A stretch of 64,000 nt of DNA, taken from an uncultured Saprospiraceae bacterium. Its GTDB lineage: Bacteria; Bacteroidota; Bacteroidia; Chitinophagales; Saprospiraceae. Where the stretch lies: positions 1 through 64,000 of the forward strand of contig CALDGQ010000102.1 in NCBI GenBank assembly GCA_937941765.1. Reading direction: 5' to 3'. Below, one piece after another: positions 1 to 64,000 of this stretch; position 1 is the first letter of the stretch, and the number at the start of each line of letters is the position of its first letter. The notes beneath the pieces were generated by a model. The model ran no database searches. It was given only the letters and a program-made list of their open reading frames with translations, and had not been told where the DNA came from. Both the position numbers and the translations under genes were made by a program.

Positions 1-1
1 A

Positions 2-3000
2 CCAGCAGATATCACAGTTGAGTGTGATGCGATTCCAGATCCAGCAGTAGCAGGAGTCGACGTAACGGCAACAGATAATTGCGATGATGATGTTATCGTC
101 ACATTGACGCAAGAAACACCAGCCGGACCATGTGAAGAAACTTATACCTTAAATAGAATTTACATCGCAACAGATAATTGCGGTAATCAAACAATAGTTA
201 CACAAAAAGTAACAGTACAAGATACAACAGCTCCGGAATTAGCTGGAGTACCTGCAGATGCTACTGTTGAATGTGACAATGTTCCTGCGCCGGCAGCCAT
301 TGGAACAGATGTAACTGCCACTGATAATTGTGATGATGATTGGGAAATTACATTCTTAGAAGAAATTGTTGATGGTGATTGTACAGATAACTATACAATT
401 TCTAGAACATGGACAGTAACCGATGAGTGTGGAAATGCTTCTTCAGAAACTCAAATTATTACAGTACAGGATACAACAAACCCTGAGTTTGCAAACTTCC
501 CAGAAGATGCGATTGTAGAATGTGATGCGGTACCATCAGCACCAGTAATTGGAACCGATGTAACCGCAACAGATAATTGCGATACAGAAGTAACCATAGA
601 AGTTGTAGAAGTAATCCAAGAAGATCCAAACTGTGTAGACAGTTACACGATCATTCGTACTTATACAGCGACGGATAATTGTGGGAATTCAACGGAGAAG
701 AAATTCACAACAGTAGTTCAAGACACTACTGATCCAGTCTTGGTTGGCGTACCTGCAGATGCAACAGCAGAGTGTGATAACATTCCACCAGCAGCACAAC
801 CAGGAATTGATGTTACTGCAACAGATAATTGTGATACAGATGTTTTGGTTGAACTAAATGAGGAAATCATTCAAGATCCAAACTGTGAAAACCGATACAC
901 ATTAAATAGAATTTACACAGCAACAGATAATTGCGGAAACTTTGTGTTGCAAATTCAGTCTATCGAAGTCAATGACACTACAGATCCAGTTTTACTTGGA
1001 GTACCTGCTGATGAAAATGCAGCTTGTGGAAATATTCCTCCAGTACAAAATGGAGTTGTAACTGCTACCGATAACTGTGATACAAATGTGGATATCGTTT
1101 TGACTGAAGAAACGATTCCAGGAGCATGTAGTAATGGATTTATTTTAGTAAGAACATGGACTGCGACTGATAATTGTGGAAACTCAACTTCAGCTTCTCA
1201 AACTATTTCTGTATCTGATGAAGTACCACCAGAGCTTAGTTCTTATCCTGCAAACGAAACCGTTCAATGTGGAAATGTGCCAGCTGTGACAACGGTAACT
1301 GCAACTGATAATTGTGATGGTGATGTCACTCCAGTATATACAGAAACAAGACAAGATGGTCCATGTCCAGAAAACTATTCATTGATTAGAAGATGGATAG
1401 CGACTGATGATTGTGGTAATGTAACAGAGCATGTACAAACCGTGATTGTAGAAGATACGCAAGCTCCAGTATTATTCGGAATCTTGCCAAATGCAACAGC
1501 AGAATGTGATAATATTCCACCAGCAGCTCAGCCAGGTGCAGGAGTTGGTGCAACGGATAATTGTGATGACATCGTAGACATCGTGTTAAATGTGGAAATA
1601 ATAGAAGGAGATTGTGAGTACAATTATACAATGAACAGAATCTATACTGCAACAGATAATTGCGGTAACCAAGATCAACAGATACAAACTATTATTGTTC
1701 AAGATACACAAGCTCCAACAGTGAGTTGTCCAGATGCGGCAATTGTTAATTGTGATAATGCAAATACTGATCCTTCAATTACAGGTACAGCAACTGCGAC
1801 TGATAATTGTAGCGCAGTTGATGTTACTTATTCCGATGGAAGTTTGGCTGGAGAATGTCCTCAGACTTTAACGAGAACTTGGAAAGCAACGGATGCATGT
1901 GGAAATGTTTCTACTTGCGCTCAGAATATTACAATTCAGGATGTGGCAGCACCAACAATTACTTGTCCGCCAACTGCTGATGTAAGTTGCGAAACCGCAG
2001 GTGGTACTCTCGGCGATCCTACCGCAGATGATAATTGTAGCACTGTCTCATTTGCAAATTCAATTGGTGGAATTCAAGGAAATTGTGGACCAGGTCAAAA
2101 CAGATACTATATTATTACTTGGACGGCAACAGATGTTTGTGGAAACGAAAGTTCATGTGAACAAACAATCAACGTGATTGATAATGTTCCTCCACAAATC
2201 CTAAATGTACCTGCAAATGAAAGTGCAGCTTGTGGAAATATTCCTCCAGTACAAAATGGAGTAGTGACTGCAACAGATAATTGTGATACTAATGTAGACT
2301 TAGTCTTGACAGAAGAAACAGTGCCAGGTGCATGTGCTAATGGATTTAACTTAATTAGAACTTGGACAGCAACCGATGATTGTGGAAATGTCTCTACAGC
2401 AACACAAACAATTGCTGTTGATGATAATGAAGTACCAGTACTTAGCAGCCTGCCTGCTAATATGACGGTACAATGTGGAAATGTTCCAGCTGCTGTCAAT
2501 GTAACCGCAACAGATAATTGTGATGGTAATGTGGTTCCAGTATATACAGAAACAAGACAAGATGGTCCTTGCCCAGAAAACTATTCATTGATTAGAAGAT
2601 GGATTGCAACAGATGATTGTGGTAATGTAACAGAGCATGTACAAACAGTAATCGTTGAAGATACACAAGCACCAGTGTTGTTTGGTATCCTACCAGATGC
2701 AACAGCAGAATGTGATAATATTCCACCAGCAGCTCAGCCAGGTGCAGGAGTTGGTGCAACGGATAATTGTGATAGTGATGTAGATGTAGTGTTGAATGTA
2801 GAAATAATTGAAGGTGATTGTGAGAATTCTTACATTATGAATAGAATTTATACAGCTACCGATAATTGTGGAAACCAAGATCAGCAAATACAAACGATTA
2901 CAGTTCAAGATACACAAGGTCCAACGATCTCTTGTCCATCAGATGCAGTAGTGAATTGTGATAATTCTAACACAGATCCTACAATCACGGGCCAAGCAAC

Positions 3001-6000
3001 AGGTACTGATAATTGTAGTGCTGTTGATATTACTTATGCAGATGGATCTCTTGCAGGTAATTGTCCACAAAGTTTTGTAAGAACTTGGACAGCAACAGAT
3101 GCATGTGGAAACACTTCAACTTGTACTCAGAATATTACAATTCAAGATGTTGCGGCACCAACAATTACTTGTCCTCCAACTGCTGAAGTAAGTTGTGAAA
3201 ATGTTGGTAGTCTAATCGGTGATCCAACAGCAGATGATAACTGTAGTTCAGTTTCATTTACAAACGCTGTGGGTGCAACTCAAGGAAACTGTGGACCTGG
3301 TTCAAATCAGTATTACATAGTTACTTGGACGGCAACTGATATTTGTGGAAACGAAAGTTCATGTGAACAAACAATCAACGTGATTGACAATGTTCCTCCT
3401 CAAATTCTAAATGTTCCTGCTGATGAAAGTGCAGCTTGTGGAAATATTCCTCCAGTACAAAACGGAGCAGTGACTGCAACCGATAATTGTGATACCAATG
3501 TTGATTTAGAGATGACGGAAGAAACACTTCCAGGAGCATGTGCAAATGGTTTCAACTTAGTTAGAACTTGGACAGCAACAGATGATTGTGGAAATGTAAG
3601 TACCGCTACTCAAACGATTTCTGTGGATGATATAGAAGCACCAGCATTAAGCGAACAACCTGCAAATGTAACGGTACAATGTGGAAATGTTCCAACTGCT
3701 GCCAATGTAACCGCAACAGATAATTGTGATGGCAATGTGGTTCCAGTATATACAGAAACAAGACAAGATGGTCCTTGCCCTGAAAATTATTCATTAATCA
3801 GAAGATGGATTGCTACAGATGATTGTGGAAATGTAACAGAACACGTACAAACAGTAATTGTAGAAGATACGCAAGCGCCAGTATTATTCGGAATCTTGCC
3901 AAATGCAACAGCAGAATGTGATAATATTCCACCAGCAGCTCAGCCAGGTGCAGGAGTTGGTGCAACGGATAATTGTGACATTGACGTAGATGTAGTGTTG
4001 AATGTAGAAATTATAGAAGGTGTTTGTGAGAATACCTACATTATGAATAGAATTTATACAGCTACTGATAATTGTGGAAATCAAGATCAGCAAATACAAA
4101 CGATTACAGTTCAAGATACACAAGGTCCAACGATCTCATGTCCAGCTGATGCAGTTGTGAATTGTGATAATTCTAACACAGCCCCTACAATTACTGGTCA
4201 AGCTACTGCAACAGATGCTTGTTCAGCTGTAACGATAGATTATGCTGATAGTGTAACAAGTGGTCAATGTCCGCAAACATTTGTAAGAACTTGGACGGCA
4301 ACTGACGCCTGTGGAAACACAAATACTTGCACTCAAAACATTACCATACAAGATGATGCGGCTCCAACAATTACATGTCCTCCAACTGCTGAAGTTAGTT
4401 GTGAAGCTGTTGGTGGTTTAATTGGTGAGCCAACAACAAGTGATAATTGCAGTACAGTAACAGTCTCAAGTATAATAGGAACCCTGCAAGGAAATTGTGG
4501 ACCAGGTCAAAACAAATTCTTCATTGCAGTTTGGACTGCAACCGATGTTTGTGGAAACGAAAGTTCTTGTGAACAAATAATCAATGTAATTGATAATGTA
4601 CCGCCACAAATTTTAAATGTACCTGCCGACGAAAGTGCAGCTTGTGGAAATATTCCTCCAGTACAAAATGGAGTAGTGACCGCAACTGATAATTGTGATT
4701 CAAATGTTGATTTAGTATTGACTGAAGAAACTTTACCTGGTGCTTGTTCTAATGGTTACAATTTAGTTAGAACTTGGACAGCGACAGATGATTGTGGTAA
4801 TGTTTCAACAGCTACTCAAACGATTTCTGTTGATGATATTACTGCACCAACCTTAAGTCAAACTCCTGCTAACGGAAATTACGAATGTAACAATGTACCT
4901 GCTGTACCAACTGTTACTGCAACGGACAATTGTGATGATAATGTAAATGTTGATTTTAATGAGTCAACAGCACCGGGAGCGTGCATGGATAGTTATACTT
5001 TGACTAGAACATGGACTGCAACAGATGCTTGCGGAAATGTAACGGCACACGTTCAAACAATTAATGTTACGGATACTACTAATCCATCATTGATGAATGT
5101 ACCAGCTAATGCAACAGTAGATTGTGGAAATGTTCCTGCTGCTGTTCCTGCAAGTGCAATCAACGCAACAGACAATTGTGATACCAATGTTGATGTAACT
5201 TTAAATGAACAAACTACACCTGGTTCTTGTGCAGGAAATTATACCATAACAAGAACTTACACAGCAACTGATAATTGTGGAAATACAGATGTTCAAACAC
5301 AAACAATTACTGTTCAGGATAATCAAGGACCAACAATTACATGTCCTGCTGATGCAGTTGTGAATTGTGATAATTCTAACACAGATCCTACAATTACGGG
5401 TCAAGCAACTGCAACCGACAATTGTGGAAATGCAACTATAACTTATCAAGATAGTCCTGGTTCAGGAAATTGTCCTCAGACTTTTGTAAGAACATGGACA
5501 GCAACGGATGATTGTGGAAACAGTAATTCTTGTTCTCAGAATATTACGATTCAAGATGAAAGTGCACCAGTTATTACTTGTCCTGCTGATGCAGCGATTA
5601 GTTGTGCAAATGGAAGTGATGATCCTTCAATAACAGGAGAAGCAACTGCAACTGATAATTGTAGTTCAGTGACAATCGATTATGCAGATGGACCAACAAC
5701 AGGAGATTGTGCAAGTGGTTTATCATTTGTAAGAACATGGAGTGCGACTGATATTTGTGGGAATGTTTCGACTTGCACGCAAACGATTACAATTGTAGAT
5801 GATACACCTCCTACAATTACTTGTCCTGCAGATACACAAGTATCATGTGGATCAAGTACTGAACCTTTTGCAACAGGAACGGCGACTGCAGATGATGCGT
5901 GTAACTCAACAACCGTATCACACGTTGATGGACCGCTAACAGGAAATTGTCCTCAATCATTTGTAAGAACATGGACAGCAACAGATGCATGTGGAAATAC

Positions 6001-9000
6001 TTCAACTTGTACACAAACAATAACAATCGTTGATGATGTAGCGCCAGTTATATCTTGTCCAGCAAACGCAACTGTAAATTGTACAGCAGCAAATGCAACA
6101 ACAGGAATGACAGGTGAAGCAACTGCAACGGATGCTTGTGGAAATGGTGCGACTGTTACCTATGCAGATGGTCCAACAAATGGAAGTTGTGCAACAGGTG
6201 GTAGTTCATTTATAAGAACATGGACTGCAACAGATAATTGTGGAAATGCTTCTACTTGTGAACAAATAATCACGATTGTTGATACCGTACCACCTAGCAT
6301 TACTTGTCCAGCAGATGCAAATGTAAATTGCTCAACTGGAAGTGTTGATCCTTCAGTAACAGGAACGGCAACTGCAACTGATGCTTGTGGAAATGCAACC
6401 GTAACTTATGTTGATGGTGCCTTAACTGGTAACTGTCCTCAAAATATGATTAGAACTTGGACAGCAACTGACGAATGTGGAAACACTTCAACTTGCGAAC
6501 AAATCATTACAATTTCAGATGAGGAAGGACCAGTGATTACTTGTCCTGCAGATGCTGTAGTGAATTGTTCAACAGGTGATAGCAATCCATCTTCTACAGG
6601 AATGGCAACTGCTACTGATAATTGTGGAAATGCATCAGTAGAATACACTGATAGTCCATTGACTGGGAATTGTCCTCAAACTTTTGTGAGAACATGGACT
6701 GCAACTGATATTTGTGGAAACACTTCATCTTGTACTCAGAACATTACAATAGATGATCAAGATGCACCAGTTATTACTTGTCCTGCAGATGCTACAGCTT
6801 CTTGTAGTGAAGGAACAGATCCTTCTGTTACAGGAATGGCAACAGCAACGGATGCTTGTAACAACGAAAGTGTAACTTATACAGATGGACCAATTACAGG
6901 TGATTGTTCAACTACATTATCGTTTGTTAGAAATTGGAGAGCAGAAGATGCATGCGGAAATGTTTCAACATGTGCACAAACAATTACAGTAATAGACAAC
7001 GTTGCTCCAGCTATTACTTGTCCAGCTGATGCAGCGGTAAGTTGTTCAGATGGAGATGTAAGTCCAGCTGCAACAGGCAGTGCAACTGCAACGGATGATT
7101 GCAATAATTACAACATTACACATGCAGATGGAATTGTTACAGGAAATTGTCCACAGACTTTTGTAAGAACATGGACCGCGACTGATGCTTGTGGCAATAG
7201 TTCGAGCTGTGATCAGACAATTACTATTTATGACAACGAAGGACCAAGTATTACTTGTCCTGCAGATATTGAAGTTGATTGTTCTGCTAGCACCGATCCT
7301 TTTGCAACCGGTACGGCAACCGCAACAGACGCATGTGGAATTGCAAATGTGTCTCATGCAGATGGTCCTTTATTAGGTAATTGTCCAAGATATTTTGTAA
7401 GAACTTGGACTGCGACTGATGATTGTGGTAATACAAATACTTGTACTCAAAATATTACAATCGTAGATAATGAAGCTCCAGAGATTACTTGTCCTGCTGA
7501 TGCAAATGTAGAATGTTCTACAGGAAATTCAGATCCAGCAGCTACAGGAATGGCAACTGCAACTGATAATTGTGGATTTACAGATGTTACTTATGTAGAT
7601 AGTGATGAAACAGGAGACTGTCCAAGAACATTTACTAGAACTTGGATTGCTGAAGATGAATGCGGAAACGTATCAACTTGTGAACAGCAAATTACTAAGG
7701 TTGATAACACAGCACCTACATTAACTTGTCCAGATGATGTAGTTATCGAATGTGAGAATTTAGACATCTCTCCTACAAATACAGGAATTGCAACTGCAAT
7801 TGATAATTGTGGAAATGTAGTACTTGATTACGTAGATGGACCAACAACTGGTGATTGTCCTAGACAATTTGTAAGAACTTGGTCAGCAATCGATGCATGT
7901 GGAAATGGAACAACTTGTGAACAGGTCATCACCATTAATGATGGAACAGCTCCTGCAATTAGTTGTCCTGCCGATGCTCAAGTGGATTGTGGAGGTGGTA
8001 CTACACCAGATGTTACTGGAATGGCAACTGCAAATGATGAATGTTCTGACATTTCAATTACACATGAAGATGGACCTTTAACAGGTGCTTGTCCACAAAG
8101 TTTTGTAAGAACTTGGACTGCAACAGATGCTTGTGGAAACGCTTCAGATTGTACGCAAACTATTACAATCATTGATAACACTGCTCCGACATTTACTTGT
8201 GCTGATGATATTGAAGTGAGTTGTGGAAGTAGTACAGATCCTAGTGTAACTGGTGAACCTTCATTCTTAGATGACTGTAGTGAAGCAAGTGCAACTTACT
8301 CAGATGGACCATTACAAGGTGATTGTCCTCAGTACTTTGTAAGAACTTGGACAATAGAGGATGACTGTGATAATTCAACAACTTGTACACAAACGATTAC
8401 AATTGTCGATAATGTTGATCCTATAATTACTTGTCCTGCAGATTTTGCATCCGAATGTGGAACTGGAAATCCTGATCCAACTATCTCTGGATATGCAACG
8501 GCTGATGATGCTTGTTCAAATGCACTTATCTCTCATAGTGATGGGCCATTAACAGGAAGTTGTGCTACAGGTGGTGCTTCTTTTGTAAGAACTTGGACAG
8601 CGACAGACGCATGTGGAAATACTGCAACTTGTGATCAGACCATTACAATTATTGATGATGTGGCACCGACAATTACTTGTTCAGGTGATGCAAATGTTGA
8701 TTGTAGTAATGGAAATACAACACCAGACTTTACAGGATACGCAGTAGCAACGGATAATTGTGGAAATGCAGAAGTTACTTATGAAGATGGAAATACTTCA
8801 GGTGATTGTCCTGCAAGTTTCGTAAGAACATGGACTGCTACAGACGGTTGTGGAAACACTGCTACTTGTACACAAACAATTACAGTTACAGATGATGTAG
8901 CACCTACCATCACATGCCCAGCAGATTACGAAGTAGTTTGTGGAACAACAGATTCAAGTCCAGAAGCTGCTGGAGAGGCAACCGCTACAGATGCATGTTC

Positions 9001-10525
9001 AACTACTACTGTTGATTATACAGATGGTGCTATGATTGGAAGTTGTCCAGCTTACTTTGTAAGAACATGGACTGCAACAGATGCATGTGGAAATATTGCA
9101 ACTTGTGATCAAACCATTACTATGGCTGATAACATTGCTCCAACAATTACTTGCCCAATTGATGTAACTATTGCATGTGGTTCAAGTATGGATCCTTGGA
9201 ATATCGGAATGGCAACGGGTGCAGATAATTGTACTGCTGAAGCCGACTTAGTATTCGATTATGTAGATTGGGGTGATATCAATGATTGTCCTACTACGAT
9301 AACGAGAATCTGGTCTGTAACAGATGCTTGTGGAAATGAAGCAACTTGTGAGCAAATAATTACTTTAGAAGATGGAGGAATTTGTGATAATGTAGAAACA
9401 GGTGGTCAGATTTGTTGTGACCAAACGATATGTTCTGGTGGTGTTCCTGATTTGATTGCTAACACAGTGTTGCCAACTGGTGGAACTGGTGATCTTGAAT
9501 ACCTATGGTTATGTACTACTACCAACACACCATTCGATCCTAACAGTACAGATTGGACAATGGTACCTAATAGTAATACACCAGATTTACAACCAGGTAA
9601 CTTGTATCAAACGAAGTACTTCATTAGATGTGTAAGAAGAGACAATTGTGATGAGTATATCGGTGAATCAAATATCATAACGATTTTTGTAAATCCGTTA
9701 CCATCTATCAATATTTCGCAAGGACCTAATGGTAGTGGAGATCCAGCTTGTGCAGGTGAGTCTTATTACTACCAAGCATCTACAGCAGGTGCAGGTGCAA
9801 CTTACAACTGGACATTTGGACCAAATGCTACGCCTTCAACTGCTACCGGAATTTCAGTTCCAGAAGTAGTTTGGAATACACCAGGTAACTACTCAATTCA
9901 ATTGACTGTAACAACGAATGATTGTACTGCTAACATTCCTTTCCCTGTTGAAGTAGAGGATTGTCCAGGATTCAATTTCATCGATTTTGAAGCAGTAACC
10001 AATGATGGTGAAACTTCTGATTTGACTTGGGTAACCAAGTATCAAGAAATCAATAGCTTGTATGTTATTGAACGTTCAAATGATGGAATCACTTTCAATG
10101 AAATGGATTTGAAATTGTCTAGCGGTACATTTGCGCAAGAAGCACCTTACCAGATGAAAGATGCACAACCAAGATTGGGTAACAACTGGTATCGTATCAA
10201 ATACTTAGAACCAGATGGTGAATTTATGTACTCTAATGTTGAATTAGTAGTTTACGAATCACCGGAAAGTGCTGATATGTTCGTTTATCCGAATCCTTTC
10301 AATGACGAATTTACAATCGAAATGATTACACCTTTGAGAGCAGGTGCATTTATTCAGATTGTTGATACTTGGGGTCAAGTGATTCAAAGACAAGTAACAG
10401 AAGATCATGCAACCAAATATACAATTGATTTAAGCGATCATCCTGATGCTCCTTATTTCATCTATATTAAGTATGATCAATTTAATTTTGCAACTTTCAA
10501 AATTGTGAAGATTACAGACAAGTAA
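2..10525 (+). CDS. Giant HYR-repeat secreted adhesin-like protein, T9SS cargo (5' end outside window)
   Basis: The reading frame is open from base 2 with repeat sequence, so the gene starts before the window; about 3,507 residues are visible. I count about 39 HYR-like modules of 70-85 residues, each with a TATDNC or TATDAC core, an RTWTATD-type strand and a D-x-x-x-P linker. The first ~22 modules mix types with four cysteines and six cysteines; from about base 5300 nearly all are the six-cysteine type starting T-C-P-A-D. After the repeats come a Cys-rich stretch (from base ~9380), a PKD-like domain (from ~9720) and a T9SS type A sorting domain (YPNPFNDEF, from ~10285). The family is known for long, disulfide-rich, cell-surface stalks such as the gliding adhesin SprB. 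The role here, adhesin or gliding filament, is inferred. An internal TTG at 104 is not a real start. Confidence 0.93.
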   Translation, partial: PADITVECDAIPDPAVAGVDVTATDNCDDDVIVTLTQETPAGPCEETYTLNRIYIATDNCGNQTIVTQKVTVQDTTAPELAGVPADATVECDNVPAPAAIGTDVTATDNCDDDWEITFLEEIVDGDCTDNYTISRTWTVTDECGNASSETQIITVQDTTNPEFANFPEDAIVECDAVPSAPVIGTDVTATDNCDTEVTIEVVEVIQEDPNCVDSYTIIRTYTATDNCGNSTEKKFTTVVQDTTDPVLVGVPADATAECDNIPPAAQPGIDVTATDNCDTDVLVELNEEIIQDPNCENRYTLNRIYTATDNCGNFVLQIQSIEVNDTTDPVLLGVPADENAACGNIPPVQNGVVTATDNCDTNVDIVLTEETIPGACSNGFILVRTWTATDNCGNSTSASQTISVSDEVPPELSSYPANETVQCGNVPAVTTVTATDNCDGDVTPVYTETRQDGPCPENYSLIRRWIATDDCGNVTEHVQTVIVEDTQAPVLFGILPNATAECDNIPPAAQPGAGVGATDNCDDIVDIVLNVEIIEGDCEYNYTMNRIYTATDNCGNQDQQIQTIIVQDTQAPTVSCPDAAIVNCDNANTDPSITGTATATDNCSAVDVTYSDGSLAGECPQTLTRTWKATDACGNVSTCAQNITIQDVAAPTITCPPTADVSCETAGGTLGDPTADDNCSTVSFANSIGGIQGNCGPGQNRYYIITWTATDVCGNESSCEQTINVIDNVPPQILNVPANESAACGNIPPVQNGVVTATDNCDTNVDLVLTEETVPGACANGFNLIRTWTATDDCGNVSTATQTIAVDDNEVPVLSSLPANMTVQCGNVPAAVNVTATDNCDGNVVPVYTETRQDGPCPENYSLIRRWIATDDCGNVTEHVQTVIVEDTQAPVLFGILPDATAECDNIPPAAQPGAGVGATDNCDSDVDVVLNVEIIEGDCENSYIMNRIYTATDNCGNQDQQIQTITVQDTQGPTISCPSDAVVNCDNSNTDPTITGQATGTDNCSAVDITYADGSLAGNCPQSFVRTWTATDACGNTSTCTQNITIQDVAAPTITCPPTAEVSCENVGSLIGDPTADDNCSSVSFTNAVGATQGNCGPGSNQYYIVTWTATDICGNESSCEQTINVIDNVPPQILNVPADESAACGNIPPVQNGAVTATDNCDTNVDLEMTEETLPGACANGFNLVRTWTATDDCGNVSTATQTISVDDIEAPALSEQPANVTVQCGNVPTAANVTATDNCDGNVVPVYTETRQDGPCPENYSLIRRWIATDDCGNVTEHVQTVIVEDTQAPVLFGILPNATAECDNIPPAAQPGAGVGATDNCDIDVDVVLNVEIIEGVCENTYIMNRIYTATDNCGNQDQQIQTITVQDTQGPTISCPADAVVNCDNSNTAPTITGQATATDACSAVTIDYADSVTSGQCPQTFVRTWTATDACGNTNTCTQNITIQDDAAPTITCPPTAEVSCEAVGGLIGEPTTSDNCSTVTVSSIIGTLQGNCGPGQNKFFIAVWTATDVCGNESSCEQIINVIDNVPPQILNVPADESAACGNIPPVQNGVVTATDNCDSNVDLVLTEETLPGACSNGYNLVRTWTATDDCGNVSTATQTISVDDITAPTLSQTPANGNYECNNVPAVPTVTATDNCDDNVNVDFNESTAPGACMDSYTLTRTWTATDACGNVTAHVQTINVTDTTNPSLMNVPANATVDCGNVPAAVPASAINATDNCDTNVDVTLNEQTTPGSCAGNYTITRTYTATDNCGNTDVQTQTITVQDNQGPTITCPADAVVNCDNSNTDPTITGQATATDNCGNATITYQDSPGSGNCPQTFVRTWTATDDCGNSNSCSQNITIQDESAPVITCPADAAISCANGSDDPSITGEATATDNCSSVTIDYADGPTTGDCASGLSFVRTWSATDICGNVSTCTQTITIVDDTPPTITCPADTQVSCGSSTEPFATGTATADDACNSTTVSHVDGPLTGNCPQSFVRTWTATDACGNTSTCTQTITIVDDVAPVISCPANATVNCTAANATTGMTGEATATDACGNGATVTYADGPTNGSCATGGSSFIRTWTATDNCGNASTCEQIITIVDTVPPSITCPADANVNCSTGSVDPSVTGTATATDACGNATVTYVDGALTGNCPQNMIRTWTATDECGNTSTCEQIITISDEEGPVITCPADAVVNCSTGDSNPSSTGMATATDNCGNASVEYTDSPLTGNCPQTFVRTWTATDICGNTSSCTQNITIDDQDAPVITCPADATASCSEGTDPSVTGMATATDACNNESVTYTDGPITGDCSTTLSFVRNWRAEDACGNVSTCAQTITVIDNVAPAITCPADAAVSCSDGDVSPAATGSATATDDCNNYNITHADGIVTGNCPQTFVRTWTATDACGNSSSCDQTITIYDNEGPSITCPADIEVDCSASTDPFATGTATATDACGIANVSHADGPLLGNCPRYFVRTWTATDDCGNTNTCTQNITIVDNEAPEITCPADANVECSTGNSDPAATGMATATDNCGFTDVTYVDSDETGDCPRTFTRTWIAEDECGNVSTCEQQITKVDNTAPTLTCPDDVVIECENLDISPTNTGIATAIDNCGNVVLDYVDGPTTGDCPRQFVRTWSAIDACGNGTTCEQVITINDGTAPAISCPADAQVDCGGGTTPDVTGMATANDECSDISITHEDGPLTGACPQSFVRTWTATDACGNASDCTQTITIIDNTAPTFTCADDIEVSCGSSTDPSVTGEPSFLDDCSEASATYSDGPLQGDCPQYFVRTWTIEDDCDNSTTCTQTITIVDNVDPIITCPADFASECGTGNPDPTISGYATADDACSNALISHSDGPLTGSCATGGASFVRTWTATDACGNTATCDQTITIIDDVAPTITCSGDANVDCSNGNTTPDFTGYAVATDNCGNAEVTYEDGNTSGDCPASFVRTWTATDGCGNTATCTQTITVTDDVAPTITCPADYEVVCGTTDSSPEAAGEATATDACSTTTVDYTDGAMIGSCPAYFVRTWTATDACGNIATCDQTITMADNIAPTITCPIDVTIACGSSMDPWNIGMATGADNCTAEADLVFDYVDWGDINDCPTTITRIWSVTDACGNEATCEQIITLEDGGICDNVETGGQICCDQTICSGGVPDLIANTVLPTGGTGDLEYLWLCTTTNTPFDPNSTDWTMVPNSNTPDLQPGNLYQTKYFIRCVRRDNCDEYIGESNIITIFVNPLPSINISQGPNGSGDPACAGESYYYQASTAGAGATYNWTFGPNATPSTATGISVPEVVWNTPGNYSIQLTVTTNDCTANIPFPVEVEDCPGFNFIDFEAVTNDGETSDLTWVTKYQEINSLYVIERSNDGITFNEMDLKLSSGTFAQEAPYQMKDAQPRLGNNWYRIKYLEPDGEFMYSNVELVVYESPESADMFVYPNPFNDEFTIEMITPLRAGAFIQIVDTWGQVIQRQVTEDHATKYTIDLSDHPDAPYFIYIKYDQFNFATFKIVKITDK
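1019..4636 (+). repeat. Three exact-length 1206-bp (402-residue) higher-order repeats
   Basis: Five successive HYR modules form a super-unit that recurs with a period of exactly 1206 bp. Anchors: the AACGNIPP codons begin near 1022, 2228, 3434 and 4640; the block ccagtatatacag starts at 1331, 2537 and 3743; the block encoding VNC at 1745, 2951 and 4157. Some stretches of about 75 bases are identical in all three copies. A fourth copy starting at about 4637 keeps the five-module order but is diverged and one codon shorter (the VNC anchor falls at 5360, 1203 bp on). This points to tandem duplication of a five-module block with later homogenisation. Confidence 0.9.
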
Positions 10526-10874
10526 GAACTATCTAATAGTTCCTAGTCAATAGTGTTTTAAGAAAACGGGGTAGATTAATAATCTTCCCCGTTTTTTAAT
10601 AAATAATTGAGATATTGAAAAACATCTTTTGTTTAGTAACCACTCACTTTGATTGGAAAAATAAGAATAGATGAAAATCTAAACTTTGAATTTTTAGTAC
10701 TTCTATAAATCAGTCTTTTATTTGAATTTTGAATATCGATGAAAACGTAGAATTTATTTTGAACTGTTTTCCTCTTACTAGTAGGATCAACGTAAGAAAG
10801 GGCTCTTCAATGTCGATAGACAAAAGAGGTAAAATTTTAACTAAAAAAGAAAAGAATTATTTATCATTACAGTG
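10526..10874. other. Intergenic region between giant adhesin and sigma factor
   Basis: About 350 bases without an open frame worth calling. It holds the terminator of the adhesin gene in its first 75 bases; the rest must carry the promoter of the ECF sigma gene, but I found no TTG / TAnnTTTG pair with acceptable spacing. A purine-rich stretch of roughly 40 bases precedes the ATG at 10875. Confidence 0.6.
10565..10597 (+). terminator. Intrinsic terminator of the giant adhesin gene
   Basis: A 13-bp stem with one mismatch (AACGGGGTAGATT pairs with AATCTTCCCCGTT) around a three-base loop is followed by a run of T residues. It lies about 40 bases after the adhesin stop codon. Confidence 0.85.
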
Positions 10875-11468
10875 ATGTCGAAATTTAAGGAATATACAAA
10901 TGATGAATTGGTTGCACTCTTCCAAAGAGACAAAGACCAAGCTATTGAAGTATTGTTTCGAAATTACTACAAATACGTGTGTGGTGTTTTATATCCTGTT
11001 TTGAAAGAACAAACAGTTATTGAAGATGTCGCACAAGATGTATTTTATGATTTGTGGAGAAAACGAGATCAACTAAACATCACTACTTCCCTTAGTGCTT
11101 ATCTTAAAAGAGCCGCTATCAATAAAGCATTAAATTATATCCGCGATCAGCGAATGAAGTTTGATGATTATGCTGAAATGCCGAATATGAAAAGCGGTGA
11201 CTTGAATTCGCAACGACAAATTGAAGTGCATGAAATGGAAGTATTAGTTAAAAAACTAATAGATCAATTACCAGAAAAATGTAGAATCATTTTTTCACTA
11301 AGTAGATTCGAAAAAATGAGTTATCGAGAAATAGCTAAGCATCTTGATATATCCGTAAAAACCGTTGAAAATCAGATATCAAGAGCATTAAAAGAGCTTA
11401 GAATACAGCTGAAACCCTATTTGAATGAAATAATTGTCACCTTACTTACACTTCTATTCTATTATTGA
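10875..11468 (+). CDS. ECF-type RNA polymerase sigma factor
   Basis: A 197-residue sigma-70 family protein of the extracytoplasmic-function type. Region 2 is visible at residues ~25-95 (IEDVAQDVFYDLWRKR is the -10/core-binding part) and region 4 at ~125-180 (YREIAKHLDISVKTVENQIS is the helix-turn-helix). The ATG at 10875 is preferred over the GTG directly before it. The short hydrophobic C-terminal tail (IIVTLLTLLFYY) is an extra that may touch the membrane. It is followed by a FecR-type anti-sigma gene and a TonB receptor, the usual cell-surface signalling arrangement of Bacteroidota, where receptor occupancy releases the sigma factor to transcribe the uptake genes. The ligand is not identifiable from sequence. 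Confidence 0.92.
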   Translation: MSKFKEYTNDELVALFQRDKDQAIEVLFRNYYKYVCGVLYPVLKEQTVIEDVAQDVFYDLWRKRDQLNITTSLSAYLKRAAINKALNYIRDQRMKFDDYAEMPNMKSGDLNSQRQIEVHEMEVLVKKLIDQLPEKCRIIFSLSRFEKMSYREIAKHLDISVKTVENQISRALKELRIQLKPYLNEIIVTLLTLLFYY

Positions 11469-11539
11469 GGGTAGGAGTAGGGGGTGGAATACTTTTTAGT
11501 GTCAATAGTGTAGAAAAGTAGCAGAACTATATTTATAAA

Positions 11540-12577
11540 ATGACTGAAGAAAAATATCTATCACTAATTCATAAAAAGTTGAGTGGAGCATTGAATGCCG
11601 CTGAACAAATTGAATTGACTGAATGGCTTGGAACAAACGAGGCCAATCAAAAGACTTTGGACGATTATCAAGCAATCTGGAAGTTGACTGAATCAGTTGA
11701 TACTGATTTTGATATAGATATTGATCAAGGTTTTAATAAACTACAAAAGCGAATCAAAGTAGAAAAAATATCTTCAAAAACTACTGCTACTGACAATGCC
11801 AAAGTGATTCCGATGAGACGTAAGTTAATGCAATTGGCTGCTGCTTTGACGTTACTTTTAGGTGCTGGCTTTCTTTTCAACCTGTATAATTCCAACACTG
11901 CAGAAACCAATTGGATTTCTGTAACGACTTCTGAGAATGAAAAGAAATCTGTCACCTTATCTGATGGAACAATTGTTTCCATTAATCAAAATTCTACCTT
12001 CAAATATCCTGCTTCATTTGATTCTAAAACAAGAAGCGTACAACTAAAGGGAGAAGCATTTTTTGATGTTACTAAAGATGCATCTAAACAGTTTATTATT
12101 GAAACGAATAAAACATTGGTGTCTGTTTTAGGAACTTCATTTAATGTTAGAGAATATGAAGAAGAATTATTGACGGAAGTGATGGTGAAAACCGGCAAAG
12201 TAAAATTATCTCCCAAAAACAATAAGGAGGCTGTTCTTCTAACCGAATTTAAGAAAGGAGTTTATTTTCATTCTGAGCGAAAGCTAAAAGCTTCTACATT
12301 GGATAATCTCAATGATCTTGCTTGGCAATCTGGTCAAGTCAAATTTAAAAGTACCGCACTCGCTGATGTTTTGACGATTTTAAGTCGCCAGTTGGATTGT
12401 AATATTCAAGTTGAAAACAAGCAATTATTAGCTTGTAAATACACAGGAAATTTTACCAATCTAAAACTTGATCAAATTGCAAATGCAATTGCTATTTCAT
12501 TTGGTGCTTCAAATCCTACTTTTAACACAACCAAAAAGCAATATATAATTAAAGGGGGTTCGTGCTTAAATAAATAG
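11540..12577 (+). CDS. FecR-family anti-sigma factor
   Basis: A 345-residue inner-membrane regulator. The N-terminal cytoplasmic part (residues 1-90) should bind the sigma factor encoded just upstream; a single transmembrane helix lies at ~93-113 (LMQLAAALTLLLGAGFLFNLY); the periplasmic FecR domain runs from ~125 to 225 (VTLSDGTIVSINQNSTF and GEAFFDVTKD are typical strands); a DUF4974-type domain occupies ~265-340. This is the standard Bacteroidota layout, in which the periplasmic domain senses the signalling domain of the partner TonB receptor. The gap to the sigma gene is about 70 bases and the receptor follows after about 90, so the three probably form one regulatory unit. Confidence 0.92.
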   Translation: MTEEKYLSLIHKKLSGALNAAEQIELTEWLGTNEANQKTLDDYQAIWKLTESVDTDFDIDIDQGFNKLQKRIKVEKISSKTTATDNAKVIPMRRKLMQLAAALTLLLGAGFLFNLYNSNTAETNWISVTTSENEKKSVTLSDGTIVSINQNSTFKYPASFDSKTRSVQLKGEAFFDVTKDASKQFIIETNKTLVSVLGTSFNVREYEEELLTEVMVKTGKVKLSPKNNKEAVLLTEFKKGVYFHSERKLKASTLDNLNDLAWQSGQVKFKSTALADVLTILSRQLDCNIQVENKQLLACKYTGNFTNLKLDQIANAIAISFGASNPTFNTTKKQYIIKGGSCLNK

Positions 12578-12668
12578 CTCGTACGAACATTCGTTCTTAT
12601 ATGAAGTTGCAAATCCTATGCTTTATTCGTAATTTTAGAGTAATCTGAAAGTTCTTCTATCTCGAACA

Positions 12669-15380
12669 ATGAAGCATCTTTACTTAATTATTCCCTACTT
12701 TTTTTTCGTCCATATGACCTATGGGCAATCTCCTTTAGACAAAAAGATTGACTACAATTTTTCAGAAGAAAAGTATGAAAATGTTTTAAACATTCTCATC
12801 AATAAAAGTGAATTGAATATTGTCTTTTCTGCAGATATTCTTCCTGCTAACAAAAAATTTACATTAAATTCAAAAGGCCAAACTGTCCGATATGTTTTAG
12901 ATAAATTCGTTGAACGTGAATCCCTTTCTTATAAAACTTCGGGTGACTTAATTATTCTTTTTTATGAAAAAATTCCCGTCAAAAATTTTCGATTAAGTGG
13001 ATATATTGAAGATGTAACAACAGGTGAGCGTTTGGCTGCTGCCAATGTTTCTATTGCAACAACAACTAAGGGTACCGCTACGAACAATTATGGTTTTTAT
13101 AGTATTGTGCTGCCTGCTGAGGAAGTAGCAGTAAACTTTTCTTATTTGGGATATCAATCAAAGCAAATAATGGTCAATCTTACTACTGACCAGTTTTTGA
13201 ATATTGAGCTACAACCTTCTATAACATTAGACCCGATTATTGTTGTGCCATTAGAGGAAAAAGTGCCTTCTATTATCAAAGAAACAAATATCAGTACTTC
13301 TTCAATTAGCGCACAGAAACTTATTGCATTACCAACTTTTGTAGGAGAGTCAGATTTAATCAGAACGACATTATTGCTACCAGGTGTAACTTCTGGTGCG
13401 GATGGGATTGGTGGCGTTCACGTTAGAGGTGGAAACCCAGATCAGAATTTAATTTTATTAGATGGTGCTCCCATTTATAACCCTTTTCATACAGCTGGTC
13501 TGTTCTCTATATTTAACTCTAATGTAGTCAATAAAGCTACCTTGTTGAAAGGAGCATTCCCAGCAAGATATGGCGGACGAATATCCTCAGTTTTGGATGT
13601 AAGAACTAGAGAAGGAAATAACAAGGAGTTTGCGGGAGAGATTGGTGTAGGACTTATATCTGGAAAAGGTACTTTGGAAGGACCGTTTTTGAAAGGCAAA
13701 GGTTCATTTATTGTCAGTGGTCGAAGAACTTTTATTGATAAGATAATTGAAGATCAAACCAGAAAAAATAAACTAAGAGATACACTTAATAGTGTAGAGC
13801 CTAGAGAAGGCTTTTCAGGATATAATTTTTCGGATTTAAATTTAAAAGCCAACTACAATTTTTCTGATAAAGACAAAATATATATCAGCTATTATAGAGG
13901 TGCCGATAGTTTTCACGATGAGGAAAAACAAGAATCATTTGATGACAATGTGTATTTATTTGACAGCTTAAGTCAAGACCTTGGATGGGGAAATGAACTG
14001 ATCTCCTTTCGTTGGAATCATTTGTTTAACAATCGTTTGTTTCTTAACACAACAATTACATATAGTGATTTTGAATTTAGATCCTCTTTTTTGAATGTAG
14101 GAATACAAGAGGCAAATAATCTTAGTGATTTCGAACGTACTACTTTGTCACAATTTAGTTCAACTATTGCTGACTTTGGCGCTAGATTGGATTTTGAATA
14201 TGCATTGTCAGATAAGCATCAAATGAAACTTGGTGGAGCTTTTACGTATCATTCGTTTAGACCAGGAGTCGGCGGTATTTTCACTGAAGATGTAACGGCT
14301 GATTCTCTTGTTATTTTAGGAGAACAGAATTTGGATTCCTTAAAACTGAATTCGCTTGTAAATGCAAATGACATCAATTTTTATATTGAAGATGATATCT
14401 CTCTGTCCGCCAGATTTAAGGTGAACGTCGGGGTTCATTTCACCTACTTTGATGTTCAAAATCAGGTCTACCTATCAATGCAACCTCGGCTGGCAGCTTT
14501 CTTTCAATTGAATAACAAGCTACAAATAAAAGGTTCATTTGGTAGAATGCGACAACACTTGCACGTATTGACTAATTCTAATTTTGGATTGCCAAATGAC
14601 CTTTGGGTACCTGCAACTAAAAATATTAAACCACAAGATTCTTGGCAAGGTGTACTCGGATTTGATTTGGATATCGGGAAAAAATATGTTGTAAAAGTTG
14701 AAGGCTATTACAAACAAATGAAAAATTTAATCTCCTATCAAGAAGGAGCAAGTTTTCTTATTGATGTGGGCGAAACAACAGGTGCAATCGAAGGTCAAAA
14801 CTGGGAAAACAAAGTAACATCTGGACATGGAACAAGTTATGGTGCAGAAGTAATGCTGGAAAAAACAATTGGTAGAACGAATGGTTGGTTGAGTTATGCT
14901 TATGCTCATTCGAATAGAATTTTTGAAGAAATAAATAATGGAGAAGTTTATCCATATAGATACGATAGAAGACATAACGTGAAATTCGTTGCAACTCATT
15001 TTTTTCGACCATGGCTCCAAGGAAATTTAAGTTGGTTATACTCAAGTGGGATCGCTACAACAATTCCAAGCAGCGCAATCACGTTTGATCCGCCAGGGCA
15101 GATCCAACCACCAGGTGAAGTTTTCGACTTTGGAACCAAAAATAGTACAAGATTACCTGATTATCACCGTTTTGATATTGGGTTCAACATATTTTTGAGA
15201 AAAGGCAGATTAAGTCATACCTTTAATGTAGGGGCTTATAATATTTACAATAGACGTAATCCACTCTACATTGCATTTCGGGAACGTTTTTCAAATAATT
15301 CCGCTGAAGTAAAAAGGGAATTTGTAGAGGTTAGTTTGATTCAGTTTTTACCTTCTTTTAGCTATACATTAAAATTTTAA
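12669..15380 (+). CDS. TonB-dependent outer-membrane receptor with N-terminal STN signalling domain
   Basis: 903 residues. A signal peptide (~1-19, ending MTYGQ) is followed by a secretin/TonB N-terminal (STN) domain at ~25-105, a carboxypeptidase-regulatory-like beta-sandwich at ~110-195, a plug domain at ~210-330 (GVHVRGGNPDQNLILLDGAP is diagnostic) and a beta-barrel to the final Phe (SYTLKF). The STN domain is the part that would contact the periplasmic FecR domain, matching the sigma/FecR pair upstream. Energy would come from TonB proteins such as those at 25827-28013. No SusD-like partner follows; instead a DUF4249 protein does, a pairing common in Bacteroidota. The substrate is unknown. 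Confidence 0.93.
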   Translation: MKHLYLIIPYFFFVHMTYGQSPLDKKIDYNFSEEKYENVLNILINKSELNIVFSADILPANKKFTLNSKGQTVRYVLDKFVERESLSYKTSGDLIILFYEKIPVKNFRLSGYIEDVTTGERLAAANVSIATTTKGTATNNYGFYSIVLPAEEVAVNFSYLGYQSKQIMVNLTTDQFLNIELQPSITLDPIIVVPLEEKVPSIIKETNISTSSISAQKLIALPTFVGESDLIRTTLLLPGVTSGADGIGGVHVRGGNPDQNLILLDGAPIYNPFHTAGLFSIFNSNVVNKATLLKGAFPARYGGRISSVLDVRTREGNNKEFAGEIGVGLISGKGTLEGPFLKGKGSFIVSGRRTFIDKIIEDQTRKNKLRDTLNSVEPREGFSGYNFSDLNLKANYNFSDKDKIYISYYRGADSFHDEEKQESFDDNVYLFDSLSQDLGWGNELISFRWNHLFNNRLFLNTTITYSDFEFRSSFLNVGIQEANNLSDFERTTLSQFSSTIADFGARLDFEYALSDKHQMKLGGAFTYHSFRPGVGGIFTEDVTADSLVILGEQNLDSLKLNSLVNANDINFYIEDDISLSARFKVNVGVHFTYFDVQNQVYLSMQPRLAAFFQLNNKLQIKGSFGRMRQHLHVLTNSNFGLPNDLWVPATKNIKPQDSWQGVLGFDLDIGKKYVVKVEGYYKQMKNLISYQEGASFLIDVGETTGAIEGQNWENKVTSGHGTSYGAEVMLEKTIGRTNGWLSYAYAHSNRIFEEINNGEVYPYRYDRRHNVKFVATHFFRPWLQGNLSWLYSSGIATTIPSSAITFDPPGQIQPPGEVFDFGTKNSTRLPDYHRFDIGFNIFLRKGRLSHTFNVGAYNIYNRRNPLYIAFRERFSNNSAEVKREFVEVSLIQFLPSFSYTLKF

Positions 15381-15388
15381 TAAGAAAT

Positions 15389-16309
15389 TTGAAGTTCAAA
15401 TTATTCATATTATTATCGAGTATTTTCCTTTTCACAGCTTCAACTTGTGAAAAGCCATTCGATATTGATGCTGTCGATGAACCAAAGCTTGTTGTGAATT
15501 GTCTTTTTACTCCTGAAAAACCATTATCCGTTTCTCTAGATGTGAGTAGACCGATTCTGGAAGATGAACTCAGAGAATTAACTGGAGAATCCGTTGAAAT
15601 TGTCGAACCTAATGGAAATATTGTAACCCTTAATTTGGAAACAGAAGGATTTGATAGAAAGTGGTTTGTTGATAGTACTTTTTATCCGGAAGCAGGAGCC
15701 AATTATACCATCAAAGCAGCTGCTAATAATTTTGACCAAGTCTTTTCTAACAATACAATACCTGAACCTGTAAACGTCCTAACAGCAACGATTGATTCTG
15801 TCAAAGTTGAAAAAAGTAAGTTTGCTATCAATAATGTAGATCATTATTTTGATTTTAATTTTCAACTAGAAGATAAACCTGGTGATCACTATTACCATCT
15901 TTACGTTTTTCGACAAAAAGTACATTATACTACCAATACTGGAGATACGGTTTATGAGCACTTTGACGAATATTATTTGAATGACTTAATGACATTCAAT
16001 AATCCAAATGGTCTTGTTTACACCGATAATAGCATTTTGTTTAAGGATGAAGGAGATCAGTCTCCTAATTTATCTTTTGAAGTAGGCTTTACCTATTTTC
16101 AATCTTTTGAGGCCATTAGGAAATTACGTTTTGAATTGAGAACCGTTTCACGAGAATATTATTTATTCCACATCGCTAAGCGAAAACAAGAATTAATTGC
16201 GTTTGACGAATTCGCAGAACCAATCATTCTTTTCAATAATATCGAAGGTGGATTAGGTCTTTTTGGAGGGTATAGCAGTGTTCAAATCGATACTTTTACC
16301 ATCAATTAA
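15389..16309 (+). CDS. DUF4249 family surface lipoprotein
   Basis: A 306-residue protein that starts with TTG eight bases after the receptor stop; no better start preserves the signal sequence. The first 22 residues form a lipoprotein-like leader (hydrophobic core FILLSSIFLFTAST followed by Cys20), although the lipobox is not ideal. The remainder matches the pattern of DUF4249 proteins (VDEPKLVVNCLFTPEKPLSV near the N terminus; beta-rich, ending in a short hydrophobic strand). These proteins are regularly encoded behind CarboxypepD_reg-containing TonB receptors and are assumed to be accessory surface proteins of the uptake complex. The function is inferred from that partnership. Confidence 0.8.
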   Translation: MKFKLFILLSSIFLFTASTCEKPFDIDAVDEPKLVVNCLFTPEKPLSVSLDVSRPILEDELRELTGESVEIVEPNGNIVTLNLETEGFDRKWFVDSTFYPEAGANYTIKAAANNFDQVFSNNTIPEPVNVLTATIDSVKVEKSKFAINNVDHYFDFNFQLEDKPGDHYYHLYVFRQKVHYTTNTGDTVYEHFDEYYLNDLMTFNNPNGLVYTDNSILFKDEGDQSPNLSFEVGFTYFQSFEAIRKLRFELRTVSREYYLFHIAKRKQELIAFDEFAEPIILFNNIEGGLGLFGGYSSVQIDTFTIN

Positions 16310-16330
16310 TCGCACTTTTCTTCATTTTTG

Positions 16331-16360
16331 CCCGTTTTTACTTCTTTTATTCGGGTTTTT
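16331..16360 (+). terminator. Weak candidate terminator after the DUF4249 gene
   Basis: A short CCCG/CGGG stem with a 17-base loop is followed by five T residues. The stem is only 4 bp, so this may be chance. Confidence 0.3.
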
Positions 16361-16477
16361 CAAAAAAAATCAAAAATAAATGTCTTTCTAATAGGGGTAC
16401 GACAAATAATGTGTGTCTATATAATCAAACAGGTAACTCGGTAAGTTAATTTCTGTTTAAGCAAAAAAGATTTGATT

Positions 16478-17155
16478 ATGAAAAAAGACAGCTTAGGATT
16501 CCTACACCACTTCCCACTTTTTGAAGGCCTTCGTGAAAACGAAATGGAGCAATTAAAAGAGATGGTTGAATTTAAAACTAAACCAAAATTTAGTTACATC
16601 TTTTTACCAGACGAAGAAGCAAAGTACATTTACTTCTTAGTAAAAGGGATGATCAAAACTGGTACTCATTCCAATGATGGTAAAGAAATTATCAAATCAA
16701 TTTTACACCCATTTGCCATGTTTGGTGAATTGTGTGTCATCGGTGAAGATACTCGTTGCGATTTTGCAAAAGCAATGAATGAAGAAGTCCACTTTTTCCA
16801 ATTGAAAGAAGAAGATTTTAAATCTTTGATGCTTAGAAATAAATCAGTAAGTGACAAGATTTTAAAAATAATCGGACAACGTTTGCGTAAAGCCGAAAAC
16901 CGTTTAGAATCCCTAATCTTTAAAGATGCAAGAACTCGTATCATCGAATTCTTAAAAGATAGCGCAAGAAAAAGAGGTCGTCAAGTTGGTTATGAAATGT
17001 TGGTGAAACATTGTTTAACACAACAAGATATCGCTAACATAACAGGAACTTCCCGTCAAACCGTTACCTCTGTCTTGAATGAGCTTAGAAAGTCTAATCT
17101 AATTTATTTTAATAGACGTAGTATTCTCATAAGAGACATGGCTAAACTAACTTAG
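16478..17155 (+). CDS. Crp/Fnr family transcriptional regulator
   Basis: 225 residues from the ATG at 16478 (a TTG two codons upstream is less likely). The cyclic-nucleotide-binding-type beta-roll is at ~10-120 (GMIKTGTHSNDGKEIIKSIL, then FAMFGELCVIGED). A long dimerisation helix follows, then a winged helix at ~165-220 with the recognition motif LTQQDIANITGTSRQTVTSV. The N-terminal cysteine cluster of an FNR iron-sulfur sensor is absent, so it is not a classical oxygen sensor; whether it binds a nucleotide cannot be told. It stands alone with its own terminator. Targets are unknown. Confidence 0.9.
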   Translation: MKKDSLGFLHHFPLFEGLRENEMEQLKEMVEFKTKPKFSYIFLPDEEAKYIYFLVKGMIKTGTHSNDGKEIIKSILHPFAMFGELCVIGEDTRCDFAKAMNEEVHFFQLKEEDFKSLMLRNKSVSDKILKIIGQRLRKAENRLESLIFKDARTRIIEFLKDSARKRGRQVGYEMLVKHCLTQQDIANITGTSRQTVTSVLNELRKSNLIYFNRRSILIRDMAKLT

Positions 17156-17180
17156 GTTTGTGATTAATAAATAAAATAGG

Positions 17181-17219
17181 AAAATCGCAGTGTTCATTTG
17201 AATGCTGCGATTTTTTTTT
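17181..17219 (+). terminator. Intrinsic terminator of the Crp-family gene
   Basis: AAAATCGCAG pairs with CTGCGATTTT, with an inner TTCA/TGAA pair, and a run of nine T residues follows. Confidence 0.88.
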
Positions 17220-17229
17220 AAAGTTATTT

Positions 17230-17250
17230 GACATAAGTTCTACTTATGTC
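17230..17250 (-). repeat. Perfect 8-bp inverted repeat between convergent genes
   Basis: GACATAAG and CTTATGTC are separated by five bases. It lies downstream of the minus-strand T9SS protein gene (stop at 17351), but no T-run follows on that strand, so a terminator role is only possible, not shown. Confidence 0.4.
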
Positions 17251-17350
17251 GATTTATGTTTAACTACTTCGCAGTTTTTGAATGATTCGAATTCCGAAGA
17301 AATTAAACGTGTATTACCGCCAGTGAAACTGATGAGATTACACCCACCCA

Positions 17351-18574
17351 CTACCGCTTCACAATCTTTCGACTCAACTCAAAATCGTCTCCAACAATAC
17401 TTACAACATAAAGCCCTGCGTGAAAAAAGTGTGAATCTATAAGTAATTTATTCGAAAAATCAGGACTATCTATTCTCCTTTCAAAAACTAATTTTCCAAA
17501 AGCATTATAAATAGAGACAATCACTTCTGAATTAATTGATCCATCAATATCAACTTTTAGTTCATGATCAAAAGGATTTGGTGATAATACAATAGATGGA
17601 TTTGTAGAAACTTTATATTCCGAATTTATAATGTTAGAAATATACGGATTGATATCAAAAGAAAAGAGTTTGGCATCCAACGCTGAAAATTTTTCAGAAC
17701 TAATATATCCGTATCCAGTGCTTTTAAAACAAACGCCTTCCATCTGACTCGTATTGATTGCGCTGCCCAATGAAATATAGCGTTTATTTCCAGAAAATAA
17801 ATCATTCCCTTCATAGTCAAAAAGCAACCACATAAAGGAAATGCCTCCGGTAGTATAGCCAATCAAAACTATATTTCCTTCATCATCTATCGCGGCACTG
17901 GTAATCAATCCTTGAACATCAAATTCATTTTGTAATTGAGCAACATGCGTGCCTGGTGTGTTTGGAAGCGTGTAATGTTTCGTTTTTTCATTGACCCAAT
18001 TTTTTGAAAAAAGGTGGATGACATCATTGTGAATAATGAAAGCTTCACAATCGAAATTGTTGTTGTTTGGTTGTTCTTGAAAAGATGTTTGATCACTGTA
18101 TGAAAAATTGATCACTTGTGAATTTACAATGTTCGCTACCAAACCACTTTTCTCAATCCGATGAATAGCAAGGTCCGTTCGATTACCAGGATTATTACCA
18201 AAATCTCCGACAAAAATATGCGTGTCATTTTCCGCCATATCTTCCCAATCATTATTATCTGCAGTTGCAATAATCACTTCTTGAAGAATATTTCCAGTCA
18301 AAGAATCAATTCTATAAATTTTATCTGGATTGCCTCCATCATTGTGCGTCCATAAATTGTTATTGAAAAAAGACAATCCGGATGTTTCGATAAGTGGATT
18401 TGGTAAAGTAGTAAGTTGAATCAGGTTGAAAGCAGTTGCAGGATACAAGCAGCTTCCATCATTAATCGTAGCTGACGACGAGTAATTGGACGCTTGAGGA
18501 TCCGTACAGCCAGTCTGAGAGTAACTTGGTAAGATGAAAAATATGGTACAGAAGGCGATCGATATTATTTTCAT
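17351..18574 (-). CDS. T9SS-secreted protein with Cys-rich N-terminal motif, beta-propeller-like
   Basis: 407 residues. A signal peptide (1-19, ending PSYSQ) is followed by the short calcium-motif-like segment GCTDPQASNYSSSATINDGS with a closing Cys, which is common at the start of secreted proteins of marine Bacteroidota. Residues ~55-310 resemble an SdiA-regulated/TolB-like propeller (repeated short strands; GGNPDKIYRID, NDWEDMAEND, FVGDFGNNPGNR). The last ~80 residues are a T9SS type A sorting domain (LSPNPFDHELKV ... GLYVVSIV). It is the last gene of the minus-strand run, nine bases after the SGNH gene, so it may act with the surface-acylation genes or simply be co-transcribed. No enzymatic function is assigned. 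Confidence 0.78.
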   Translation of the reverse strand: MKIISIAFCTIFFILPSYSQTGCTDPQASNYSSSATINDGSCLYPATAFNLIQLTTLPNPLIETSGLSFFNNNLWTHNDGGNPDKIYRIDSLTGNILQEVIIATADNNDWEDMAENDTHIFVGDFGNNPGNRTDLAIHRIEKSGLVANIVNSQVINFSYSDQTSFQEQPNNNNFDCEAFIIHNDVIHLFSKNWVNEKTKHYTLPNTPGTHVAQLQNEFDVQGLITSAAIDDEGNIVLIGYTTGGISFMWLLFDYEGNDLFSGNKRYISLGSAINTSQMEGVCFKSTGYGYISSEKFSALDAKLFSFDINPYISNIINSEYKVSTNPSIVLSPNPFDHELKVDIDGSINSEVIVSIYNAFGKLVFERRIDSPDFSNKLLIDSHFFHAGLYVVSIVGDDFELSRKIVKR

Positions 18575-18583
18575 TTGGTCTGT

Positions 18584-19459
18584 TTATTTCATAATTGGTA
18601 ACAAATAATTTTCTATCAAGTGATTTTGGCCGTCTGCATTGAGATGGTCATAATTATAGAAATACTTATACTCGTTTGGCGAGTTATAAATATCACTGTA
18701 ATCATAATAGGGGATATTATATTTCTCCTTGACTTCTTCTAAAAGATCAACCAAATCTTTTCTGTTTGGTGCAAGATCTCCAAAGAGGGTAGGGTTGATG
18801 ATAAAGGTTATTTTCGTTTGTTTATATTCTTTCGAATATTGATCTACGAATTTTAAAAACTTCTCTCTCTGTTCTAATGAAACGGTTTCTTGTCCTTTGT
18901 GAATCATATTTATTCTCATCACAACTTTTGAACTATCTATTTTTGTGATTGCTTTGGTTGGTGCATTTTGTTGTCTAGTATAAAGACCGTCGGGAGCAGA
19001 TTCAGTAATAGATATTTTTAAATAGTTTAGAACGGTATTAAGGTCAAAGGATTTCAACAATAGTTTTACAAAATCAGGATCCGGTTTTTCACGACGCCAC
19101 CAAAAAGGTTTGTCAAACTGCCCGGAAGTCAACATGCATGCATCAACAAAATAAAATATATGATTCGTGGTGTTTTTTTCTTGTGTAAAATAATCTAAGT
19201 ATGCTTTTTGGATAAGAACGCCACCTCCTAATGTATTGAGGCTTGCAGTATTTATATTTTTGTTGTTTAATGCTTTTCCCATGTTAGCACCTGAATTTCC
19301 CATTAAGGCAACTTCAAAATTTTCGCCTTCAGGAATATTAAAAACTAAATCCTGGGAAACATGCTGATTATATTTGTAATACGAATATAATCCGTAAGCT
19401 GTCAATAACAATAGACAACAAGTAAAAAATAAAATAGATTCAAGAATAAATTTTTTCAT
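18584..19459 (-). CDS. SGNH/DltD/AlgX-like membrane-anchored acyl transfer protein
   Basis: 291 residues with one N-terminal transmembrane helix (~5-25), placing the rest outside the inner membrane. The SGNH-type nucleophile elbow is GNSGAN at residues 54-59 (Ser56), and the C-terminal catalytic block is YDHLNADGQ at ~270-278 (Asp271, His272). Residue 57 onward and the overall size match the partners of MBOAT acyltransferases (DltD, AlgJ/AlgX, and similar proteins in sugar acylation). The gene follows the MBOAT gene by eight bases on the same strand. The expected role is to take the acyl group from the MBOAT protein and transfer it to an extracytoplasmic polymer; the polymer is unknown. A hydrolase role is possible but less likely given the neighbour. 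Confidence 0.8.
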   Translation of the reverse strand: MKKFILESILFFTCCLLLLTAYGLYSYYKYNQHVSQDLVFNIPEGENFEVALMGNSGANMGKALNNKNINTASLNTLGGGVLIQKAYLDYFTQEKNTTNHIFYFVDACMLTSGQFDKPFWWRREKPDPDFVKLLLKSFDLNTVLNYLKISITESAPDGLYTRQQNAPTKAITKIDSSKVVMRINMIHKGQETVSLEQREKFLKFVDQYSKEYKQTKITFIINPTLFGDLAPNRKDLVDLLEEVKEKYNIPYYDYSDIYNSPNEYKYFYNYDHLNADGQNHLIENYLLPIMK

Positions 19460-19467
19460 GTTCTAGA

Positions 19468-20910
19468 TTAAAATTGGAAGTATACGAATTCTTGTTTTTC
19501 TCCTGCATACATAAAAATCACAGCAACAAGCGTTATATAAAAGAACCATCTCAGTGGTCTTTTAAATTTTAGTGGTAGACCACCAATTGCGTATTGTTCA
19601 TTTTTCCCAAACCACTCAACAGTCATAAATAGGACAATAAAAATCGTTGTTGTCAACGCTAATTTTTTGCCATTGAATTCTGGAAACGAAAATAAGGACA
19701 ACGAAAAAACACTATCCAACATACTAATTGCATGGCTCATGCTTTCAGCTCTAAATATGAGACAACTAAAGCACCATACTGCATAGGTAAGAATTCCGCT
19801 GATAAATAAATAAGCTTTTTTGTTGACAGCAGCTTTTACTTTTTTTCTCATTTTCCTAGAACGATATTCATAACTCAATATAATTCCTTGAATGATTCCA
19901 AAGACAATAAACGTCCAATTGGCACCGTGCCAAAACCCAAACAATGTAAAGGTAATTAAGAAGACAATGATGTATCCATAACTCCGATTTAAGTGTCGCA
20001 ATCTTAAACCAAGTGGCGTATAAATATAATCTCTAATCCAAGTCGACAATGAAATATGCCACTTTCTATAAAAATCAGTCATGTTGGTTGAAAAGTATGG
20101 GGCAGCAAAATTTTGCATTAAATTGAATCCCATCAGTCTGGCAGTTCCTATAGCAATATCTGAGTAACCAGAAAAATCTCCATAAACTTGAAATGTGAAA
20201 AAGATTACTGCAAGCACAACTGTACTCCCTGATTGATCTGGACTATTTAATAAGGCATCAACCAAACTTGCGGAATTATCTGCAATGACCATTTTCTTAA
20301 ACAAGCCCCATAATATTTGTCGCATCCCATCAACCGCTTTGTCATATTCAAAAACTCTTTTTTTGAGAAATTGGGGAAGTAAATTGGATGCTCGCTCAAT
20401 CGGACCGGCTACTAACTGAGGGAAAAAACTTATAAAGGCTGCAAAGGCTATAAAGTCTGTGGTTGGTTTAATTCGTTCTTTATAAATATCAATGGTATAA
20501 CTCAAAGTCTGAAAAGTATAGAAACTAATTCCGACAGGAAGGATTATATTAAGTCTAGCTGATTCAAATGAAACGCCAAAAAATGAAAATGCATCGACAA
20601 AACTATCTGCAAAAAAGTTGTAGTATTTAAAAATACCTAGCAATCCAAGATTTACGAACAAACTAACCCAAAGAAATATTTTTCGACTTTTATCTTCTTT
20701 AGATTGCCCAATTTTTAAACCAACCAAATAGTCTACACAAGTGCTAAAAAAGATTAGGAATAGAAAGCGCCAATCCCACCATCCGTAAAAAAAATAGCTT
20801 GCAACAAGTAAGAAGAAATTTTGAAGTTTTAAATTCTTATTTGTTATAAACCAGTAAAGTATAAACACAACTGGAATAAATAAAGCAAACTCAAGAGAAT
20901 TAAATAACAT
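19468..20910 (-). CDS. MBOAT family O-acyltransferase (AlgI/DltB-like)
   Basis: 480 residues, polytopic inner-membrane protein with about ten hydrophobic segments. The family residues are present: RKWHISLSTW (His285) and GFWHGANWTF (His328, the accepted catalytic position), plus GYSDIAIGTARLMGF. Length and motifs fit AlgI/PatA/DltB-type proteins that move an acyl group across the membrane. The SGNH partner follows immediately, and an acyl carrier protein with carrier-loading enzymes lies upstream, so I infer that the donor is an ACP thioester rather than acetyl-CoA; sequence alone does not prove this. A 146-base gap with a perfect 17-bp hairpin separates it from the ACP gene. Confidence 0.93.
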   Translation of the reverse strand: MLFNSLEFALFIPVVFILYWFITNKNLKLQNFFLLVASYFFYGWWDWRFLFLIFFSTCVDYLVGLKIGQSKEDKSRKIFLWVSLFVNLGLLGIFKYYNFFADSFVDAFSFFGVSFESARLNIILPVGISFYTFQTLSYTIDIYKERIKPTTDFIAFAAFISFFPQLVAGPIERASNLLPQFLKKRVFEYDKAVDGMRQILWGLFKKMVIADNSASLVDALLNSPDQSGSTVVLAVIFFTFQVYGDFSGYSDIAIGTARLMGFNLMQNFAAPYFSTNMTDFYRKWHISLSTWIRDYIYTPLGLRLRHLNRSYGYIIVFLITFTLFGFWHGANWTFIVFGIIQGIILSYEYRSRKMRKKVKAAVNKKAYLFISGILTYAVWCFSCLIFRAESMSHAISMLDSVFSLSLFSFPEFNGKKLALTTTIFIVLFMTVEWFGKNEQYAIGGLPLKFKRPLRWFFYITLVAVIFMYAGEKQEFVYFQF

Positions 20911-20996
20911 TGATTTTGATCAGATAGTTTGAAAATCTTTTGCGATTTGGAAATCAAATTTGAAGAATCCAATAGCGTTTAGGTGCGATTAAAATG

Positions 20997-21035
20997 CAAC
21001 AAAACATTTACTAAGTTGTAGTAAATGTTTTGTTG
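20997..21035 (-). repeat. Perfect 17-bp inverted repeat between ACP and MBOAT genes
   Basis: CAACAAAACATTTACTA and its exact reverse complement flank a five-base loop. On the minus (coding) strand the hairpin is followed by CATTTTAA, a poor U-tract. It could be a terminator of the fkbH-to-ACP unit, an attenuator setting a lower level of MBOAT/SGNH, or an RNA-processing site. Confidence 0.85.
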
Positions 21036-21056
21036 TAAGAATTGTTTAGTCCTGAA

Positions 21057-21308
21057 TTATTGACTGACCTCCACTTTTGATTCAATTAGTGAAATCATAT
21101 CACCTAGGTTCTTAAGGTTTTCAATCTCACGAATACTCATTCTAAAATTGAATCTATTTTCGATTTCTGAAATAAGTTCAATATGCGTAATTGAATCCCA
21201 TTCCTCTACATCATCAGCAGTGGTTGTATCTGTTAAATCAACTTCAATTTCATCTAATGTGTCATTAAAAATTTCCTTAACTTTTTGAAAAATAATACTT
21301 CTTTCCAT
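21057..21308 (-). CDS. Acyl carrier protein
   Basis: 83 residues from the ATG at 21308 (a GTG lies one codon upstream). The phosphopantetheine site is the EEWDSITHIEL motif, Ser39, and the four-helix ACP pattern is clear. This is not the housekeeping acpP by context: no fatty-acid genes surround it, while an FkbH-like loading enzyme, a methyltransferase, a reductase and a MaoC-like protein are in the same transcription unit and an MBOAT/SGNH pair follows. Comparable dedicated carriers are FkbJ in methoxymalonyl-ACP synthesis and DltC in D-alanylation. It is inferred to carry the special acyl group of this locus. Confidence 0.92.
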   Translation of the reverse strand: MERSIIFQKVKEIFNDTLDEIEVDLTDTTTADDVEEWDSITHIELISEIENRFNFRMSIREIENLKNLGDMISLIESKVEVSQ

Positions 21309-21366
21309 CACAACTTTTTATTATAAATTTTGAAATAATTTCTTTTTTCTATAGCTCAAAAGTAAA

Positions 21367-21801
21367 TTAATTTGAATCTCTTACCTTGACTAAATATTTA
21401 CCTGTAGCAATTAATTGTTTTTGATCAGGTGCCGTTATTTTTATTTTTATTTCTAGTACACCTGTTCTAGGATCTATTTTTTCCAGTATCCCTTTAATTA
21501 GTAAATTAACTCCAGGATATGCTGGCTTTCTGTACTTGAAAGTTTGAGAGATAATAATAGCATTAATTCCTGGTAACTTCATCCCAATAAGTGTAGAAGA
21601 AAATGAAGAAATTAATAAGCCATGTGCAATAATATTTTCAAATCCATTTGCAACTGCATAGGATTTAGAAACATGCAAAGGATGAAAATCTTTTGTCAGA
21701 TTCGCAAAAGCAGAAATGTCATCATATATGAGTTCATGTTCTATTTGAGCTTCCATTCCTTCCGCAAGCTCTTCGAGTGTATATCGTGCTATATTATCCA
21801 T
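21367..21801 (-). CDS. MaoC-like hot-dog fold (R)-specific hydratase/dehydratase
   Basis: 144 residues, a single hot-dog domain. The hydratase-2 signature is visible: TKDFHPLHVSKSYAVANGF (the Asp and His pair) followed by IAHGLLISS. Such proteins hydrate enoyl thioesters or dehydrate 3-hydroxyacyl thioesters. The start codon overlaps the stop codon of the upstream reductase by one base (TAATG), implying coupled translation. Within the operon it may act on an ACP-bound acyl group, for example dehydrating a glyceryl or hydroxyacyl intermediate; the actual substrate is not known. Confidence 0.85.
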   Translation of the reverse strand: MDNIARYTLEELAEGMEAQIEHELIYDDISAFANLTKDFHPLHVSKSYAVANGFENIIAHGLLISSFSSTLIGMKLPGINAIIISQTFKYRKPAYPGVNLLIKGILEKIDPRTGVLEIKIKITAPDQKQLIATGKYLVKVRDSN

Positions 21802-22775
21802 TAAATATTTAGGACAAATTTTCCAAAGTGTTCATTTTTGCTCATGTCATTTATAGATGTATTCCCTTCTTGAAGTGATCTTACCTTATAAACAACTGGA
21901 ACTATTTTGTATTCATTGACCAAGTCAATCATTTTTTTAAATTCTTCATCAGATCCCATCGTTGATCCGTGTATTGAAATTTGTTTGAAAAATAAATTAG
22001 GAACTGCGACTCCAGAAATCGTTCCTGCTGTCCCTCCATAAATTCCGACATTAGCCCCAAGTTTACACATCTTCAATAATTGATTAAATCCTTTACCTCC
22101 CGCACTGTCAATTACAACATCAAATCCTCCTACCTTTTTTCCTAACGCTTTCATCGCTTGAGGATCTTTATAGCTAACTCCATCGACTGCTCCTAACGCT
22201 ATTGCTTTTTTTATTTTCTTTTCGTCTCCTGATGTAACATAAACTTCCGCACCGATAGCAATTGCAAATTGACAAGCGAACAATGCGACACCACCACCGA
22301 TTCCTGAAATCAAGACTTTCTGCCCTTTTTTTGCTTGACATCTAGTAAAGAGTGCACGGTAAGCAGTCAATCCAGCCAAAGGGAGACACGCTGCTTGTTC
22401 GGAACTTAGATGATCAGGTTTCCGATACAGCTTATTTTTTCTTACAAAAATTTGATCCGCAAAAGTACCATATTCTTGCAATCCAAGAATAGTATAATTA
22501 GTAGAAGGAAATGGACCATCTCCCCAATTCACATTCGGACAAATAATGTATTCATTGCCTTCATAAATACCACATCCATCAGAACCTAAAACAGCTGGAA
22601 GGTTATCCGCAATATCAGGATACAATCCTTTTGTAATCCAATAATCTCGTCTATTTAGAGCAGCCGACTTTAATTTGACTGAGACAAAATCATCTGTAAC
22701 ATAGTCTGGTTTTGAAATTTCTTGAACTTCAATGGGCTCATGTCTTCCTCTAAAAATTAGTGCATTTATAGTCAT
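21801..22775 (-). CDS. Medium-chain reductase, quinone oxidoreductase/enoyl reductase-like
   Basis: 324 residues of the zinc-free MDR superfamily: GroES-like N-terminal half (~1-125) and a Rossmann half with the nucleotide motif GIGGGVALFACQFAIAIGA at ~158-176, then GAVDGVSYKD and the second glycine cluster GGKGFNQLL. Catalytic zinc-binding residues are not evident. Members include crotonyl/enoyl reductases and quinone reductases. Its place between the methyltransferase and MaoC genes, gaps of nine and minus one bases, suggests reduction or oxidation of the carrier-bound acyl chain. A stand-alone quinone reductase is the alternative. Confidence 0.82.
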   Translation of the reverse strand: MTINALIFRGRHEPIEVQEISKPDYVTDDFVSVKLKSAALNRRDYWITKGLYPDIADNLPAVLGSDGCGIYEGNEYIICPNVNWGDGPFPSTNYTILGLQEYGTFADQIFVRKNKLYRKPDHLSSEQAACLPLAGLTAYRALFTRCQAKKGQKVLISGIGGGVALFACQFAIAIGAEVYVTSGDEKKIKKAIALGAVDGVSYKDPQAMKALGKKVGGFDVVIDSAGGKGFNQLLKMCKLGANVGIYGGTAGTISGVAVPNLFFKQISIHGSTMGSDEEFKKMIDLVNEYKIVPVVYKVRSLQEGNTSINDMSKNEHFGKFVLNI

Positions 22776-22784
22776 TAAACTGGA

Positions 22785-23618
22785 TTACTTTTTTTGTAAA
22801 ATATAAAAACGATTCTTAGCTCCAATATCTAACGTAATAGATTGATGTGGAATGTCTTCCATGAATTCAATTTTCAAACCTAAACGTTGGACTTGATTCT
22901 CATAATCTTTATGGTCACTTTCGAATTTATACAAATGATCAAATTGAGGAATATTAGTAGCAGTTGTCAAATATATTTTCCCATTGGGAGCAAGCACTTG
23001 GATACATTGTTCCAATAATTCGTAAGGATTTGATAAATGTTCTAACAATTCAATTAGGTATACTTGGTCATATTGTAACGAATCGTTTTTTCCATCAAAA
23101 TATTCTTCTCGGAAATTTATATCCGGGTGTTGGTGGTACACAAATTTATCAATTGAAAGATCGTAAGCATACAAATTTTGAATTTTGGATTTTACTAATT
23201 CAAGTTCTAATCCAGGGCCAGTTCCAATAAATAAACCATTCTGAGAATTTTGACATGTACTTTCTATTATTTGCATGATTCTAAATCGATGATCAGCCAA
23301 CATGCAACTTAAAAGTAAAATGACATCATATTCATATCTGCTTGGTGCAAGTCTTGTTGGATCAATTTCTAAAGGATACTTACCTGTTTTTGAAAATGCA
23401 GTCATATCCTTTTTATAAGATTTCATGAATCTATAGTAGGCATCCTTTGGCTTGATCTCATTGTCTTTGTGAAAGGATAAATAAGTATTTATATAATCCT
23501 TAATTTTTGCCATTAAATTTTCATCATAAAACGGACTTGAGACAACTCTGTCAAATAGGATAGCTAAAATTCTATTTTCAGAAATTAACTGATCAATCGA
23601 TTGATTAATTTTAAGCAA
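22785..23618 (-). CDS. Class I SAM-dependent methyltransferase
   Basis: 277 residues starting with TTG inside the end of fkbH-like (8-base overlap). The first ~120 residues are helical and unlike common methyltransferases. The Rossmann core begins with FIGTGPGLELE (motif I, ~151-161), continues with YDQVYLIELLEHLSNP (motif II region) and CIQVLAPNGKIYLTTAT (motif III). It belongs to the carrier-protein operon by overlap. In the methoxymalonyl-ACP pathway an O-methyltransferase (FkbG) acts on the FkbH product; an equivalent O-methylation of a glyceryl unit is a reasonable but unproved reading here. Confidence 0.78.
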   Translation of the reverse strand: MLKINQSIDQLISENRILAILFDRVVSSPFYDENLMAKIKDYINTYLSFHKDNEIKPKDAYYRFMKSYKKDMTAFSKTGKYPLEIDPTRLAPSRYEYDVILLLSCMLADHRFRIMQIIESTCQNSQNGLFIGTGPGLELELVKSKIQNLYAYDLSIDKFVYHQHPDINFREEYFDGKNDSLQYDQVYLIELLEHLSNPYELLEQCIQVLAPNGKIYLTTATNIPQFDHLYKFESDHKDYENQVQRLGLKIEFMEDIPHQSITLDIGAKNRFYILQKK

Positions 23619-25347
23619 AGTTTTTTTCTATTTTATGTATGTGATTTGTTAGTGGATTGAAATTTTCTAACTTTAAATTCCAAGAACCATTTTCTTCTAC
23701 GAATCCCAAATCTTTATAATGATCTTTTACAATAATATTTTTCTTTGTTGGTAACCATTCACCTACTATCTCTTTGATATCGTTGTTTTTGCAAGCCACA
23801 ACAATTTCGTTTAAAACAAATTTTTCAACATCTCTTTTTAAAACACGACAACTCATTATCCAGGTATCTATGAATAGCGTACGCACTTTAATTTCTCCAA
23901 TCACCAAACTTATCAAACCATATTCTCCATATTTATCACTTAGATTAATTTGAAAAGTCATAAAAGCAGGATTATTTTTCATGCTTTTTATTTGCTCTTC
24001 ACTATATCTTTTTGTTCTAAGATTAAACTGGTTTGATCGTTGGGTAAGTTGTGCAATCCTTGGAACTGAGAAATCGTCGAAAGGAGTCATTACCGCTTTC
24101 ATTTCAAGTCCACCAAGATATTCGTCAATAGAATTAACAGATTTTTTATCAGAAAGTCTTTTAGCTTCGTCCTGATATCTTTTCGTTCTATTATTATCTT
24201 CTGCTGAAAATGAAGTGGTTTCAAATAGATTTAATGTATTTAAATAACTCAAGTATTCGGAAGGATCTTCTGGCAATTCGGGCACACATACTTGCGGTAA
24301 CTCTGTGCGTACTAAATTTCTCTCAAAAGGATTATCATCTAAAAAAACCATGGAATCAAAACCGATATTCAATACCTCTTGAATATTTCTGATGTTATCT
24401 GCTTTGTTTTCCCAGTTCGCTACAAATACAGAGATGTCTGATAACTGTAGTACCATTTCTGGGTGTTTGTCAAATGGTTCTTTGGCGATTGCTTCTGTGT
24501 TTTTACTGCACACACAAAGAATAATTCCTCTATTTTTTAATTCTTTGGCCCATCGTTGAAGCGCGCTGAAAGCTCTACCGATCCCTAATTCTCCGACCTG
24601 AATTCCCTCAAGTCCATCATCACCAATAACACCTCCCCACATCGTGTTGTCAAGATCTAGAATTAAACATTTTTGAAGTTGAATTCCCTCCGATGCCTTT
24701 ATAATATCTACATAATTTTTTACTAACAATGGTAAAGCATTTAGACTATAAGCCATTTGAGATTTTACATAAAACTTAGTATCGATTCGCTCATTTATCC
24801 CTGTAAAATTTTGAAGTGCTTCCATATCACAGATGAGCACATTGCCATTTGCTAATGCTAATTTTTTCATTTCCAGATTCAGCAAAGAAAGTTGAAACCC
24901 AAAAGATGACAATACACTTGCATTGAAATTTCCAAATACATTGTCTACAATTCGCGGAAAAGTATTTAGGATTATTTTAGTGCTAGCTGGTATTTTTTGA
25001 ATGAGATTTTGAAAGAAAAGTTTTTTACTATTAGCAAATTCTTCTTTCTGTTGTAATTCCAGTTTTTGAAATTCTTCTAAGAGTTTTTCTGTAGCAGTTA
25101 GAAGGATCGCATAATCTCTATGCTCAGCATAAAATGAAGAATCAGGATTGATAATATCTAATGCAATTTGACCAAACCCCGCTTCATAGATTTCAAATTT
25201 TATTTTTTCTTTTCTACCATACCCATCTAGTGCAGATACAAAAAACTGAGAAGCAGTATCGGAAAGTACAGCGATACTATATTGATAGTTCGTTGGTTCT
25301 TTTGATTTGGTAAATTTTTTTAACTCACTAAATTTAGGAAGTATCAT
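23611..25347 (-). CDS. FkbH-like HAD-IIIC protein, probable acyl (glyceryl) carrier-loading enzyme
   Basis: 578 residues, the full length of FkbH-domain proteins. An N-terminal SGNH-like region (~20-210) precedes the HAD core: ILDLDNTMWGGVIGDDG at ~229-245 with the nucleophile Asp231, CSKN at ~280-283 and FLDDNPFERN at ~335-344. The C-terminal ~150 residues are GNAT-like (TQRSNQFNLRTKRY, then DKYGEYGLI). Characterised relatives convert 1,3-bisphosphoglycerate to glyceryl-ACP. It is the first gene of the minus-strand operon, overlapping the methyltransferase. A dedicated ACP in the same operon supports the loading role. Confidence 0.9.
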   Translation of the reverse strand: MILPKFSELKKFTKSKEPTNYQYSIAVLSDTASQFFVSALDGYGRKEKIKFEIYEAGFGQIALDIINPDSSFYAEHRDYAILLTATEKLLEEFQKLELQQKEEFANSKKLFFQNLIQKIPASTKIILNTFPRIVDNVFGNFNASVLSSFGFQLSLLNLEMKKLALANGNVLICDMEALQNFTGINERIDTKFYVKSQMAYSLNALPLLVKNYVDIIKASEGIQLQKCLILDLDNTMWGGVIGDDGLEGIQVGELGIGRAFSALQRWAKELKNRGIILCVCSKNTEAIAKEPFDKHPEMVLQLSDISVFVANWENKADNIRNIQEVLNIGFDSMVFLDDNPFERNLVRTELPQVCVPELPEDPSEYLSYLNTLNLFETTSFSAEDNNRTKRYQDEAKRLSDKKSVNSIDEYLGGLEMKAVMTPFDDFSVPRIAQLTQRSNQFNLRTKRYSEEQIKSMKNNPAFMTFQINLSDKYGEYGLISLVIGEIKVRTLFIDTWIMSCRVLKRDVEKFVLNEIVVACKNNDIKEIVGEWLPTKKNIIVKDHYKDLGFVEENGSWNLKLENFNPLTNHIHKIEKNFA

Positions 25348-25826
25348 AAGTTGTTGATAATCTATTTGGAGTGCTTTTGTAATTCGATTAAGTGTGAAGA
25401 AATTAATCTAACAATACATTCGTGTTAATAATTTTAAATCATTTAAAGTACGCTGATTTGAACTTCCGATCCTTTTTGAGACCTGAAAATATCCTAATAA
25501 TTGTTTTAGTCTACGATAGATTAAAGCGAATACTTAGTACTTTATACTAAAACATATGATTTAATGTTTTAATGCAACAAGGTAAGGAATTTCTACATTT
25601 ACACACACTATTTGGCCTATTGGGCATGTATAACTTGCTTAATTTACGTCTCAAAATGGATCTTATGTAAAAAATGACCAATCACCATTAACTTTTCCTT
25701 TAAAACCTTTAAGAGGTTCATAACTAGGAGTCTCATACATTCTTTGCAATATTACTATAGATGGATAGGTTATACGATGTATTGACATTGACATCTAACA
25801 TTAGCTAACTTTTAAATTTTATAGCT
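25348..25826. other. Divergent intergenic region between fkbH-like and tonB-like genes
   Basis: About 480 bases, very AT-rich, with no credible open frame. It must contain the divergent promoters for the carrier-protein operon and the TonB gene. I saw only minor structure: a TTAGTA/TACTAA stem near 25533 and AACCT/AGGTT near 25707. No confident -33/-7 pair was found on either strand. Confidence 0.6.
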
Positions 25827-26756
25827 ATGAAAAATGGAAAGAATTTATCGACTGAAAACAACAATCAGAAAAAAGGACTGAGATTCTCGGTTTACTTTCA
25901 CTCTGCGTTGATATTATTAGCATTGATTCCTTTTTTGACAAGAGATGCTGCAACAGATGAAACTAAATACGAAAAAGTAATTGAGATTGATTTTTCAAAA
26001 TTAGATTCGGCTGCACAAAAATCTTCTAAAACTAAGAGTAATGCTGAGTTTGAAAAAACAAAAAAGAGTACGGCTACAAAAGTAGTGAAACAACCAGTAC
26101 CCGTTCCTAAACCTCCGACACCAACAGAAGTGAAAAAGACGGAAACAAAACCAACTCCAAATGCACCTACACCAATTGTTACAGAAACAGTGGAAGAGGA
26201 ATCGCCAGTGGAAGCTTCACCAACTCCTCCTGAACCAGAAGTGGTTGAAATTCCTGAGACAAAACCTGTGGAAGTGCCGACTCCCAAACAACCAACTCCC
26301 GCACCTACACCTCCTGCTGCTCCAGAGGTTGCAGAGGAAGAATCAGGTTCATCACCTGATGGAACAGATGTGGCAGATGTTGCAATAGGGGAAGGCGATA
26401 CAAGTACAGGTGGTGCAGGTGAAAGTGATAACGGTACTGGTAAAGGAACAGCGGCAGAAGGAAACGGAGATGGTGATCATGGAAGTGGCATCTTAAGTAG
26501 ACGAGTAGTGCATCGTGCAGACGTAAAAGATATTACGCAAGAAGAAGGTCGAATCGTTGTCGATATTTGTGTCAATAATGATGGTAGAGTAGTGATGGCA
26601 AAATACAATAGCAATGCATCTAGTATTCAAACAATGGAATTAGTTAGACGTGCCATTCAGACAGCAAGACAATATCGTTTTGAAAAAGATTATAAGGTTC
26701 CTGCAAAGCAATGTGGGCAATTATCGTTTTTGTTTGAGATTGAGGAAGAGGATTAG
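25827..26756 (+). CDS. TonB-family energy transducer (first of two)
   Basis: 309 residues: a short cytoplasmic N terminus, one transmembrane helix at ~20-39 (FSVYFHSALILLALIPFL), a long Pro/Glu/Lys/Thr-rich linker (~60-175), a Gly/Ser/Asp-rich stretch (~175-225) and a C-terminal TonB-like domain (GRIVVDICVNNDGRVVMAKYN ... QYRFEKDY). It would span the periplasm and energise TonB receptors such as the one at 12669. ExbB and ExbD genes, usual neighbours, are not in the window. It has its own terminator, and a paralogue follows. Confidence 0.82.
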   Translation: MKNGKNLSTENNNQKKGLRFSVYFHSALILLALIPFLTRDAATDETKYEKVIEIDFSKLDSAAQKSSKTKSNAEFEKTKKSTATKVVKQPVPVPKPPTPTEVKKTETKPTPNAPTPIVTETVEEESPVEASPTPPEPEVVEIPETKPVEVPTPKQPTPAPTPPAAPEVAEEESGSSPDGTDVADVAIGEGDTSTGGAGESDNGTGKGTAAEGNGDGDHGSGILSRRVVHRADVKDITQEEGRIVVDICVNNDGRVVMAKYNSNASSIQTMELVRRAIQTARQYRFEKDYKVPAKQCGQLSFLFEIEEED

Positions 26757-26763
26757 TAGTTAG

Positions 26764-26844
26764 TATCTAGTAGTTATCTAACTACTAGTAGATATACTTG
26801 ACCCATTCTGTTTTCGTTATAACGGAAGTAGTGTGGGTCTTTTT
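26764..26844 (+). terminator. Terminator region after the first tonB-like gene
   Basis: Two hairpins follow the stop codon: TAGTAGTTA with TAACTACTA (from 26766 to ~26788), then GACCCA (26800-26805) with TGGGTC (26834-26839) followed by TTTTT. The second is the likely intrinsic terminator. Confidence 0.7.
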
Positions 26845-26891
26845 GGAAGAATTAGGCGGAAAAGGAATGGATTTTGAAATTTAGGTGTTCT

Positions 26892-26921
26892 AAAGGTGAA
26901 TAATGAGTAATTATTACCTTT
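26892..26921 (+). repeat. Hairpin upstream of the second tonB-like gene
   Basis: AAAGGTGAATAAT pairs with ATTATTACCTTT with one bulged base around a five-base loop, about 60 bases before the ATG at 26979. It may be a leader structure or a second weak terminator. Confidence 0.5.
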
Positions 26922-26978
26922 TCATGGGATACCAAATCACGTTTTTAATCCGTATTTTAGCATTAAATTAATTGTAAT

Positions 26979-28013
26979 ATGAAAATCTTCGATAAAATTC
27001 ACGAAGTAGAAGAGAAACAGAATAAACGCAAAGGAATGAGAAACTCTGCGATTTTTCATTCAATTCTATTTTTATTGATGCTTTGGCCTTGGTTGACACC
27101 AGACGAAAAGCCAGAATTTGAAAAAGTTATCACAGTTGATTTTACGGTTCCAGAACCACCACCTCCGCCAGAAAAGGAATTGAATTCTTCTGCTGAATCG
27201 GCTTCGGAAGAAGCTAAAGAACAAGAAGAAGAACGTCGAGCTAATACAGATGTGGAAGAAATAAAAGAAGAAGAGTCACCACCTGAGCCAGAACCAAAAC
27301 CGACTAATGAGCCGGAAGCTGCACCTCCAGTACCTGAACCGGAGCCTGCTCCAAAGTTGCCTGTGCCAGTGGTTTCAGAAGTTCAAGATGAGCCATCACC
27401 AGTGGAGGCAGTGCCTGAAAAAGTACCAGAGCCAGTAAAAATACCAAAGGAAAAACCAGTAAAGAAACCAACAAAAAAACCAGTTCCAAAACCTGCTCCT
27501 AAGCCAACACCAAAACCGAGTCCGGTAAAAGTGCCTAAGGAAGATCCGAAGCCTACTGCTCCAAAGCCATCACCAAAACCTGCAAAGAAAGCAGATAAAA
27601 AACAAGATGGAAACGGAAACGTTGGAAGTGATACTAAAACTAGTTCGTCAGGAACTGGAACTTCATCAACTGGTGGAAAAAAGAAAACGGATAGTGGAAG
27701 TGGAACCGGCGTTGGGGATGAAGGATCAGGTGGAGCAGATTTTGATGGCGAAGGTAGATTGACAAGAGAAGTAATTAAAAAAACGCCTCCGTCTGGACCT
27801 GAGTTTGGAGAAGAGGGAGTAGTGGTGATTAATGTCTGTGTCAATAGAGATGGAAAAGTAGTGTATGCAAAATACAATGAAGACGATTCTTCTATTTTTA
27901 ATAAGACCATTTGGAAAGCTACAGAAAATAGAGTCGGTAAATTTAGATTTAAAAAAGATTATAAAGCAGAGACAAAACAGTGTGGTAAGTACACGATTCG
28001 ATTGTCACTTTAA
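26979..28013 (+). CDS. TonB-family energy transducer (second of two)
   Basis: 344 residues with the same plan as the preceding paralogue: transmembrane helix at ~24-41 (SAIFHSILFLLMLWPWL), an extreme Pro/Lys/Glu linker (~60-205, many K-P-x-P-K steps), a Gly/Ser spacer, and a C-terminal TonB-like domain (EGVVVINVCVNRDGKVVYAKYN ... KFRFKKDYKAETKQCGKY). The shared K-Q-C-G near the end marks the pair as a duplication. The much more basic linker suggests different length or wall interaction rather than a different reaction. Confidence 0.82.
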   Translation: MKIFDKIHEVEEKQNKRKGMRNSAIFHSILFLLMLWPWLTPDEKPEFEKVITVDFTVPEPPPPPEKELNSSAESASEEAKEQEEERRANTDVEEIKEEESPPEPEPKPTNEPEAAPPVPEPEPAPKLPVPVVSEVQDEPSPVEAVPEKVPEPVKIPKEKPVKKPTKKPVPKPAPKPTPKPSPVKVPKEDPKPTAPKPSPKPAKKADKKQDGNGNVGSDTKTSSSGTGTSSTGGKKKTDSGSGTGVGDEGSGGADFDGEGRLTREVIKKTPPSGPEFGEEGVVVINVCVNRDGKVVYAKYNEDDSSIFNKTIWKATENRVGKFRFKKDYKAETKQCGKYTIRLSL

Positions 28014-28038
28014 ATAATTTGAGTTATTAAAGATATTG

Positions 28039-28073
28039 AAGGCTACTTGGAGAAATTCTGGTAGCCTTTTTCT
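28039..28073 (+). terminator. Intrinsic terminator of the second tonB-like gene
   Basis: AAGGCTAC pairs with GTAGCCTT across a 14-base loop that itself contains AGAA/TTCT, followed by a T-rich tract. Confidence 0.82.
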
Positions 28074-28244
28074 TTGTTTTGCATTAAGCATTAGAAATGC
28101 GGATCAACATAAATCTTAACGTATATACCAAGCCTCTACGCATTGAATTCAGCGATTTTTGCTTATTCTACTAACTAATATTGTACGCACGATCTCTCAT
28201 GCCAACGCTAAAATTTCCTTAGCTTTACCCTTCAATTCAATATT

Positions 28245-30041
28245 ATGCAAAAACTGCTTTACACACTAGTTCTTATTACGACGACCTATTTTTTAAGTGC
28301 TCAAGGTTCCGCCCTGATTATGGGTAATGAAGCCTATCATACCATGGACCGATTGTCAATAAAAAGTGGAATTGATGCACCGTTTCATACTTCTTTGAAA
28401 AATTACAATCGCAAAGATATTACCAATTATGCAACCGCATTAGATTCACTCAATATTGAGTTGACGGAATTGGATAAAGAAGATCTGCAATTTATTTTTC
28501 GAGATAATAATGAATGGTTGAAAACTTCTGAATTTGCAACAACAGTTGCAGGTAAGAGAGAAAGTGTAGAAAATAGAATCTATGTAGATAGCACCCAAAC
28601 ATTTTACACACTAGGTGCAACACAAATGGAACAAAGTGCCAAAAGCGACAACTACTTTTTATCCAATCGCCCCATTTTGAAATACTTTTATAAAACTCCT
28701 GCTAACTTCTTAGAAATTGACAAAAAATATTTCCACCTAAGAGTCAATCCAATTATTGATTTTAAACTTGGAAAAGATACGGAAGATGAAGAATTGATTT
28801 TTAACAATACTCGTGGTGTAGAGTTGAGAGGTGGTATTGATGATAGAATTTTCTTTTATACCAACATTGTAGAGACGCAAGCTAGATTTCCAGAATATGT
28901 AAGAAAGTTTGTTGATAAAAATGAAGTGGTCCCAAATGCAGGATTGTTTAAAAAATACGAAAGTAGTATTTTCAATATTACGGATGGATATGATTATTTA
29001 AACGCAAAAGGGTTTTTAGGTTTTAATATTACAAAACATGTTGGCGTTCAATTTGGACACGGCAAGAATTTTATTGGGAATGGAATGAGATCCCTTCTGT
29101 TGTCTGATTTTGCGACCAATTATTTTTATCTCAAATTGAATACGAAAGTTTGGAAATTTAATTATCAAAATATTTTTGCCGAATTAGTACCTGGTTCAAA
29201 AAGTAAAATTGTTGATGAATTATTGCCAAAAAAATATACTGCAACTCATCATTTAAGTTACAATGTCACACCAGATATTAATGTCGGAATTTTTGAATCA
29301 ATAGTTTTTAGTAGAAATAATCAGTTTGAATTACAATATCTTAATCCCATCATTTTGTATCGATCAATTGAGCAGCAAATAGGAAGCCCTGACAATGCAT
29401 TGTTAGGTATTGATGTGAAATGGAATTTCTTAAACCAATTTTCATTATACGGTCAACTGGTTTTGGATGAATTTAAATTTGATGAATTGGTAACAAACAA
29501 CAATGGTTGGTGGGCTAATAAATATGGAATACAAGCAGGATTGAAATACATTGATGCTTTTGGTGTGGATCATCTTGATTTGCAATTTGAAGCGAATATT
29601 GTGCGACCTTATACTTATACTCATCGTGATAGTTCTGCTAGTTATACGCACTTCAATCAAGCACTTGCACATCCGCTTGGTGCCAATTTCAAAGAGTACA
29701 TGGGTAATATCAGATATGTGCCTGTCAAGAATTTAATCATCAATGCAAGAGTCGCTTATTTTGAACAAGGAGAAGATGATTTAGGGTCAAATTGGGGAAG
29801 TGATATCTTGCTTTCACATAATACACGAGAACTGGAATACGGAAATGAAATCGGACAAGGAATCAGTTCTACCACTTTGGTTGGAAGATTAAATGTGAGT
29901 TATCAAGTGTTTCACAATATGTTTGTAGACCTCGATTACCTATATCGAAATCAAGAAAATGATCTGAATGAAACTCGGAAAACCAATTATATCGGTGGTG
30001 GTATTCGTATTAATTTGGCTAGACAGCGGATGGAATTTTAA
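28245..30041 (+). CDS. Outer-membrane beta-barrel, capsule-assembly Wzi / gliding RemB-like
   Basis: 598 residues with a signal peptide (1-19, ending FLSAQ). Residues ~150-598 are dominated by amphipathic strands. Recognisable stretches are VQFGHGKNFIGNGMRSLLLSD, LSYNVTPDINVGIFESIVF, ELQYLNPIILYRSIEQQIGS and ALLGIDVKWNFLNQFSLYGQL, the pattern of the Wzi-like family that in flavobacteria includes the gliding protein RemB. It ends in Phe, as outer-membrane barrels do. Wzi binds group 1 capsule at the cell surface; here the protein could anchor the polysaccharide made by the cluster from 37575 on, which is inference. A capsule-unrelated gliding role is the alternative. Confidence 0.7.
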   Translation: MQKLLYTLVLITTTYFLSAQGSALIMGNEAYHTMDRLSIKSGIDAPFHTSLKNYNRKDITNYATALDSLNIELTELDKEDLQFIFRDNNEWLKTSEFATTVAGKRESVENRIYVDSTQTFYTLGATQMEQSAKSDNYFLSNRPILKYFYKTPANFLEIDKKYFHLRVNPIIDFKLGKDTEDEELIFNNTRGVELRGGIDDRIFFYTNIVETQARFPEYVRKFVDKNEVVPNAGLFKKYESSIFNITDGYDYLNAKGFLGFNITKHVGVQFGHGKNFIGNGMRSLLLSDFATNYFYLKLNTKVWKFNYQNIFAELVPGSKSKIVDELLPKKYTATHHLSYNVTPDINVGIFESIVFSRNNQFELQYLNPIILYRSIEQQIGSPDNALLGIDVKWNFLNQFSLYGQLVLDEFKFDELVTNNNGWWANKYGIQAGLKYIDAFGVDHLDLQFEANIVRPYTYTHRDSSASYTHFNQALAHPLGANFKEYMGNIRYVPVKNLIINARVAYFEQGEDDLGSNWGSDILLSHNTRELEYGNEIGQGISSTTLVGRLNVSYQVFHNMFVDLDYLYRNQENDLNETRKTNYIGGGIRINLARQRMEF

Positions 30042-30205
30042 GCCGGAGGCTTAAAATTAATGTAAAATGTAAAATTAAAAATGTAAAATAACGCTTGTTT
30101 CGTGTCCATGCGTGTGTTACGTACAAAGACAATACATGAATACGTATGCTTTTTTTTTTCAAAAAAAGGCTCTATGTTGAATAGAATGGGTGATTTATAA
30201 TTTTT

Positions 30206-30297
30206 ACGTGAAATTCACGTCTCACTCGCGAAGCAGCCCTCCTTTTTTCAAGGAGGGTCGAAACGAAGTTTCGGGGTGGATCCTGCGCATGAGGATC
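30206..30297. repeat. Array of four consecutive hairpins, candidate dispersed intergenic repeat
   Basis: Four short perfect inverted repeats: ACGTGAA/TTCACGT (30206-30220), CCCTCCTT/AAGGAGGG (30237-30257), CGAAAC/GTTTCG (30259-30273) and GATCCT/AGGATC (30279-30297). The segment is far more GC-rich than its surroundings. The middle part resembles intergenic repeats I know from Bacteroidota, but copy number cannot be judged from one window. Confidence 0.65.
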
Positions 30298-30414
30298 AAA
30301 AAGTTCATATACTTCGCTCTCTTAAAGACTTTTGTCGGTTCAACAATGTCCTGCGTTTAGTGGATGCACCACCTAGAATTTTACCCACTCTAATCAATAT
30401 AGCACTCAAAAAAA

Positions 30415-30442
30415 AATCGTTATCACCAAAGCAATAACGATT
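30415..30442 (-). terminator. Bidirectional intrinsic terminator
   Basis: AATCGTTAT pairs with ATAACGATT; an A-run precedes it and CTTTTT follows, so it has a T-run on either strand, the longer one on the minus strand (reading out of the cys operon). Confidence 0.75.
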
Positions 30443-30550
30443 CTTTTTATCTTTTAAAACTTAACAAAGATTTGTTTCGATTTTTCGTCTGCATCACTCA
30501 CACTAGCACACAAAACAAGGTCTTATTTTAAATTTTTCATTTTACATTCT

Positions 30551-30575
30551 AAAAAAAATGCTTTGCATTTTTTTT
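30551..30575 (-). terminator. Terminator directly at the cysN stop codon
   Basis: An 11-bp perfect inverted repeat, AAAAAAAATGC and GCATTTTTTTT, with a three-base loop overlaps the minus-strand stop codon of cysN. Confidence 0.6.
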
Positions 30576-31860
30576 AAATAATCATCCCAGCAGCCATCGT
30601 CTCATTCGTAGCTTCATCAACAAACAATAAACTTCCGGTCACTCTGTTTTTACGATATGGATCATAAAATAATGGAGAAGTAGTACGGATAACCACTCTA
30701 GCAATATCATTCATTTTGACATTTAAATCTTCCGTATCTCTGTGAAGTGTATTAATATCTAATTTGTATCGAATTTCTTTCACCACACATCTAGCTTCTT
30801 TGGTCGTATGAAGAATTGTATATTTTCCGCGCTCTCTCAAAGGCTTACTTTCATTGAACCAACAAACCATTACTTCTAAATCTTGACTAACTTCTGGTTT
30901 GTTATTTTCACGGACAATCATGTCACCACGGCTGATGTCAATCTCATCTTCTAACAATACAGTAACAGCCATTGGAGGGTGTGCTACTTCGATTTCGCCA
31001 TCATAAGTATCAATCTTTTTAATCTTACTTGTGAATCCAGAAGGCAACACCATTACTTCATCACCTTTCTTCATAATACCTCCGGCAACACGTCCACCAT
31101 AGCCACGGTAATCATGGAATTCATCCGTATTTGGACGAATCACATATTGAACCGGGAAACGATTGTCAATAAAATTATGATCAGAACCAATGTGTACATT
31201 TTCTAAATAATACATTAAAGTCGTACCATCGTACCAAGGCATATTCTCAGATTTCTTCACCACATTATCTCCTTTCAATGCAGAGATCGCAATAAAGTGA
31301 ATATCTGTAACATCCAATTTAGAAGAGAATTGAGAAAACTCATCTTTGATTTTTTCAAATACCTCTTCACTATAATCAACCAAGTCCATCTTATTGACGC
31401 AAACCAATAAATGTGGAATTTTCAATAAAGAAGAAATGAAAGAGTGACGTCTAGTTTGTTCCGAAATTCCTTTTCTAGCATCAATTAATATCAATGCTAC
31501 GTTAGAAGTAGAAGCACCTGTCACCATGTTACGTGTATACTGGATGTGTCCAGGACAATCTGCAATGATGAACTTTCTTTTTGGAGTCGAGAAATATCGG
31601 TAGGCCACATCAATGGTGATACCTTGTTCCATTTCTGCTTTCAAACCATCAGTCAATAATGCCAAGTTTACTTCTGATTCGCCACGTTTCTCACTACTTT
31701 TTTTGATCATCTCATATTGATCTTCGAAGATCGACTTACTATCATAAAGTAGTCTTCCAATCAAAGTACTCTTTCCATCATCTACACTTCCTGCAGTTGT
31801 AAAACGCAATAATTCTTTTTCCTGGTAATCTGGGATTCCGTTTTTATTTTTATCTATCAT
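30574..31860 (-). CDS. cysN: Sulfate adenylyltransferase subunit 1 (GTPase)
   Basis: 428 residues from the ATG at 31860; an in-frame ATG at 31938 would add 26 residues unlike any family N terminus, so it is rejected. GTP-binding motifs are clear: GSVDDGKST (~24-32), DCPGHIQYTRNM and NKMDLVDYSEE. Elongation-factor-like beta-barrel domains follow. CysN hydrolyses GTP to drive adenylyl transfer to sulfate by CysD, giving APS. It is third in the minus-strand cysC-cysD-cysN unit. No APS/PAPS reductase or sulfite reductase gene accompanies it here, so the product may serve sulfotransferases. Confidence 0.95.
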   Translation of the reverse strand: MIDKNKNGIPDYQEKELLRFTTAGSVDDGKSTLIGRLLYDSKSIFEDQYEMIKKSSEKRGESEVNLALLTDGLKAEMEQGITIDVAYRYFSTPKRKFIIADCPGHIQYTRNMVTGASTSNVALILIDARKGISEQTRRHSFISSLLKIPHLLVCVNKMDLVDYSEEVFEKIKDEFSQFSSKLDVTDIHFIAISALKGDNVVKKSENMPWYDGTTLMYYLENVHIGSDHNFIDNRFPVQYVIRPNTDEFHDYRGYGGRVAGGIMKKGDEVMVLPSGFTSKIKKIDTYDGEIEVAHPPMAVTVLLEDEIDISRGDMIVRENNKPEVSQDLEVMVCWFNESKPLRERGKYTILHTTKEARCVVKEIRYKLDINTLHRDTEDLNVKMNDIARVVIRTTSPLFYDPYRKNRVTGSLLFVDEATNETMAAGMII

Positions 31861-32005
31861 GATTTTTATTTGTTCTATATATATTGTTTTGGATTTTTCA
31901 CCATTTAAGAAGTTTAAGGAAAAAACATGTAAGATCATATTAGCTACTTAAATGCCTCTTAAATGGTTTTGAACTCTATGTCTTATATGGTTAAAAACAA
32001 AGAAG

Positions 32006-32908
32006 CTAAAAATATCCCTTTTTCTTTCTGTCTTCCATAGACGTTTCAGAACGCTTATCATCAGATCGACCACCTCTTTCTGTATGGCGAGTGGTTTCAA
32101 TTTCTACAATAATTTTTTCTAAAGTATCTGCTTCTGAAACAACTGCACCTGTGCAAGTCATGTCTCCGATCGTTCTAAAACGAATCTGCATGTTTTTGAC
32201 TTCTTCTCCTGGCTTTTTGTTCAAATAATCAGAATCCGCTAAGATGATACTATCACGAATGACAACATCTCTAGTATGAGCAGTGTATAACATTGGTAAT
32301 GGAACTTCCTCCATCGCTAAGTATTGCCAAACATCCAATTCCGTCCAGTTACTAATTGGGAATACACGGAAATGTTCACCCATTAATTTTTTACCATTAA
32401 AGAGATTCCATAATTCTGGTCGTTGGTTCTTTGGAGCCCATTGACCGAATTCATCTCTATGAGAAAAGAAACGTTCTTTAGCTCTTGCTTTTTCTTCATC
32501 ACGACGAGCACCACCAAGTGCAGCATCAAATTTTCCTTTTTCTAATTCATCTAACAATACAGCTGTTTGTAAGCCATTGCGACTTGCATTGAAACCTTTT
32601 TCCTCTACAACCATTCCCGTCTTGATAGCTTCATCAACCGATCCAACAATTAATTTTGCTCCTAATTTTGCCATCAATTCATCTCTGAATTTTATAGCTT
32701 CAGGAAAGTTGTGTCCAGTGTCAATGTGTAAGAATGGAAACGGAATGCGAGCAGGATAAAATGCTTTACTCGCCAAATAAGTCATCAAAATGGAATCCTT
32801 TCCACCAGAAAACATTAGTACTGGATTTTCAAATTGAGCAGCCACTTCACGTATAACAAAAATGGATTCTGCTTCAAGTTCTTTTAAGTGATTTAATCTA
32901 TAGTTCAT
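32006..32908 (-). CDS. cysD: Sulfate adenylyltransferase subunit 2
   Basis: 300 residues, the usual length. The PP-loop FSGGKDSILM (~33-42) binds ATP; further family blocks are HIDTGHNFPEAIKFRD, GGARRDEEKARAKERFFSHRD, FPISNWTELDVWQYL and the C-terminal tail ERGGRSDDKRSETSMEDRKK. It makes APS from ATP and sulfate together with CysN. It is separated from cysC by eight bases and from the cysN start by about 145 bases. Confidence 0.97.
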   Translation of the reverse strand: MNYRLNHLKELEAESIFVIREVAAQFENPVLMFSGGKDSILMTYLASKAFYPARIPFPFLHIDTGHNFPEAIKFRDELMAKLGAKLIVGSVDEAIKTGMVVEEKGFNASRNGLQTAVLLDELEKGKFDAALGGARRDEEKARAKERFFSHRDEFGQWAPKNQRPELWNLFNGKKLMGEHFRVFPISNWTELDVWQYLAMEEVPLPMLYTAHTRDVVIRDSIILADSDYLNKKPGEEVKNMQIRFRTIGDMTCTGAVVSEADTLEKIIVEIETTRHTERGGRSDDKRSETSMEDRKKKGYF

Positions 32909-32916
32909 AATAATTA

Positions 32917-33516
32917 TTATTCAAAAGTAAGGGTAGGTTTTAAAAATTCATAGAGTTTATCAACAGAAGTTGCTACATCATCAGCACCAGTATCCACCAC
33001 CCAAGCTGGATCAGTTGGAATTTCGTAAGGAGAATCAATGCCAGTAAAGCCTTTTATTTCTCCAGCACGTGCTTTTTTATAAAGCCCTTTTACATCTCTT
33101 TCTTCACACATTTCTAGTGATGCTTTGATATAGACCTCAATGAAATTATCGGGACCGATAATTTCTTTAGCCATGTTTCGCATTTTTATTGTTGGACTAA
33201 TGAAAGAGTTGATTGTTATAACACCGCAATTCAAAAAGAGTTTGGACACTTCAGATATCCTTCTGATATTTTCCAATCGATCAGCCAACTCAAAACTCAA
33301 GTTGTTGTTAATACCACTACGAATATTGTCTCCATCAAGGACTTGACAGAAAAAATTGTTTTTAAACAACTTCCGTTCTAGTGCTTCTGCAATTGTGCTT
33401 TTTCCAGAACCAGAGAGGCCAGTCATCCAAATGACTCGGCTGTTTTGTTTAAGGATATTTTCTCGATCACCACGACCGACAAGCTTATCAAAAATTGGAT
33501 GAATATTTTCTGCCAC
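32917..33516 (-). CDS. cysC: Adenylylsulfate kinase
   Basis: 199 residues with a GTG start. The P-loop GLSGSGKS (residues 33-40) is followed by DGDNIRSGINNNLSF, the APS-binding arginine/aspartate block and KGLYKKARAGEIKGFTGIDSPYE. It phosphorylates APS to PAPS, the donor for sulfotransferases. It is the first gene of the minus-strand cysC-cysD-cysN unit and is divergent from metH. Two sulfotransferase genes in the polysaccharide cluster (58238, 63040) are plausible consumers. Confidence 0.95.
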   Translation of the reverse strand: MAENIHPIFDKLVGRGDRENILKQNSRVIWMTGLSGSGKSTIAEALERKLFKNNFFCQVLDGDNIRSGINNNLSFELADRLENIRRISEVSKLFLNCGVITINSFISPTIKMRNMAKEIIGPDNFIEVYIKASLEMCEERDVKGLYKKARAGEIKGFTGIDSPYEIPTDPAWVVDTGADDVATSVDKLYEFLKPTLTFE

Positions 33517-33703
33517 AGGATTAAAATGTTATTGATAAAATTAATCTAAAGTTAAGGGTTTCTTAAGGTGGAGTTACAGGAAACAAATTTTTACAAAAAT
33601 TGTATCTATTATAGCAAATACAAGGTACAAAGGTAATTAATTTAATACTTTTGTGTTCGATTTTCTTTATATCCCTTTCCTTTAAAATATAGACTTAATA
33701 GAT

Positions 33704-36700
33704 ATGGCAAAAAATACTATTTACAACATCATCAATGAGCGGATTTTAGTCCTGGATGGCGCTATGGGAACGATGGTTCAACAATATAATTTAGAGGAAA
33801 AAGATTTCCGTGGAGATCGATTTGCAGACTTCCACAAGGACGTTATGGGTAATAATGACTTATTATCAATTACTCGCCCTGATATCATTGAAGCGATTCA
33901 TAAGGCATATCTTGAAGCTGGGGCAGATATTATTGAGACAAACACATTCAGTAGTACTTCGATAGCTCAAGCTGATTATGAAATGGAATCGTTGGCTTAT
34001 GAACTAAATTTTGAATCTGCTAAAGTTGCTAGAAAAGCTGCAGATGACTATACCAAAAAGAATCCAAATAAGCCAAGGTTTGTTGCTGGTGCATTAGGTC
34101 CAACCAATCGTACTGCTTCGCTTTCTCCTGATGTGAACGATCCAGGTTACCGCGCGATTACTTTTGATCAATTGGTAGATGCTTATTATGAACAAACAAA
34201 AGGATTGATTGAAGGTGGAGTTGATTTGATTTTGGTAGAAACAATCTTTGATACTTTAAACTGTAAAGCTGCTTTATTTGCGATTGATAAGTGTTTTGAA
34301 GATCTCGGTAAGAAATTACCAATCATGGTTTCAGGTACGATTACAGATGCAAGTGGACGTACTTTATCTGGACAAACGGTAGAAGCATTCTGGATTTCTG
34401 TTAGCCACATGGACTTGTTTTCTGTTGGGTTGAATTGTGCATTAGGTGCACCTGAAATGAGACCACATATTGAAACATTATCAAAAATTTCCAACAAATA
34501 TATCAGCGCATATCCGAATGCTGGTTTGCCAAATGAATTTGGAGAATACGACCAGTCTGCACAAGAAATGCAACAATACATTCGCGATTTTGCATCTAAT
34601 GGTTTAGTCAATATCATCGGAGGTTGTTGTGGAACGACTCCTGATCATATCAACGCAATGGCAGAAGCTGTTAAAGGATTGAAACCTAGGCAAAAGGCTG
34701 AAAAACAGCAATTTACAGAGTTAAGTGGATTGGAACCACTAATATTTAGAGAGGATTTGAATTTCGTAAATATTGGAGAACGTACGAATGTAACAGGTTC
34801 GGCAAAATTTGCAAGATTGATAAAGTCAGGAAATTATGCGGAAGCATTGTCAGTTGCTCAACATCAAGTAGACGGAGGTGCGCAAATCATCGATGTCAAC
34901 ATGGATGAAGGTCTTTTGGATTCGGAAGAAGCAATGGTTACTTTCCTAAATTTAATCGCATCGGAACCTGACATTTCTAAGTTGCCGATTATGATTGATT
35001 CTTCCAAATTTAGTGTAATTGAAGCAGGTCTAAAATGCATTCAAGGAAAAGGAATCGTCAACTCCATTTCATTGAAAGAAGGAGAAAAAATATTTAAAGA
35101 GCAAGCAAAAACAGTAAAGCGTTATGGAGCTGCAGCCGTAGTAATGGCATTTGATGAAGAAGGACAAGCAGATACCACCGACCGTAAAGTTGAAATTTGT
35201 AAAAGAGCTTATGACATCTTAGTCAATGAAGTTGGATTCAATCCAAATGATATCATTTTTGATCCAAATATTTTTGCAATTGCAACAGGAATAAAAGAGC
35301 ACAATGATTATGCAATACATTTTATTGATGCATGTCGTGAGATTAAAAAGCAATGTCCTGGGGCAAAAATAAGTGGTGGGGTAAGTAACATTTCCTTCTC
35401 TTACCGTGGAAATAATGTCGTCAGAGAAGCAATGCATTCTGCATTCCTATTTCATGCCATCAAAGCTGGTTTAGATATGGGAATTGTAAATGCCGGCCTG
35501 ATAGAAGTATATGACAACATCCCAGCAGATCTTCTAAAATTGGTTGAAGACGTGCTTTTTAATAAGAATGAAGGAGCAACGGAGGCCCTAACGGATTATG
35601 CAGAAAGAGTGAAAGGTGGTGGAATGAAGCTGAAGAAAGACCTTAGTTGGAGAAAAGGAAGTTTGCAAGAACGATTAACCCATTCGTTGGTTCGTGGAAT
35701 TACAGAATTTATTATAGAAGATACGGAAGAAGCACGTTTAGCTGCTAAAACGCCTTTAGATGTAATTGAAGGTCCATTGATGAATGGGATGAATGTAGTA
35801 GGCGATTTATTTGGCGCGGGTAAAATGTTTTTGCCTCAGGTTGTGAAGAGTGCTCGTGTAATGAAACAATCTGTCGCACACTTGAATCCATATATTGAAG
35901 CATTAAAAAGTAAATCAGATCAAGGTTCAAGAGGGAAAATTTTGATGGCGACCGTAAAAGGAGATGTTCATGATATTGGTAAAAATATTGTAGGTGTCGT
36001 GTTAGGTTGCAATAATTATGACATCATCGATATAGGTGTGATGGTTCCTGCGTCTGAAATTTTGAAAAAAGCGAAAGAAGAAAATGTAGATATCATTGGG
36101 TTGAGTGGATTGATTACTCCTTCTTTAGATGAGATGGTTTTTGTTGCAAAAGAAATGGAAAGATTGGGAATGAAAATTCCATTGTTGATTGGTGGTGCAA
36201 CTACTTCCAAAACACATACTGCTGTAAAAATTGAACCACAATATTCTGGTCCGGTGGTGCATGTTTTGGATGCTTCGAGGAGTGTTGCAGTTGCGAGTTC
36301 ATTGTTAACTGATGACAAAGAGGCAACACAAAAATTCAGAGAAGACATTACTGCTGAGTATGAAAAATTAAGAAGCGCAAGAGGAGATAGAAAGTCTTCT
36401 AAGAAGTATATTTCAATTGAAAAAGCACGTAATAACCGTGTTAAAATCGATTGGTCAGATTATACGCCTCCGAAACCTAAACAATTGGGTATCAAGGTGT
36501 TTAAAGATTATAGTTTAGAAGAAATTGCGAAGTATATCGACTGGACACCATTTTTTGCAAGTTGGCAATTGAGAGGTAAATATCCAGCTATTTTGGAAGA
36601 TGAAGTCGTAGGTGTTGAGTCCAAAAAATTGTTCAACGATGCACAAAGTATGTTGCGCAGAATCATTGATGAAAAGTGGTTGACCGCAAATGGAGTGTTT

Positions 36701-37390
36701 GGATTGTTTCCAGCAAATTCAGTTGATCATGATACAATCGAAGTGTATGAAGATAATAAAAGAAAAGAGGTGATGACCTCCTTATTTAGTCTTCGTCAAC
36801 AACGTCAAAAAGCACCAGGTCAACCCAATTTTAGTTTGACAGATTACATTGCTCCAAAGTCATCCAAAAAGAAAGACTACATCGGTGCATTTGCTGTTAC
36901 AACCGGTATTGGAATTGAAAAATGGGTAAAGAAATTTGAAAAAGACCTAGACGATTATAGCGCGATTATGCTAAAAGCTTTAGCTGATAGATTGGCCGAA
37001 GCTTTTACTGAATTGTTGCATAAAAGAGTTCGTAAAGAATTCTGGGGATACGATGCTAAGGAAAAATTATCCAATGATGATTTGATAAGCGAAAAGTACA
37101 ATGGTATCCGTCCTGCTCCAGGGTATCCAGCATGTCCTGAACATACGGAAAAAGCAAAATTATTTGAAATGCTTTTCGCCGAAGAATTAACGGGTATCAA
37201 ATTGACAGAAAGTTTTGCAATGTATCCTGCAGCTGCAGTAAGTGGTTGGTATTTCTCCCATCCTGAATCGAAGTATTTTGGACTTGGAAAAATCGAAAAA
37301 GACCAACTAGAAGATTATGCAACTAAAAAAGAGATGGATATCAAAGTAGCCGAAAAATGGTTGTCACCCGTTCTTAATTACGATGTCTAA
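33704..37390 (+). CDS. metH: Cobalamin-dependent methionine synthase
   Basis: 1228 residues, complete four-module MetH. The homocysteine module (~1-325) has the zinc ligands Cys245, Cys308 and Cys309 ([11 protein letters not shown]); the pterin module (~350-620) has [15 protein letters not shown]; the cobalamin module contains [12 protein letters not shown] with the cobalt-ligating His756 and the GGATTSKTH region; the C-terminal activation module (~900-1228) includes [16 protein letters not shown]. It transfers the methyl group of methyltetrahydrofolate to homocysteine. I looked for a cobalamin or SAM riboswitch in the ~190 upstream bases and saw none. It stands alone between the cys operon and the polysaccharide cluster. 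Confidence 0.98.
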
Positions 37391-37477
37391 ACTATGCAAC
37401 CCTAACAATCAAGCATTAGTGTATTACATATAAATTTTATATATTTGACTTTCCCTCTGAAGCCATGATATTTTAGA

Positions 37478-37510
37478 TACATTTGCCTTTATTTTTACGT
37501 TTAAAGGCAA
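37478..37510 (+). promoter_or_regulatory. Candidate -7 element and hairpin upstream of the polysaccharide export gene
   Basis: TACATTTG at 37478-37485 fits the Bacteroidota -7 consensus TAnnTTTG, but the nearest upstream TTTG (37444) is about 30 bases away, too far to be ideal. Overlapping it, TTGCCTTTA (37483-37491) pairs perfectly with TAAAGGCAA (37502-37510) across ten bases, about 65 bases before the ATG. No T-run follows, so a leader hairpin or operator is likelier than a metH terminator. Confidence 0.4.
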
Positions 37511-37574
37511 TATATAGTATTTTTACCACGCAAATTTTGCATTAGATATTCCCAATATTCATTTACCGTTGACT

Positions 37575-40370
37575 ATGCGTATACTACTTATTATAGCTTT
37601 ATTCTTTTCTTTCTCTTCTGTTTGTTTTTCGCAAATCCCTCCATACTCGGAAGCAGATGCTAGACAAGAATTGAAAAATAGAGATTTAGACCAAGAGGAG
37701 TTAAGGAAAAAGCTTTTGGAACGAGGCTATGACATCGACAATCTGGATCCAACCAATCTAGAACAAATGAGTGAATTTGAAGGAGTGCTTCGTGATGTAG
37801 TTGCTGAAATGGAAGCAGAGGCAATGAACAAAAATAATGTTGTAAAAGGTAATAAAACTAAAGGCCCCACAAAAGCAGAAAAAGATCAAGAAGCTGCTGA
37901 TAAAGAATTAACTGAGGATTTAAAAGAAGTAGCAAAAAATTCTTCTGAAGATATTCAAGATGCAGTAGAAGATGGAGCAACCATTGATGAAGCAATAGCG
38001 GAAGAATTAATTGATGCCCAAGAAGATATGTTACCTCCTGCAGCCGTTTTTGGTCAGCATATTTTTAGAGAAAAAAGTATCAAACTTTTCAGAAAATCCA
38101 ATGACGTAAAACCTCCCAAAACATACGTGTTAGGAGTCGGTGATGAAGTTGGCGTCTCTATCTACGGATATTCTCAAGAAAGCCTAACTTTCGAAATTAA
38201 TGATGAAGGATACATCCTACCTCCTGATATGGGGCCAATTTATCTTAAAGGATTGGCTTTTGGTGAGTCTAAAAAAGTACTTCAAAACGCTTTCAATCAA
38301 CATTATCGGTTCAAGGATAATGAATTTCAAGTAACTTTAAATTTTTCAAGAACGATAAGCGTAAACATTGTTGGTGAAGTTTTTAATTATGGAAGTTTTA
38401 CTATTCCTGCCATTAATAATGCCTTCAATGCACTAGTAGCTGCTGGTGGTCCTTCTGATATTGGTAGTGTTAGAAATATCCAATTGATACGTTCTGGTAG
38501 TGCACCTATCAAAATTGATATCTACGAATATCTCATGAATCCAACGGATCAACCTGATTTGTATCTGATGGAAAATGATTACATACATGTTCCCGTTGCA
38601 GAAAGAATTGTTTCAATTACAGGTCTTGTCAATCGACCATTTAAATATGAATTGAAAGGTTCTGAAGGTCTTAAAAAATTAGTAGAATATTCTGGTGGTT
38701 TTGCCAAAGATGCACTTTTGGGTAAAGTTCAAGTTAAAAGATATATTAACGATGAACAACTAATTTTTGATGTTGATTATCGAGAGTTAACTAAATCTAA
38801 CAACGACTTTCCATTAATTAATGGAGATGAAATCACGATCACTAAAATTCCTAAACCTTACGAGAATTATGTAGAGTTGGAAGGAGCGGTAGAACTTGAA
38901 GGTAAATATGCTTTGAAGGATAAAATGAGAGTATCTGATTTAATTTCAAGTACAAAGCTTTCACGAGAATCTAGAAATGATGTCGCTTTCTTAAGGAGAA
39001 TAAATGAGGATTTATCGGTTAAATATATCCGAGTTAATCTAAACAATATCTTAAAAAACAGTAGTGATGTTGATAATATAGAGCTGCAAACCAAAGATAA
39101 GTTAATCGTTTTTGAACAATCAAAATTTGTAGATAAAACATCTTTTATTGTCAACGGAGCAGTTCGCCATCCTAACAAGTTTGACTACGATATTAACCAA
39201 AATATTAAGATTGAAGAAGCCATTATTATGACTGGTGGTTTGACACAAGATGCAGCAGATGTAGCTTATATCTATCGAAGAGACCCACAAAGAGATAATA
39301 GTGTGGAGTATGTTAGAGTAAATATTAAAGAAGCACTTGCAAACCCTAGTTCTATAGATAATAGGTGGCTAGAAGCAAATGATAGTTTGGTGGTTTTCTC
39401 AAAAGATTATTTTAGAGACAATACCAATGTTCGAGTAATGGGAGCAGTTCGATACCCAGGCTTCTATCCTTATGATATTTCGTTGGGACTAAAAGATATT
39501 CTTACGCTTTCAGGAGGATTGCAAATTGTTGCTTCAAAAAGTAAAATTGATGTTTACCGATTAGAGTTTAGAGGTGATCAAGAAACAAGAACAATTGCAG
39601 CTACTCTAGAGGTGGATGATGATCTAAATGTCTCAAGTGGATCCGATGATGGATTTCAACTAAAACCATTTGATAATATTGTTGTTAGAAAAGCTCCCGA
39701 GTTTGAATTGCAAAGAATTGTTTTGATAACAGGAGAAGTCAAGTATCCTGGAGAATATGCATTGCTTGATAACAATGAAACGGTATCCTCTCTAATTAAA
39801 AGAGCAGGAGGCCTTACCTCAGAAGCATTTGCGGAAGGTGCAACTTTGTATCGTAGCTACGATGATATGGGATATGTAATTATGGAGTTAGATGAGGCAC
39901 TTCAAAAGAGCAATTCTAAGTTTAATTATATAATGAAGCCAAATGATTCAGTTGAAATTCCTAAAAAGAAGGACTTGGTTTCTATAATAGGTGCAACTCA
40001 AGTAAGTGAATATTATCCAGATAAAATAGTTGAAACAGGACGTATTAATGTCGCTTTTGATAGAGGGAAAAATGCACGCCACTATATCGATAAGTACTCA
40101 GGTATCAGTAAAGATGGTAGAAAACGGCTAATCACTGTTGAACATCCTAATGGTCAGGTGGAGCGAACAAAAAATTATCTGCTATTTAGAAAATATCCCA
40201 ACGTACGTAAAGGTTCTACTATAAAAGTAGGAAATGCCATAACAGATAGTCAAAAAGATAAAGATGACCAGAATAAAAAGAAAGTCGATTGGGGAGATGT
40301 TTTCTCAAACTCTATAGCTCAAGCAACTTCAATCCTTTCATTAATCTTATTAATTCAACGAGTTAATTAA
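37575..40370 (+). CDS. Polysaccharide export outer-membrane protein with multiple SLBB domains (Wza/OPX type)
   Basis: 931 residues from the ATG at 37575 (a TTG two codons upstream is less likely). A signal peptide (~1-20, ending VCFSQ) is followed by an acidic, probably helical extension (~25-155), the polysaccharide-export domain (YVLGVGDEVGVSIYGY at ~180-200 and IVGEVFNYGSFTIPAINNAF), then several SLBB repeats (GLVNRPFKYELKG, GAVRHPNKFDYDI, GAVRYPGFYPYDI, GEVKYPGEYALLD). A final hydrophobic helix (~910-928) may cross the outer membrane. It would form the outer-membrane exit of a capsule or exopolysaccharide. It begins the plus-strand cluster; wzz follows after four bases. Confidence 0.93.
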   Translation: MRILLIIALFFSFSSVCFSQIPPYSEADARQELKNRDLDQEELRKKLLERGYDIDNLDPTNLEQMSEFEGVLRDVVAEMEAEAMNKNNVVKGNKTKGPTKAEKDQEAADKELTEDLKEVAKNSSEDIQDAVEDGATIDEAIAEELIDAQEDMLPPAAVFGQHIFREKSIKLFRKSNDVKPPKTYVLGVGDEVGVSIYGYSQESLTFEINDEGYILPPDMGPIYLKGLAFGESKKVLQNAFNQHYRFKDNEFQVTLNFSRTISVNIVGEVFNYGSFTIPAINNAFNALVAAGGPSDIGSVRNIQLIRSGSAPIKIDIYEYLMNPTDQPDLYLMENDYIHVPVAERIVSITGLVNRPFKYELKGSEGLKKLVEYSGGFAKDALLGKVQVKRYINDEQLIFDVDYRELTKSNNDFPLINGDEITITKIPKPYENYVELEGAVELEGKYALKDKMRVSDLISSTKLSRESRNDVAFLRRINEDLSVKYIRVNLNNILKNSSDVDNIELQTKDKLIVFEQSKFVDKTSFIVNGAVRHPNKFDYDINQNIKIEEAIIMTGGLTQDAADVAYIYRRDPQRDNSVEYVRVNIKEALANPSSIDNRWLEANDSLVVFSKDYFRDNTNVRVMGAVRYPGFYPYDISLGLKDILTLSGGLQIVASKSKIDVYRLEFRGDQETRTIAATLEVDDDLNVSSGSDDGFQLKPFDNIVVRKAPEFELQRIVLITGEVKYPGEYALLDNNETVSSLIKRAGGLTSEAFAEGATLYRSYDDMGYVIMELDEALQKSNSKFNYIMKPNDSVEIPKKKDLVSIIGATQVSEYYPDKIVETGRINVAFDRGKNARHYIDKYSGISKDGRKRLITVEHPNGQVERTKNYLLFRKYPNVRKGSTIKVGNAITDSQKDKDDQNKKKVDWGDVFSNSIAQATSILSLILLIQRVN

Positions 40371-40374
40371 TTGA

Positions 40375-41490
40375 ATGCCCAATACTGATTACCAAGAACG
40401 AACCGCTCCTGTTCATTATGATGATGAAATAACACTGAAAGAACTTATCTTAAGTGTAGTGGACTACACGAAAGAAATCTTTCGACGGTGGTGGGTCATT
40501 CCAATATGTTGTCTTATAACAGGATATTACTTTTCTCGAGACTATGTCAATCACGTTCCTAAATACTCTGCAAAACTTACATTCATGCTAGACGAGGATG
40601 CTTCTGGTGGTGGGAACTTAGGAGGATTGAATGATTTACTTGGTGGTATTGGAGGAAGTCAAAGTTCTGGTCTTTTTAAAATTGCTGAACTCTTTAAATC
40701 CAGAATTGTAATCGATAACGCTATTTTGGAAACAGCAGTTGTAAATGATAAAACAGCGTTAATCGCCAATCACTTTTTGGATGCCTATCCCGGTAAAGAT
40801 TTAGTCAGAGATTTTAATGGTAATTTATTAGTCAATTTCAAAGACATTGATAATTTCCGTTTTGTAAATGCTGAACAAGATAGTCTTACCCAAGAAGAAA
40901 GAATTATGCTTAAAGTGATTTATTACACGATTGTTGGGCATCGGGATATTGGCAGACCACAAGTTCTTAGTACTTCATTAAACGAAGATTCTGGAATCAT
41001 GACAATGGTAACAGCTACAGAAGATGAAGATTTAACTTTGAGTATAGGGGACGCTATCTATAAAAACTTATCCGCATTTTTCATTAATAAAGCAGTCGAA
41101 AAACAACAAAAACTTTTTGATATTATTCAATTTAAAAAAGATTCAGTAGGGACAGCGCTTAGATTGGCGGAATATAAACTAGCCGATTTTGAAGATAAAA
41201 ACCGTAAAATGGCCACTTATAAAGGCTTTTTGGAAAAAATGAAGCTTCAAAGAGAAAAAACGATTCTTTCCGTTATGTATAGCTCTATCGTAAAAAATAT
41301 GGAAAACGCCGATTTCGCACTAAGAAGTAAAACGCCTTATGTTCAAGTCATTGATAGACCATTTCGGCCACTTTCCCCAAGTAGAGTCTCTTTTGGAATG
41401 ACTGTTATCAAATCTGTATTCGTAGGTACCATTTTAGCCATCCTCTTAATCGTAGTAAGGAAGCTAATCGTCGACGCACTAGCAAGTTAA
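40375..41490 (+). CDS. Wzz-family chain-length determinant / polysaccharide co-polymerase
   Basis: 371 residues with a transmembrane helix near each end (~37-53, WWVIPICCLITGYYF; ~345-362, FVGTILAILLIVV) and a periplasmic part between, including a Gly-rich loop (~70-95) and a helical stretch (~240-310). PFRPLSPSRVSFG before the second helix is the typical proline-rich Wzz signature. There is no tyrosine kinase domain, so it is the kinase-less type. It should regulate polymer length or link synthesis to the SLBB exporter encoded just before it. Confidence 0.88.
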   Translation: MPNTDYQERTAPVHYDDEITLKELILSVVDYTKEIFRRWWVIPICCLITGYYFSRDYVNHVPKYSAKLTFMLDEDASGGGNLGGLNDLLGGIGGSQSSGLFKIAELFKSRIVIDNAILETAVVNDKTALIANHFLDAYPGKDLVRDFNGNLLVNFKDIDNFRFVNAEQDSLTQEERIMLKVIYYTIVGHRDIGRPQVLSTSLNEDSGIMTMVTATEDEDLTLSIGDAIYKNLSAFFINKAVEKQQKLFDIIQFKKDSVGTALRLAEYKLADFEDKNRKMATYKGFLEKMKLQREKTILSVMYSSIVKNMENADFALRSKTPYVQVIDRPFRPLSPSRVSFGMTVIKSVFVGTILAILLIVVRKLIVDALAS

Positions 41491-41502
41491 ATATATTAAT
41501 TC

Positions 41503-41533
41503 TTGTGTATTAATTAGATATTGAGTAAATTTG
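41503..41533 (+). promoter_or_regulatory. Bacteroidota-type promoter in front of the cluster regulator
   Basis: TTG at 41503-41505, a 20-base spacer, and TAAATTTG at 41526-41533 match the TTG / TAnnTTTG promoter of this phylum, with start of transcription expected near 41540 and the ATG at 41552. The -7 box lies inside the inverted repeat at 41518-41544. Confidence 0.72.
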
Positions 41534-41544
41534 TTACTCAATAT
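41518..41544 (+). promoter_or_regulatory. Candidate operator: perfect 11-bp inverted repeat over the -7 element
   Basis: ATATTGAGTAA (41518-41528) and TTACTCAATAT (41534-41544) are exact reverse complements with a five-base spacer, ATTTG. The spacer and left arm contain the -7 box, so a dimeric protein bound here would block RNA polymerase. The next gene encodes a winged-helix protein, making autoregulation the simplest idea. Confidence 0.6.
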
Positions 41545-41551
41545 CATCCTA

Positions 41552-42091
41552 ATGATCGAAACACTGATTTCTTCCAAAACCCGAGTGAAATTACTTCTCA
41601 AGTTCTTTCTTAACAGTAATACGACCGCCTATCTAAGAGGCCTCGAATCTGAATTTGGAGATTCTACTAATTCAATTAGACTAGAATTAAACAAATTTGA
41701 GAAAGTCGGAATGCTTACTTCCTCTCTCCAAGGAAACAAAAAAGTTTTCACTGCTAATACTAAACATCCGCTTTTTAATGAACTACATAATATTCTTCGC
41801 AAATACATCGGTTTGGATCGTATTGTGGAAAATGTAGTCAAGCGTCTTGGAAACGTAAAGAAAGTTTATCTCGTAGGTGAATTTTCTAAAGGAATGGATA
41901 GTCAAATCATTGATTTAATCTTCATTGGAGATATCGATAAAAGTTACCTAATTCAATTAATTGAAAAAGTTGAAAAACTAATTAAACGAAAAATAAGGTA
42001 TCTAACCTATGATCTACAGGAAGGCAAAAATATCGACTTTAAACAGTTTGATGTAGAACCACTGTTGCTATGGTCAGAAGAAGATATCTAA
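41552..42091 (+). CDS. Winged-helix regulator with degenerate nucleotidyltransferase domain
   Basis: 179 residues from the ATG at 41552. Residues ~1-80 form an ArsR-like winged helix (TRVKLLLKFFLNSNTTAYLR, then DSTNSIRLELNKFEKVGMLT). Residues ~95-179 resemble the MNT-type nucleotidyltransferase fold (VYLVGEFSKGMDSQIIDLIF), but the usual Gly-Ser and paired Asp-x-Asp of an active enzyme are replaced, leaving one Asp, so catalysis is doubtful. Proteins of this type sit at the head of Bacteroidota surface-polysaccharide loci. Its promoter carries a perfect palindrome, so it may control itself and the genes behind it. Confidence 0.75.
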   Translation: MIETLISSKTRVKLLLKFFLNSNTTAYLRGLESEFGDSTNSIRLELNKFEKVGMLTSSLQGNKKVFTANTKHPLFNELHNILRKYIGLDRIVENVVKRLGNVKKVYLVGEFSKGMDSQIIDLIFIGDIDKSYLIQLIEKVEKLIKRKIRYLTYDLQEGKNIDFKQFDVEPLLLWSEEDI

Positions 42092-42111
42092 AAATATAAT
42101 AATAGGTGCAG

Positions 42112-42153
42112 GAATTGTTGGACTGGCATTTTGAATGGGCCAGTCCACAATTC
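42112..42153 (+). promoter_or_regulatory. Long leader hairpin between regulator and acetyltransferase genes
   Basis: GAATTGTTGGACTGGC (42112-42127) pairs with GCCAGTCCACAATTC (42139-42153) with one bulged T and an 11-base loop. No strong T-run follows. The NusG-like antiterminator gene lies about 630 bases downstream, so this may be a pause or attenuation site. Confidence 0.65.
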
Positions 42154-42168
42154 TTAATTATTAAGAGC

Positions 42169-42759
42169 ATGAAACCAAAATATTTTGTCCACGAAACTGC
42201 AGTCATAGATGACGGTTGTGAAATTGAAGAAGGAGTGAAAATTTGGCACTTTAGTCACTTGATGACAGGTTGCAAATTAGGTGCAGGAACAAGTATCGGA
42301 CAAAATGTAATGGTAGGTCCAAACGTAGTTATTGGCAAAAATGTAAAAGTTCAAAACAATGTCTCTATCTATTCAGGTGTAACTTGTGAGGACGATGTTT
42401 TTTTAGGACCCTCAATGGTTTTTACAAACGTTAGAAACCCTAGAAGCGCAGTCAATAGAAAAAATGAATTCCAAAAAACATTGGTAAAAAAAGGTGCATC
42501 AATTGGAGCAAATGCAACGATTGTTTGTGATACCGTTATTGGCCAATTTGCCTTCATTGGTGCAGGTACAGTCGTTACGAAGGATGTTCCCAATTTCGCA
42601 TTGGTTATTGGAAATCCCTCTAAACAAATCGGTTGGATGAGTGAAAACGGTCAACGACTCATTTTTAATAATGAAGGATTTGCGAGATGTAGTGAAAGTG
42701 GCGAAGAATATGAGTTGAAAAATAATATAGTTAAAAAAATAAAAATAAGTATAAATTAA
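42169..42759 (+). CDS. WbpD-like UDP-2-acetamido-3-amino-dideoxyglucuronate N-acetyltransferase
   Basis: 196 residues from the ATG at 42169; the frame extends 21 codons upstream through the leader hairpin, which is unlikely to be translated. It is a left-handed beta-helix of hexapeptide repeats (IDDGCEIEEGVKIWHFSHL, IGQNVMVGPNVVIGKNVKVQ, FLGPSMVFTNVRNPRSAVNR) ending IGNPSKQIGWMSENGQRL. The NVRNPRS loop and terminal block are typical of the WbpD/WlbB group, which acetylates the 3-amino group of UDP-GlcNAc3NA. Homologues of the other steps are present: TviB/WbpO-type dehydrogenase (43500), WbpE (50627) and WbpB (51790). The product would be UDP-2,3-diacetamido-dideoxyglucuronate. Confidence 0.83.
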   Translation: MKPKYFVHETAVIDDGCEIEEGVKIWHFSHLMTGCKLGAGTSIGQNVMVGPNVVIGKNVKVQNNVSIYSGVTCEDDVFLGPSMVFTNVRNPRSAVNRKNEFQKTLVKKGASIGANATIVCDTVIGQFAFIGAGTVVTKDVPNFALVIGNPSKQIGWMSENGQRLIFNNEGFARCSESGEEYELKNNIVKKIKISIN

Positions 42760-42779
42760 ATACCAACAGCATAATTACG

Positions 42780-43358
42780 ATGACTGAAAAGTTGGATATA
42801 GCAAGGAATAAAAAAGCAGATTTTGAAAACCATCTTCACCCGTCAGAGGAAAGATGGTTTGCAGTCTACACCTCCTATAAACGAGAGAAAATCGCGTTTA
42901 AAGATCTTACCGCAAATGGGATTGAAGCTTATTTGCCTTTGCAACATCATACACGTCGTTATGTTCGCAAAGTGAAAGAAGTGGAATTACCATTAATTAG
43001 TCATTATGTTTTTGTGAAGATTAAAAAATCGGAATACGTCAAAGTATTACAATCCCCTTATGTTGTCAAGTTTGTTAAATTTTCTAACAATTTAATTTCT
43101 ATACCAGAAAATGAAATTGAGTTGATTAAGAGAATTATTGGGGAAGGCTATTTTGTTGAAATCAATTCTGATGATTTTAATGTAGGAGACGAAGTGGAAG
43201 TAATCGGCGGAAAATTGACAGGACTACATGGTGTTCTCTTGGAAAAAGAAAATAACCACTTTTTAAGTGTTGAATTAAAAAGTCTTGGTTTATCACTCAA
43301 AGTAAGTATAAAACCAAATTTACTGCGAAAAATTAAGCAGAGATTGGTTGCAAAATAA
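42780..43358 (+). CDS. UpxY-type transcription antiterminator (NusG paralogue)
   Basis: 192 residues. The NusG N-terminal domain spans ~25-125 (WFAVYTSYKREK, EAYLPLQHHTRRYVRKVKEV, LPLISHYVFVKI) and a KOW-like domain ~130-190 (FNVGDEVEVIGGKLTGLHG). In Bacteroides, UpxY proteins are encoded near the start of each capsule operon and prevent premature termination within it. The position, among the first genes after a leader hairpin, fits that role. Here it is not the first gene: a regulator and an acetyltransferase gene precede it. Confidence 0.88.
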   Translation: MTEKLDIARNKKADFENHLHPSEERWFAVYTSYKREKIAFKDLTANGIEAYLPLQHHTRRYVRKVKEVELPLISHYVFVKIKKSEYVKVLQSPYVVKFVKFSNNLISIPENEIELIKRIIGEGYFVEINSDDFNVGDEVEVIGGKLTGLHGVLLEKENNHFLSVELKSLGLSLKVSIKPNLLRKIKQRLVAK

Positions 43359-43391
43359 TTTCCATTAGGAAAGTATAAAATAGAAACTAAT

Positions 43392-43409
43392 TAGAAGCAA
43401 TTGCTTCTA
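43392..43409 (+). repeat. Perfect 18-bp palindrome upstream of the nucleotide-sugar dehydrogenase
   Basis: TAGAAGCAA followed directly by TTGCTTCTA, with no spacer, 90 bases before the ATG at 43500. It may be a protein-binding site; no promoter pair was recognised next to it. Confidence 0.5.
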
Positions 43410-43499
43410 GATATCAGTGCAAAGAATATTTTCATCAAATGTCATTCGGACTATAAGTTGCGACTTATCGACGGCGAAGCCATAATTAAATCGGAAACA

Positions 43500-44852
43500 A
43501 TGTATAACGAACTATTATCTAAAAAGAAAAAATTAGCAGTCATTGGACTTGGCTATGTAGGATTGCCAATTGCTTTAGAATTTGCCAAACATTTTGCAGT
43601 AATTGGATTTGATATAAATGCAGCTCGTGTTGAAATGATGAAAAATGGAATTGATCCTTCCAAAGAATTAGCTCCTAGTGCTTTTGAAGGAACCGACATC
43701 TTATTTACGGATAAGCTGGATCAATTAAGAGAGGCTAGTTTCTACATCATCGCAGTCCCTACAGACATTGATAGCCAAAAAGTTCCAGACTTAACTCCTT
43801 TATTGAAAGCAAGTGAAACTGTTGGAAAAGTAATCAAACAAGGAGATTACGTAGTTTATGAAAGCACTGTTTATCCTGGTTGTACCGAAGAGGATTGTAT
43901 TCCAATAGTAGAAAGATTCTCAAGAAAAAAAGTAGGTCTTGTAACCCATGATGGACAAGAAGATTCCATAGATGAAGGGGACCGTTTAATTGCTGGAAAA
44001 GATTTTAAATACGGTTACTCGCCTGAAAGAATTGTTCCTGGCGACAAAGTACGTACGTTAACTAAAATTTTAAAAATAGTTTCTGGAAACGATGCAGAAT
44101 CACTTGATATAATTTCAAAAGTTTACGAACAAATCATAGAAGCAGGCGTCCATCGAGCAGAATCTGTCAAAGTTGCAGAAGCTGCTAAGGTGATTGAAAA
44201 TACACAACGTGATATCAATATTTCATTGATGAATGAGCTAAGTATCATCTTCGACAAAATGGGAATCGATACAAAAGCAGTTATAGAGGCAGCTGGTACA
44301 AAATGGAATTTTCATAAGTATCGTCCTGGATTGGTTGGTGGTCATTGCATTAGCGTCGATCCTTTCTATCTAATGCACAAGGCAAAAAACTTAGGATTAG
44401 ACCCACAAGTAATCGCAGCAGGACGAAGAGTCAATGACTACATTCCTCATTTTATCGCAAAACGATTAGTCCAAACTTTAATCGAAGCAGGTAAAAATCC
44501 AGGTGAATGTAAAGTTCTTGTTAAAGGAATTACGTTCAAGGAAGATGTAGCTGATATCAGAAATAGTAAAGTGGTTGATTTGGTAAAAGAACTAATGGAT
44601 TATTCTTTAAATGTGCACATCGTCGATCCTTGGGCTAGTCCAAATGAAGTAGCACATGAATACAATATCACATTAATCGATCAACCAGTTGGTCTTTATG
44701 ATGCAATTGTTTTAGCTGTAGATCACAAAGAATATCGTGATTTAAACATCGAAGACTTTAAAAAATTATCTAAAGGAAAAGTCGTTCTTTTCGATGTCAA
44801 AGGAACTTATGATAAAGATGATATGACGGAAGCTGTTTACTGGAGACTATAA
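43500..44852 (+). CDS. TviB/WbpO-type UDP-N-acetylhexosamine 6-dehydrogenase
   Basis: 450 residues from the ATG at 43500; the open frame upstream lacks family similarity. The NAD site is VIGLGYVGLPIALEF (GLGYVG at ~16-21), the catalytic cysteine is Cys283 in GGHCISVDPFYL, and KVAEAAKVIENTQRDINISL is the central helix. It oxidises C6 of UDP-GlcNAc or UDP-GalNAc in two steps to the uronic acid. An insertion of about 20 residues (around VGLVTHDGQEDSIDEGDR) precedes the YSPERIVPGD motif. With the WbpB, WbpE and WbpD homologues it supplies the first step to a diacetamido-uronate. Which epimer it uses cannot be told. Confidence 0.9.
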   Translation: MYNELLSKKKKLAVIGLGYVGLPIALEFAKHFAVIGFDINAARVEMMKNGIDPSKELAPSAFEGTDILFTDKLDQLREASFYIIAVPTDIDSQKVPDLTPLLKASETVGKVIKQGDYVVYESTVYPGCTEEDCIPIVERFSRKKVGLVTHDGQEDSIDEGDRLIAGKDFKYGYSPERIVPGDKVRTLTKILKIVSGNDAESLDIISKVYEQIIEAGVHRAESVKVAEAAKVIENTQRDINISLMNELSIIFDKMGIDTKAVIEAAGTKWNFHKYRPGLVGGHCISVDPFYLMHKAKNLGLDPQVIAAGRRVNDYIPHFIAKRLVQTLIEAGKNPGECKVLVKGITFKEDVADIRNSKVVDLVKELMDYSLNVHIVDPWASPNEVAHEYNITLIDQPVGLYDAIVLAVDHKEYRDLNIEDFKKLSKGKVVLFDVKGTYDKDDMTEAVYWRL

Positions 44853-44876
44853 TTAAGAACTTATTCATTGACAAAA

Positions 44877-46073
44877 ATGAAAAAAGTACTTTTTATACAT
44901 CATGGAGGAATAGCAGGCGGTGCACCGCTAAGTATGCTGTACACAATGAAAGGGATAAGAGACAAGGGTGATTATCAGCCAGTCGTAGCATTGATGCATC
45001 CTTCTGAAAAATTGCATGCGCTTTATAATAACAATGGGTTTGCTACAATAGAAACAACTTGGATTCCCAAGTTTATGACATGGGCTGGAAGTGAAGGGAA
45101 ACGCTATAATCCAGTGGTATGGAAAGAATTATTTGTAAGTTGGACAAAATGGAAGAACGCCAAAATCAAATTGTTAGATTTGATAGATGAACTACAAATT
45201 GATATGGTTCATCTAAATTCAGTATGCTTATCCAACCCGGCAGAAATTTTAAACGAAAAAAAAATCCCTTTTATCTGGCACGTAAGAGAAGCTGGACCCA
45301 ATCACAAAGGAAGTAGATATAAATTTATTCAAGATAATTTGCTTGCCACAGAGAAAGTAATCTTCTTATCAAAAGCAGAACAAAAATCTTGGACAGGTGC
45401 TAATGAACATGGAACAGTCGTCCATAATTTTATTGATTTCGATCAGTTTGATTCTGAAATTGACGTTACCTCAACTATTCAAGATTTGGAAATTGATGTA
45501 AATAAAAAAGTCTTGTTATATGTTGGTGGTATGAAAGATTTTAAAGGAATTATACCTTTGATAAAATCCTTGAAACTCGTCAAAGAAAAGTGGGGCGAAG
45601 ATTTTATTTGTTTAATGCCAGATACTTTTGTTGAAAATATAACAACAGCTTCCCGATTTGAGAAGCAAGTGGTTAGTCTCATTGAAAAAAATGGTTTGAA
45701 AAATAATTGTAGACTGATGGCTTTCAATCCGAACATCGTTCCACTTTTTGCCATTTGCGATATCTTAATATTTCCAGCAACTCAAGGACATTTTGCTCGA
45801 CCTATTATTGAAGCAAGCGGAATGCGTAAACCAGTTATAGCTTCCGATTTGAATTGTATTGATGAATTAGTAATTCCAAATGAAACGGGTTATTTGATTC
45901 CTCCAAATGATGAAGTAGCATTGGCAAATAAAATTGAATATCTTTTCAAACACCCAGAAGTTTGTAAACAATTCGGTGAAAGTGGGCACCACTTTGCAAA
46001 AGAGAATTTTGAATTCAACAGCCAAATGGATAAAATTCTAGCCATCTATCAACAAGGTGAAGTTCATGCCTAA
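44877..46073 (+). CDS. Glycosyltransferase family 4
   Basis: 398 residues from the ATG at 44877 (a TTG three codons earlier is less likely). GT-B fold: the N-terminal half starts KVLFIHHGGIAGGAPLSMLY, and the C-terminal half has LLYVGGMKDFKGIIPLIKSL and the donor-binding block FARPIIEASGMRKPVIASDL. It transfers a sugar from a nucleotide donor in the cytoplasm. Donor and acceptor are unknown. The last codons overlap the start of the GNAT gene, indicating one transcript. Confidence 0.88.
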   Translation: MKKVLFIHHGGIAGGAPLSMLYTMKGIRDKGDYQPVVALMHPSEKLHALYNNNGFATIETTWIPKFMTWAGSEGKRYNPVVWKELFVSWTKWKNAKIKLLDLIDELQIDMVHLNSVCLSNPAEILNEKKIPFIWHVREAGPNHKGSRYKFIQDNLLATEKVIFLSKAEQKSWTGANEHGTVVHNFIDFDQFDSEIDVTSTIQDLEIDVNKKVLLYVGGMKDFKGIIPLIKSLKLVKEKWGEDFICLMPDTFVENITTASRFEKQVVSLIEKNGLKNNCRLMAFNPNIVPLFAICDILIFPATQGHFARPIIEASGMRKPVIASDLNCIDELVIPNETGYLIPPNDEVALANKIEYLFKHPEVCKQFGESGHHFAKENFEFNSQMDKILAIYQQGEVHA

Positions 46074-46803
46074 GTTAACTGATATGTCATCCATTAAGGA
46101 ATTAAATTGGGACAGTAATTTTTTCGATTTAAAGGTGGGTGAATTAATTCTTAACGAACCCAATGTTGATTGGAGGTCACTTTACGAAGATGGGAGCAAA
46201 GAGCAATTCCAACTAATTTATATAAAGTCCCAAACTGAAATTGGGAGTTTTGATATACCAGCTGATTATGAAATAAAGTTGGTCGATAAGAAAATCACTT
46301 TTGCAATTAATTTGCAACAACAGTCCAAAGAAACTAGTAATAAGAATATCAACTCTTTTGGAATTTATGAATCGGTAAGTGATGAATTAAAGGAGCTTTC
46401 GATTTTAGCTGGTCAACATTCTAGATTCTATGTTGATGATCGCATCGATGAAGCTAAATTTGAAACGCTATATAAACTATGGATAGAAAATTCTGTAAAT
46501 CGAACTTTCGCAGATGAAGTGTTAGTTTATAGAGAAAATCTAGGTGAGATATTAGGCTTGATTACAATTCAGTTAAAAGAGGATTTTGCAAATATCGGCC
46601 TATTGAGTGTGAATAAAAATCAGCAGGGTAAAGGAATTGGTTCAGCACTCATGAATGCTGCTTTTTCATTTGCAACAGAAAAGAAAATTAGTCAATTAGA
46701 AGTAGTTACACAGCTCGATAATATTGATGCTTGCGGTTTTTACAAGAAAAATGGCTTTGCAAAAAAGTCATTAGAATATATATATCATTTTTGGTTAAAA
46801 TAA
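46066..46803 (+). CDS. WecD-like GNAT acetyltransferase (dTDP-Fuc4N acetyltransferase type)
   Basis: 245 residues from the ATG that overlaps the upstream stop by eight bases (a GTG at 46057 and an ATG at 46084 are alternatives). The N-terminal part begins with the WecD-type WDSNFFDLKVG; the GNAT core has HSRFYVDDRID, GLITIQL and the acetyl-CoA loop NKNQQGKGIGSALMNAA (~185-200), ending FYKKNGFAKKS. WecD acetylates the 4-amino group of dTDP-4-amino-4,6-dideoxygalactose. WecE- and WecF-like genes follow directly, which strongly supports this assignment. Confidence 0.82.
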   Translation: MPKLTDMSSIKELNWDSNFFDLKVGELILNEPNVDWRSLYEDGSKEQFQLIYIKSQTEIGSFDIPADYEIKLVDKKITFAINLQQQSKETSNKNINSFGIYESVSDELKELSILAGQHSRFYVDDRIDEAKFETLYKLWIENSVNRTFADEVLVYRENLGEILGLITIQLKEDFANIGLLSVNKNQQGKGIGSALMNAAFSFATEKKISQLEVVTQLDNIDACGFYKKNGFAKKSLEYIYHFWLK

Positions 46804-46824
46804 TTCTAATAAAAAATTATCAGG

Positions 46825-47967
46825 ATGAAGATCCCATTTAACAGACCATTTTTAACAGGAAAAGAAACAAGATATATCGAAGAAGCGGTTGCTTCTGGTA
46901 AAATATCTGGTGATGGAATGTTTACTCAAAAATGTCACCAATTCTTTGAAGAAAAATTCAATTTCGGAAAAGCATTGTTAACAACTTCATGTACGGATGC
47001 TTTAGAAATGGCTGCACTGCTTATAAATGTACAGCCAGGTGATGAAATTATAATGCCTTCTTACACTTTTGTATCTACTGCAAATGCATTTGTTCTAAGA
47101 GGAGCAAAAATAATTTTCGCAGATAGTTCCGCCGAAAATCCGAATATTGACGCCCATAAAATTGAAGCGTTAATTACGCCAAAAACTAAAGCGATCGTGC
47201 CAGTTCACTATGCTGGTGTTGCGTGCAATATGGAAGAGATTTTGGATTTAAGTAAACATTTTAAATTGTTTGTTATCGAAGATGCAGCTCAAGCAATTGA
47301 TTCTTATTTTAATGGAAAGCCATTGGGTGGGCTAGGAGACTTAGGAGCTTTCTCTTTTCATGAAACCAAAAATGTCATTGCAGGCGAAGGAGGATTGTTG
47401 GCAATCAATAATCCTAAATTCATGCAACGATCAGAAATTATTAGAGAAAAAGGTACCAACCGATCTGCATTTTTTAGAGGAGAAGTAGATAAGTATGGTT
47501 GGGTAGATATTGGTTCTTCTTTTTTACCATCAGAAGTGATTGCAGCTTTCCTATTTGCGCAGCTGGAAAATTTAGAAAAAATTCAGAAAAAGCGTAGACA
47601 GATTTGGGATCGGTATCAAGAAGGGCTGCAACATCTTGCAGATAAAGGAATCGTTCGATTACCTTTTATCCCTGATTATGCCTCCAACAATGCACACATG
47701 TTTTACTTGGTTTTTGAAAAAATGGAACAGCGAACCAAAGTAATTAATGCTTTAAAAGCAAAAGGAATTTTGGCAGTGTTTCATTATTTATCTTTACATA
47801 AATCAAAATATTTTGGAAGTCAATACAATGGCGAAGAATTGAAATGGTCAGACCATTACACAGAATGCTTATTGAGATTGCCAATGTTCTATGATTTAAC
47901 AACGGACGAAGTTGACTTAATAATTGATACAATTAATCAAACAATTGATGCTAAAGTTCTTGTTTAG
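46825..47967 (+). CDS. WecE-like dTDP-4-amino-4,6-dideoxygalactose transaminase
   Basis: 380 residues, DegT/DnrJ/EryC1 family. The N terminus IPFNRPFLTGKETRYIEEAV and GKISGDGMFTQKCHQFFEEKF, TTSCTDALEMAALL and SFHETKNVIAGEGG (PLP lysine Lys182) are the WecE subgroup pattern. It aminates dTDP-4-keto-6-deoxyglucose, giving dTDP-Fuc4N for the WecD-like enzyme encoded just before. RmlA and RmlB, needed to make the keto sugar, are not in the window. A clear AGGA precedes the start by one base only. Confidence 0.9.
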   Translation: MKIPFNRPFLTGKETRYIEEAVASGKISGDGMFTQKCHQFFEEKFNFGKALLTTSCTDALEMAALLINVQPGDEIIMPSYTFVSTANAFVLRGAKIIFADSSAENPNIDAHKIEALITPKTKAIVPVHYAGVACNMEEILDLSKHFKLFVIEDAAQAIDSYFNGKPLGGLGDLGAFSFHETKNVIAGEGGLLAINNPKFMQRSEIIREKGTNRSAFFRGEVDKYGWVDIGSSFLPSEVIAAFLFAQLENLEKIQKKRRQIWDRYQEGLQHLADKGIVRLPFIPDYASNNAHMFYLVFEKMEQRTKVINALKAKGILAVFHYLSLHKSKYFGSQYNGEELKWSDHYTECLLRLPMFYDLTTDEVDLIIDTINQTIDAKVLV

Positions 47968-48005
47968 TTCTTTGAAATATTTGTCACGCTCAAGAAAAAA
48001 GGTTA

Positions 48006-49196
48006 GTGGGAATTAAAATTTTACATATAGCTCCTGATGATAAATTTATTTCGGCAGCGGACTATCTTTTTGAAAGCGCATTTCCAGAAGCTGAAAATCA
48101 ATTTATTATTGTTAAGGAATTGGATGATGGACAAAAACTAAAACATGTCAAGTTAAAGGAAAACTATTCTTTAAAATACAACAACCAATTAGCGATAAAA
48201 GATTTAGCAAATGATATTTCTGATTATCAAATTGTTGTGCTTCATTTTTTATTGAAATTCAGTGTCGATTTAATTAATATAACTCCTTCCACAACCACGT
48301 TTCTGTGGATTATTTGGGGACGTGATATTTACGAAAGTGATTTGTTTGAATATAAATTGTATGGAGATAAAACATACAAAAATTTTGTTGACAAAAGTTT
48401 TATCTACTCATCTTTGAGTAAAGTGAAAAGAGCATTTGGCGGAAACAAAAATGAGGCAGCAAATAGCTTAAAGAAAAAAGCCATTGAAAAAGTCAAATTG
48501 GTTGGAGCTCCATTCGCAGAAGAATTTCAATATTTTAAAGACCTTGGACTGTTTTCAGCTAACACTGAAATGACGAGATTCGTTTATTATCCTTTGGAGT
48601 TGGTTTTTAAAAACAATTTAGATCAAAGAGTAAGTGGAAATTCTATTCAGATTGGCAACTCTGCAACAGCTACTAATAATCATTTGGAAATTTTTGACTT
48701 GCTTAGTCAGTTTGATATAGAAGATAGAAAACTAATTGTTCCACTAAGTTATGGAGACAAAAAATATGGTGAGGCAATTGTAAAAGTAGGAGCCGAAAAA
48801 TTTCAATCAAATTTCGTGGCATTAAAAGATTTTATGCCATTGGAAGAATATCAAAAACTGATGAGCCAATGCAGTATCGTGATAATGAACCATTATAGAC
48901 AGCAGGCTTTTGGCAATATTTTATCCACATTGTGGATGGGAGCAAAAGTTTATTTGGATGAAGCTTCTACAATTTATCAGGCACTAAAAAGAATGGGTTG
49001 TTATATTTATTTAGTAAAAGACGACCTTCAACTTCATAATAAATCAGCGCTTCTTCCACTTTCAGAAGAACAAGTTGCACACAATAGAAAAATACTTTCT
49101 AATTTTTGTTCTACTCGAAGTATAGTGGATAATTTAAAAAACGATTTGACTCCTTATTTGGAAAAACAATATGCTAGTATTAATGTCAAGAACTAG
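48006..49196 (+). CDS. GT56-type 4-acetamido-4,6-dideoxygalactose transferase (WecF-like)
   Basis: 396 residues with a GTG start. Residues ~210-340 carry the GT56 pattern: IQIGNSATATNNHLEIFDLL, IVPLSYGDKKYGE, FMPLEEYQKLMSQC and QQAFGNILSTLWMGAKVYL. In enterobacterial common antigen synthesis WecF transfers Fuc4NAc to lipid-linked ManNAcA-GlcNAc. Here the gene follows WecD- and WecE-like genes, so the sugar is very likely Fuc4NAc, while the acceptor lipid-linked glycan will differ. The middle segment (~125-175) is variable. Confidence 0.8.
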   Translation: MGIKILHIAPDDKFISAADYLFESAFPEAENQFIIVKELDDGQKLKHVKLKENYSLKYNNQLAIKDLANDISDYQIVVLHFLLKFSVDLINITPSTTTFLWIIWGRDIYESDLFEYKLYGDKTYKNFVDKSFIYSSLSKVKRAFGGNKNEAANSLKKKAIEKVKLVGAPFAEEFQYFKDLGLFSANTEMTRFVYYPLELVFKNNLDQRVSGNSIQIGNSATATNNHLEIFDLLSQFDIEDRKLIVPLSYGDKKYGEAIVKVGAEKFQSNFVALKDFMPLEEYQKLMSQCSIVIMNHYRQQAFGNILSTLWMGAKVYLDEASTIYQALKRMGCYIYLVKDDLQLHNKSALLPLSEEQVAHNRKILSNFCSTRSIVDNLKNDLTPYLEKQYASINVKN

Positions 49197-49303
49197 AATT
49201 CGCAAAAACTTTAACAATCAGCAGACGCTTCATTGTTTAGTTTATGATGGTGTGCGACTTTTAATATTTTGATATACGGTCTCAATTATATTAATCCAAG
49301 AAA

Positions 49304-50602
49304 TTGAATATAGGAGACGAAGCAAAAAAAGGAGTTAAATGGACTTCGATTGCAAAAATAGTTTTAGCAGCCGTTGCAATTTTAAAAATTTCCGTATTGA
49401 CCCGCTTTCTAGAAACAGAAGCATTTGGTCAAATGGCTTTGGCACTTTTTGTAATGGGGTTCGTTGGGCTTTTTATGGACATGGGATTGAGCTCAGCAAT
49501 CTTACACAAACAAAATATTGACAAAAAAACTTATAGTAGTTTGTATTGGCTTAATTGCCTGTTTAGCATCATACTATATTTGATTGTCTTTTTTTTATCC
49601 AGTTATATTGCTATGTTTTACAATGATGAGGAACTCGGTTTGCTCATTAAGTTAATTGGATTAGGTTTAATTTTGTCTGCACTTGGTCGTCAATACAAAA
49701 CGATCGAACAAAAAAATCTGAATTTTAAATTAATCTCTTTAATAGAAATTTGGAGTGCTGTTCTTTCTTTAGTTCTCGCAATTATTTTAGCAATTTATGG
49801 GTATGGAGTATATGCATTGGTTTTTTCCGTACTCTTCCAACAATTTGTTAGCAACATAAGTTTTTTATTTTTTGGTGCTAGAAAACACGGATTGCTTTTT
49901 CATTTCTCATATCCTGAGACACGGCCATTTTTGAAAATTGGCATTTATGAAGTAATGAGTAATGCGATTAACTACTTTAGTAGAGACATAGATATTATGC
50001 TGATTGGAAAATTTTTAGGAACTGAAGTTCTTGGTGGATATAGCCTTGCTAAACAATTAGTCTTTAAACCTTTACTGATTATAAACCCAATCATAACTCA
50101 AATTGCAACGCCATTGTTAGCAAAAATTCAAGAAAATAAAGAAGCTTTAAAAAGTAATTTTTTGAAAATTTTGTCAATAATAAGTACGATAAATATTCCT
50201 GCTTATTTTTTACTAATAATATTTGCTACTCCGGTAGTCCAAATTTTATACGGGAATGCATATTTGGATATCGTTCCTGTTGTTCGTATCCTGTCAATTT
50301 ATGTGTTCTTGCGAGCATTAGGAAATCCAGTAGGAAGTTTACTAATCGCGCTAGGAAGAACGGATATCGGTTTTCAATGGAACCTAATGGTTTTATTTAT
50401 CACTCCAATTATGGTTTATGCAGGTTCATTTTTTGGAACGATGGGAGTAGCCATTTCATTAACAATTTGTATGATATTACTATTCATTCCTGCTTGGAGG
50501 TTTATGATTTATAGTGTTACAGGAATATCGTTGAAAGAATATATGAATGCGCTTATTCCGAATTTGCAGTTTATTAAAGGTTATTTTAATTACAAGAATT
50601 AG
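49304..50602 (+). CDS. Wzx-type MOP-family polysaccharide flippase
   Basis: 432 residues with a TTG start; no ATG upstream or near gives the full first helix. About twelve hydrophobic segments are visible. GVKWTSIAKIVLAAVAILK at the N terminus and TRFLETEAFGQMALALFVMGF are typical of the WzxC-like group. It would flip an undecaprenyl-linked oligosaccharide to the periplasm. It is slightly shorter than the usual ~480 residues. A Wzm/Wzt transporter lies downstream in the same cluster, an unusual combination. Confidence 0.88.
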   Translation: MNIGDEAKKGVKWTSIAKIVLAAVAILKISVLTRFLETEAFGQMALALFVMGFVGLFMDMGLSSAILHKQNIDKKTYSSLYWLNCLFSIILYLIVFFLSSYIAMFYNDEELGLLIKLIGLGLILSALGRQYKTIEQKNLNFKLISLIEIWSAVLSLVLAIILAIYGYGVYALVFSVLFQQFVSNISFLFFGARKHGLLFHFSYPETRPFLKIGIYEVMSNAINYFSRDIDIMLIGKFLGTEVLGGYSLAKQLVFKPLLIINPIITQIATPLLAKIQENKEALKSNFLKILSIISTINIPAYFLLIIFATPVVQILYGNAYLDIVPVVRILSIYVFLRALGNPVGSLLIALGRTDIGFQWNLMVLFITPIMVYAGSFFGTMGVAISLTICMILLFIPAWRFMIYSVTGISLKEYMNALIPNLQFIKGYFNYKN

Positions 50603-50626
50603 ATAACTAGTTAAATTTAAAACAAC

Positions 50627-51760
50627 ATGATCGCAAGAAAAATACAAATGGTTGACTTAGGTAGCCAATACCAAAACATCGCCAAAGAAATTGATGAAAG
50701 TGTTTTGGCAGTTGTACGTTCAACACAATACATTAATGGTCCGGCTGTAAAATCATTCAATAAAAATCTTGCAGACTACTTAAAAGTAAACCATGTCATG
50801 GGATGCGCTAATGGTACAGATGCGTTACAAATTGCATTGATGGCACTAGGATTGAAAAGAGGAGATGAAGTAATTGTGCCAGCATTTACCTATGCAGCTA
50901 CAGCTGAAGTAATTGGATTGTTACAATTGTCACCAGTCATGATTGATGTTGATCCAGATACTTTTAATACAACCGCTGAGTTGATAGAGAAAGCGATTAC
51001 ACCAAAAACAAAAGCAATTGTGCCTGTCCACTTGTTTGGACAAAGTACAGATATGGAAGATATATTGGCACTCGCCAAAGCGCATAATTTATTCATCATC
51101 GAAGACAATGCTCAAGCTATCGGCGCAGATTATACTTTCAAAGATGGTACGGTGAAGAAAACAGGGACCATGGGACATGTAGGTTGTACGTCCTTCTTTC
51201 CTTCGAAAAATTTAGGTGCCTATGGAGACGGAGGAGCCATGTTTTGTAATGACGATGAAATTGCCGATAACTTAAAAATGATCGCCAACCACGGTCAAAA
51301 GAAAAGATATTATCACGATGTTATTGGTGTAAATTCTAGATTAGACTCAATACAAGCTGCTATCCTTGATATTAAATTGAGACATCTAGATCAGTATTCT
51401 TCCAATAGAGCACAGGTTGCTAAAACATACGATGAAGGATTTGAATCCGTGGCTGCATTGCAAACACCCAAAAGGCAACACAATTCAACACATGTTTTTC
51501 ATCAATATACTTTAAGGGTTAAAAATGGAAAACGAAATGAATTACAACAATATTTAGCCGAAAAGGAAATACCTTCCATGATTTATTATCCAATTCCACT
51601 TTATAAGCAAGATGCTTTTAAAGAATTTTATAATAGTTCTCAAGGTTTGCCAGCAACAGAAATTTTAAGTGACCAAGTTATTTCACTACCAATTCATACA
51701 GAAATGAAATCGGATGTACAAGGGTATATCATCGATAGTGTGAAATCATTTTTTAAATAG
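50627..51760 (+). CDS. WbpE-like UDP-3-keto-GlcNAcA aminotransferase
   Basis: 377 residues, DegT/DnrJ/EryC1 family. Blocks IQMVDLGSQYQNIAKEID, GCANGTDALQIALMALG, VHLFGQSTDMEDILALA and the PLP-lysine motif SFFPSKNLGAYGDGG (Lys194) match the WbpE/WlbC group, which uses glutamate to aminate the 3-keto intermediate. It is followed after 29 bases by the WbpB-like gene, the normal pairing of the two coupled steps. The order wbpE-wbpB is as expected but they lie about 7 kb from the wbpD- and tviB-like genes. Confidence 0.9.
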   Translation: MIARKIQMVDLGSQYQNIAKEIDESVLAVVRSTQYINGPAVKSFNKNLADYLKVNHVMGCANGTDALQIALMALGLKRGDEVIVPAFTYAATAEVIGLLQLSPVMIDVDPDTFNTTAELIEKAITPKTKAIVPVHLFGQSTDMEDILALAKAHNLFIIEDNAQAIGADYTFKDGTVKKTGTMGHVGCTSFFPSKNLGAYGDGGAMFCNDDEIADNLKMIANHGQKKRYYHDVIGVNSRLDSIQAAILDIKLRHLDQYSSNRAQVAKTYDEGFESVAALQTPKRQHNSTHVFHQYTLRVKNGKRNELQQYLAEKEIPSMIYYPIPLYKQDAFKEFYNSSQGLPATEILSDQVISLPIHTEMKSDVQGYIIDSVKSFFK

Positions 51761-51789
51761 CTAGACTAGATTAAAAGACCAAAATCAAT

Positions 51790-52755
51790 TTGCACAAATT
51801 TGCACTTATAGGAGCAGCAGGGTATGTCGCACCCAGACACATGAAAGCGATAAAAGATACTAACAATGAAATTGTAGCTGCACTGGATAAATTTGATTCA
51901 GTTGGTATCATCGATAGCTATTTTCCCAAAGCTGCTTTCTTTACTGAATTTGAAAGATTCGATCGGCATATTGAAAAAATAAAAGGAAACGGAACTCCAC
52001 TAGACTATGTTAGTATCTGTTCTCCAAATTATCTACATGATGCACACATCCGTTTCGGATTAAGACATCAAGCAGATGTTATTTGCGAAAAACCTATTGT
52101 CCTCAATCCTTGGAATATTGATTCACTCGAAAAAATTGAAAAAGAAACGGGTAAGGACATTTACAATATTCTCCAGCTTCGATTACACCCAAGTGTCATT
52201 GAATTGAAAAATAAAATTGACAACGGTCCAAAAGATAAAATTTATGATATCGATTTATCTTACCTAACTTCTAGAGGCAATTGGTATTATGCAAGTTGGA
52301 AAGGAGATATCGAAAAATCAGGTGGCATTGCTACTAATATTGGTGTTCATTTTTTTGATATGCTGAGTTGGATATTTGGCGACGTGCAAAAGAGTGAAGT
52401 ACATATTCACAATCATGATAGAGCAGCTGGATATTTGGAGTTAAAACGTGCAAGAGTAAGATGGTTTCTTAGTATTAATTATAATACGATTCCAGAAAAA
52501 ATTAAAACAGCTGGTGCACGTACCTACCGATCGTTGACAATCGAAGGCGAGGAATTTGAATTCAGTGGTGGGTTTACAGAACTTCATACCAAGAGTTACA
52601 AAAAAATATTGTCTGGTGAAGGTTTTAGAATTGGTGAAGTAAGAAGAGCTATCGAAACTGTATATAATATTAGACAAGAGCATCCAATTGGGTTGAAAGG
52701 CAATTATCATCCTTTAGCTAAGACTCCTTTGGAACCGCATCCTTTTACGAAATAA
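51790..52755 (+). CDS. WbpB-like UDP-GlcNAcA 3-oxidase (Gfo/Idh/MocA family)
   Basis: 321 residues with a TTG start. Family blocks FALIGAAGYVAPRHMKAIKD, YVSICSPNYLHDAHIRFGLR, ADVICEKPIVLNPWNID and TNIGVHFFDMLSWIFG are those of WbpB/WlbA. It oxidises the 3-hydroxyl of UDP-GlcNAcA with NAD, and the ketone is then aminated by the WbpE-like enzyme. About 15 C-terminal residues (HPLAKTPLEPHPFTK) extend beyond what I expect from WbpB. Confidence 0.9.
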   Translation: MHKFALIGAAGYVAPRHMKAIKDTNNEIVAALDKFDSVGIIDSYFPKAAFFTEFERFDRHIEKIKGNGTPLDYVSICSPNYLHDAHIRFGLRHQADVICEKPIVLNPWNIDSLEKIEKETGKDIYNILQLRLHPSVIELKNKIDNGPKDKIYDIDLSYLTSRGNWYYASWKGDIEKSGGIATNIGVHFFDMLSWIFGDVQKSEVHIHNHDRAAGYLELKRARVRWFLSINYNTIPEKIKTAGARTYRSLTIEGEEFEFSGGFTELHTKSYKKILSGEGFRIGEVRRAIETVYNIRQEHPIGLKGNYHPLAKTPLEPHPFTK

Positions 52756-52776
52756 TTTCAAAATAGTAATACCTTA

Positions 52777-53601
52777 ATGAGTCAACGTTTAATAATAGAA
52801 CCTAACAAAAGTATTCTAAATCTGAACTTAAAAGAAGTTTGGAATTATAGAGAATTGTTATGGACACTTACTTACAGAGATTTAAGAATTAAGTATGCCC
52901 AAACAGCCATTGGTTTTACGTGGGCGTTTATCAATCCGGTTATTACCATTTTGATATTATCATTTGTATTTGGAACTGTTGCTAAAGTCGGTACAGGAAA
53001 TTCTGAGATACCACATTTGTTATATACTACAGCTGGTATGTGTGGATGGACTTACTTCTCTTCGTTGTTAAGTCAAGCTGGAAATTCAATTATTGGGGCT
53101 CAAGGTATGGTGAAGAAAATTTATTTTCCAAGGTTAATTATTCCGTTGTCCAAAGCGCTTACTGCATTTATAGACTTACTTGTAGTGCTGTTTTGCATCG
53201 CGCTTTTAATGCTTTATTACCAAATTTTACCGGCATCAAGTCTAATATATTTGCCATTCTTTTTAGGAGTTGCTGTTATTTCTGGTTTAGCTGGTGGTAT
53301 TTGGATGAGTGCATTGACTGTTAGATATCGTGATTTTGTTCAGATTACACCACTCTTATTACGAGTTGGAATGTATGCAACACCTATTGCATTTCCTGCT
53401 TCTGCAGTACCAGAAAAATATCAATTACTATTTTACTTAAATCCAATGGCAGGAGTAGTTGAAGGAGTACGTTGGTCCATACTAGGTGGTGATCCTCCAA
53501 GCAGTTATATTTATGTTTCTTTCGCAATTATATTGTTGTTTCTAATATTCGGTGTTTTTTATTTTAATAATGTACAAAGAAAGATGGCTGATATTTTATA
53601 G
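52777..53601 (+). CDS. wzm: ABC-2 type polysaccharide transporter permease (Wzm-like)
   Basis: 274 residues with six hydrophobic segments. The N-terminal block ELLWTLTYRDLRIKYAQTAI and GFTWAFINPVITILILSFVFG, then YLNPMAGVVEGVRWSILG near the C terminus, are typical for Wzm/KpsM-like permeases. With the ATPase encoded 17 bases later it would export an undecaprenyl-linked polysaccharide completed in the cytoplasm. Confidence 0.93.
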   Translation: MSQRLIIEPNKSILNLNLKEVWNYRELLWTLTYRDLRIKYAQTAIGFTWAFINPVITILILSFVFGTVAKVGTGNSEIPHLLYTTAGMCGWTYFSSLLSQAGNSIIGAQGMVKKIYFPRLIIPLSKALTAFIDLLVVLFCIALLMLYYQILPASSLIYLPFFLGVAVISGLAGGIWMSALTVRYRDFVQITPLLLRVGMYATPIAFPASAVPEKYQLLFYLNPMAGVVEGVRWSILGGDPPSSYIYVSFAIILLFLIFGVFYFNNVQRKMADIL

Positions 53602-53618
53602 TCTAAAGATTAAGTTTA

Positions 53619-54905
53619 ATGAATGATTTATTAATACAAAAAAAAGTGATCCAAAATACGACTGACGATAACTTGGCAATTCGTGTAGAGCATGTTTCAA
53701 AAAAATATGAGCTAGGTATGTTGGCGTCCGGAACACTTTATCATACGATTTGGAATACGCTGGATAGGCTTAGAGGTCGTAATAAAAGAAGTGCACAAGA
53801 AGACAACGAGTTTTGGGCTTTAAAGGATATCAATTTCGAAATCAAACGCGGAGAAGTGATTGGCATAATTGGTCGGAATGGTGCTGGAAAAAGTACATTG
53901 CTAAAAGTCTTATCTCGAATAACTGAACCTAGTTCTGGTAGAATCACTATAAACGGAAGGATCGCTTCACTTCTGGAAGTTGGAACTGGATTTCATCCTG
54001 AATTATCTGGTAGAGAAAACATTTTCCTAAACGGCTCTATCCTTGGAATGACTCGCCAAGAAATAAAATCAAAATTTGATGAAATCGTAGATTTTTCTGG
54101 CGTCGAAAAATTTCTAGATACACCAGTGAAAAGATATTCATCTGGTATGTATGTAAGACTGGCGTTTGCGGTAGCAGCACATTTAGAACCAGAAATTCTA
54201 ATCATTGATGAAGTCTTAAGTGTTGGTGACGCTGAATTTCAAAAAAAGTGTATTGGTAAAATGGAAGGCGTTGCCAAAAGTGGTAGAACCGTTCTCTTTG
54301 TAAGCCACAATATGGGCGCAGTAAAAACATTGACCTCTAAATCAATCTTACTCTCGGAAGGTAAACTAATTGACTATGACAAAACCAACATCATAATAAA
54401 CAAGTATCTAACTTCCTTTGCAGGCAATCAATCCTCTATGTTTTCACCATTACCAAAAAACAGAAAAGGATCGCAAGCTGCTTCATTTAAAGATATATTT
54501 ATAACAAATGGAGCAAATGAAAGAATACATAGTATCATCAGCGGAATTAAAGTCGAGATACATTTCATTATAAATAATAACACTAAAAGTACGTTAGAGC
54601 AATGCTCTATAGGATTTGGTCTTTTCTCATTAGAAAACAACATGTTATTTGCTTTAAAAAATGATGTGATTGGAAAGTATTTTGACGTTAGACCAGGTGA
54701 AAATGAGTTTGTTGTAACACTGGAAAAATGGCCGACTTCAGGTGGAGTACTAAAATATAATGTTATTCTAAACAAAGGATTAGAAACTTTAGATTGGATA
54801 CAAGAATGTGGTACTATTGATGTTGACACCGGTGATTTTTATGGCACCGGTAAAGTGCCAGCAGGTAATTCTCAAATTGTCTTAGTAGAACAGAAATGGC
54901 ATTAA
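53619..54905 (+). CDS. wzt: ABC transporter ATPase with C-terminal glycan-recognition extension (Wzt-like)
   Basis: 428 residues. The nucleotide-binding domain (~20-260) has Walker A GRNGAGKST (85-93), the signature VKRYSSGMYVRLAFA and Walker B EILIIDEVLSVGD. The extra C-terminal ~140 residues (~285-428; IHFIINNNTKSTLEQCSIGFG, NVILNKGLETLDWIQ) match a Wzt-C type beta-sandwich. In E. coli O9a and related systems that domain recognises the modification at the chain end before export. The downstream gene overlaps and encodes a kinase/methyltransferase fusion, which could supply such a terminal modification. Confidence 0.9.
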   Translation: MNDLLIQKKVIQNTTDDNLAIRVEHVSKKYELGMLASGTLYHTIWNTLDRLRGRNKRSAQEDNEFWALKDINFEIKRGEVIGIIGRNGAGKSTLLKVLSRITEPSSGRITINGRIASLLEVGTGFHPELSGRENIFLNGSILGMTRQEIKSKFDEIVDFSGVEKFLDTPVKRYSSGMYVRLAFAVAAHLEPEILIIDEVLSVGDAEFQKKCIGKMEGVAKSGRTVLFVSHNMGAVKTLTSKSILLSEGKLIDYDKTNIIINKYLTSFAGNQSSMFSPLPKNRKGSQAASFKDIFITNGANERIHSIISGIKVEIHFIINNNTKSTLEQCSIGFGLFSLENNMLFALKNDVIGKYFDVRPGENEFVVTLEKWPTSGGVLKYNVILNKGLETLDWIQECGTIDVDTGDFYGTGKVPAGNSQIVLVEQKWH

Positions 54906-56731
54906 TTATGAAAAAAATTATTAGGAAGAAATCGAAAAAATTACTTTTTAAATTCTATTCTTATTTTTTAAAAGTCGAAAAAAGTTATATCAATCATCAG
55001 AATAAAAACTTTTTGTCGAAAATGAAATTCGTAGGACATGGCACTCATTTATGGGGTGAAATGAATATTCATGGAATGGAAAATATAGAATTGGGTAACA
55101 ATGTTCATATTGGTCGAGGAGCTTTTATTCAAGGTAGAGGAGGTCTCTATATTGGAGATAATACGCACATTAGTAGAAACATGCTACTGTATACTGTCAA
55201 TCATGATTACAATGGTGATAGAATTCCTTATGACGAAAAGCTTGTCAAAAAACCAGTCTACATCGGGAACAATGTCTGGGTAGGAATGAATGTATCCATC
55301 GCTCCAGGAACAACCATTGGTGATGGATGTATTATCGGGATGGGGACAGTTGTCCATGGAAATATTCCCCCACTTTCTATTGTTGGAAATTCAGGTTGGA
55401 AAAAAATAGCTGAACGAGATGAAAACCACTATAATAAATTAGATAAAGCCAGAGCTTATGGAGGCGCAGACGGAATTTCTTATAGTTCTAAACGAAGTTA
55501 TGATGTTTCAAATGTCGGAGATTCCATTAACACAAGTAGAGGTGATATATCTATTGTTTTGCATAATGGAGAAAAGGCGATTAGGAAAACATTCTTTGAC
55601 AACAAAGAAGGGAAGGAGTCTTACAATGCTACAATTGTTGCAATCGAGAAATTCAAAAATTATAAATGGTTTCCTAGTATCTGCAATGTAGAAAAAGATG
55701 CAATAGTTAGAGAATGTTATCCACAAGCGAGGAGATTAGATTTATGTATCAATGAATTGTCTAGTTCAGAAAAAGACTTGGTATTTGGTAAAATTTTATC
55801 TGCATTGCTCGATATATATTCGGCTGGTTATGCACATAGAGACATTCACGCCAAAAACATTTATGTCTTGAATAATAACAATGTAAAGTTGATTGATTTC
55901 GAAACAGTATGTGAACAAAGTAAATCAGTTGATTTTTGGAATTCATATGACATCACTGGAGAAGGCTTAGACTCACCATATGGTACAAACAATATGGCAG
56001 TCTTTTCAAAAATTGAAATGGAATCCGTACTAAGAAAATTATTCGATGTAGATTTAAAAACAGCTAAAGACTTATTAAGCGAAGAACTTAATAGAGAATT
56101 GTACGATGAATGCAGTAGTTTTAGAAGCAAGCATGTAGGGAATTCAAGTAGTCAAAGAGTAAAGCTTAGGAAGGCGAATATTTATAGCACATTCAATTTA
56201 AAAAACACAACAATTACGAACGGGCAAAGAAATACGAGTAAAAGATATCAGCAACTTGGCATCAATAAAAAAACTCTGCAAAACAAATCAGTTATAGATA
56301 TCGGATCAAATATTGGAGGAATGCTTCTGAACCTTTGGGAATTCGATATTGAAAAAGGAGTGGGAATTGAATTCGATGAAAATAAAGTTCGACTTGCAAA
56401 TAAATTGGGTTTAATTAATGGTATTGATCATATTAAATTTTTTCAAGGAGATGCTGAAAATCAAGACCAGTTACAATCGTTCGGGAAATTTGATATTGTT
56501 TTTAGCTTTGCAGTTATCGAGCATTTGACTTATAAAAATAAATATTTAGAATCTTTATCATTGTTATGTAAAGAGAAACTATTTTTTGAAGGAAATGCTG
56601 GTACCGATGTTTCTGTAATCATTGATACCTTAAAAAAGTTTGGATTCAAAACAGTTACGCACATAGGTGCATCTAATGATGAATTGAATAAAAATAACAA
56701 TGTAAGACCTCTTTTTGTTGCCGTCAAATAA
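54896..56731 (+). CDS. Fusion: beta-helix acyltransferase, kinase-like domain, methyltransferase (WbdD-like content)
   Basis: 611 residues; the start overlaps the wzt stop (ATG at 54908 is an alternative). Domain 1 (~40-170): left-handed beta-helix acetyltransferase with the catalytic-type His103 in TVNHDYNGDRIPY and VYIGNNVWVGMNVSIAPGTT. Domain 2 (~215-400): protein-kinase-like fold with Lys231 (AIRKTFF), the loop HRDIHAKN (Asp316, Asn321) and DFE (334-336) in place of DFG. Domain 3 (~430-611): class I methyltransferase with VIDIGSNIGG (466-475), Glu492 and FDIVFSFAVIEHL. E. coli WbdD, which caps O9a chains with methyl-phosphate and sets their length, joins a methyltransferase to a kinase in the opposite order. 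A cap-forming role here is inferred from content and the Wzm/Wzt neighbour. Confidence 0.82.
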   Translation: MALIMKKIIRKKSKKLLFKFYSYFLKVEKSYINHQNKNFLSKMKFVGHGTHLWGEMNIHGMENIELGNNVHIGRGAFIQGRGGLYIGDNTHISRNMLLYTVNHDYNGDRIPYDEKLVKKPVYIGNNVWVGMNVSIAPGTTIGDGCIIGMGTVVHGNIPPLSIVGNSGWKKIAERDENHYNKLDKARAYGGADGISYSSKRSYDVSNVGDSINTSRGDISIVLHNGEKAIRKTFFDNKEGKESYNATIVAIEKFKNYKWFPSICNVEKDAIVRECYPQARRLDLCINELSSSEKDLVFGKILSALLDIYSAGYAHRDIHAKNIYVLNNNNVKLIDFETVCEQSKSVDFWNSYDITGEGLDSPYGTNNMAVFSKIEMESVLRKLFDVDLKTAKDLLSEELNRELYDECSSFRSKHVGNSSSQRVKLRKANIYSTFNLKNTTITNGQRNTSKRYQQLGINKKTLQNKSVIDIGSNIGGMLLNLWEFDIEKGVGIEFDENKVRLANKLGLINGIDHIKFFQGDAENQDQLQSFGKFDIVFSFAVIEHLTYKNKYLESLSLLCKEKLFFEGNAGTDVSVIIDTLKKFGFKTVTHIGASNDELNKNNNVRPLFVAVK

Positions 56732-56738
56732 CAGCCCA

Positions 56739-57668
56739 ATGCAACCTCTTGTATCCATAGTAATTCCACTTTATAATCGAGAACATTTCATTTCGGACAC
56801 CCTGAAATCTGTCCGTTCTCAAACTTTTGAAAATTGGGAGTGTATTGTTGTTGATGATGGGTCAACTGATAATGGAATAAAAGTAGTTGAACAAATTTGC
56901 AAAGAAGATAGCAGAATCAAGCTGATCCAACAAACTAATAACGGTGCTCAAAGTGCTAGGAACAACGGAATAAAAGCAGCTAAAGGTAAATGGATAAATT
57001 TTTTAGATAGCGACGATACGTTTTTTTCGGAGAAATTAGAATCGCAATTAGTCAAGATAAATCAAGATGATCAAGTGGATGTGGTAACTTGCTATTCTGA
57101 AATAGTTAATAAAGTAAAGCAACAAAAAAGTTCATTTGAATGGAAAACGAAAGGTAACATTCTCAAAGGGATCTTGGATGGGACCATATATGTCGATTAC
57201 AATTGTGCGATAATTAGAAAATCGAAACTTGTCGAAATGGGTTTTTTAGATGAAGCCTGTCCTTCTTTTCAGGAATGGGATACACACATCCGTCTGGCAG
57301 AGATTTCAAAATATGATTATGTGCCAAAACCTTTAGTAAGTTATTATATACATGGCAATCAAATTTCATCAAATCCCGCACGTGCAGTGAAAGGCAGGCT
57401 GTATCTATATAAAAAACATGCTGATAAATTTAAAACGCATCTTTCGAATGAATCTTATTTGAAAAAAATGGTTCAATTAGAAAGTAAAATAAATGTATTA
57501 AATAATTCCGAAGAGAAAACGAAATTGCACAAAATTTTTTCTGAATTAGTTAATCAGAATACCGCTAAATATAATTTGCTTCGCATGAAATTTAAAAGCG
57601 CCAAAGCTATTAATGGTTACAAAAGTTTCATTTATAATAAGCTTAAAACTCCAAGTTCTATAAAATAG
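56739..57668 (+). CDS. Glycosyltransferase family 2
   Basis: 309 residues from the ATG at 56739, eight bases after the fusion gene. GT-A fold: VSIVIPLYNREHFISDTL at the start, VVDDGSTDNGI (~38-48), NNGAQSARNNGIKAAKG and FLDSDD (~92-97, metal- and donor-binding Asp). EWDTHIRLAEI (~175) is the typical acceptor-side block. The sugar transferred is unknown. No transmembrane segment is seen, so it probably acts on the lipid-linked glycan at the inner face of the membrane. Confidence 0.9.
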   Translation: MQPLVSIVIPLYNREHFISDTLKSVRSQTFENWECIVVDDGSTDNGIKVVEQICKEDSRIKLIQQTNNGAQSARNNGIKAAKGKWINFLDSDDTFFSEKLESQLVKINQDDQVDVVTCYSEIVNKVKQQKSSFEWKTKGNILKGILDGTIYVDYNCAIIRKSKLVEMGFLDEACPSFQEWDTHIRLAEISKYDYVPKPLVSYYIHGNQISSNPARAVKGRLYLYKKHADKFKTHLSNESYLKKMVQLESKINVLNNSEEKTKLHKIFSELVNQNTAKYNLLRMKFKSAKAINGYKSFIYNKLKTPSSIK

Positions 57669-57752
57669 TAGTCTTGTTTTTTATTGCAAGCAACTATTCA
57701 ACAATACAAATTCGCATTTTTTATTTCAACTTCCTTTTTTAAAAACATAAAC

Positions 57753-58181
57753 ATGATTGATAAAATTATCTACGAAGGAAAAGAATTAGCCATAATCATC
57801 CGAGCTTCTTTTAAAAAAGAAGGAATTGAATTTTTTACTCCTGACACTTTTTCTCAACAACTAGGTTACATGAACCGACCTGAAGGATATGTCATCGAAC
57901 CACATAGACACAACTTAGTGCCACGTGAGGTTGTAATGACTCAGGAAGTATTGTTTATCAAGTCTGGAAAAGTTCGTGTAGATTTTTATGATGATGAGCA
58001 AAATTATCTTCAGAGTTCCATATTATTGAAAGGAGATATAATTTTATTAGCAGCAGGAGGACACGGATTTGAAATGTTAGAAACATCAGAGATGATTGAA
58101 GTTAAACAAGGTCCTTATGTCGGAGAAAGAGACAAAGTTAGATTTGATCCTATTACTGCCGAAAACGCTGTATTTAAATAA
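57753..58181 (+). CDS. Small cupin-fold protein
   Basis: 142 residues from the ATG at 57753; the frame extends upstream but that segment is low-complexity. A single cupin barrel is likely: IEPHRHNLVPREV provides the metal-ligand His pair, then EVLFIKSGKVRVDFYDDE and LLKGDIILLAAGGHGFEML. Function is not recognised. Cupins in sugar clusters include 3,4-ketoisomerases and 3,5-epimerases, but the motifs do not match RmlC or FdtA clearly. A binding or regulatory role is equally possible. Confidence 0.6.
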   Translation: MIDKIIYEGKELAIIIRASFKKEGIEFFTPDTFSQQLGYMNRPEGYVIEPHRHNLVPREVVMTQEVLFIKSGKVRVDFYDDEQNYLQSSILLKGDIILLAAGGHGFEMLETSEMIEVKQGPYVGERDKVRFDPITAENAVFK

Positions 58182-58237
58182 TCAGATTTTCAAATGCTTC
58201 AGCAATTTGATTTGCACACAATAATTAAAGGTTTAAA

Positions 58238-59116
58238 ATGACAAAAATAAATTATGTTTTTCTGGGCCACCATAAGGTAGCCACAAGATATGTAATTGCT
58301 ATATTGAATGGATTGTGTGCTCAAATTGGCTTGCAATCAGCAGAATATGCAAGTCAAAAAAGATTAGAAGATAACATTTCTAACAATTCAAACGCTTTTC
58401 TTTATTATACGAATGCTAACAAAAATGTCTTTCTTAATAATATCGAAAATGCAACCACAGTAAAAGGTTTTCACCTAATTAGAGATCCAAGAGATATTGT
58501 AATATCATCTTATTTTTCACACTTATACAGTCACTCTACTAGTAATTGGGAAGCATTGATTGATCACAGAAAAAAGCTTGAAGCGCTCAATAAAAAAGAT
58601 GGCATAATTGCTGAAATGGATTTTAGAATGCAAGAAATGGCTGATCTAAATTCTTGGACAAATGATGAAACTGAAAATATTGCAACTTTTCGTTTAGAAG
58701 ATATCATGATATCACCTTACAAGGTTTGGCTTCAAATTATGAATCACCTAGAGCTAATTGAAGATAAAAGTTTTAATTTACGTTCAATCAACCATTTGAG
58801 TAAATTACTTTTAAATGAATTTAAAGAAAGAATCGTAAAGAAAAAATCAGGTAATGACAACAACAAAATTTCACCTCACTTTCTATTGTCCTTGGTTTAC
58901 ATGAATCGTTTCGAAGCAAAATCAAAAGGTAGAAAAATGGGAGAGGAAAGCGTAAAAAGTCATTATAGAAAAGGAGTAGCTGGTGATTGGATCAATCATT
59001 TCGATGATGAATTATTGGACATCTTCAAATCAAAATACAATAATGTTTTGCTCAATATGGGATACGAGAAAAATGAAAACTGGGAAGATAAATACAAAAT
59101 TAAAGTTACTTATTAA
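58238..59116 (+). CDS. Sulfotransferase (PAPS-dependent), probable carbohydrate sulfotransferase
   Basis: 292 residues. The 5'-phosphosulfate loop is VFLGHHKVATRYVI (~6-19), the 3'-phosphate site is LIRDPRDIVISSYFSHL (~80-96), and the C-terminal RKGVAGDWINHFDDELLDIF is the third conserved sulfotransferase block. It should transfer sulfate from PAPS to a hydroxyl or amine of the glycan. The start of the next gene overlaps by one base. Its PAPS supply could come from the cysC-cysD-cysN operon in this window. Confidence 0.82.
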   Translation: MTKINYVFLGHHKVATRYVIAILNGLCAQIGLQSAEYASQKRLEDNISNNSNAFLYYTNANKNVFLNNIENATTVKGFHLIRDPRDIVISSYFSHLYSHSTSNWEALIDHRKKLEALNKKDGIIAEMDFRMQEMADLNSWTNDETENIATFRLEDIMISPYKVWLQIMNHLELIEDKSFNLRSINHLSKLLLNEFKERIVKKKSGNDNNKISPHFLLSLVYMNRFEAKSKGRKMGEESVKSHYRKGVAGDWINHFDDELLDIFKSKYNNVLLNMGYEKNENWEDKYKIKVTY

Positions 59117-60231
59117 TGATACCTGTAAACACACCACTCCTCTCAGGAAATGAAGGAAAATATCTTCAAGAATGTATCGACACCAACTGGATATCAAGTG
59201 AAGGCCCTTTTGTAAAACGATTTGAAAAAGACTTTGCAAAGTATGTTGATCGTCAATTTGGAATTGCAGTAGCCAATGGCTCCGCTGCACTTGATGTTGC
59301 CGTGAAAGCATTGGACTTACCAAAAGGAAGTGAAGTCATTATGCCAACTTTTACGATTATTTCTCCGGCAGCATCTTTAATATATGCAGGATTGAAACCT
59401 GTTTTAGTTGATTCCAAAATAGATACTTGGAATATGGATGTGGATCAAATTGAAGCAAAAATTACAGAAAAAACTAAAGCAATTATTGTCGTTCATATTT
59501 ATGGATTGCCTGTAGAAATGGACAAAATTGTAAGCCTTGCTAAAAAATACAATCTAAGAATAATTGAAGACGCAGCTGAGATGCATGGCCAAGAATATAA
59601 TGGCAAAAAATGTGGTTCATTCGGAGATATCAGCATTTTTAGTTTTTATCCTAACAAGCATATTACAACTGGTGAAGGCGGGATGATCGTTACAGATGAC
59701 CAACATCTTTTAGAGCGTTGCCAATCCTTACGTAACTTATGTTTTAAGAAGGAACAACGTTATGTACATGATGAACTTGGTTGGAATTATAGAATGACGA
59801 ATCTACAAGCAGCACTTGGTGTCGCACAGTTGGAAAAAATTGAGACACATGTAGAAAAGAAAAGGAAAATCGGAAGGTTGTATAATGAACTACTTCAACC
59901 GGTCAAAGATGTTTTTCAATTACCACTAGCTCAAACCGATTATGCCGAAAATATATACTGGGTGTACGGGATGTTAGCAAAATCGAATGAAGCTAGGAAT
60001 GCAATTCTTCAAACTCTACGTGAACACAAGACTGGAACCCGAACTTTCTTTTGGTGTATGCACGAACAGCCTGTCTTTCAAAAAATGGGTTTATTTAACA
60101 ATGAGTCCTATCCTGTTGCTGAAAAATTAGCCCGTACTGGTTTCTACATTCCTGCAGGATTAGGAATTTCAGAAAAAGAAATAGAGACGGTTGCGACACA
60201 AATAAAATCAGCAGTTCATGAAAGTGTTTGA
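59116..60231 (+). CDS. Perosamine-synthase-like sugar aminotransferase (DegT/DnrJ/EryC1)
   Basis: 371 residues. The pattern DTNWISSEGPFVKRFEKDFA, ANGSAALDVAVKALDL, IEDAAEMHGQEYNGKKCG and SFYPNKHITTGEGGM (PLP Lys181), with FFWCMHEQPVFQKMG near the C terminus, is that of GDP-perosamine synthase (RfbE/Per). It aminates C4 of a 4-keto-6-deoxy nucleotide sugar. GDP-mannose dehydratase is not in the window. The next gene overlaps by 14 bases and encodes a methyltransferase, which might modify the new amino group. Confidence 0.82.
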   Translation: MIPVNTPLLSGNEGKYLQECIDTNWISSEGPFVKRFEKDFAKYVDRQFGIAVANGSAALDVAVKALDLPKGSEVIMPTFTIISPAASLIYAGLKPVLVDSKIDTWNMDVDQIEAKITEKTKAIIVVHIYGLPVEMDKIVSLAKKYNLRIIEDAAEMHGQEYNGKKCGSFGDISIFSFYPNKHITTGEGGMIVTDDQHLLERCQSLRNLCFKKEQRYVHDELGWNYRMTNLQAALGVAQLEKIETHVEKKRKIGRLYNELLQPVKDVFQLPLAQTDYAENIYWVYGMLAKSNEARNAILQTLREHKTGTRTFFWCMHEQPVFQKMGLFNNESYPVAEKLARTGFYIPAGLGISEKEIETVATQIKSAVHESV

Positions 60232-60991
60232 TAAATATGCTGCATACTACGATTTGTTATATAAAGACAAAGCGTACGATGAGGAAGCAAATTATGTAGC
60301 TGACCTTATTCATAAAGTTGCCAAAAGCGCACAAAGCATTTTAGATTTGGGTTGTGGAACAGGCAAACATGCTTTCCATTTAGCAAAGTTAGGCTATGCA
60401 GTCGATGGAGTAGATTTATCGTCAGCAATGATCGAAACGGCGAATGAAAATCGAAACGATGAATTCCAACAATGCAAAAACAAATTGGGATTTGAAGTCG
60501 GTGATGCAAGAACGTATCGATCTGAAAAGAAATATGATGTGGTAGTTGCTTTGTTTCATGTAATGAGTTATCAAAATTCTAATGAAGATATAGAGGCAGT
60601 TTATCAAACTGCAAAACATCATTTGAAAAAAGGCGGACTTTTTATATTCGACTTCTGGTACGGTCCAGCCGTGTTGACAGATCCTCCTGTGGTTAGAGTA
60701 AAAAGATTGGCTGACGAAAATATTGATGTCACTCGTATCGCAGAACCGGAAGTGCATTACAATGAAAATATTGTGGATGTCAACTACACCGTTCTGATTA
60801 AAGATAAAAAAACAGGAGAAGTTGAGGAAGTAAAGGAAAAACATCCAATGAGATACTTGTTTTTAAAAGAATTAAATCTCTTTGAAGAAAAAACAAATTT
60901 CAAAAGAATACATGCATTTGAATGGCGAAATTTTCAAAACCCAACAGCAGATAGTTGGAATGTAGTTACATTGTTGAAGTATGAAGGGTAA
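60218..60991 (+). CDS. Class I SAM methyltransferase, possibly amino-sugar N-methyltransferase
   Basis: 257 residues. FDKYAAYYDLLYKDKAYDEE at the N terminus and motif I ILDLGCGTGKHAFHLA (~42-57), then VDGVDLSSAMIETA and GGLFIFDFWYGPAVL, resemble the DesVI/TylM1-type N-methyltransferases of amino deoxysugars and related general enzymes. Fourteen bases of overlap with the perosamine-synthase-like gene imply a shared substrate path. N-methylation of the 4-amino sugar is inferred; O-methylation is the alternative. Confidence 0.75.
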   Translation: MKVFDKYAAYYDLLYKDKAYDEEANYVADLIHKVAKSAQSILDLGCGTGKHAFHLAKLGYAVDGVDLSSAMIETANENRNDEFQQCKNKLGFEVGDARTYRSEKKYDVVVALFHVMSYQNSNEDIEAVYQTAKHHLKKGGLFIFDFWYGPAVLTDPPVVRVKRLADENIDVTRIAEPEVHYNENIVDVNYTVLIKDKKTGEVEEVKEKHPMRYLFLKELNLFEEKTNFKRIHAFEWRNFQNPTADSWNVVTLLKYEG

Positions 60992-62189
60992 AGCAGTTGG
61001 TTTAATTACAGCACATAGCTGGATAGGTATGTCTACACCAGTTATCAATACGGCAATTTATCTTGCAGATCAAGGTTATCAAGTCGATATCTTTATGAAC
61101 GAAAGTAAATTTGTCGAAGAGGACTTAGGTATTAAAAAACCGCAATTTGAAAATCCGAATATAAATGTTGTTTCCACTATTCAAAAAAAGAAAATATCAT
61201 TAGTCGAAAAGGGAATCGCATTTTTCACCGGATTGAAACCAGCTGATGTTCGTTTTGTTAGAAATTTTAGAAAAAATCCGAAACGAAAAAAATATGATTT
61301 TTTTATTGGCTACGATTTAAGAGGTTTGGCACGAGCTGCTGTATTATCCTTTTTTTCAAAAACACCTTTTATATTTCATTCCTTGGAATTAGAAAAGCCG
61401 AATAGCTTCTCCTATTTTGATAAAAAGCGGGCTCAAAAATCTTTGTTATCGATTTCTCAGGATGAAATTCGTTGTGATTTACTTTCTTTAATTTTCTCGT
61501 TGAATAGAGAGAAAGTAATGATTTCATACAATAGCCCATTAGGAAATAAAATGTTAGAAAAGAAAAATTATTTCAGAGAAACATTTAGTATTCCAGAAAA
61601 TAAGGTAATTGTGTTGGCATCAGGGGGGTTGGCAAAATCACATTATATTGACAAATTATTAGAAACAGTTAAAGATTGGCCTGATGAATTTGTACTTGTG
61701 CTTCATGGTTGGATACCTAAAAAACCTTTGGAAAACGAAATACGAGCTTATGTCAAAGAATTTCCAAATAAAATCTACTTATCGACTAATTTCTTTTCCT
61801 ATCAAGATAAATTTGAATTATATCAATCTGTAGATATCGGATTGATTTTATTTGCACATTCAGATGATTTTAATGTAAAATATGCGGCTGGATCTGCGGG
61901 TAAATTATTTGATTTCTTTAAGGTCGGTGTACCTATTGTTGCTAACAATGTTCCTGGAATGCAGGATTGGGTTGTTGGAAAATCTTGTGGTGTTGTCTTC
62001 AATGAAGATATTGAATTGGTTAAGTGTTTACAAGAGGTGAATGAAAATTATGATTATTATGCCAGGAATTCTAGTATGCAATTTGACAAGTATGAATTCA
62101 CAAATTCATACAAATTAATATTAAACAGAATTGAAGACAAATTGAATCTTCCAATTTCTGAAATTACAAAAGAAAAAGTAATTAACTAA
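60981..62189 (+). CDS. GT-B fold glycosyltransferase (GT4-like)
   Basis: 402 residues overlapping the upstream gene by 11 bases. The N-terminal half (AVGLITAHSWIGMSTPVINT, FFIGYDLRGLARAA) and the C-terminal donor half (VIVLASGGLAKSHYIDKLLE, YAAGSAGKLFDFFKVGVPIV, VPGMQDWV) show the GT-B plan. Similarity to classical GT4 is moderate, and the usual E-x7-E is replaced by AAGSAGKLFDFF. Sugar unknown. Confidence 0.75.
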   Translation: MKGKAVGLITAHSWIGMSTPVINTAIYLADQGYQVDIFMNESKFVEEDLGIKKPQFENPNINVVSTIQKKKISLVEKGIAFFTGLKPADVRFVRNFRKNPKRKKYDFFIGYDLRGLARAAVLSFFSKTPFIFHSLELEKPNSFSYFDKKRAQKSLLSISQDEIRCDLLSLIFSLNREKVMISYNSPLGNKMLEKKNYFRETFSIPENKVIVLASGGLAKSHYIDKLLETVKDWPDEFVLVLHGWIPKKPLENEIRAYVKEFPNKIYLSTNFFSYQDKFELYQSVDIGLILFAHSDDFNVKYAAGSAGKLFDFFKVGVPIVANNVPGMQDWVVGKSCGVVFNEDIELVKCLQEVNENYDYYARNSSMQFDKYEFTNSYKLILNRIEDKLNLPISEITKEKVIN

Positions 62190-62191
62190 AA

Positions 62192-63040
62192 ATGAATTTC
62201 ATTAACCGTGTGAAAAATAAAATTTTTGACATCACTTTAGATGCGTACTATCTGAAAAAAGATAAAAAACACTTAAAGCGATCAAAGAATTTATTGATGG
62301 TGCCAACTAGTGGCAAAAGGGTAGGAGGAAAATATTCTTATGGTGAATGGTGCCATGTAATTGGATTGTTTCAAGGTCTTATGTATCATCACCTAAATCC
62401 TGAAATTGAAAATAAGATATTGGATATTGGTTGTGGTTCAGGATTGTTGGGAATATCCGCGCAACCTTTTTTAGGAGATAAAGGAAATTACACAGGCATC
62501 GAAATACAGAAGCATCTAGTTGATTTTTGTAATGATCATTATCCAGATAACTATAAATTTTTGCTTCAAAAGACAAAGAATGAAATTTATGGAGCAAAGG
62601 ATGATTACGAACCTTGGTCAGTTGAAGATGCCTCAAAAGATGCGGTTACTGCACTTTCAGTATGGACTCATCTCAATGAAGAAGCAGGAAAATTTTACCT
62701 TAAAGAAGTAGCTCGTGTATTGAAAAAAGATGGAATAGCAATCATTACCTGTTTTAGTCTTGATAAAAATTATGACAGTTTTTTACACGAATCTACTGAT
62801 AAAGGTGCCTATCATATGACCGAAAAATCTAGATGGAATTTTAGCGAAAGTGCTTACGGGTCAAAAAATTGGTTCTATCCTAAATGGGCAGAAATTCCGG
62901 AGGCTGCTATTGGCGTAAAAGAAGCTGGAATTGATGAAATGATCACTGAATCAGGATTAAAGCTAGTAAAAAAGTATAATGGATATTGGAAAGAAAAACC
63001 AGGTTTCTATTTTCAAGATGTCCTTATATTAAAAAAATAA
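62192..63040 (+). CDS. Class I SAM-dependent methyltransferase
   Basis: 282 residues, two bases after the previous stop. A basic N-terminal helical segment (~1-45) may touch the membrane. Motif I is ILDIGCGSGLLGISA (~76-90), then YTGIEIQKHLVDFC and VTALSVWTHLNEEAGKFYLKEV and VLKKDGIAIITCFSL. It probably methylates a sugar of the glycan or its lipid-linked precursor. Its stop overlaps the start of the sulfotransferase gene (TAATG). Confidence 0.8.
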   Translation: MNFINRVKNKIFDITLDAYYLKKDKKHLKRSKNLLMVPTSGKRVGGKYSYGEWCHVIGLFQGLMYHHLNPEIENKILDIGCGSGLLGISAQPFLGDKGNYTGIEIQKHLVDFCNDHYPDNYKFLLQKTKNEIYGAKDDYEPWSVEDASKDAVTALSVWTHLNEEAGKFYLKEVARVLKKDGIAIITCFSLDKNYDSFLHESTDKGAYHMTEKSRWNFSESAYGSKNWFYPKWAEIPEAAIGVKEAGIDEMITESGLKLVKKYNGYWKEKPGFYFQDVLILKK

Positions 63041-63864
63041 TGAGTTTTCCTAACAATAAAACTTTAATTCTTGTCGGAATGCATCGTTCAGGTACTTCCT
63101 TGACAGCTCAATGGCTGGAAAAAACTGGATTGTTCATCGGTGATAAAATGGTAGGAAGCAATGTCGGTAATGAAAATGGACATTTTGAGGATGAAGATTT
63201 TAATTTTTTACAGCATAATATTCTCCAAGAAAATTCTCTGAGCTATAAGGTCAGAGGTTCACAAAAAATCAAAATTGCTAAAAAGTTTGAAGCACAAGCA
63301 AAAGCAATTGTTCTTAAACGAAATGAAGAAAAAGGAGATTGGGGCTGGAAGGATCCAAGAACTTGTTTGCTACTCGATTTTTGGAATAATTTAATTCCGA
63401 ATCCTTATTACTTATTTGTTTATCGTTCTTACAGTGAAGTGGCTTCCTCAATTTATAGGAGAGAGATTAAGAAATTCAAAAAGCGGAAAAATAAAATCGG
63501 TGGTATCTTTCAACGATTGAGTCATTATAAAAATTATAATTCCTTAGTATCTGAAAATTTAGAATCTTGGATCAAACATAATGAAAGCATTTTAAATTTT
63601 ATAAAAGATAAAAAACCTCAAAACTATATTGTTGTAAATTCGGAAAACGTGATTGCCAGCAATGAAAAACTGTTTTATCACTTGAAAGATAATTGGGGTT
63701 TTGATTTGTCTTACTTTCCTATTTCCAATCTATACGATCAAAAAAAAATGGATAAGAAAAGTGGTGTTGAAGTAAGTCAATCATTAAAGGACAAAGCAAA
63801 CAGCGTTTTTAATCAATTAGAAAAACTTGAAGAAAGTAGTTCATTGAAAAATCTAAAAATATGA
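63040..63864 (+). CDS. Sulfotransferase-family protein
   Basis: 274 residues from the ATG at 63040, chosen because it overlaps the previous stop and starts just before the nucleotide loop; the frame is open 18 codons further upstream. The 5'-phosphosulfate loop is ILVGMHRSGTSLTAQWLEKT (~10-29), the 3'-phosphate segment is VYRSYSEVASSIYRR, and GWKDPRTCLLLDFW lies between. It is the second sulfotransferase of the cluster and unlike the first in sequence, so a different position or sugar may be sulfated. Confidence 0.8.
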   Translation: MSFPNNKTLILVGMHRSGTSLTAQWLEKTGLFIGDKMVGSNVGNENGHFEDEDFNFLQHNILQENSLSYKVRGSQKIKIAKKFEAQAKAIVLKRNEEKGDWGWKDPRTCLLLDFWNNLIPNPYYLFVYRSYSEVASSIYRREIKKFKKRKNKIGGIFQRLSHYKNYNSLVSENLESWIKHNESILNFIKDKKPQNYIVVNSENVIASNEKLFYHLKDNWGFDLSYFPISNLYDQKKMDKKSGVEVSQSLKDKANSVFNQLEKLEESSSLKNLKI

Positions 63865-64000
63865 AAAATTTAATATTCACCATTTGTTCTTTCAACTACT
63901 TAGGTCAAGCACTTACGTTAGGTGATTCCATCAAAAAAACGAATCCGGATTATAAATTTGTGATTGGTTTGGTGGATCGAATCGAAGATCGAAAACATAT
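63861..64000 (+). CDS. Putative glycosyltransferase, N-terminal fragment (runs off window)
   Basis: The ATG overlaps the previous stop (ATGA). The 46 visible residues begin NLIFTICSFNYLGQALTLGD and continue SIKKTNPDYKFVIGLVDR, a start I associate with GT-A-like transferases of Bacteroidota polysaccharide loci. The gene is cut by the right edge, so the cluster continues beyond the window. Confidence 0.5.
   Translation, partial: MKNLIFTICSFNYLGQALTLGDSIKKTNPDYKFVIGLVDRIEDRKH

Follow-up and report, generated by a model that had tools for sequence, protein, structure and literature searches.

A seven-gene FkbH, carrier protein, MBOAT and SGNH module that resembles a Dlt-type surface acylation pathway

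The best-known setting of FkbH enzymes is in natural-product clusters. Loading of glycerate on an ACP or PCP by FkbH is a published proposal for several natural products (PMC7489565, PMC10143770 and PMC13122637, each as far as its text was available), and in the methoxymalonyl-ACP pathway two dehydrogenases oxidise glyceryl-ACP to hydroxymalonyl-ACP, according to the available part of PMC7489565. On the side of surface acylation, PatA/PatB peptidoglycan O-acetylation and other MBOAT/SGNH pathways are described as drawing on acyl-CoA, with no carrier protein (PMC12148441, available in part). Gellan bears an L-glycerate ester, so that decorations of this kind exist (PMC9104527, available in part); no gene for its glyceryl group was found in the portions of the literature searched. 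Likewise, no description of an FkbH/ACP/MBOAT/SGNH module was found in the open-access literature, as far as its text was available, and this is weak evidence of absence.

The window analysed here comprises 64,000 nucleotides of contig CALDGQ010000102.1 from an uncultured Saprospiraceae bacterium. An earlier note had placed such genes on one minus-strand run. All eight ORFs are indeed open, on the minus strand and at the noted position (17351-25347), and profile matches were obtained for the genes from FkbH to MBOAT. The earlier outline was right about the gene set and needed correction in its details: the T9SS gene stands apart, the ACP starts at the ATG at 21308, and the gap that follows the ACP gene holds a hairpin (Table 1). 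The module is made up of seven genes (FkbH, methyltransferase, MDR reductase, MaoC, ACP, MBOAT and SGNH), and the eighth gene, which encodes a T9SS cargo protein, is a neighbour only. It was rejected as a member, as the maps of other loci show no such gene beside the module, except for one label (L102). A polysaccharide-type locus, as read from translations, starts about 12 kb from the module; the gene at 28245-30041 was considered as Wzi-like and rejected, having no Pfam match.

Table 1. Features of the module and its neighbour, with positions in the window
Feature	Position	Strand	Details
FkbH-like HAD-IIIC enzyme	23611..25347	-	578 aa; FkbH_N and FkbH domains; proposed glyceryl loader (1,3-bisphosphoglycerate to ACP)
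SAM methyltransferase	22785..23618	-	277 aa; TTG start; proposed O-methylation of ACP-bound acyl group
MDR reductase	21801..22775	-	324 aa; proposed enoyl-type reductase
MaoC-like hydratase/dehydratase	21367..21801	-	144 aa
Dedicated acyl carrier protein (ACP)	21057..21308	-	phosphopantetheine Ser39
Terminator-like hairpin, ACP/MBOAT gap	20997..21035	-	17-bp stem; weak T tail
MBOAT acyltransferase	19468..20910	-	480 aa; His285/His328; Leu302; C-terminal FVYFQF (Tyr477)
Membrane-anchored SGNH protein	18584..19459	-	291 aa; Ser56, His272, Asn269
T9SS-sorted protein	17351-18574	-	neighbour of module

Judged from sequence, the window probably encodes a carrier-dependent MBOAT/SGNH surface acylation pathway of the Dlt type, in which the carrier would be loaded by FkbH and not by an adenylating ligase (rough probability 0.65).

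The gene set recurs widely. In 80 named FkbH loci, an ACP gene was found in the same-strand run in 73 cases and both ACP and MBOAT in 54. FkbH/ACP/MBOAT loci include Treponema, Clostridium, Verrucomicrobiota and Omnitrophota bins as well as a Sinorhizobium plasmid, these occurrences outside Bacteroidota being examples and not rates. In Sinorhizobium meliloti ml47, gene annotations within a few kb of the module include capsular polysaccharide biosynthesis, an ABC transporter and the export protein RkpR. The earlier note had named a lack of conservation beyond close relatives as a result that would refute its reading; this did not occur, FkbH, ACP, MBOAT and SGNH genes being found together far beyond them. 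In the approximately 1-kb flanks of the 30 top-scoring MBOAT loci, ACP or FkbH was found in none (0/30), a comparison that overstated the rarity of ACP beside MBOAT because the best-scoring MBOATs had been used. Among 40 lower-scoring MBOAT loci, ACP was adjacent in 15 (L178 and L182 overlap), 13 of which carry an AMP ligase and none of which gave an FkbH match. This absence of FkbH is no rate, since the 40 loci were hand-picked and the MBOATs of G000, G237, G321 and G333, known to lie beside FkbH, were left out. Taken together, the loci indicate a carrier-dependent MBOAT class with its own loader, often found beside this FkbH subgroup in Bacteroidota and also occurring in several further phyla.

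The window FkbH matches the Pfam profile FkbH_N (E 8.9e-45) and scores 291.6 bits against TIGR01686, above the curated cut-off of 146.65. Its closest solved structure is BF1531 (3slr, E 6.8e-115), and the DLDNT motif (D231, D233), C280 and C500 are invariant in eight aligned relatives. An FkbH match was seen in only 1/59 relatives, at an identity of 28-29%, and no relative was found in the viral contigs scanned with FkbH. The glyceryl link of this FkbH subgroup is a profile match, and the literature consulted gave no measured substrate. FkbH could thus load a non-glyceryl group from another acyl phosphate, in which case ACP/MBOAT/SGNH export would be right and the glyceryl chemistry wrong. We consider this quite improbable: the DLDNT and CSKN residues are invariant, the companion genes fit glyceryl (methyltransferase, an epimerase-like VOC protein scoring below cut-off, MaoC with a FabG-like SDR), and the gellan ester is a known decoration of this kind (PMC9104527, in the part available).

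Tailoring gene content differs from locus to locus. The window methyltransferase (Methyltransf_23, E 1.6e-10) is co-linear over its full length with FkbH-adjacent methyltransferases elsewhere, and NxPxxDHxY is common to them. The MaoC protein (profile E 5.5e-12) has D38 and H43, which we take to be the D-x4-H arrangement of R-hydratases; MaoC genes are present in 33/80 FkbH runs. The MDR reductase (ADH_zinc_N, E 1.1e-24) has no counterpart in other modules: no other fetched locus has an MDR gene at the same position, and a single further MDR-like match in the searched loci (L119:2818-3864, E 7e-5) does not adjoin FkbH. For a recurrent VOC protein, the nearest NCBIfam model is methylmalonyl-CoA epimerase, with a score below the cut-off. 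A recurrent gene of about 130 aa was considered as a hot-dog enzyme and rejected, as all three scanned copies and the Sinorhizobium copy match Glyoxalase_4.

The ACP (PP-binding, E 3.2e-7) carries a DS motif whose Ser39 is invariant in 19 aligned ACPs. Its I40, I43 and E44 lie at the places of the DltC contact residues Met36, Val39 and Glu40 (PMC11035591); at the Glu40 place, glutamate occurs in 1/95 ACPs and glutamine in 70/95. The gap between the ACP and MBOAT genes is 146 bp long and holds the hairpin with the 17-bp stem (folding z -5.6 for the 146-nt gap), whereas 53/54 ACP-linked MBOATs start at most 85 bp after the preceding gene.

The MBOAT (profile E 1.4e-23) has both histidines reported earlier, His285 and His328, and they are invariant across 39 aligned MBOATs. 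Leu302 lies at the place of DltB Ile306, where DltB contacts DltC, and the preceding Gly301 at that of DltB Val305, as in CoA-type MBOATs. The Ile306 place is hydrophobic in 49/54 ACP-linked MBOATs and glycine in 30/31 comparison MBOATs (Fisher p 1e-20, relatedness ignored); L098 is an ACP-linked MBOAT with glycine there. The 40 further hand-picked loci gave 14 non-glycine, 0 glycine and 1 unread residue when ACP-adjacent, and 18 glycine, 4 non-glycine and 3 unread without ACP. The same residue split is seen in 8/8 loci that combine an ACP-linked with an unlinked MBOAT, several of these loci being near-copies. The C-terminal F.Y..F motif is found in 52/54 ACP-linked MBOATs and in the window. 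In these comparisons, MBOATs linked to an ACP have a residue for carrier docking that resembles that of DltB, and not the glycine of unlinked ones; together with the 54/80 FkbH loci, the comparisons bear out the Dlt-like idea of the earlier note at the level of the module. Since the docking-helix residue largely separates the two MBOAT classes, it offers a simple annotation rule.

Phylogeny places the window MBOAT less sharply. In a quick tree it falls into a 48-row group (SH-aLRT 93) with 41/54 ACP-linked and 0/31 comparison rows, all rows other than the comparison ones having been drawn from FkbH loci by construction. A careful tree of 65/108 rows (omitting 7 long or odd, 16 further comparison and 20 near-copy or otherwise thinned rows) does not resolve its position: it shares a fork with two clades, the core ACP clade (28 rows, 100/100) and one of unlinked MBOATs (13 rows, 100/98). 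In both trees, the ACP-linked MBOATs are not a single clade. Several ACP-unlinked MBOATs share 46-52% identity with that of the window, including two comparison ones at 48%. The nearest relative, at 54%, is the MBOAT of L121, a locus in which no other full-length MBOAT was found; there, the MBOAT and SGNH genes immediately precede FkbH, methyltransferase and ACP. The likeness to unlinked MBOATs and the fork in the careful tree, together with the gap and its hairpin and with the 19/80 FkbH runs that have ACP but no MBOAT, would fit two adjoining systems: the FkbH-loaded ACP would serve another enzyme, and the MBOAT/SGNH pair would be an ordinary acetyl-CoA-dependent O-acetyltransferase. Leu302 in place of the glycine of unlinked MBOATs, the quick-tree group and the gene order around the L121 MBOAT argue against such a division, and we regard it as unlikely.

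The earlier assignment of the SGNH gene was upheld by structure and not by profile. Its GDSL_2 match (E 0.0058) is sub-threshold in Pfam, but many SGNH hydrolases align to its predicted structure (mean pLDDT 79.7), among them PatB (Z 12.4), OatA (Z 12.0) and DltD (Z 11.6, 222 residues). Ser56 and His272 are present, and Asn269 stands where most relatives have Asp. The gene directly after MBOAT matches an SGNH profile in 66/74 cases.

A core route of FkbH loading, ACP-to-MBOAT transfer and SGNH transfer appears quite probable for such modules in general. For the window it is still probable, the case being weaker because of the hairpin gap, the MBOAT tree placement and SGNH Asn269; for both, we infer the chemical steps, the acyl group and the acceptor. 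FkbH would move D-glyceryl from 1,3-bisphosphoglycerate to the ACP phosphopantetheine. In the most coherent order for the window, the methyltransferase would then 2-O-methylate the ACP-bound glyceryl, MaoC would remove the 3-hydroxyl to give 2-methoxyacrylyl-ACP, and the MDR enzyme would reduce this to 2-methoxypropionyl (O-methyl-lactyl)-ACP; 2-methoxypropionyl as the window product is a tentative suggestion. The ACP would dock on the MBOAT at its cytoplasmic helix, with the acyl group passing to Tyr477 of the C-terminal FxYxxF on the outer side. Ser56 of the SGNH protein may accept it there and hand it to a hydroxyl group on an acceptor outside the cytoplasm, for which a polysaccharide is the likeliest candidate. 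If the acceptor were instead a small molecule, glycolipid or lipoprotein, the locus would belong to specialised-metabolite or lipid tailoring. The natural-product background of FkbH, the absence of a glycosyltransferase inside the module, and the occurrence of FkbH with MBOAT in suomilide/aeruginosin clusters (from partly available sources) fit this alternative. Nevertheless, we find it improbable: profile matches of the eight ORFs include no ketosynthase, acyltransferase or condensation domain above cut-off, the polysaccharide-type locus read from translations lies about 12 kb off, and the Sinorhizobium meliloti ml47 module is near the capsular polysaccharide and RkpR export annotations.

With polysaccharide as the preferred acceptor, we lean towards a widespread and undescribed class of envelope acylation, in which FkbH-made glyceryl-ACP, exchangeable tailoring enzymes and a DltB-type MBOAT with its SGNH partner write on surface polysaccharides. 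Such a class would link central glycolysis to the cell surface via 1,3-bisphosphoglycerate and glyceryl-ACP. Its tailoring set would consist of O-methyltransferase, epimerase-like VOC protein, MaoC with ketoreductase or enoyl reductase, and split transketolase, and its products would be D- or L-glyceryl, O-methylglyceryl, lactyl and methoxypropionyl groups. A bryostatin precedent for the lactyl group was considered, for which our literature search gave no support. Glyceryl esters like that of gellan may arise by such a route, and, for bacterial polysaccharides that bear glyceryl, lactyl or methylated acyl esters, the module supplies candidate genes.

Compared with known systems, the window shares FkbH, a stand-alone ACP and an O-methyltransferase with FkbH-based polyketide supply (methoxymalonyl-ACP, tetronates; PMC7489565, available in part). 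However, its eight ORFs include neither the glyceryl-oxidising dehydrogenase pair nor a ketosynthase or FabH-like enzyme above cut-off; MDR and MaoC stand in place of the former and the MBOAT/SGNH pair in place of the latter. With PatA/PatB and other MBOAT/SGNH pairs it has in common the C-terminal FxYxxF of the MBOAT and an SGNH partner (PMC12148441, available in part), but it differs in having an ACP and in carrying Leu302 where unlinked MBOATs typically have glycine. Bacteroidota operons of AMP ligase, ACP and MBOAT likewise have an ACP-adjacent MBOAT, with a non-glycine docking residue wherever readable, whereas their loader is an AMP-binding ligase and no FkbH match is seen. Several features are shared with Dlt, the system for D-alanylation of teichoic acids: a dedicated carrier protein, whose gene lies 146 bp from the MBOAT gene in the window; DltB as the only PDB sequence match and the best fold match of the MBOAT; an SGNH partner fold also seen in DltD; an acyl-Tyr shuttle motif; and, in the predicted carrier-docking helix, a hydrophobic residue (Leu302), though next to Gly301. 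On the other hand, the window MBOAT scores 179.5 bits against the DltB model TIGR04091 (NCBIfam), below the cut-off of 375. The window has FkbH and not the D-alanine adenylating ligase DltA: no AMP ligase was found among the eight ORFs, and tblastn with a Bacteroidota ligase query gave no hit in the window or in any of the 80 FkbH loci. The shuttle motif is carried C-terminally by the MBOAT and not by DltX. In its predicted functions, the locus thus looks like a Dlt-type pathway in which FkbH replaces DltA and the shuttle motif is fused to the MBOAT.

The source assembly (6.25 Mb in 154 contigs, 81.6% complete) carries the module within a series of eight minus-strand ORFs that extends from 25347 down to 17351. 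Profile matches bore out the FkbH, methyltransferase, MDR reductase, MaoC, ACP and MBOAT assignments that the earlier note had made from the sequence alone. The top structural match of the predicted MBOAT model (mean pLDDT 91.6) is DltB (E 1.4e-12). The SGNH gene matches profiles poorly at the sequence level, and its predicted model (mean pLDDT 79.7) is an SGNH fold; many SGNH hydrolases align to it, including PatB at Z 12.4, OatA at Z 12.0 and DltD at Z 11.6. The last ORF of the run, with a T9SS sorting tail as its sole profile match, is a neighbour outside the module; no recurrence of such a gene with the module was seen in the compared loci. At most 85 bp separate the MBOAT from the preceding gene in 53 of 54 ACP-linked MBOATs, i.e. 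those sharing a same-strand run with FkbH and ACP. The ACP-MBOAT gap of the window measures 146 bp and contains a hairpin (z -5.6), so that its MBOAT and SGNH genes may form a transcript separate from the upstream genes. Elsewhere in the window, a 3473-aa ORF carries many similar repeats, HYR-like by eye, and an apparent C-terminal sorting tail.

Features and loci discussed in the text
Feature	Position or loci	Strand	Remark
3473-aa repeat ORF	window 104-10525		
T9SS-sorted protein	window 17351-18574	minus	starts 9 bp downstream of SGNH gene
CysN, CysD, CysC	window 30574-33516 (30.6-33.5 kb)		read from translations
Polysaccharide-type export and synthesis locus	window 37575-63864 (from 37.6 kb)		read from translations
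Split transketolase halves	L119, 12107-13877		profile-tested
Sinorhizobium meliloti ml47 module	pSymB, L160:5219-10254		
Bacteroidota AMP-ligase/ACP/MBOAT loci	L162, L164-L166, L170, L175, L179, L180, L183, L186, L187, L190, L198		

To assess co-occurrence of FkbH, ACP and MBOAT/SGNH genes, as the earlier note had proposed, GTDB genomes were searched with a seed alignment of eight FkbH proteins, and the best 80 of at least 575 confirmed relatives were compared. Same-strand runs allowed gaps of up to 350 bp, and loci stopping at contig ends were kept in the counts. Among these 80 runs, 73 hold an ACP and 54 both ACP and MBOAT; 19 have the ACP without an MBOAT and seven have neither. The gene set thus recurs, including outside Bacteroidota, where runs with ACP and MBOAT, all metagenome-derived according to their titles, come from Desulfovibrio (L073), Omnitrophota (L076), Clostridium (L079, L120), Treponema (L097) and Verrucomicrobiota (L118). 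MBOAT is absent from the FkbH run in the non-Bacteroidota loci L054, L068, L113, L114 and L122.

FkbH matches were found in one of 59 relatives besides the own genome (2/60 with it; G006, 28-29% identity) and, at E 1e-60 or better, in 18 of 394 other phylum genomes. This patchiness in family and phylum fits a cassette moving by horizontal transfer. Six of the 18 matches are 47-52% identical across most of their length (L025-L030; ACP 6/6, MBOAT 3/6) and the remainder 32-42% (L031-L042; ACP 9/12, MBOAT 1/12); the MBOAT link therefore lies mainly in the FkbH subgroup of the window. On plasmids, Rhodobacteraceae SC52 has consecutive ACP, FkbH, MBOAT, hypothetical and VOC genes, and the Tistrella genes for MBOAT, ACP, methyltransferase and FkbH alternate between strands. 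No annotated MBOAT lies within 6 kb of FkbH and ACP in the Niveispirillum and Paroceanicella plasmid loci, and no MBOAT match was found in the examined stretch of a Subdoligranulum plasmid with FkbH, ACP, MaoC and SDR. S. meliloti ml47 encodes MBOAT, a 409-aa protein annotated as TonB-dependent receptor, ACP and FkbH, with capsular polysaccharide, ABC transporter and RkpR export genes about 4 kb beyond. The strain 1021 copy of the 409-aa gene matched no Pfam family, so that position and a GGS motif are what point to an SGNH nature. In the S. meliloti MBOAT, Asn replaces the first His. Strain 1021 has a VOC gene ahead of the MBOAT, and its record (L154) shows a split FkbH frame.

In the Dlt pair, DltB Met302, Val305, Ile306 and Met309 contact DltC Met36 and Val39, and Lys312 and Arg317 are paired with Glu40 (PMC11035591). 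A phmmer alignment puts Leu302 of the window MBOAT opposite Ile306 and its Gly301 opposite Val305. Among the 54 ACP-linked MBOATs, the residue at the Ile306 place is hydrophobic in 49, Arg/Lys in four and glycine in one (L098); in the comparison set of 31 MBOATs (from 30 loci, together with the second MBOAT of the own genome) it is glycine in 30 and Arg in one (Fisher p 1e-20, the rows being related sequences). In all eight loci holding both kinds, the ACP-linked MBOAT is non-glycine and an unlinked one glycine. The places of the three DltC contact residues are occupied by Ile, Ile and Glu in the window ACP. Hydrophobic residues fill the first two places in 95 further ACPs; at the third, 70 of these have Gln and one has Glu, so the salt bridge made by DltC is not generally shared.

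MBOATs occur in 110 of 296 phylum genomes, own genome included, and neither ACP nor FkbH was found in the ~1-kb flanks of the 30 best-scoring loci (0/30). Because these were the best scorers, 40 lower-scoring loci were added, chosen by hand with ~4 kb per side where the contig allowed and excluding MBOATs previously known beside FkbH. Fifteen hold an ACP; at the Ile306 place, 14 of these are non-glycine (13 independent loci, since L178 and L182 overlap), none glycine and one unread. Those without ACP have glycine in 18, non-glycine in four and three unread. An AMP-binding ligase lies near 13 of the 15, and nine of these 13 have an SGNH-like neighbour of one family; the order SGNH-like, ligase, ACP, MBOAT was seen in four of six loci read fully (L164, L175, L183, L190). 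These loci are a second carrier-linked class, which shares a Dlt-like gene layout, differs from the module in having no FkbH, and is non-glycine at the docking residue wherever readable. The ligase query had no match in the window or in the 80 FkbH loci (best 80 of at least 575 relatives); thus FkbH and the ligase look like alternative carrier loaders.

A quick tree of 108 MBOATs places the window in a 48-row group (SH-aLRT 93) with 41 ACP-linked rows, six other FkbH-locus rows and none of the 31 comparison rows, all non-comparison rows being drawn from FkbH loci by construction. Its sister group holds 12 of the 22 second MBOATs of FkbH loci and five comparison rows. ACP-linked MBOATs are not monophyletic: eight group with three second MBOATs and one comparison row, and the remaining five fall apart from both groups. 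In a careful tree of 65 rows, the window, L121, L100, L078 and L049 branch without resolution beside a core ACP clade and an unlinked clade.

The gene directly 3′ of the MBOAT matches a profile grown from SGNH genes in 66 of 74 cases. G54, S56, P223 and H272 are invariant in 35 aligned proteins. The window protein has Asn269 at a site that is Asp in 72%, with Asp271 nearby; its predicted catalytic set therefore departs from the canonical one.

Tailoring genes vary. Among the best 80 of at least 575 relatives, MaoC is in 33 runs, MaoC with SDR in 25 and a methyltransferase directly 3′ of FkbH in 11; 23 runs have core labels and unlabelled genes only. By eye, a VOC-looking gene of 120-145 aa lies near FkbH in 22 loci. 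All three scanned matched Glyoxalase_4; the NCBIfam model closest to them, methylmalonyl-CoA epimerase, was matched below its cut-off; the single SDR scanned with NCBIfam is FabG-like. Split transketolase halves within the FkbH-MaoC-ACP run of L119, and 277- and 321-aa genes read as such in L106, suggest that two carbons are added to a pyruvyl-type intermediate on the carrier. The gene sets fit C2/C3 chemistry on a glyceryl thioester, which would include O-methylation, epimerisation at C2, and a dehydration that yields pyruvyl with a reduction that yields lactyl. The window methyltransferase is divergent yet co-linear with the FkbH-linked family, and an MDR gene at this position occurs in the window only among the loci compared. 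Here O-methylation would come first and dehydration would then give 2-methoxyacrylyl, an intermediate needing an enoyl reductase and not a ketoreductase; we infer the order methylation, dehydration, enoyl reduction. FkbH-type glyceryl loading from 1,3-bisphosphoglycerate with subsequent oxidation and O-methylation has been proposed (PMC7489565), as have FkbH-type loading and methylation for aeruginosins (PMC10143770, PMC13122637).

The polysaccharide-type locus of the window would, by its translations, encode a flippase, an ABC exporter, aminotransferases, a sulfotransferase-like protein and a methyltransferase, and its polymer may be the acceptor of the acyl group. An L-glycerate ester is described on gellan (PMC9104527). 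For the O-polysaccharide of Flavobacterium psychrophilum, a dedicated ACP is proposed to donate an acyl group onto a nucleotide sugar, (PMC6519341); this transfer step differs from the one proposed for the module.

Few informative searches of the open-access literature were made, and they found no description of the module. In PatA, the Tyr of a C-terminal FxYxxF motif, also described on DltX, is auto-acylated (PMC12148441). The window MBOAT ends in FVYFQF, and motifs of this type occur in 52/54 ACP-linked, 22/22 second and 26/31 comparison MBOATs. The module thus brings together a carrier resembling that of Dlt and a shuttle motif fused to the MBOAT as in Pat.
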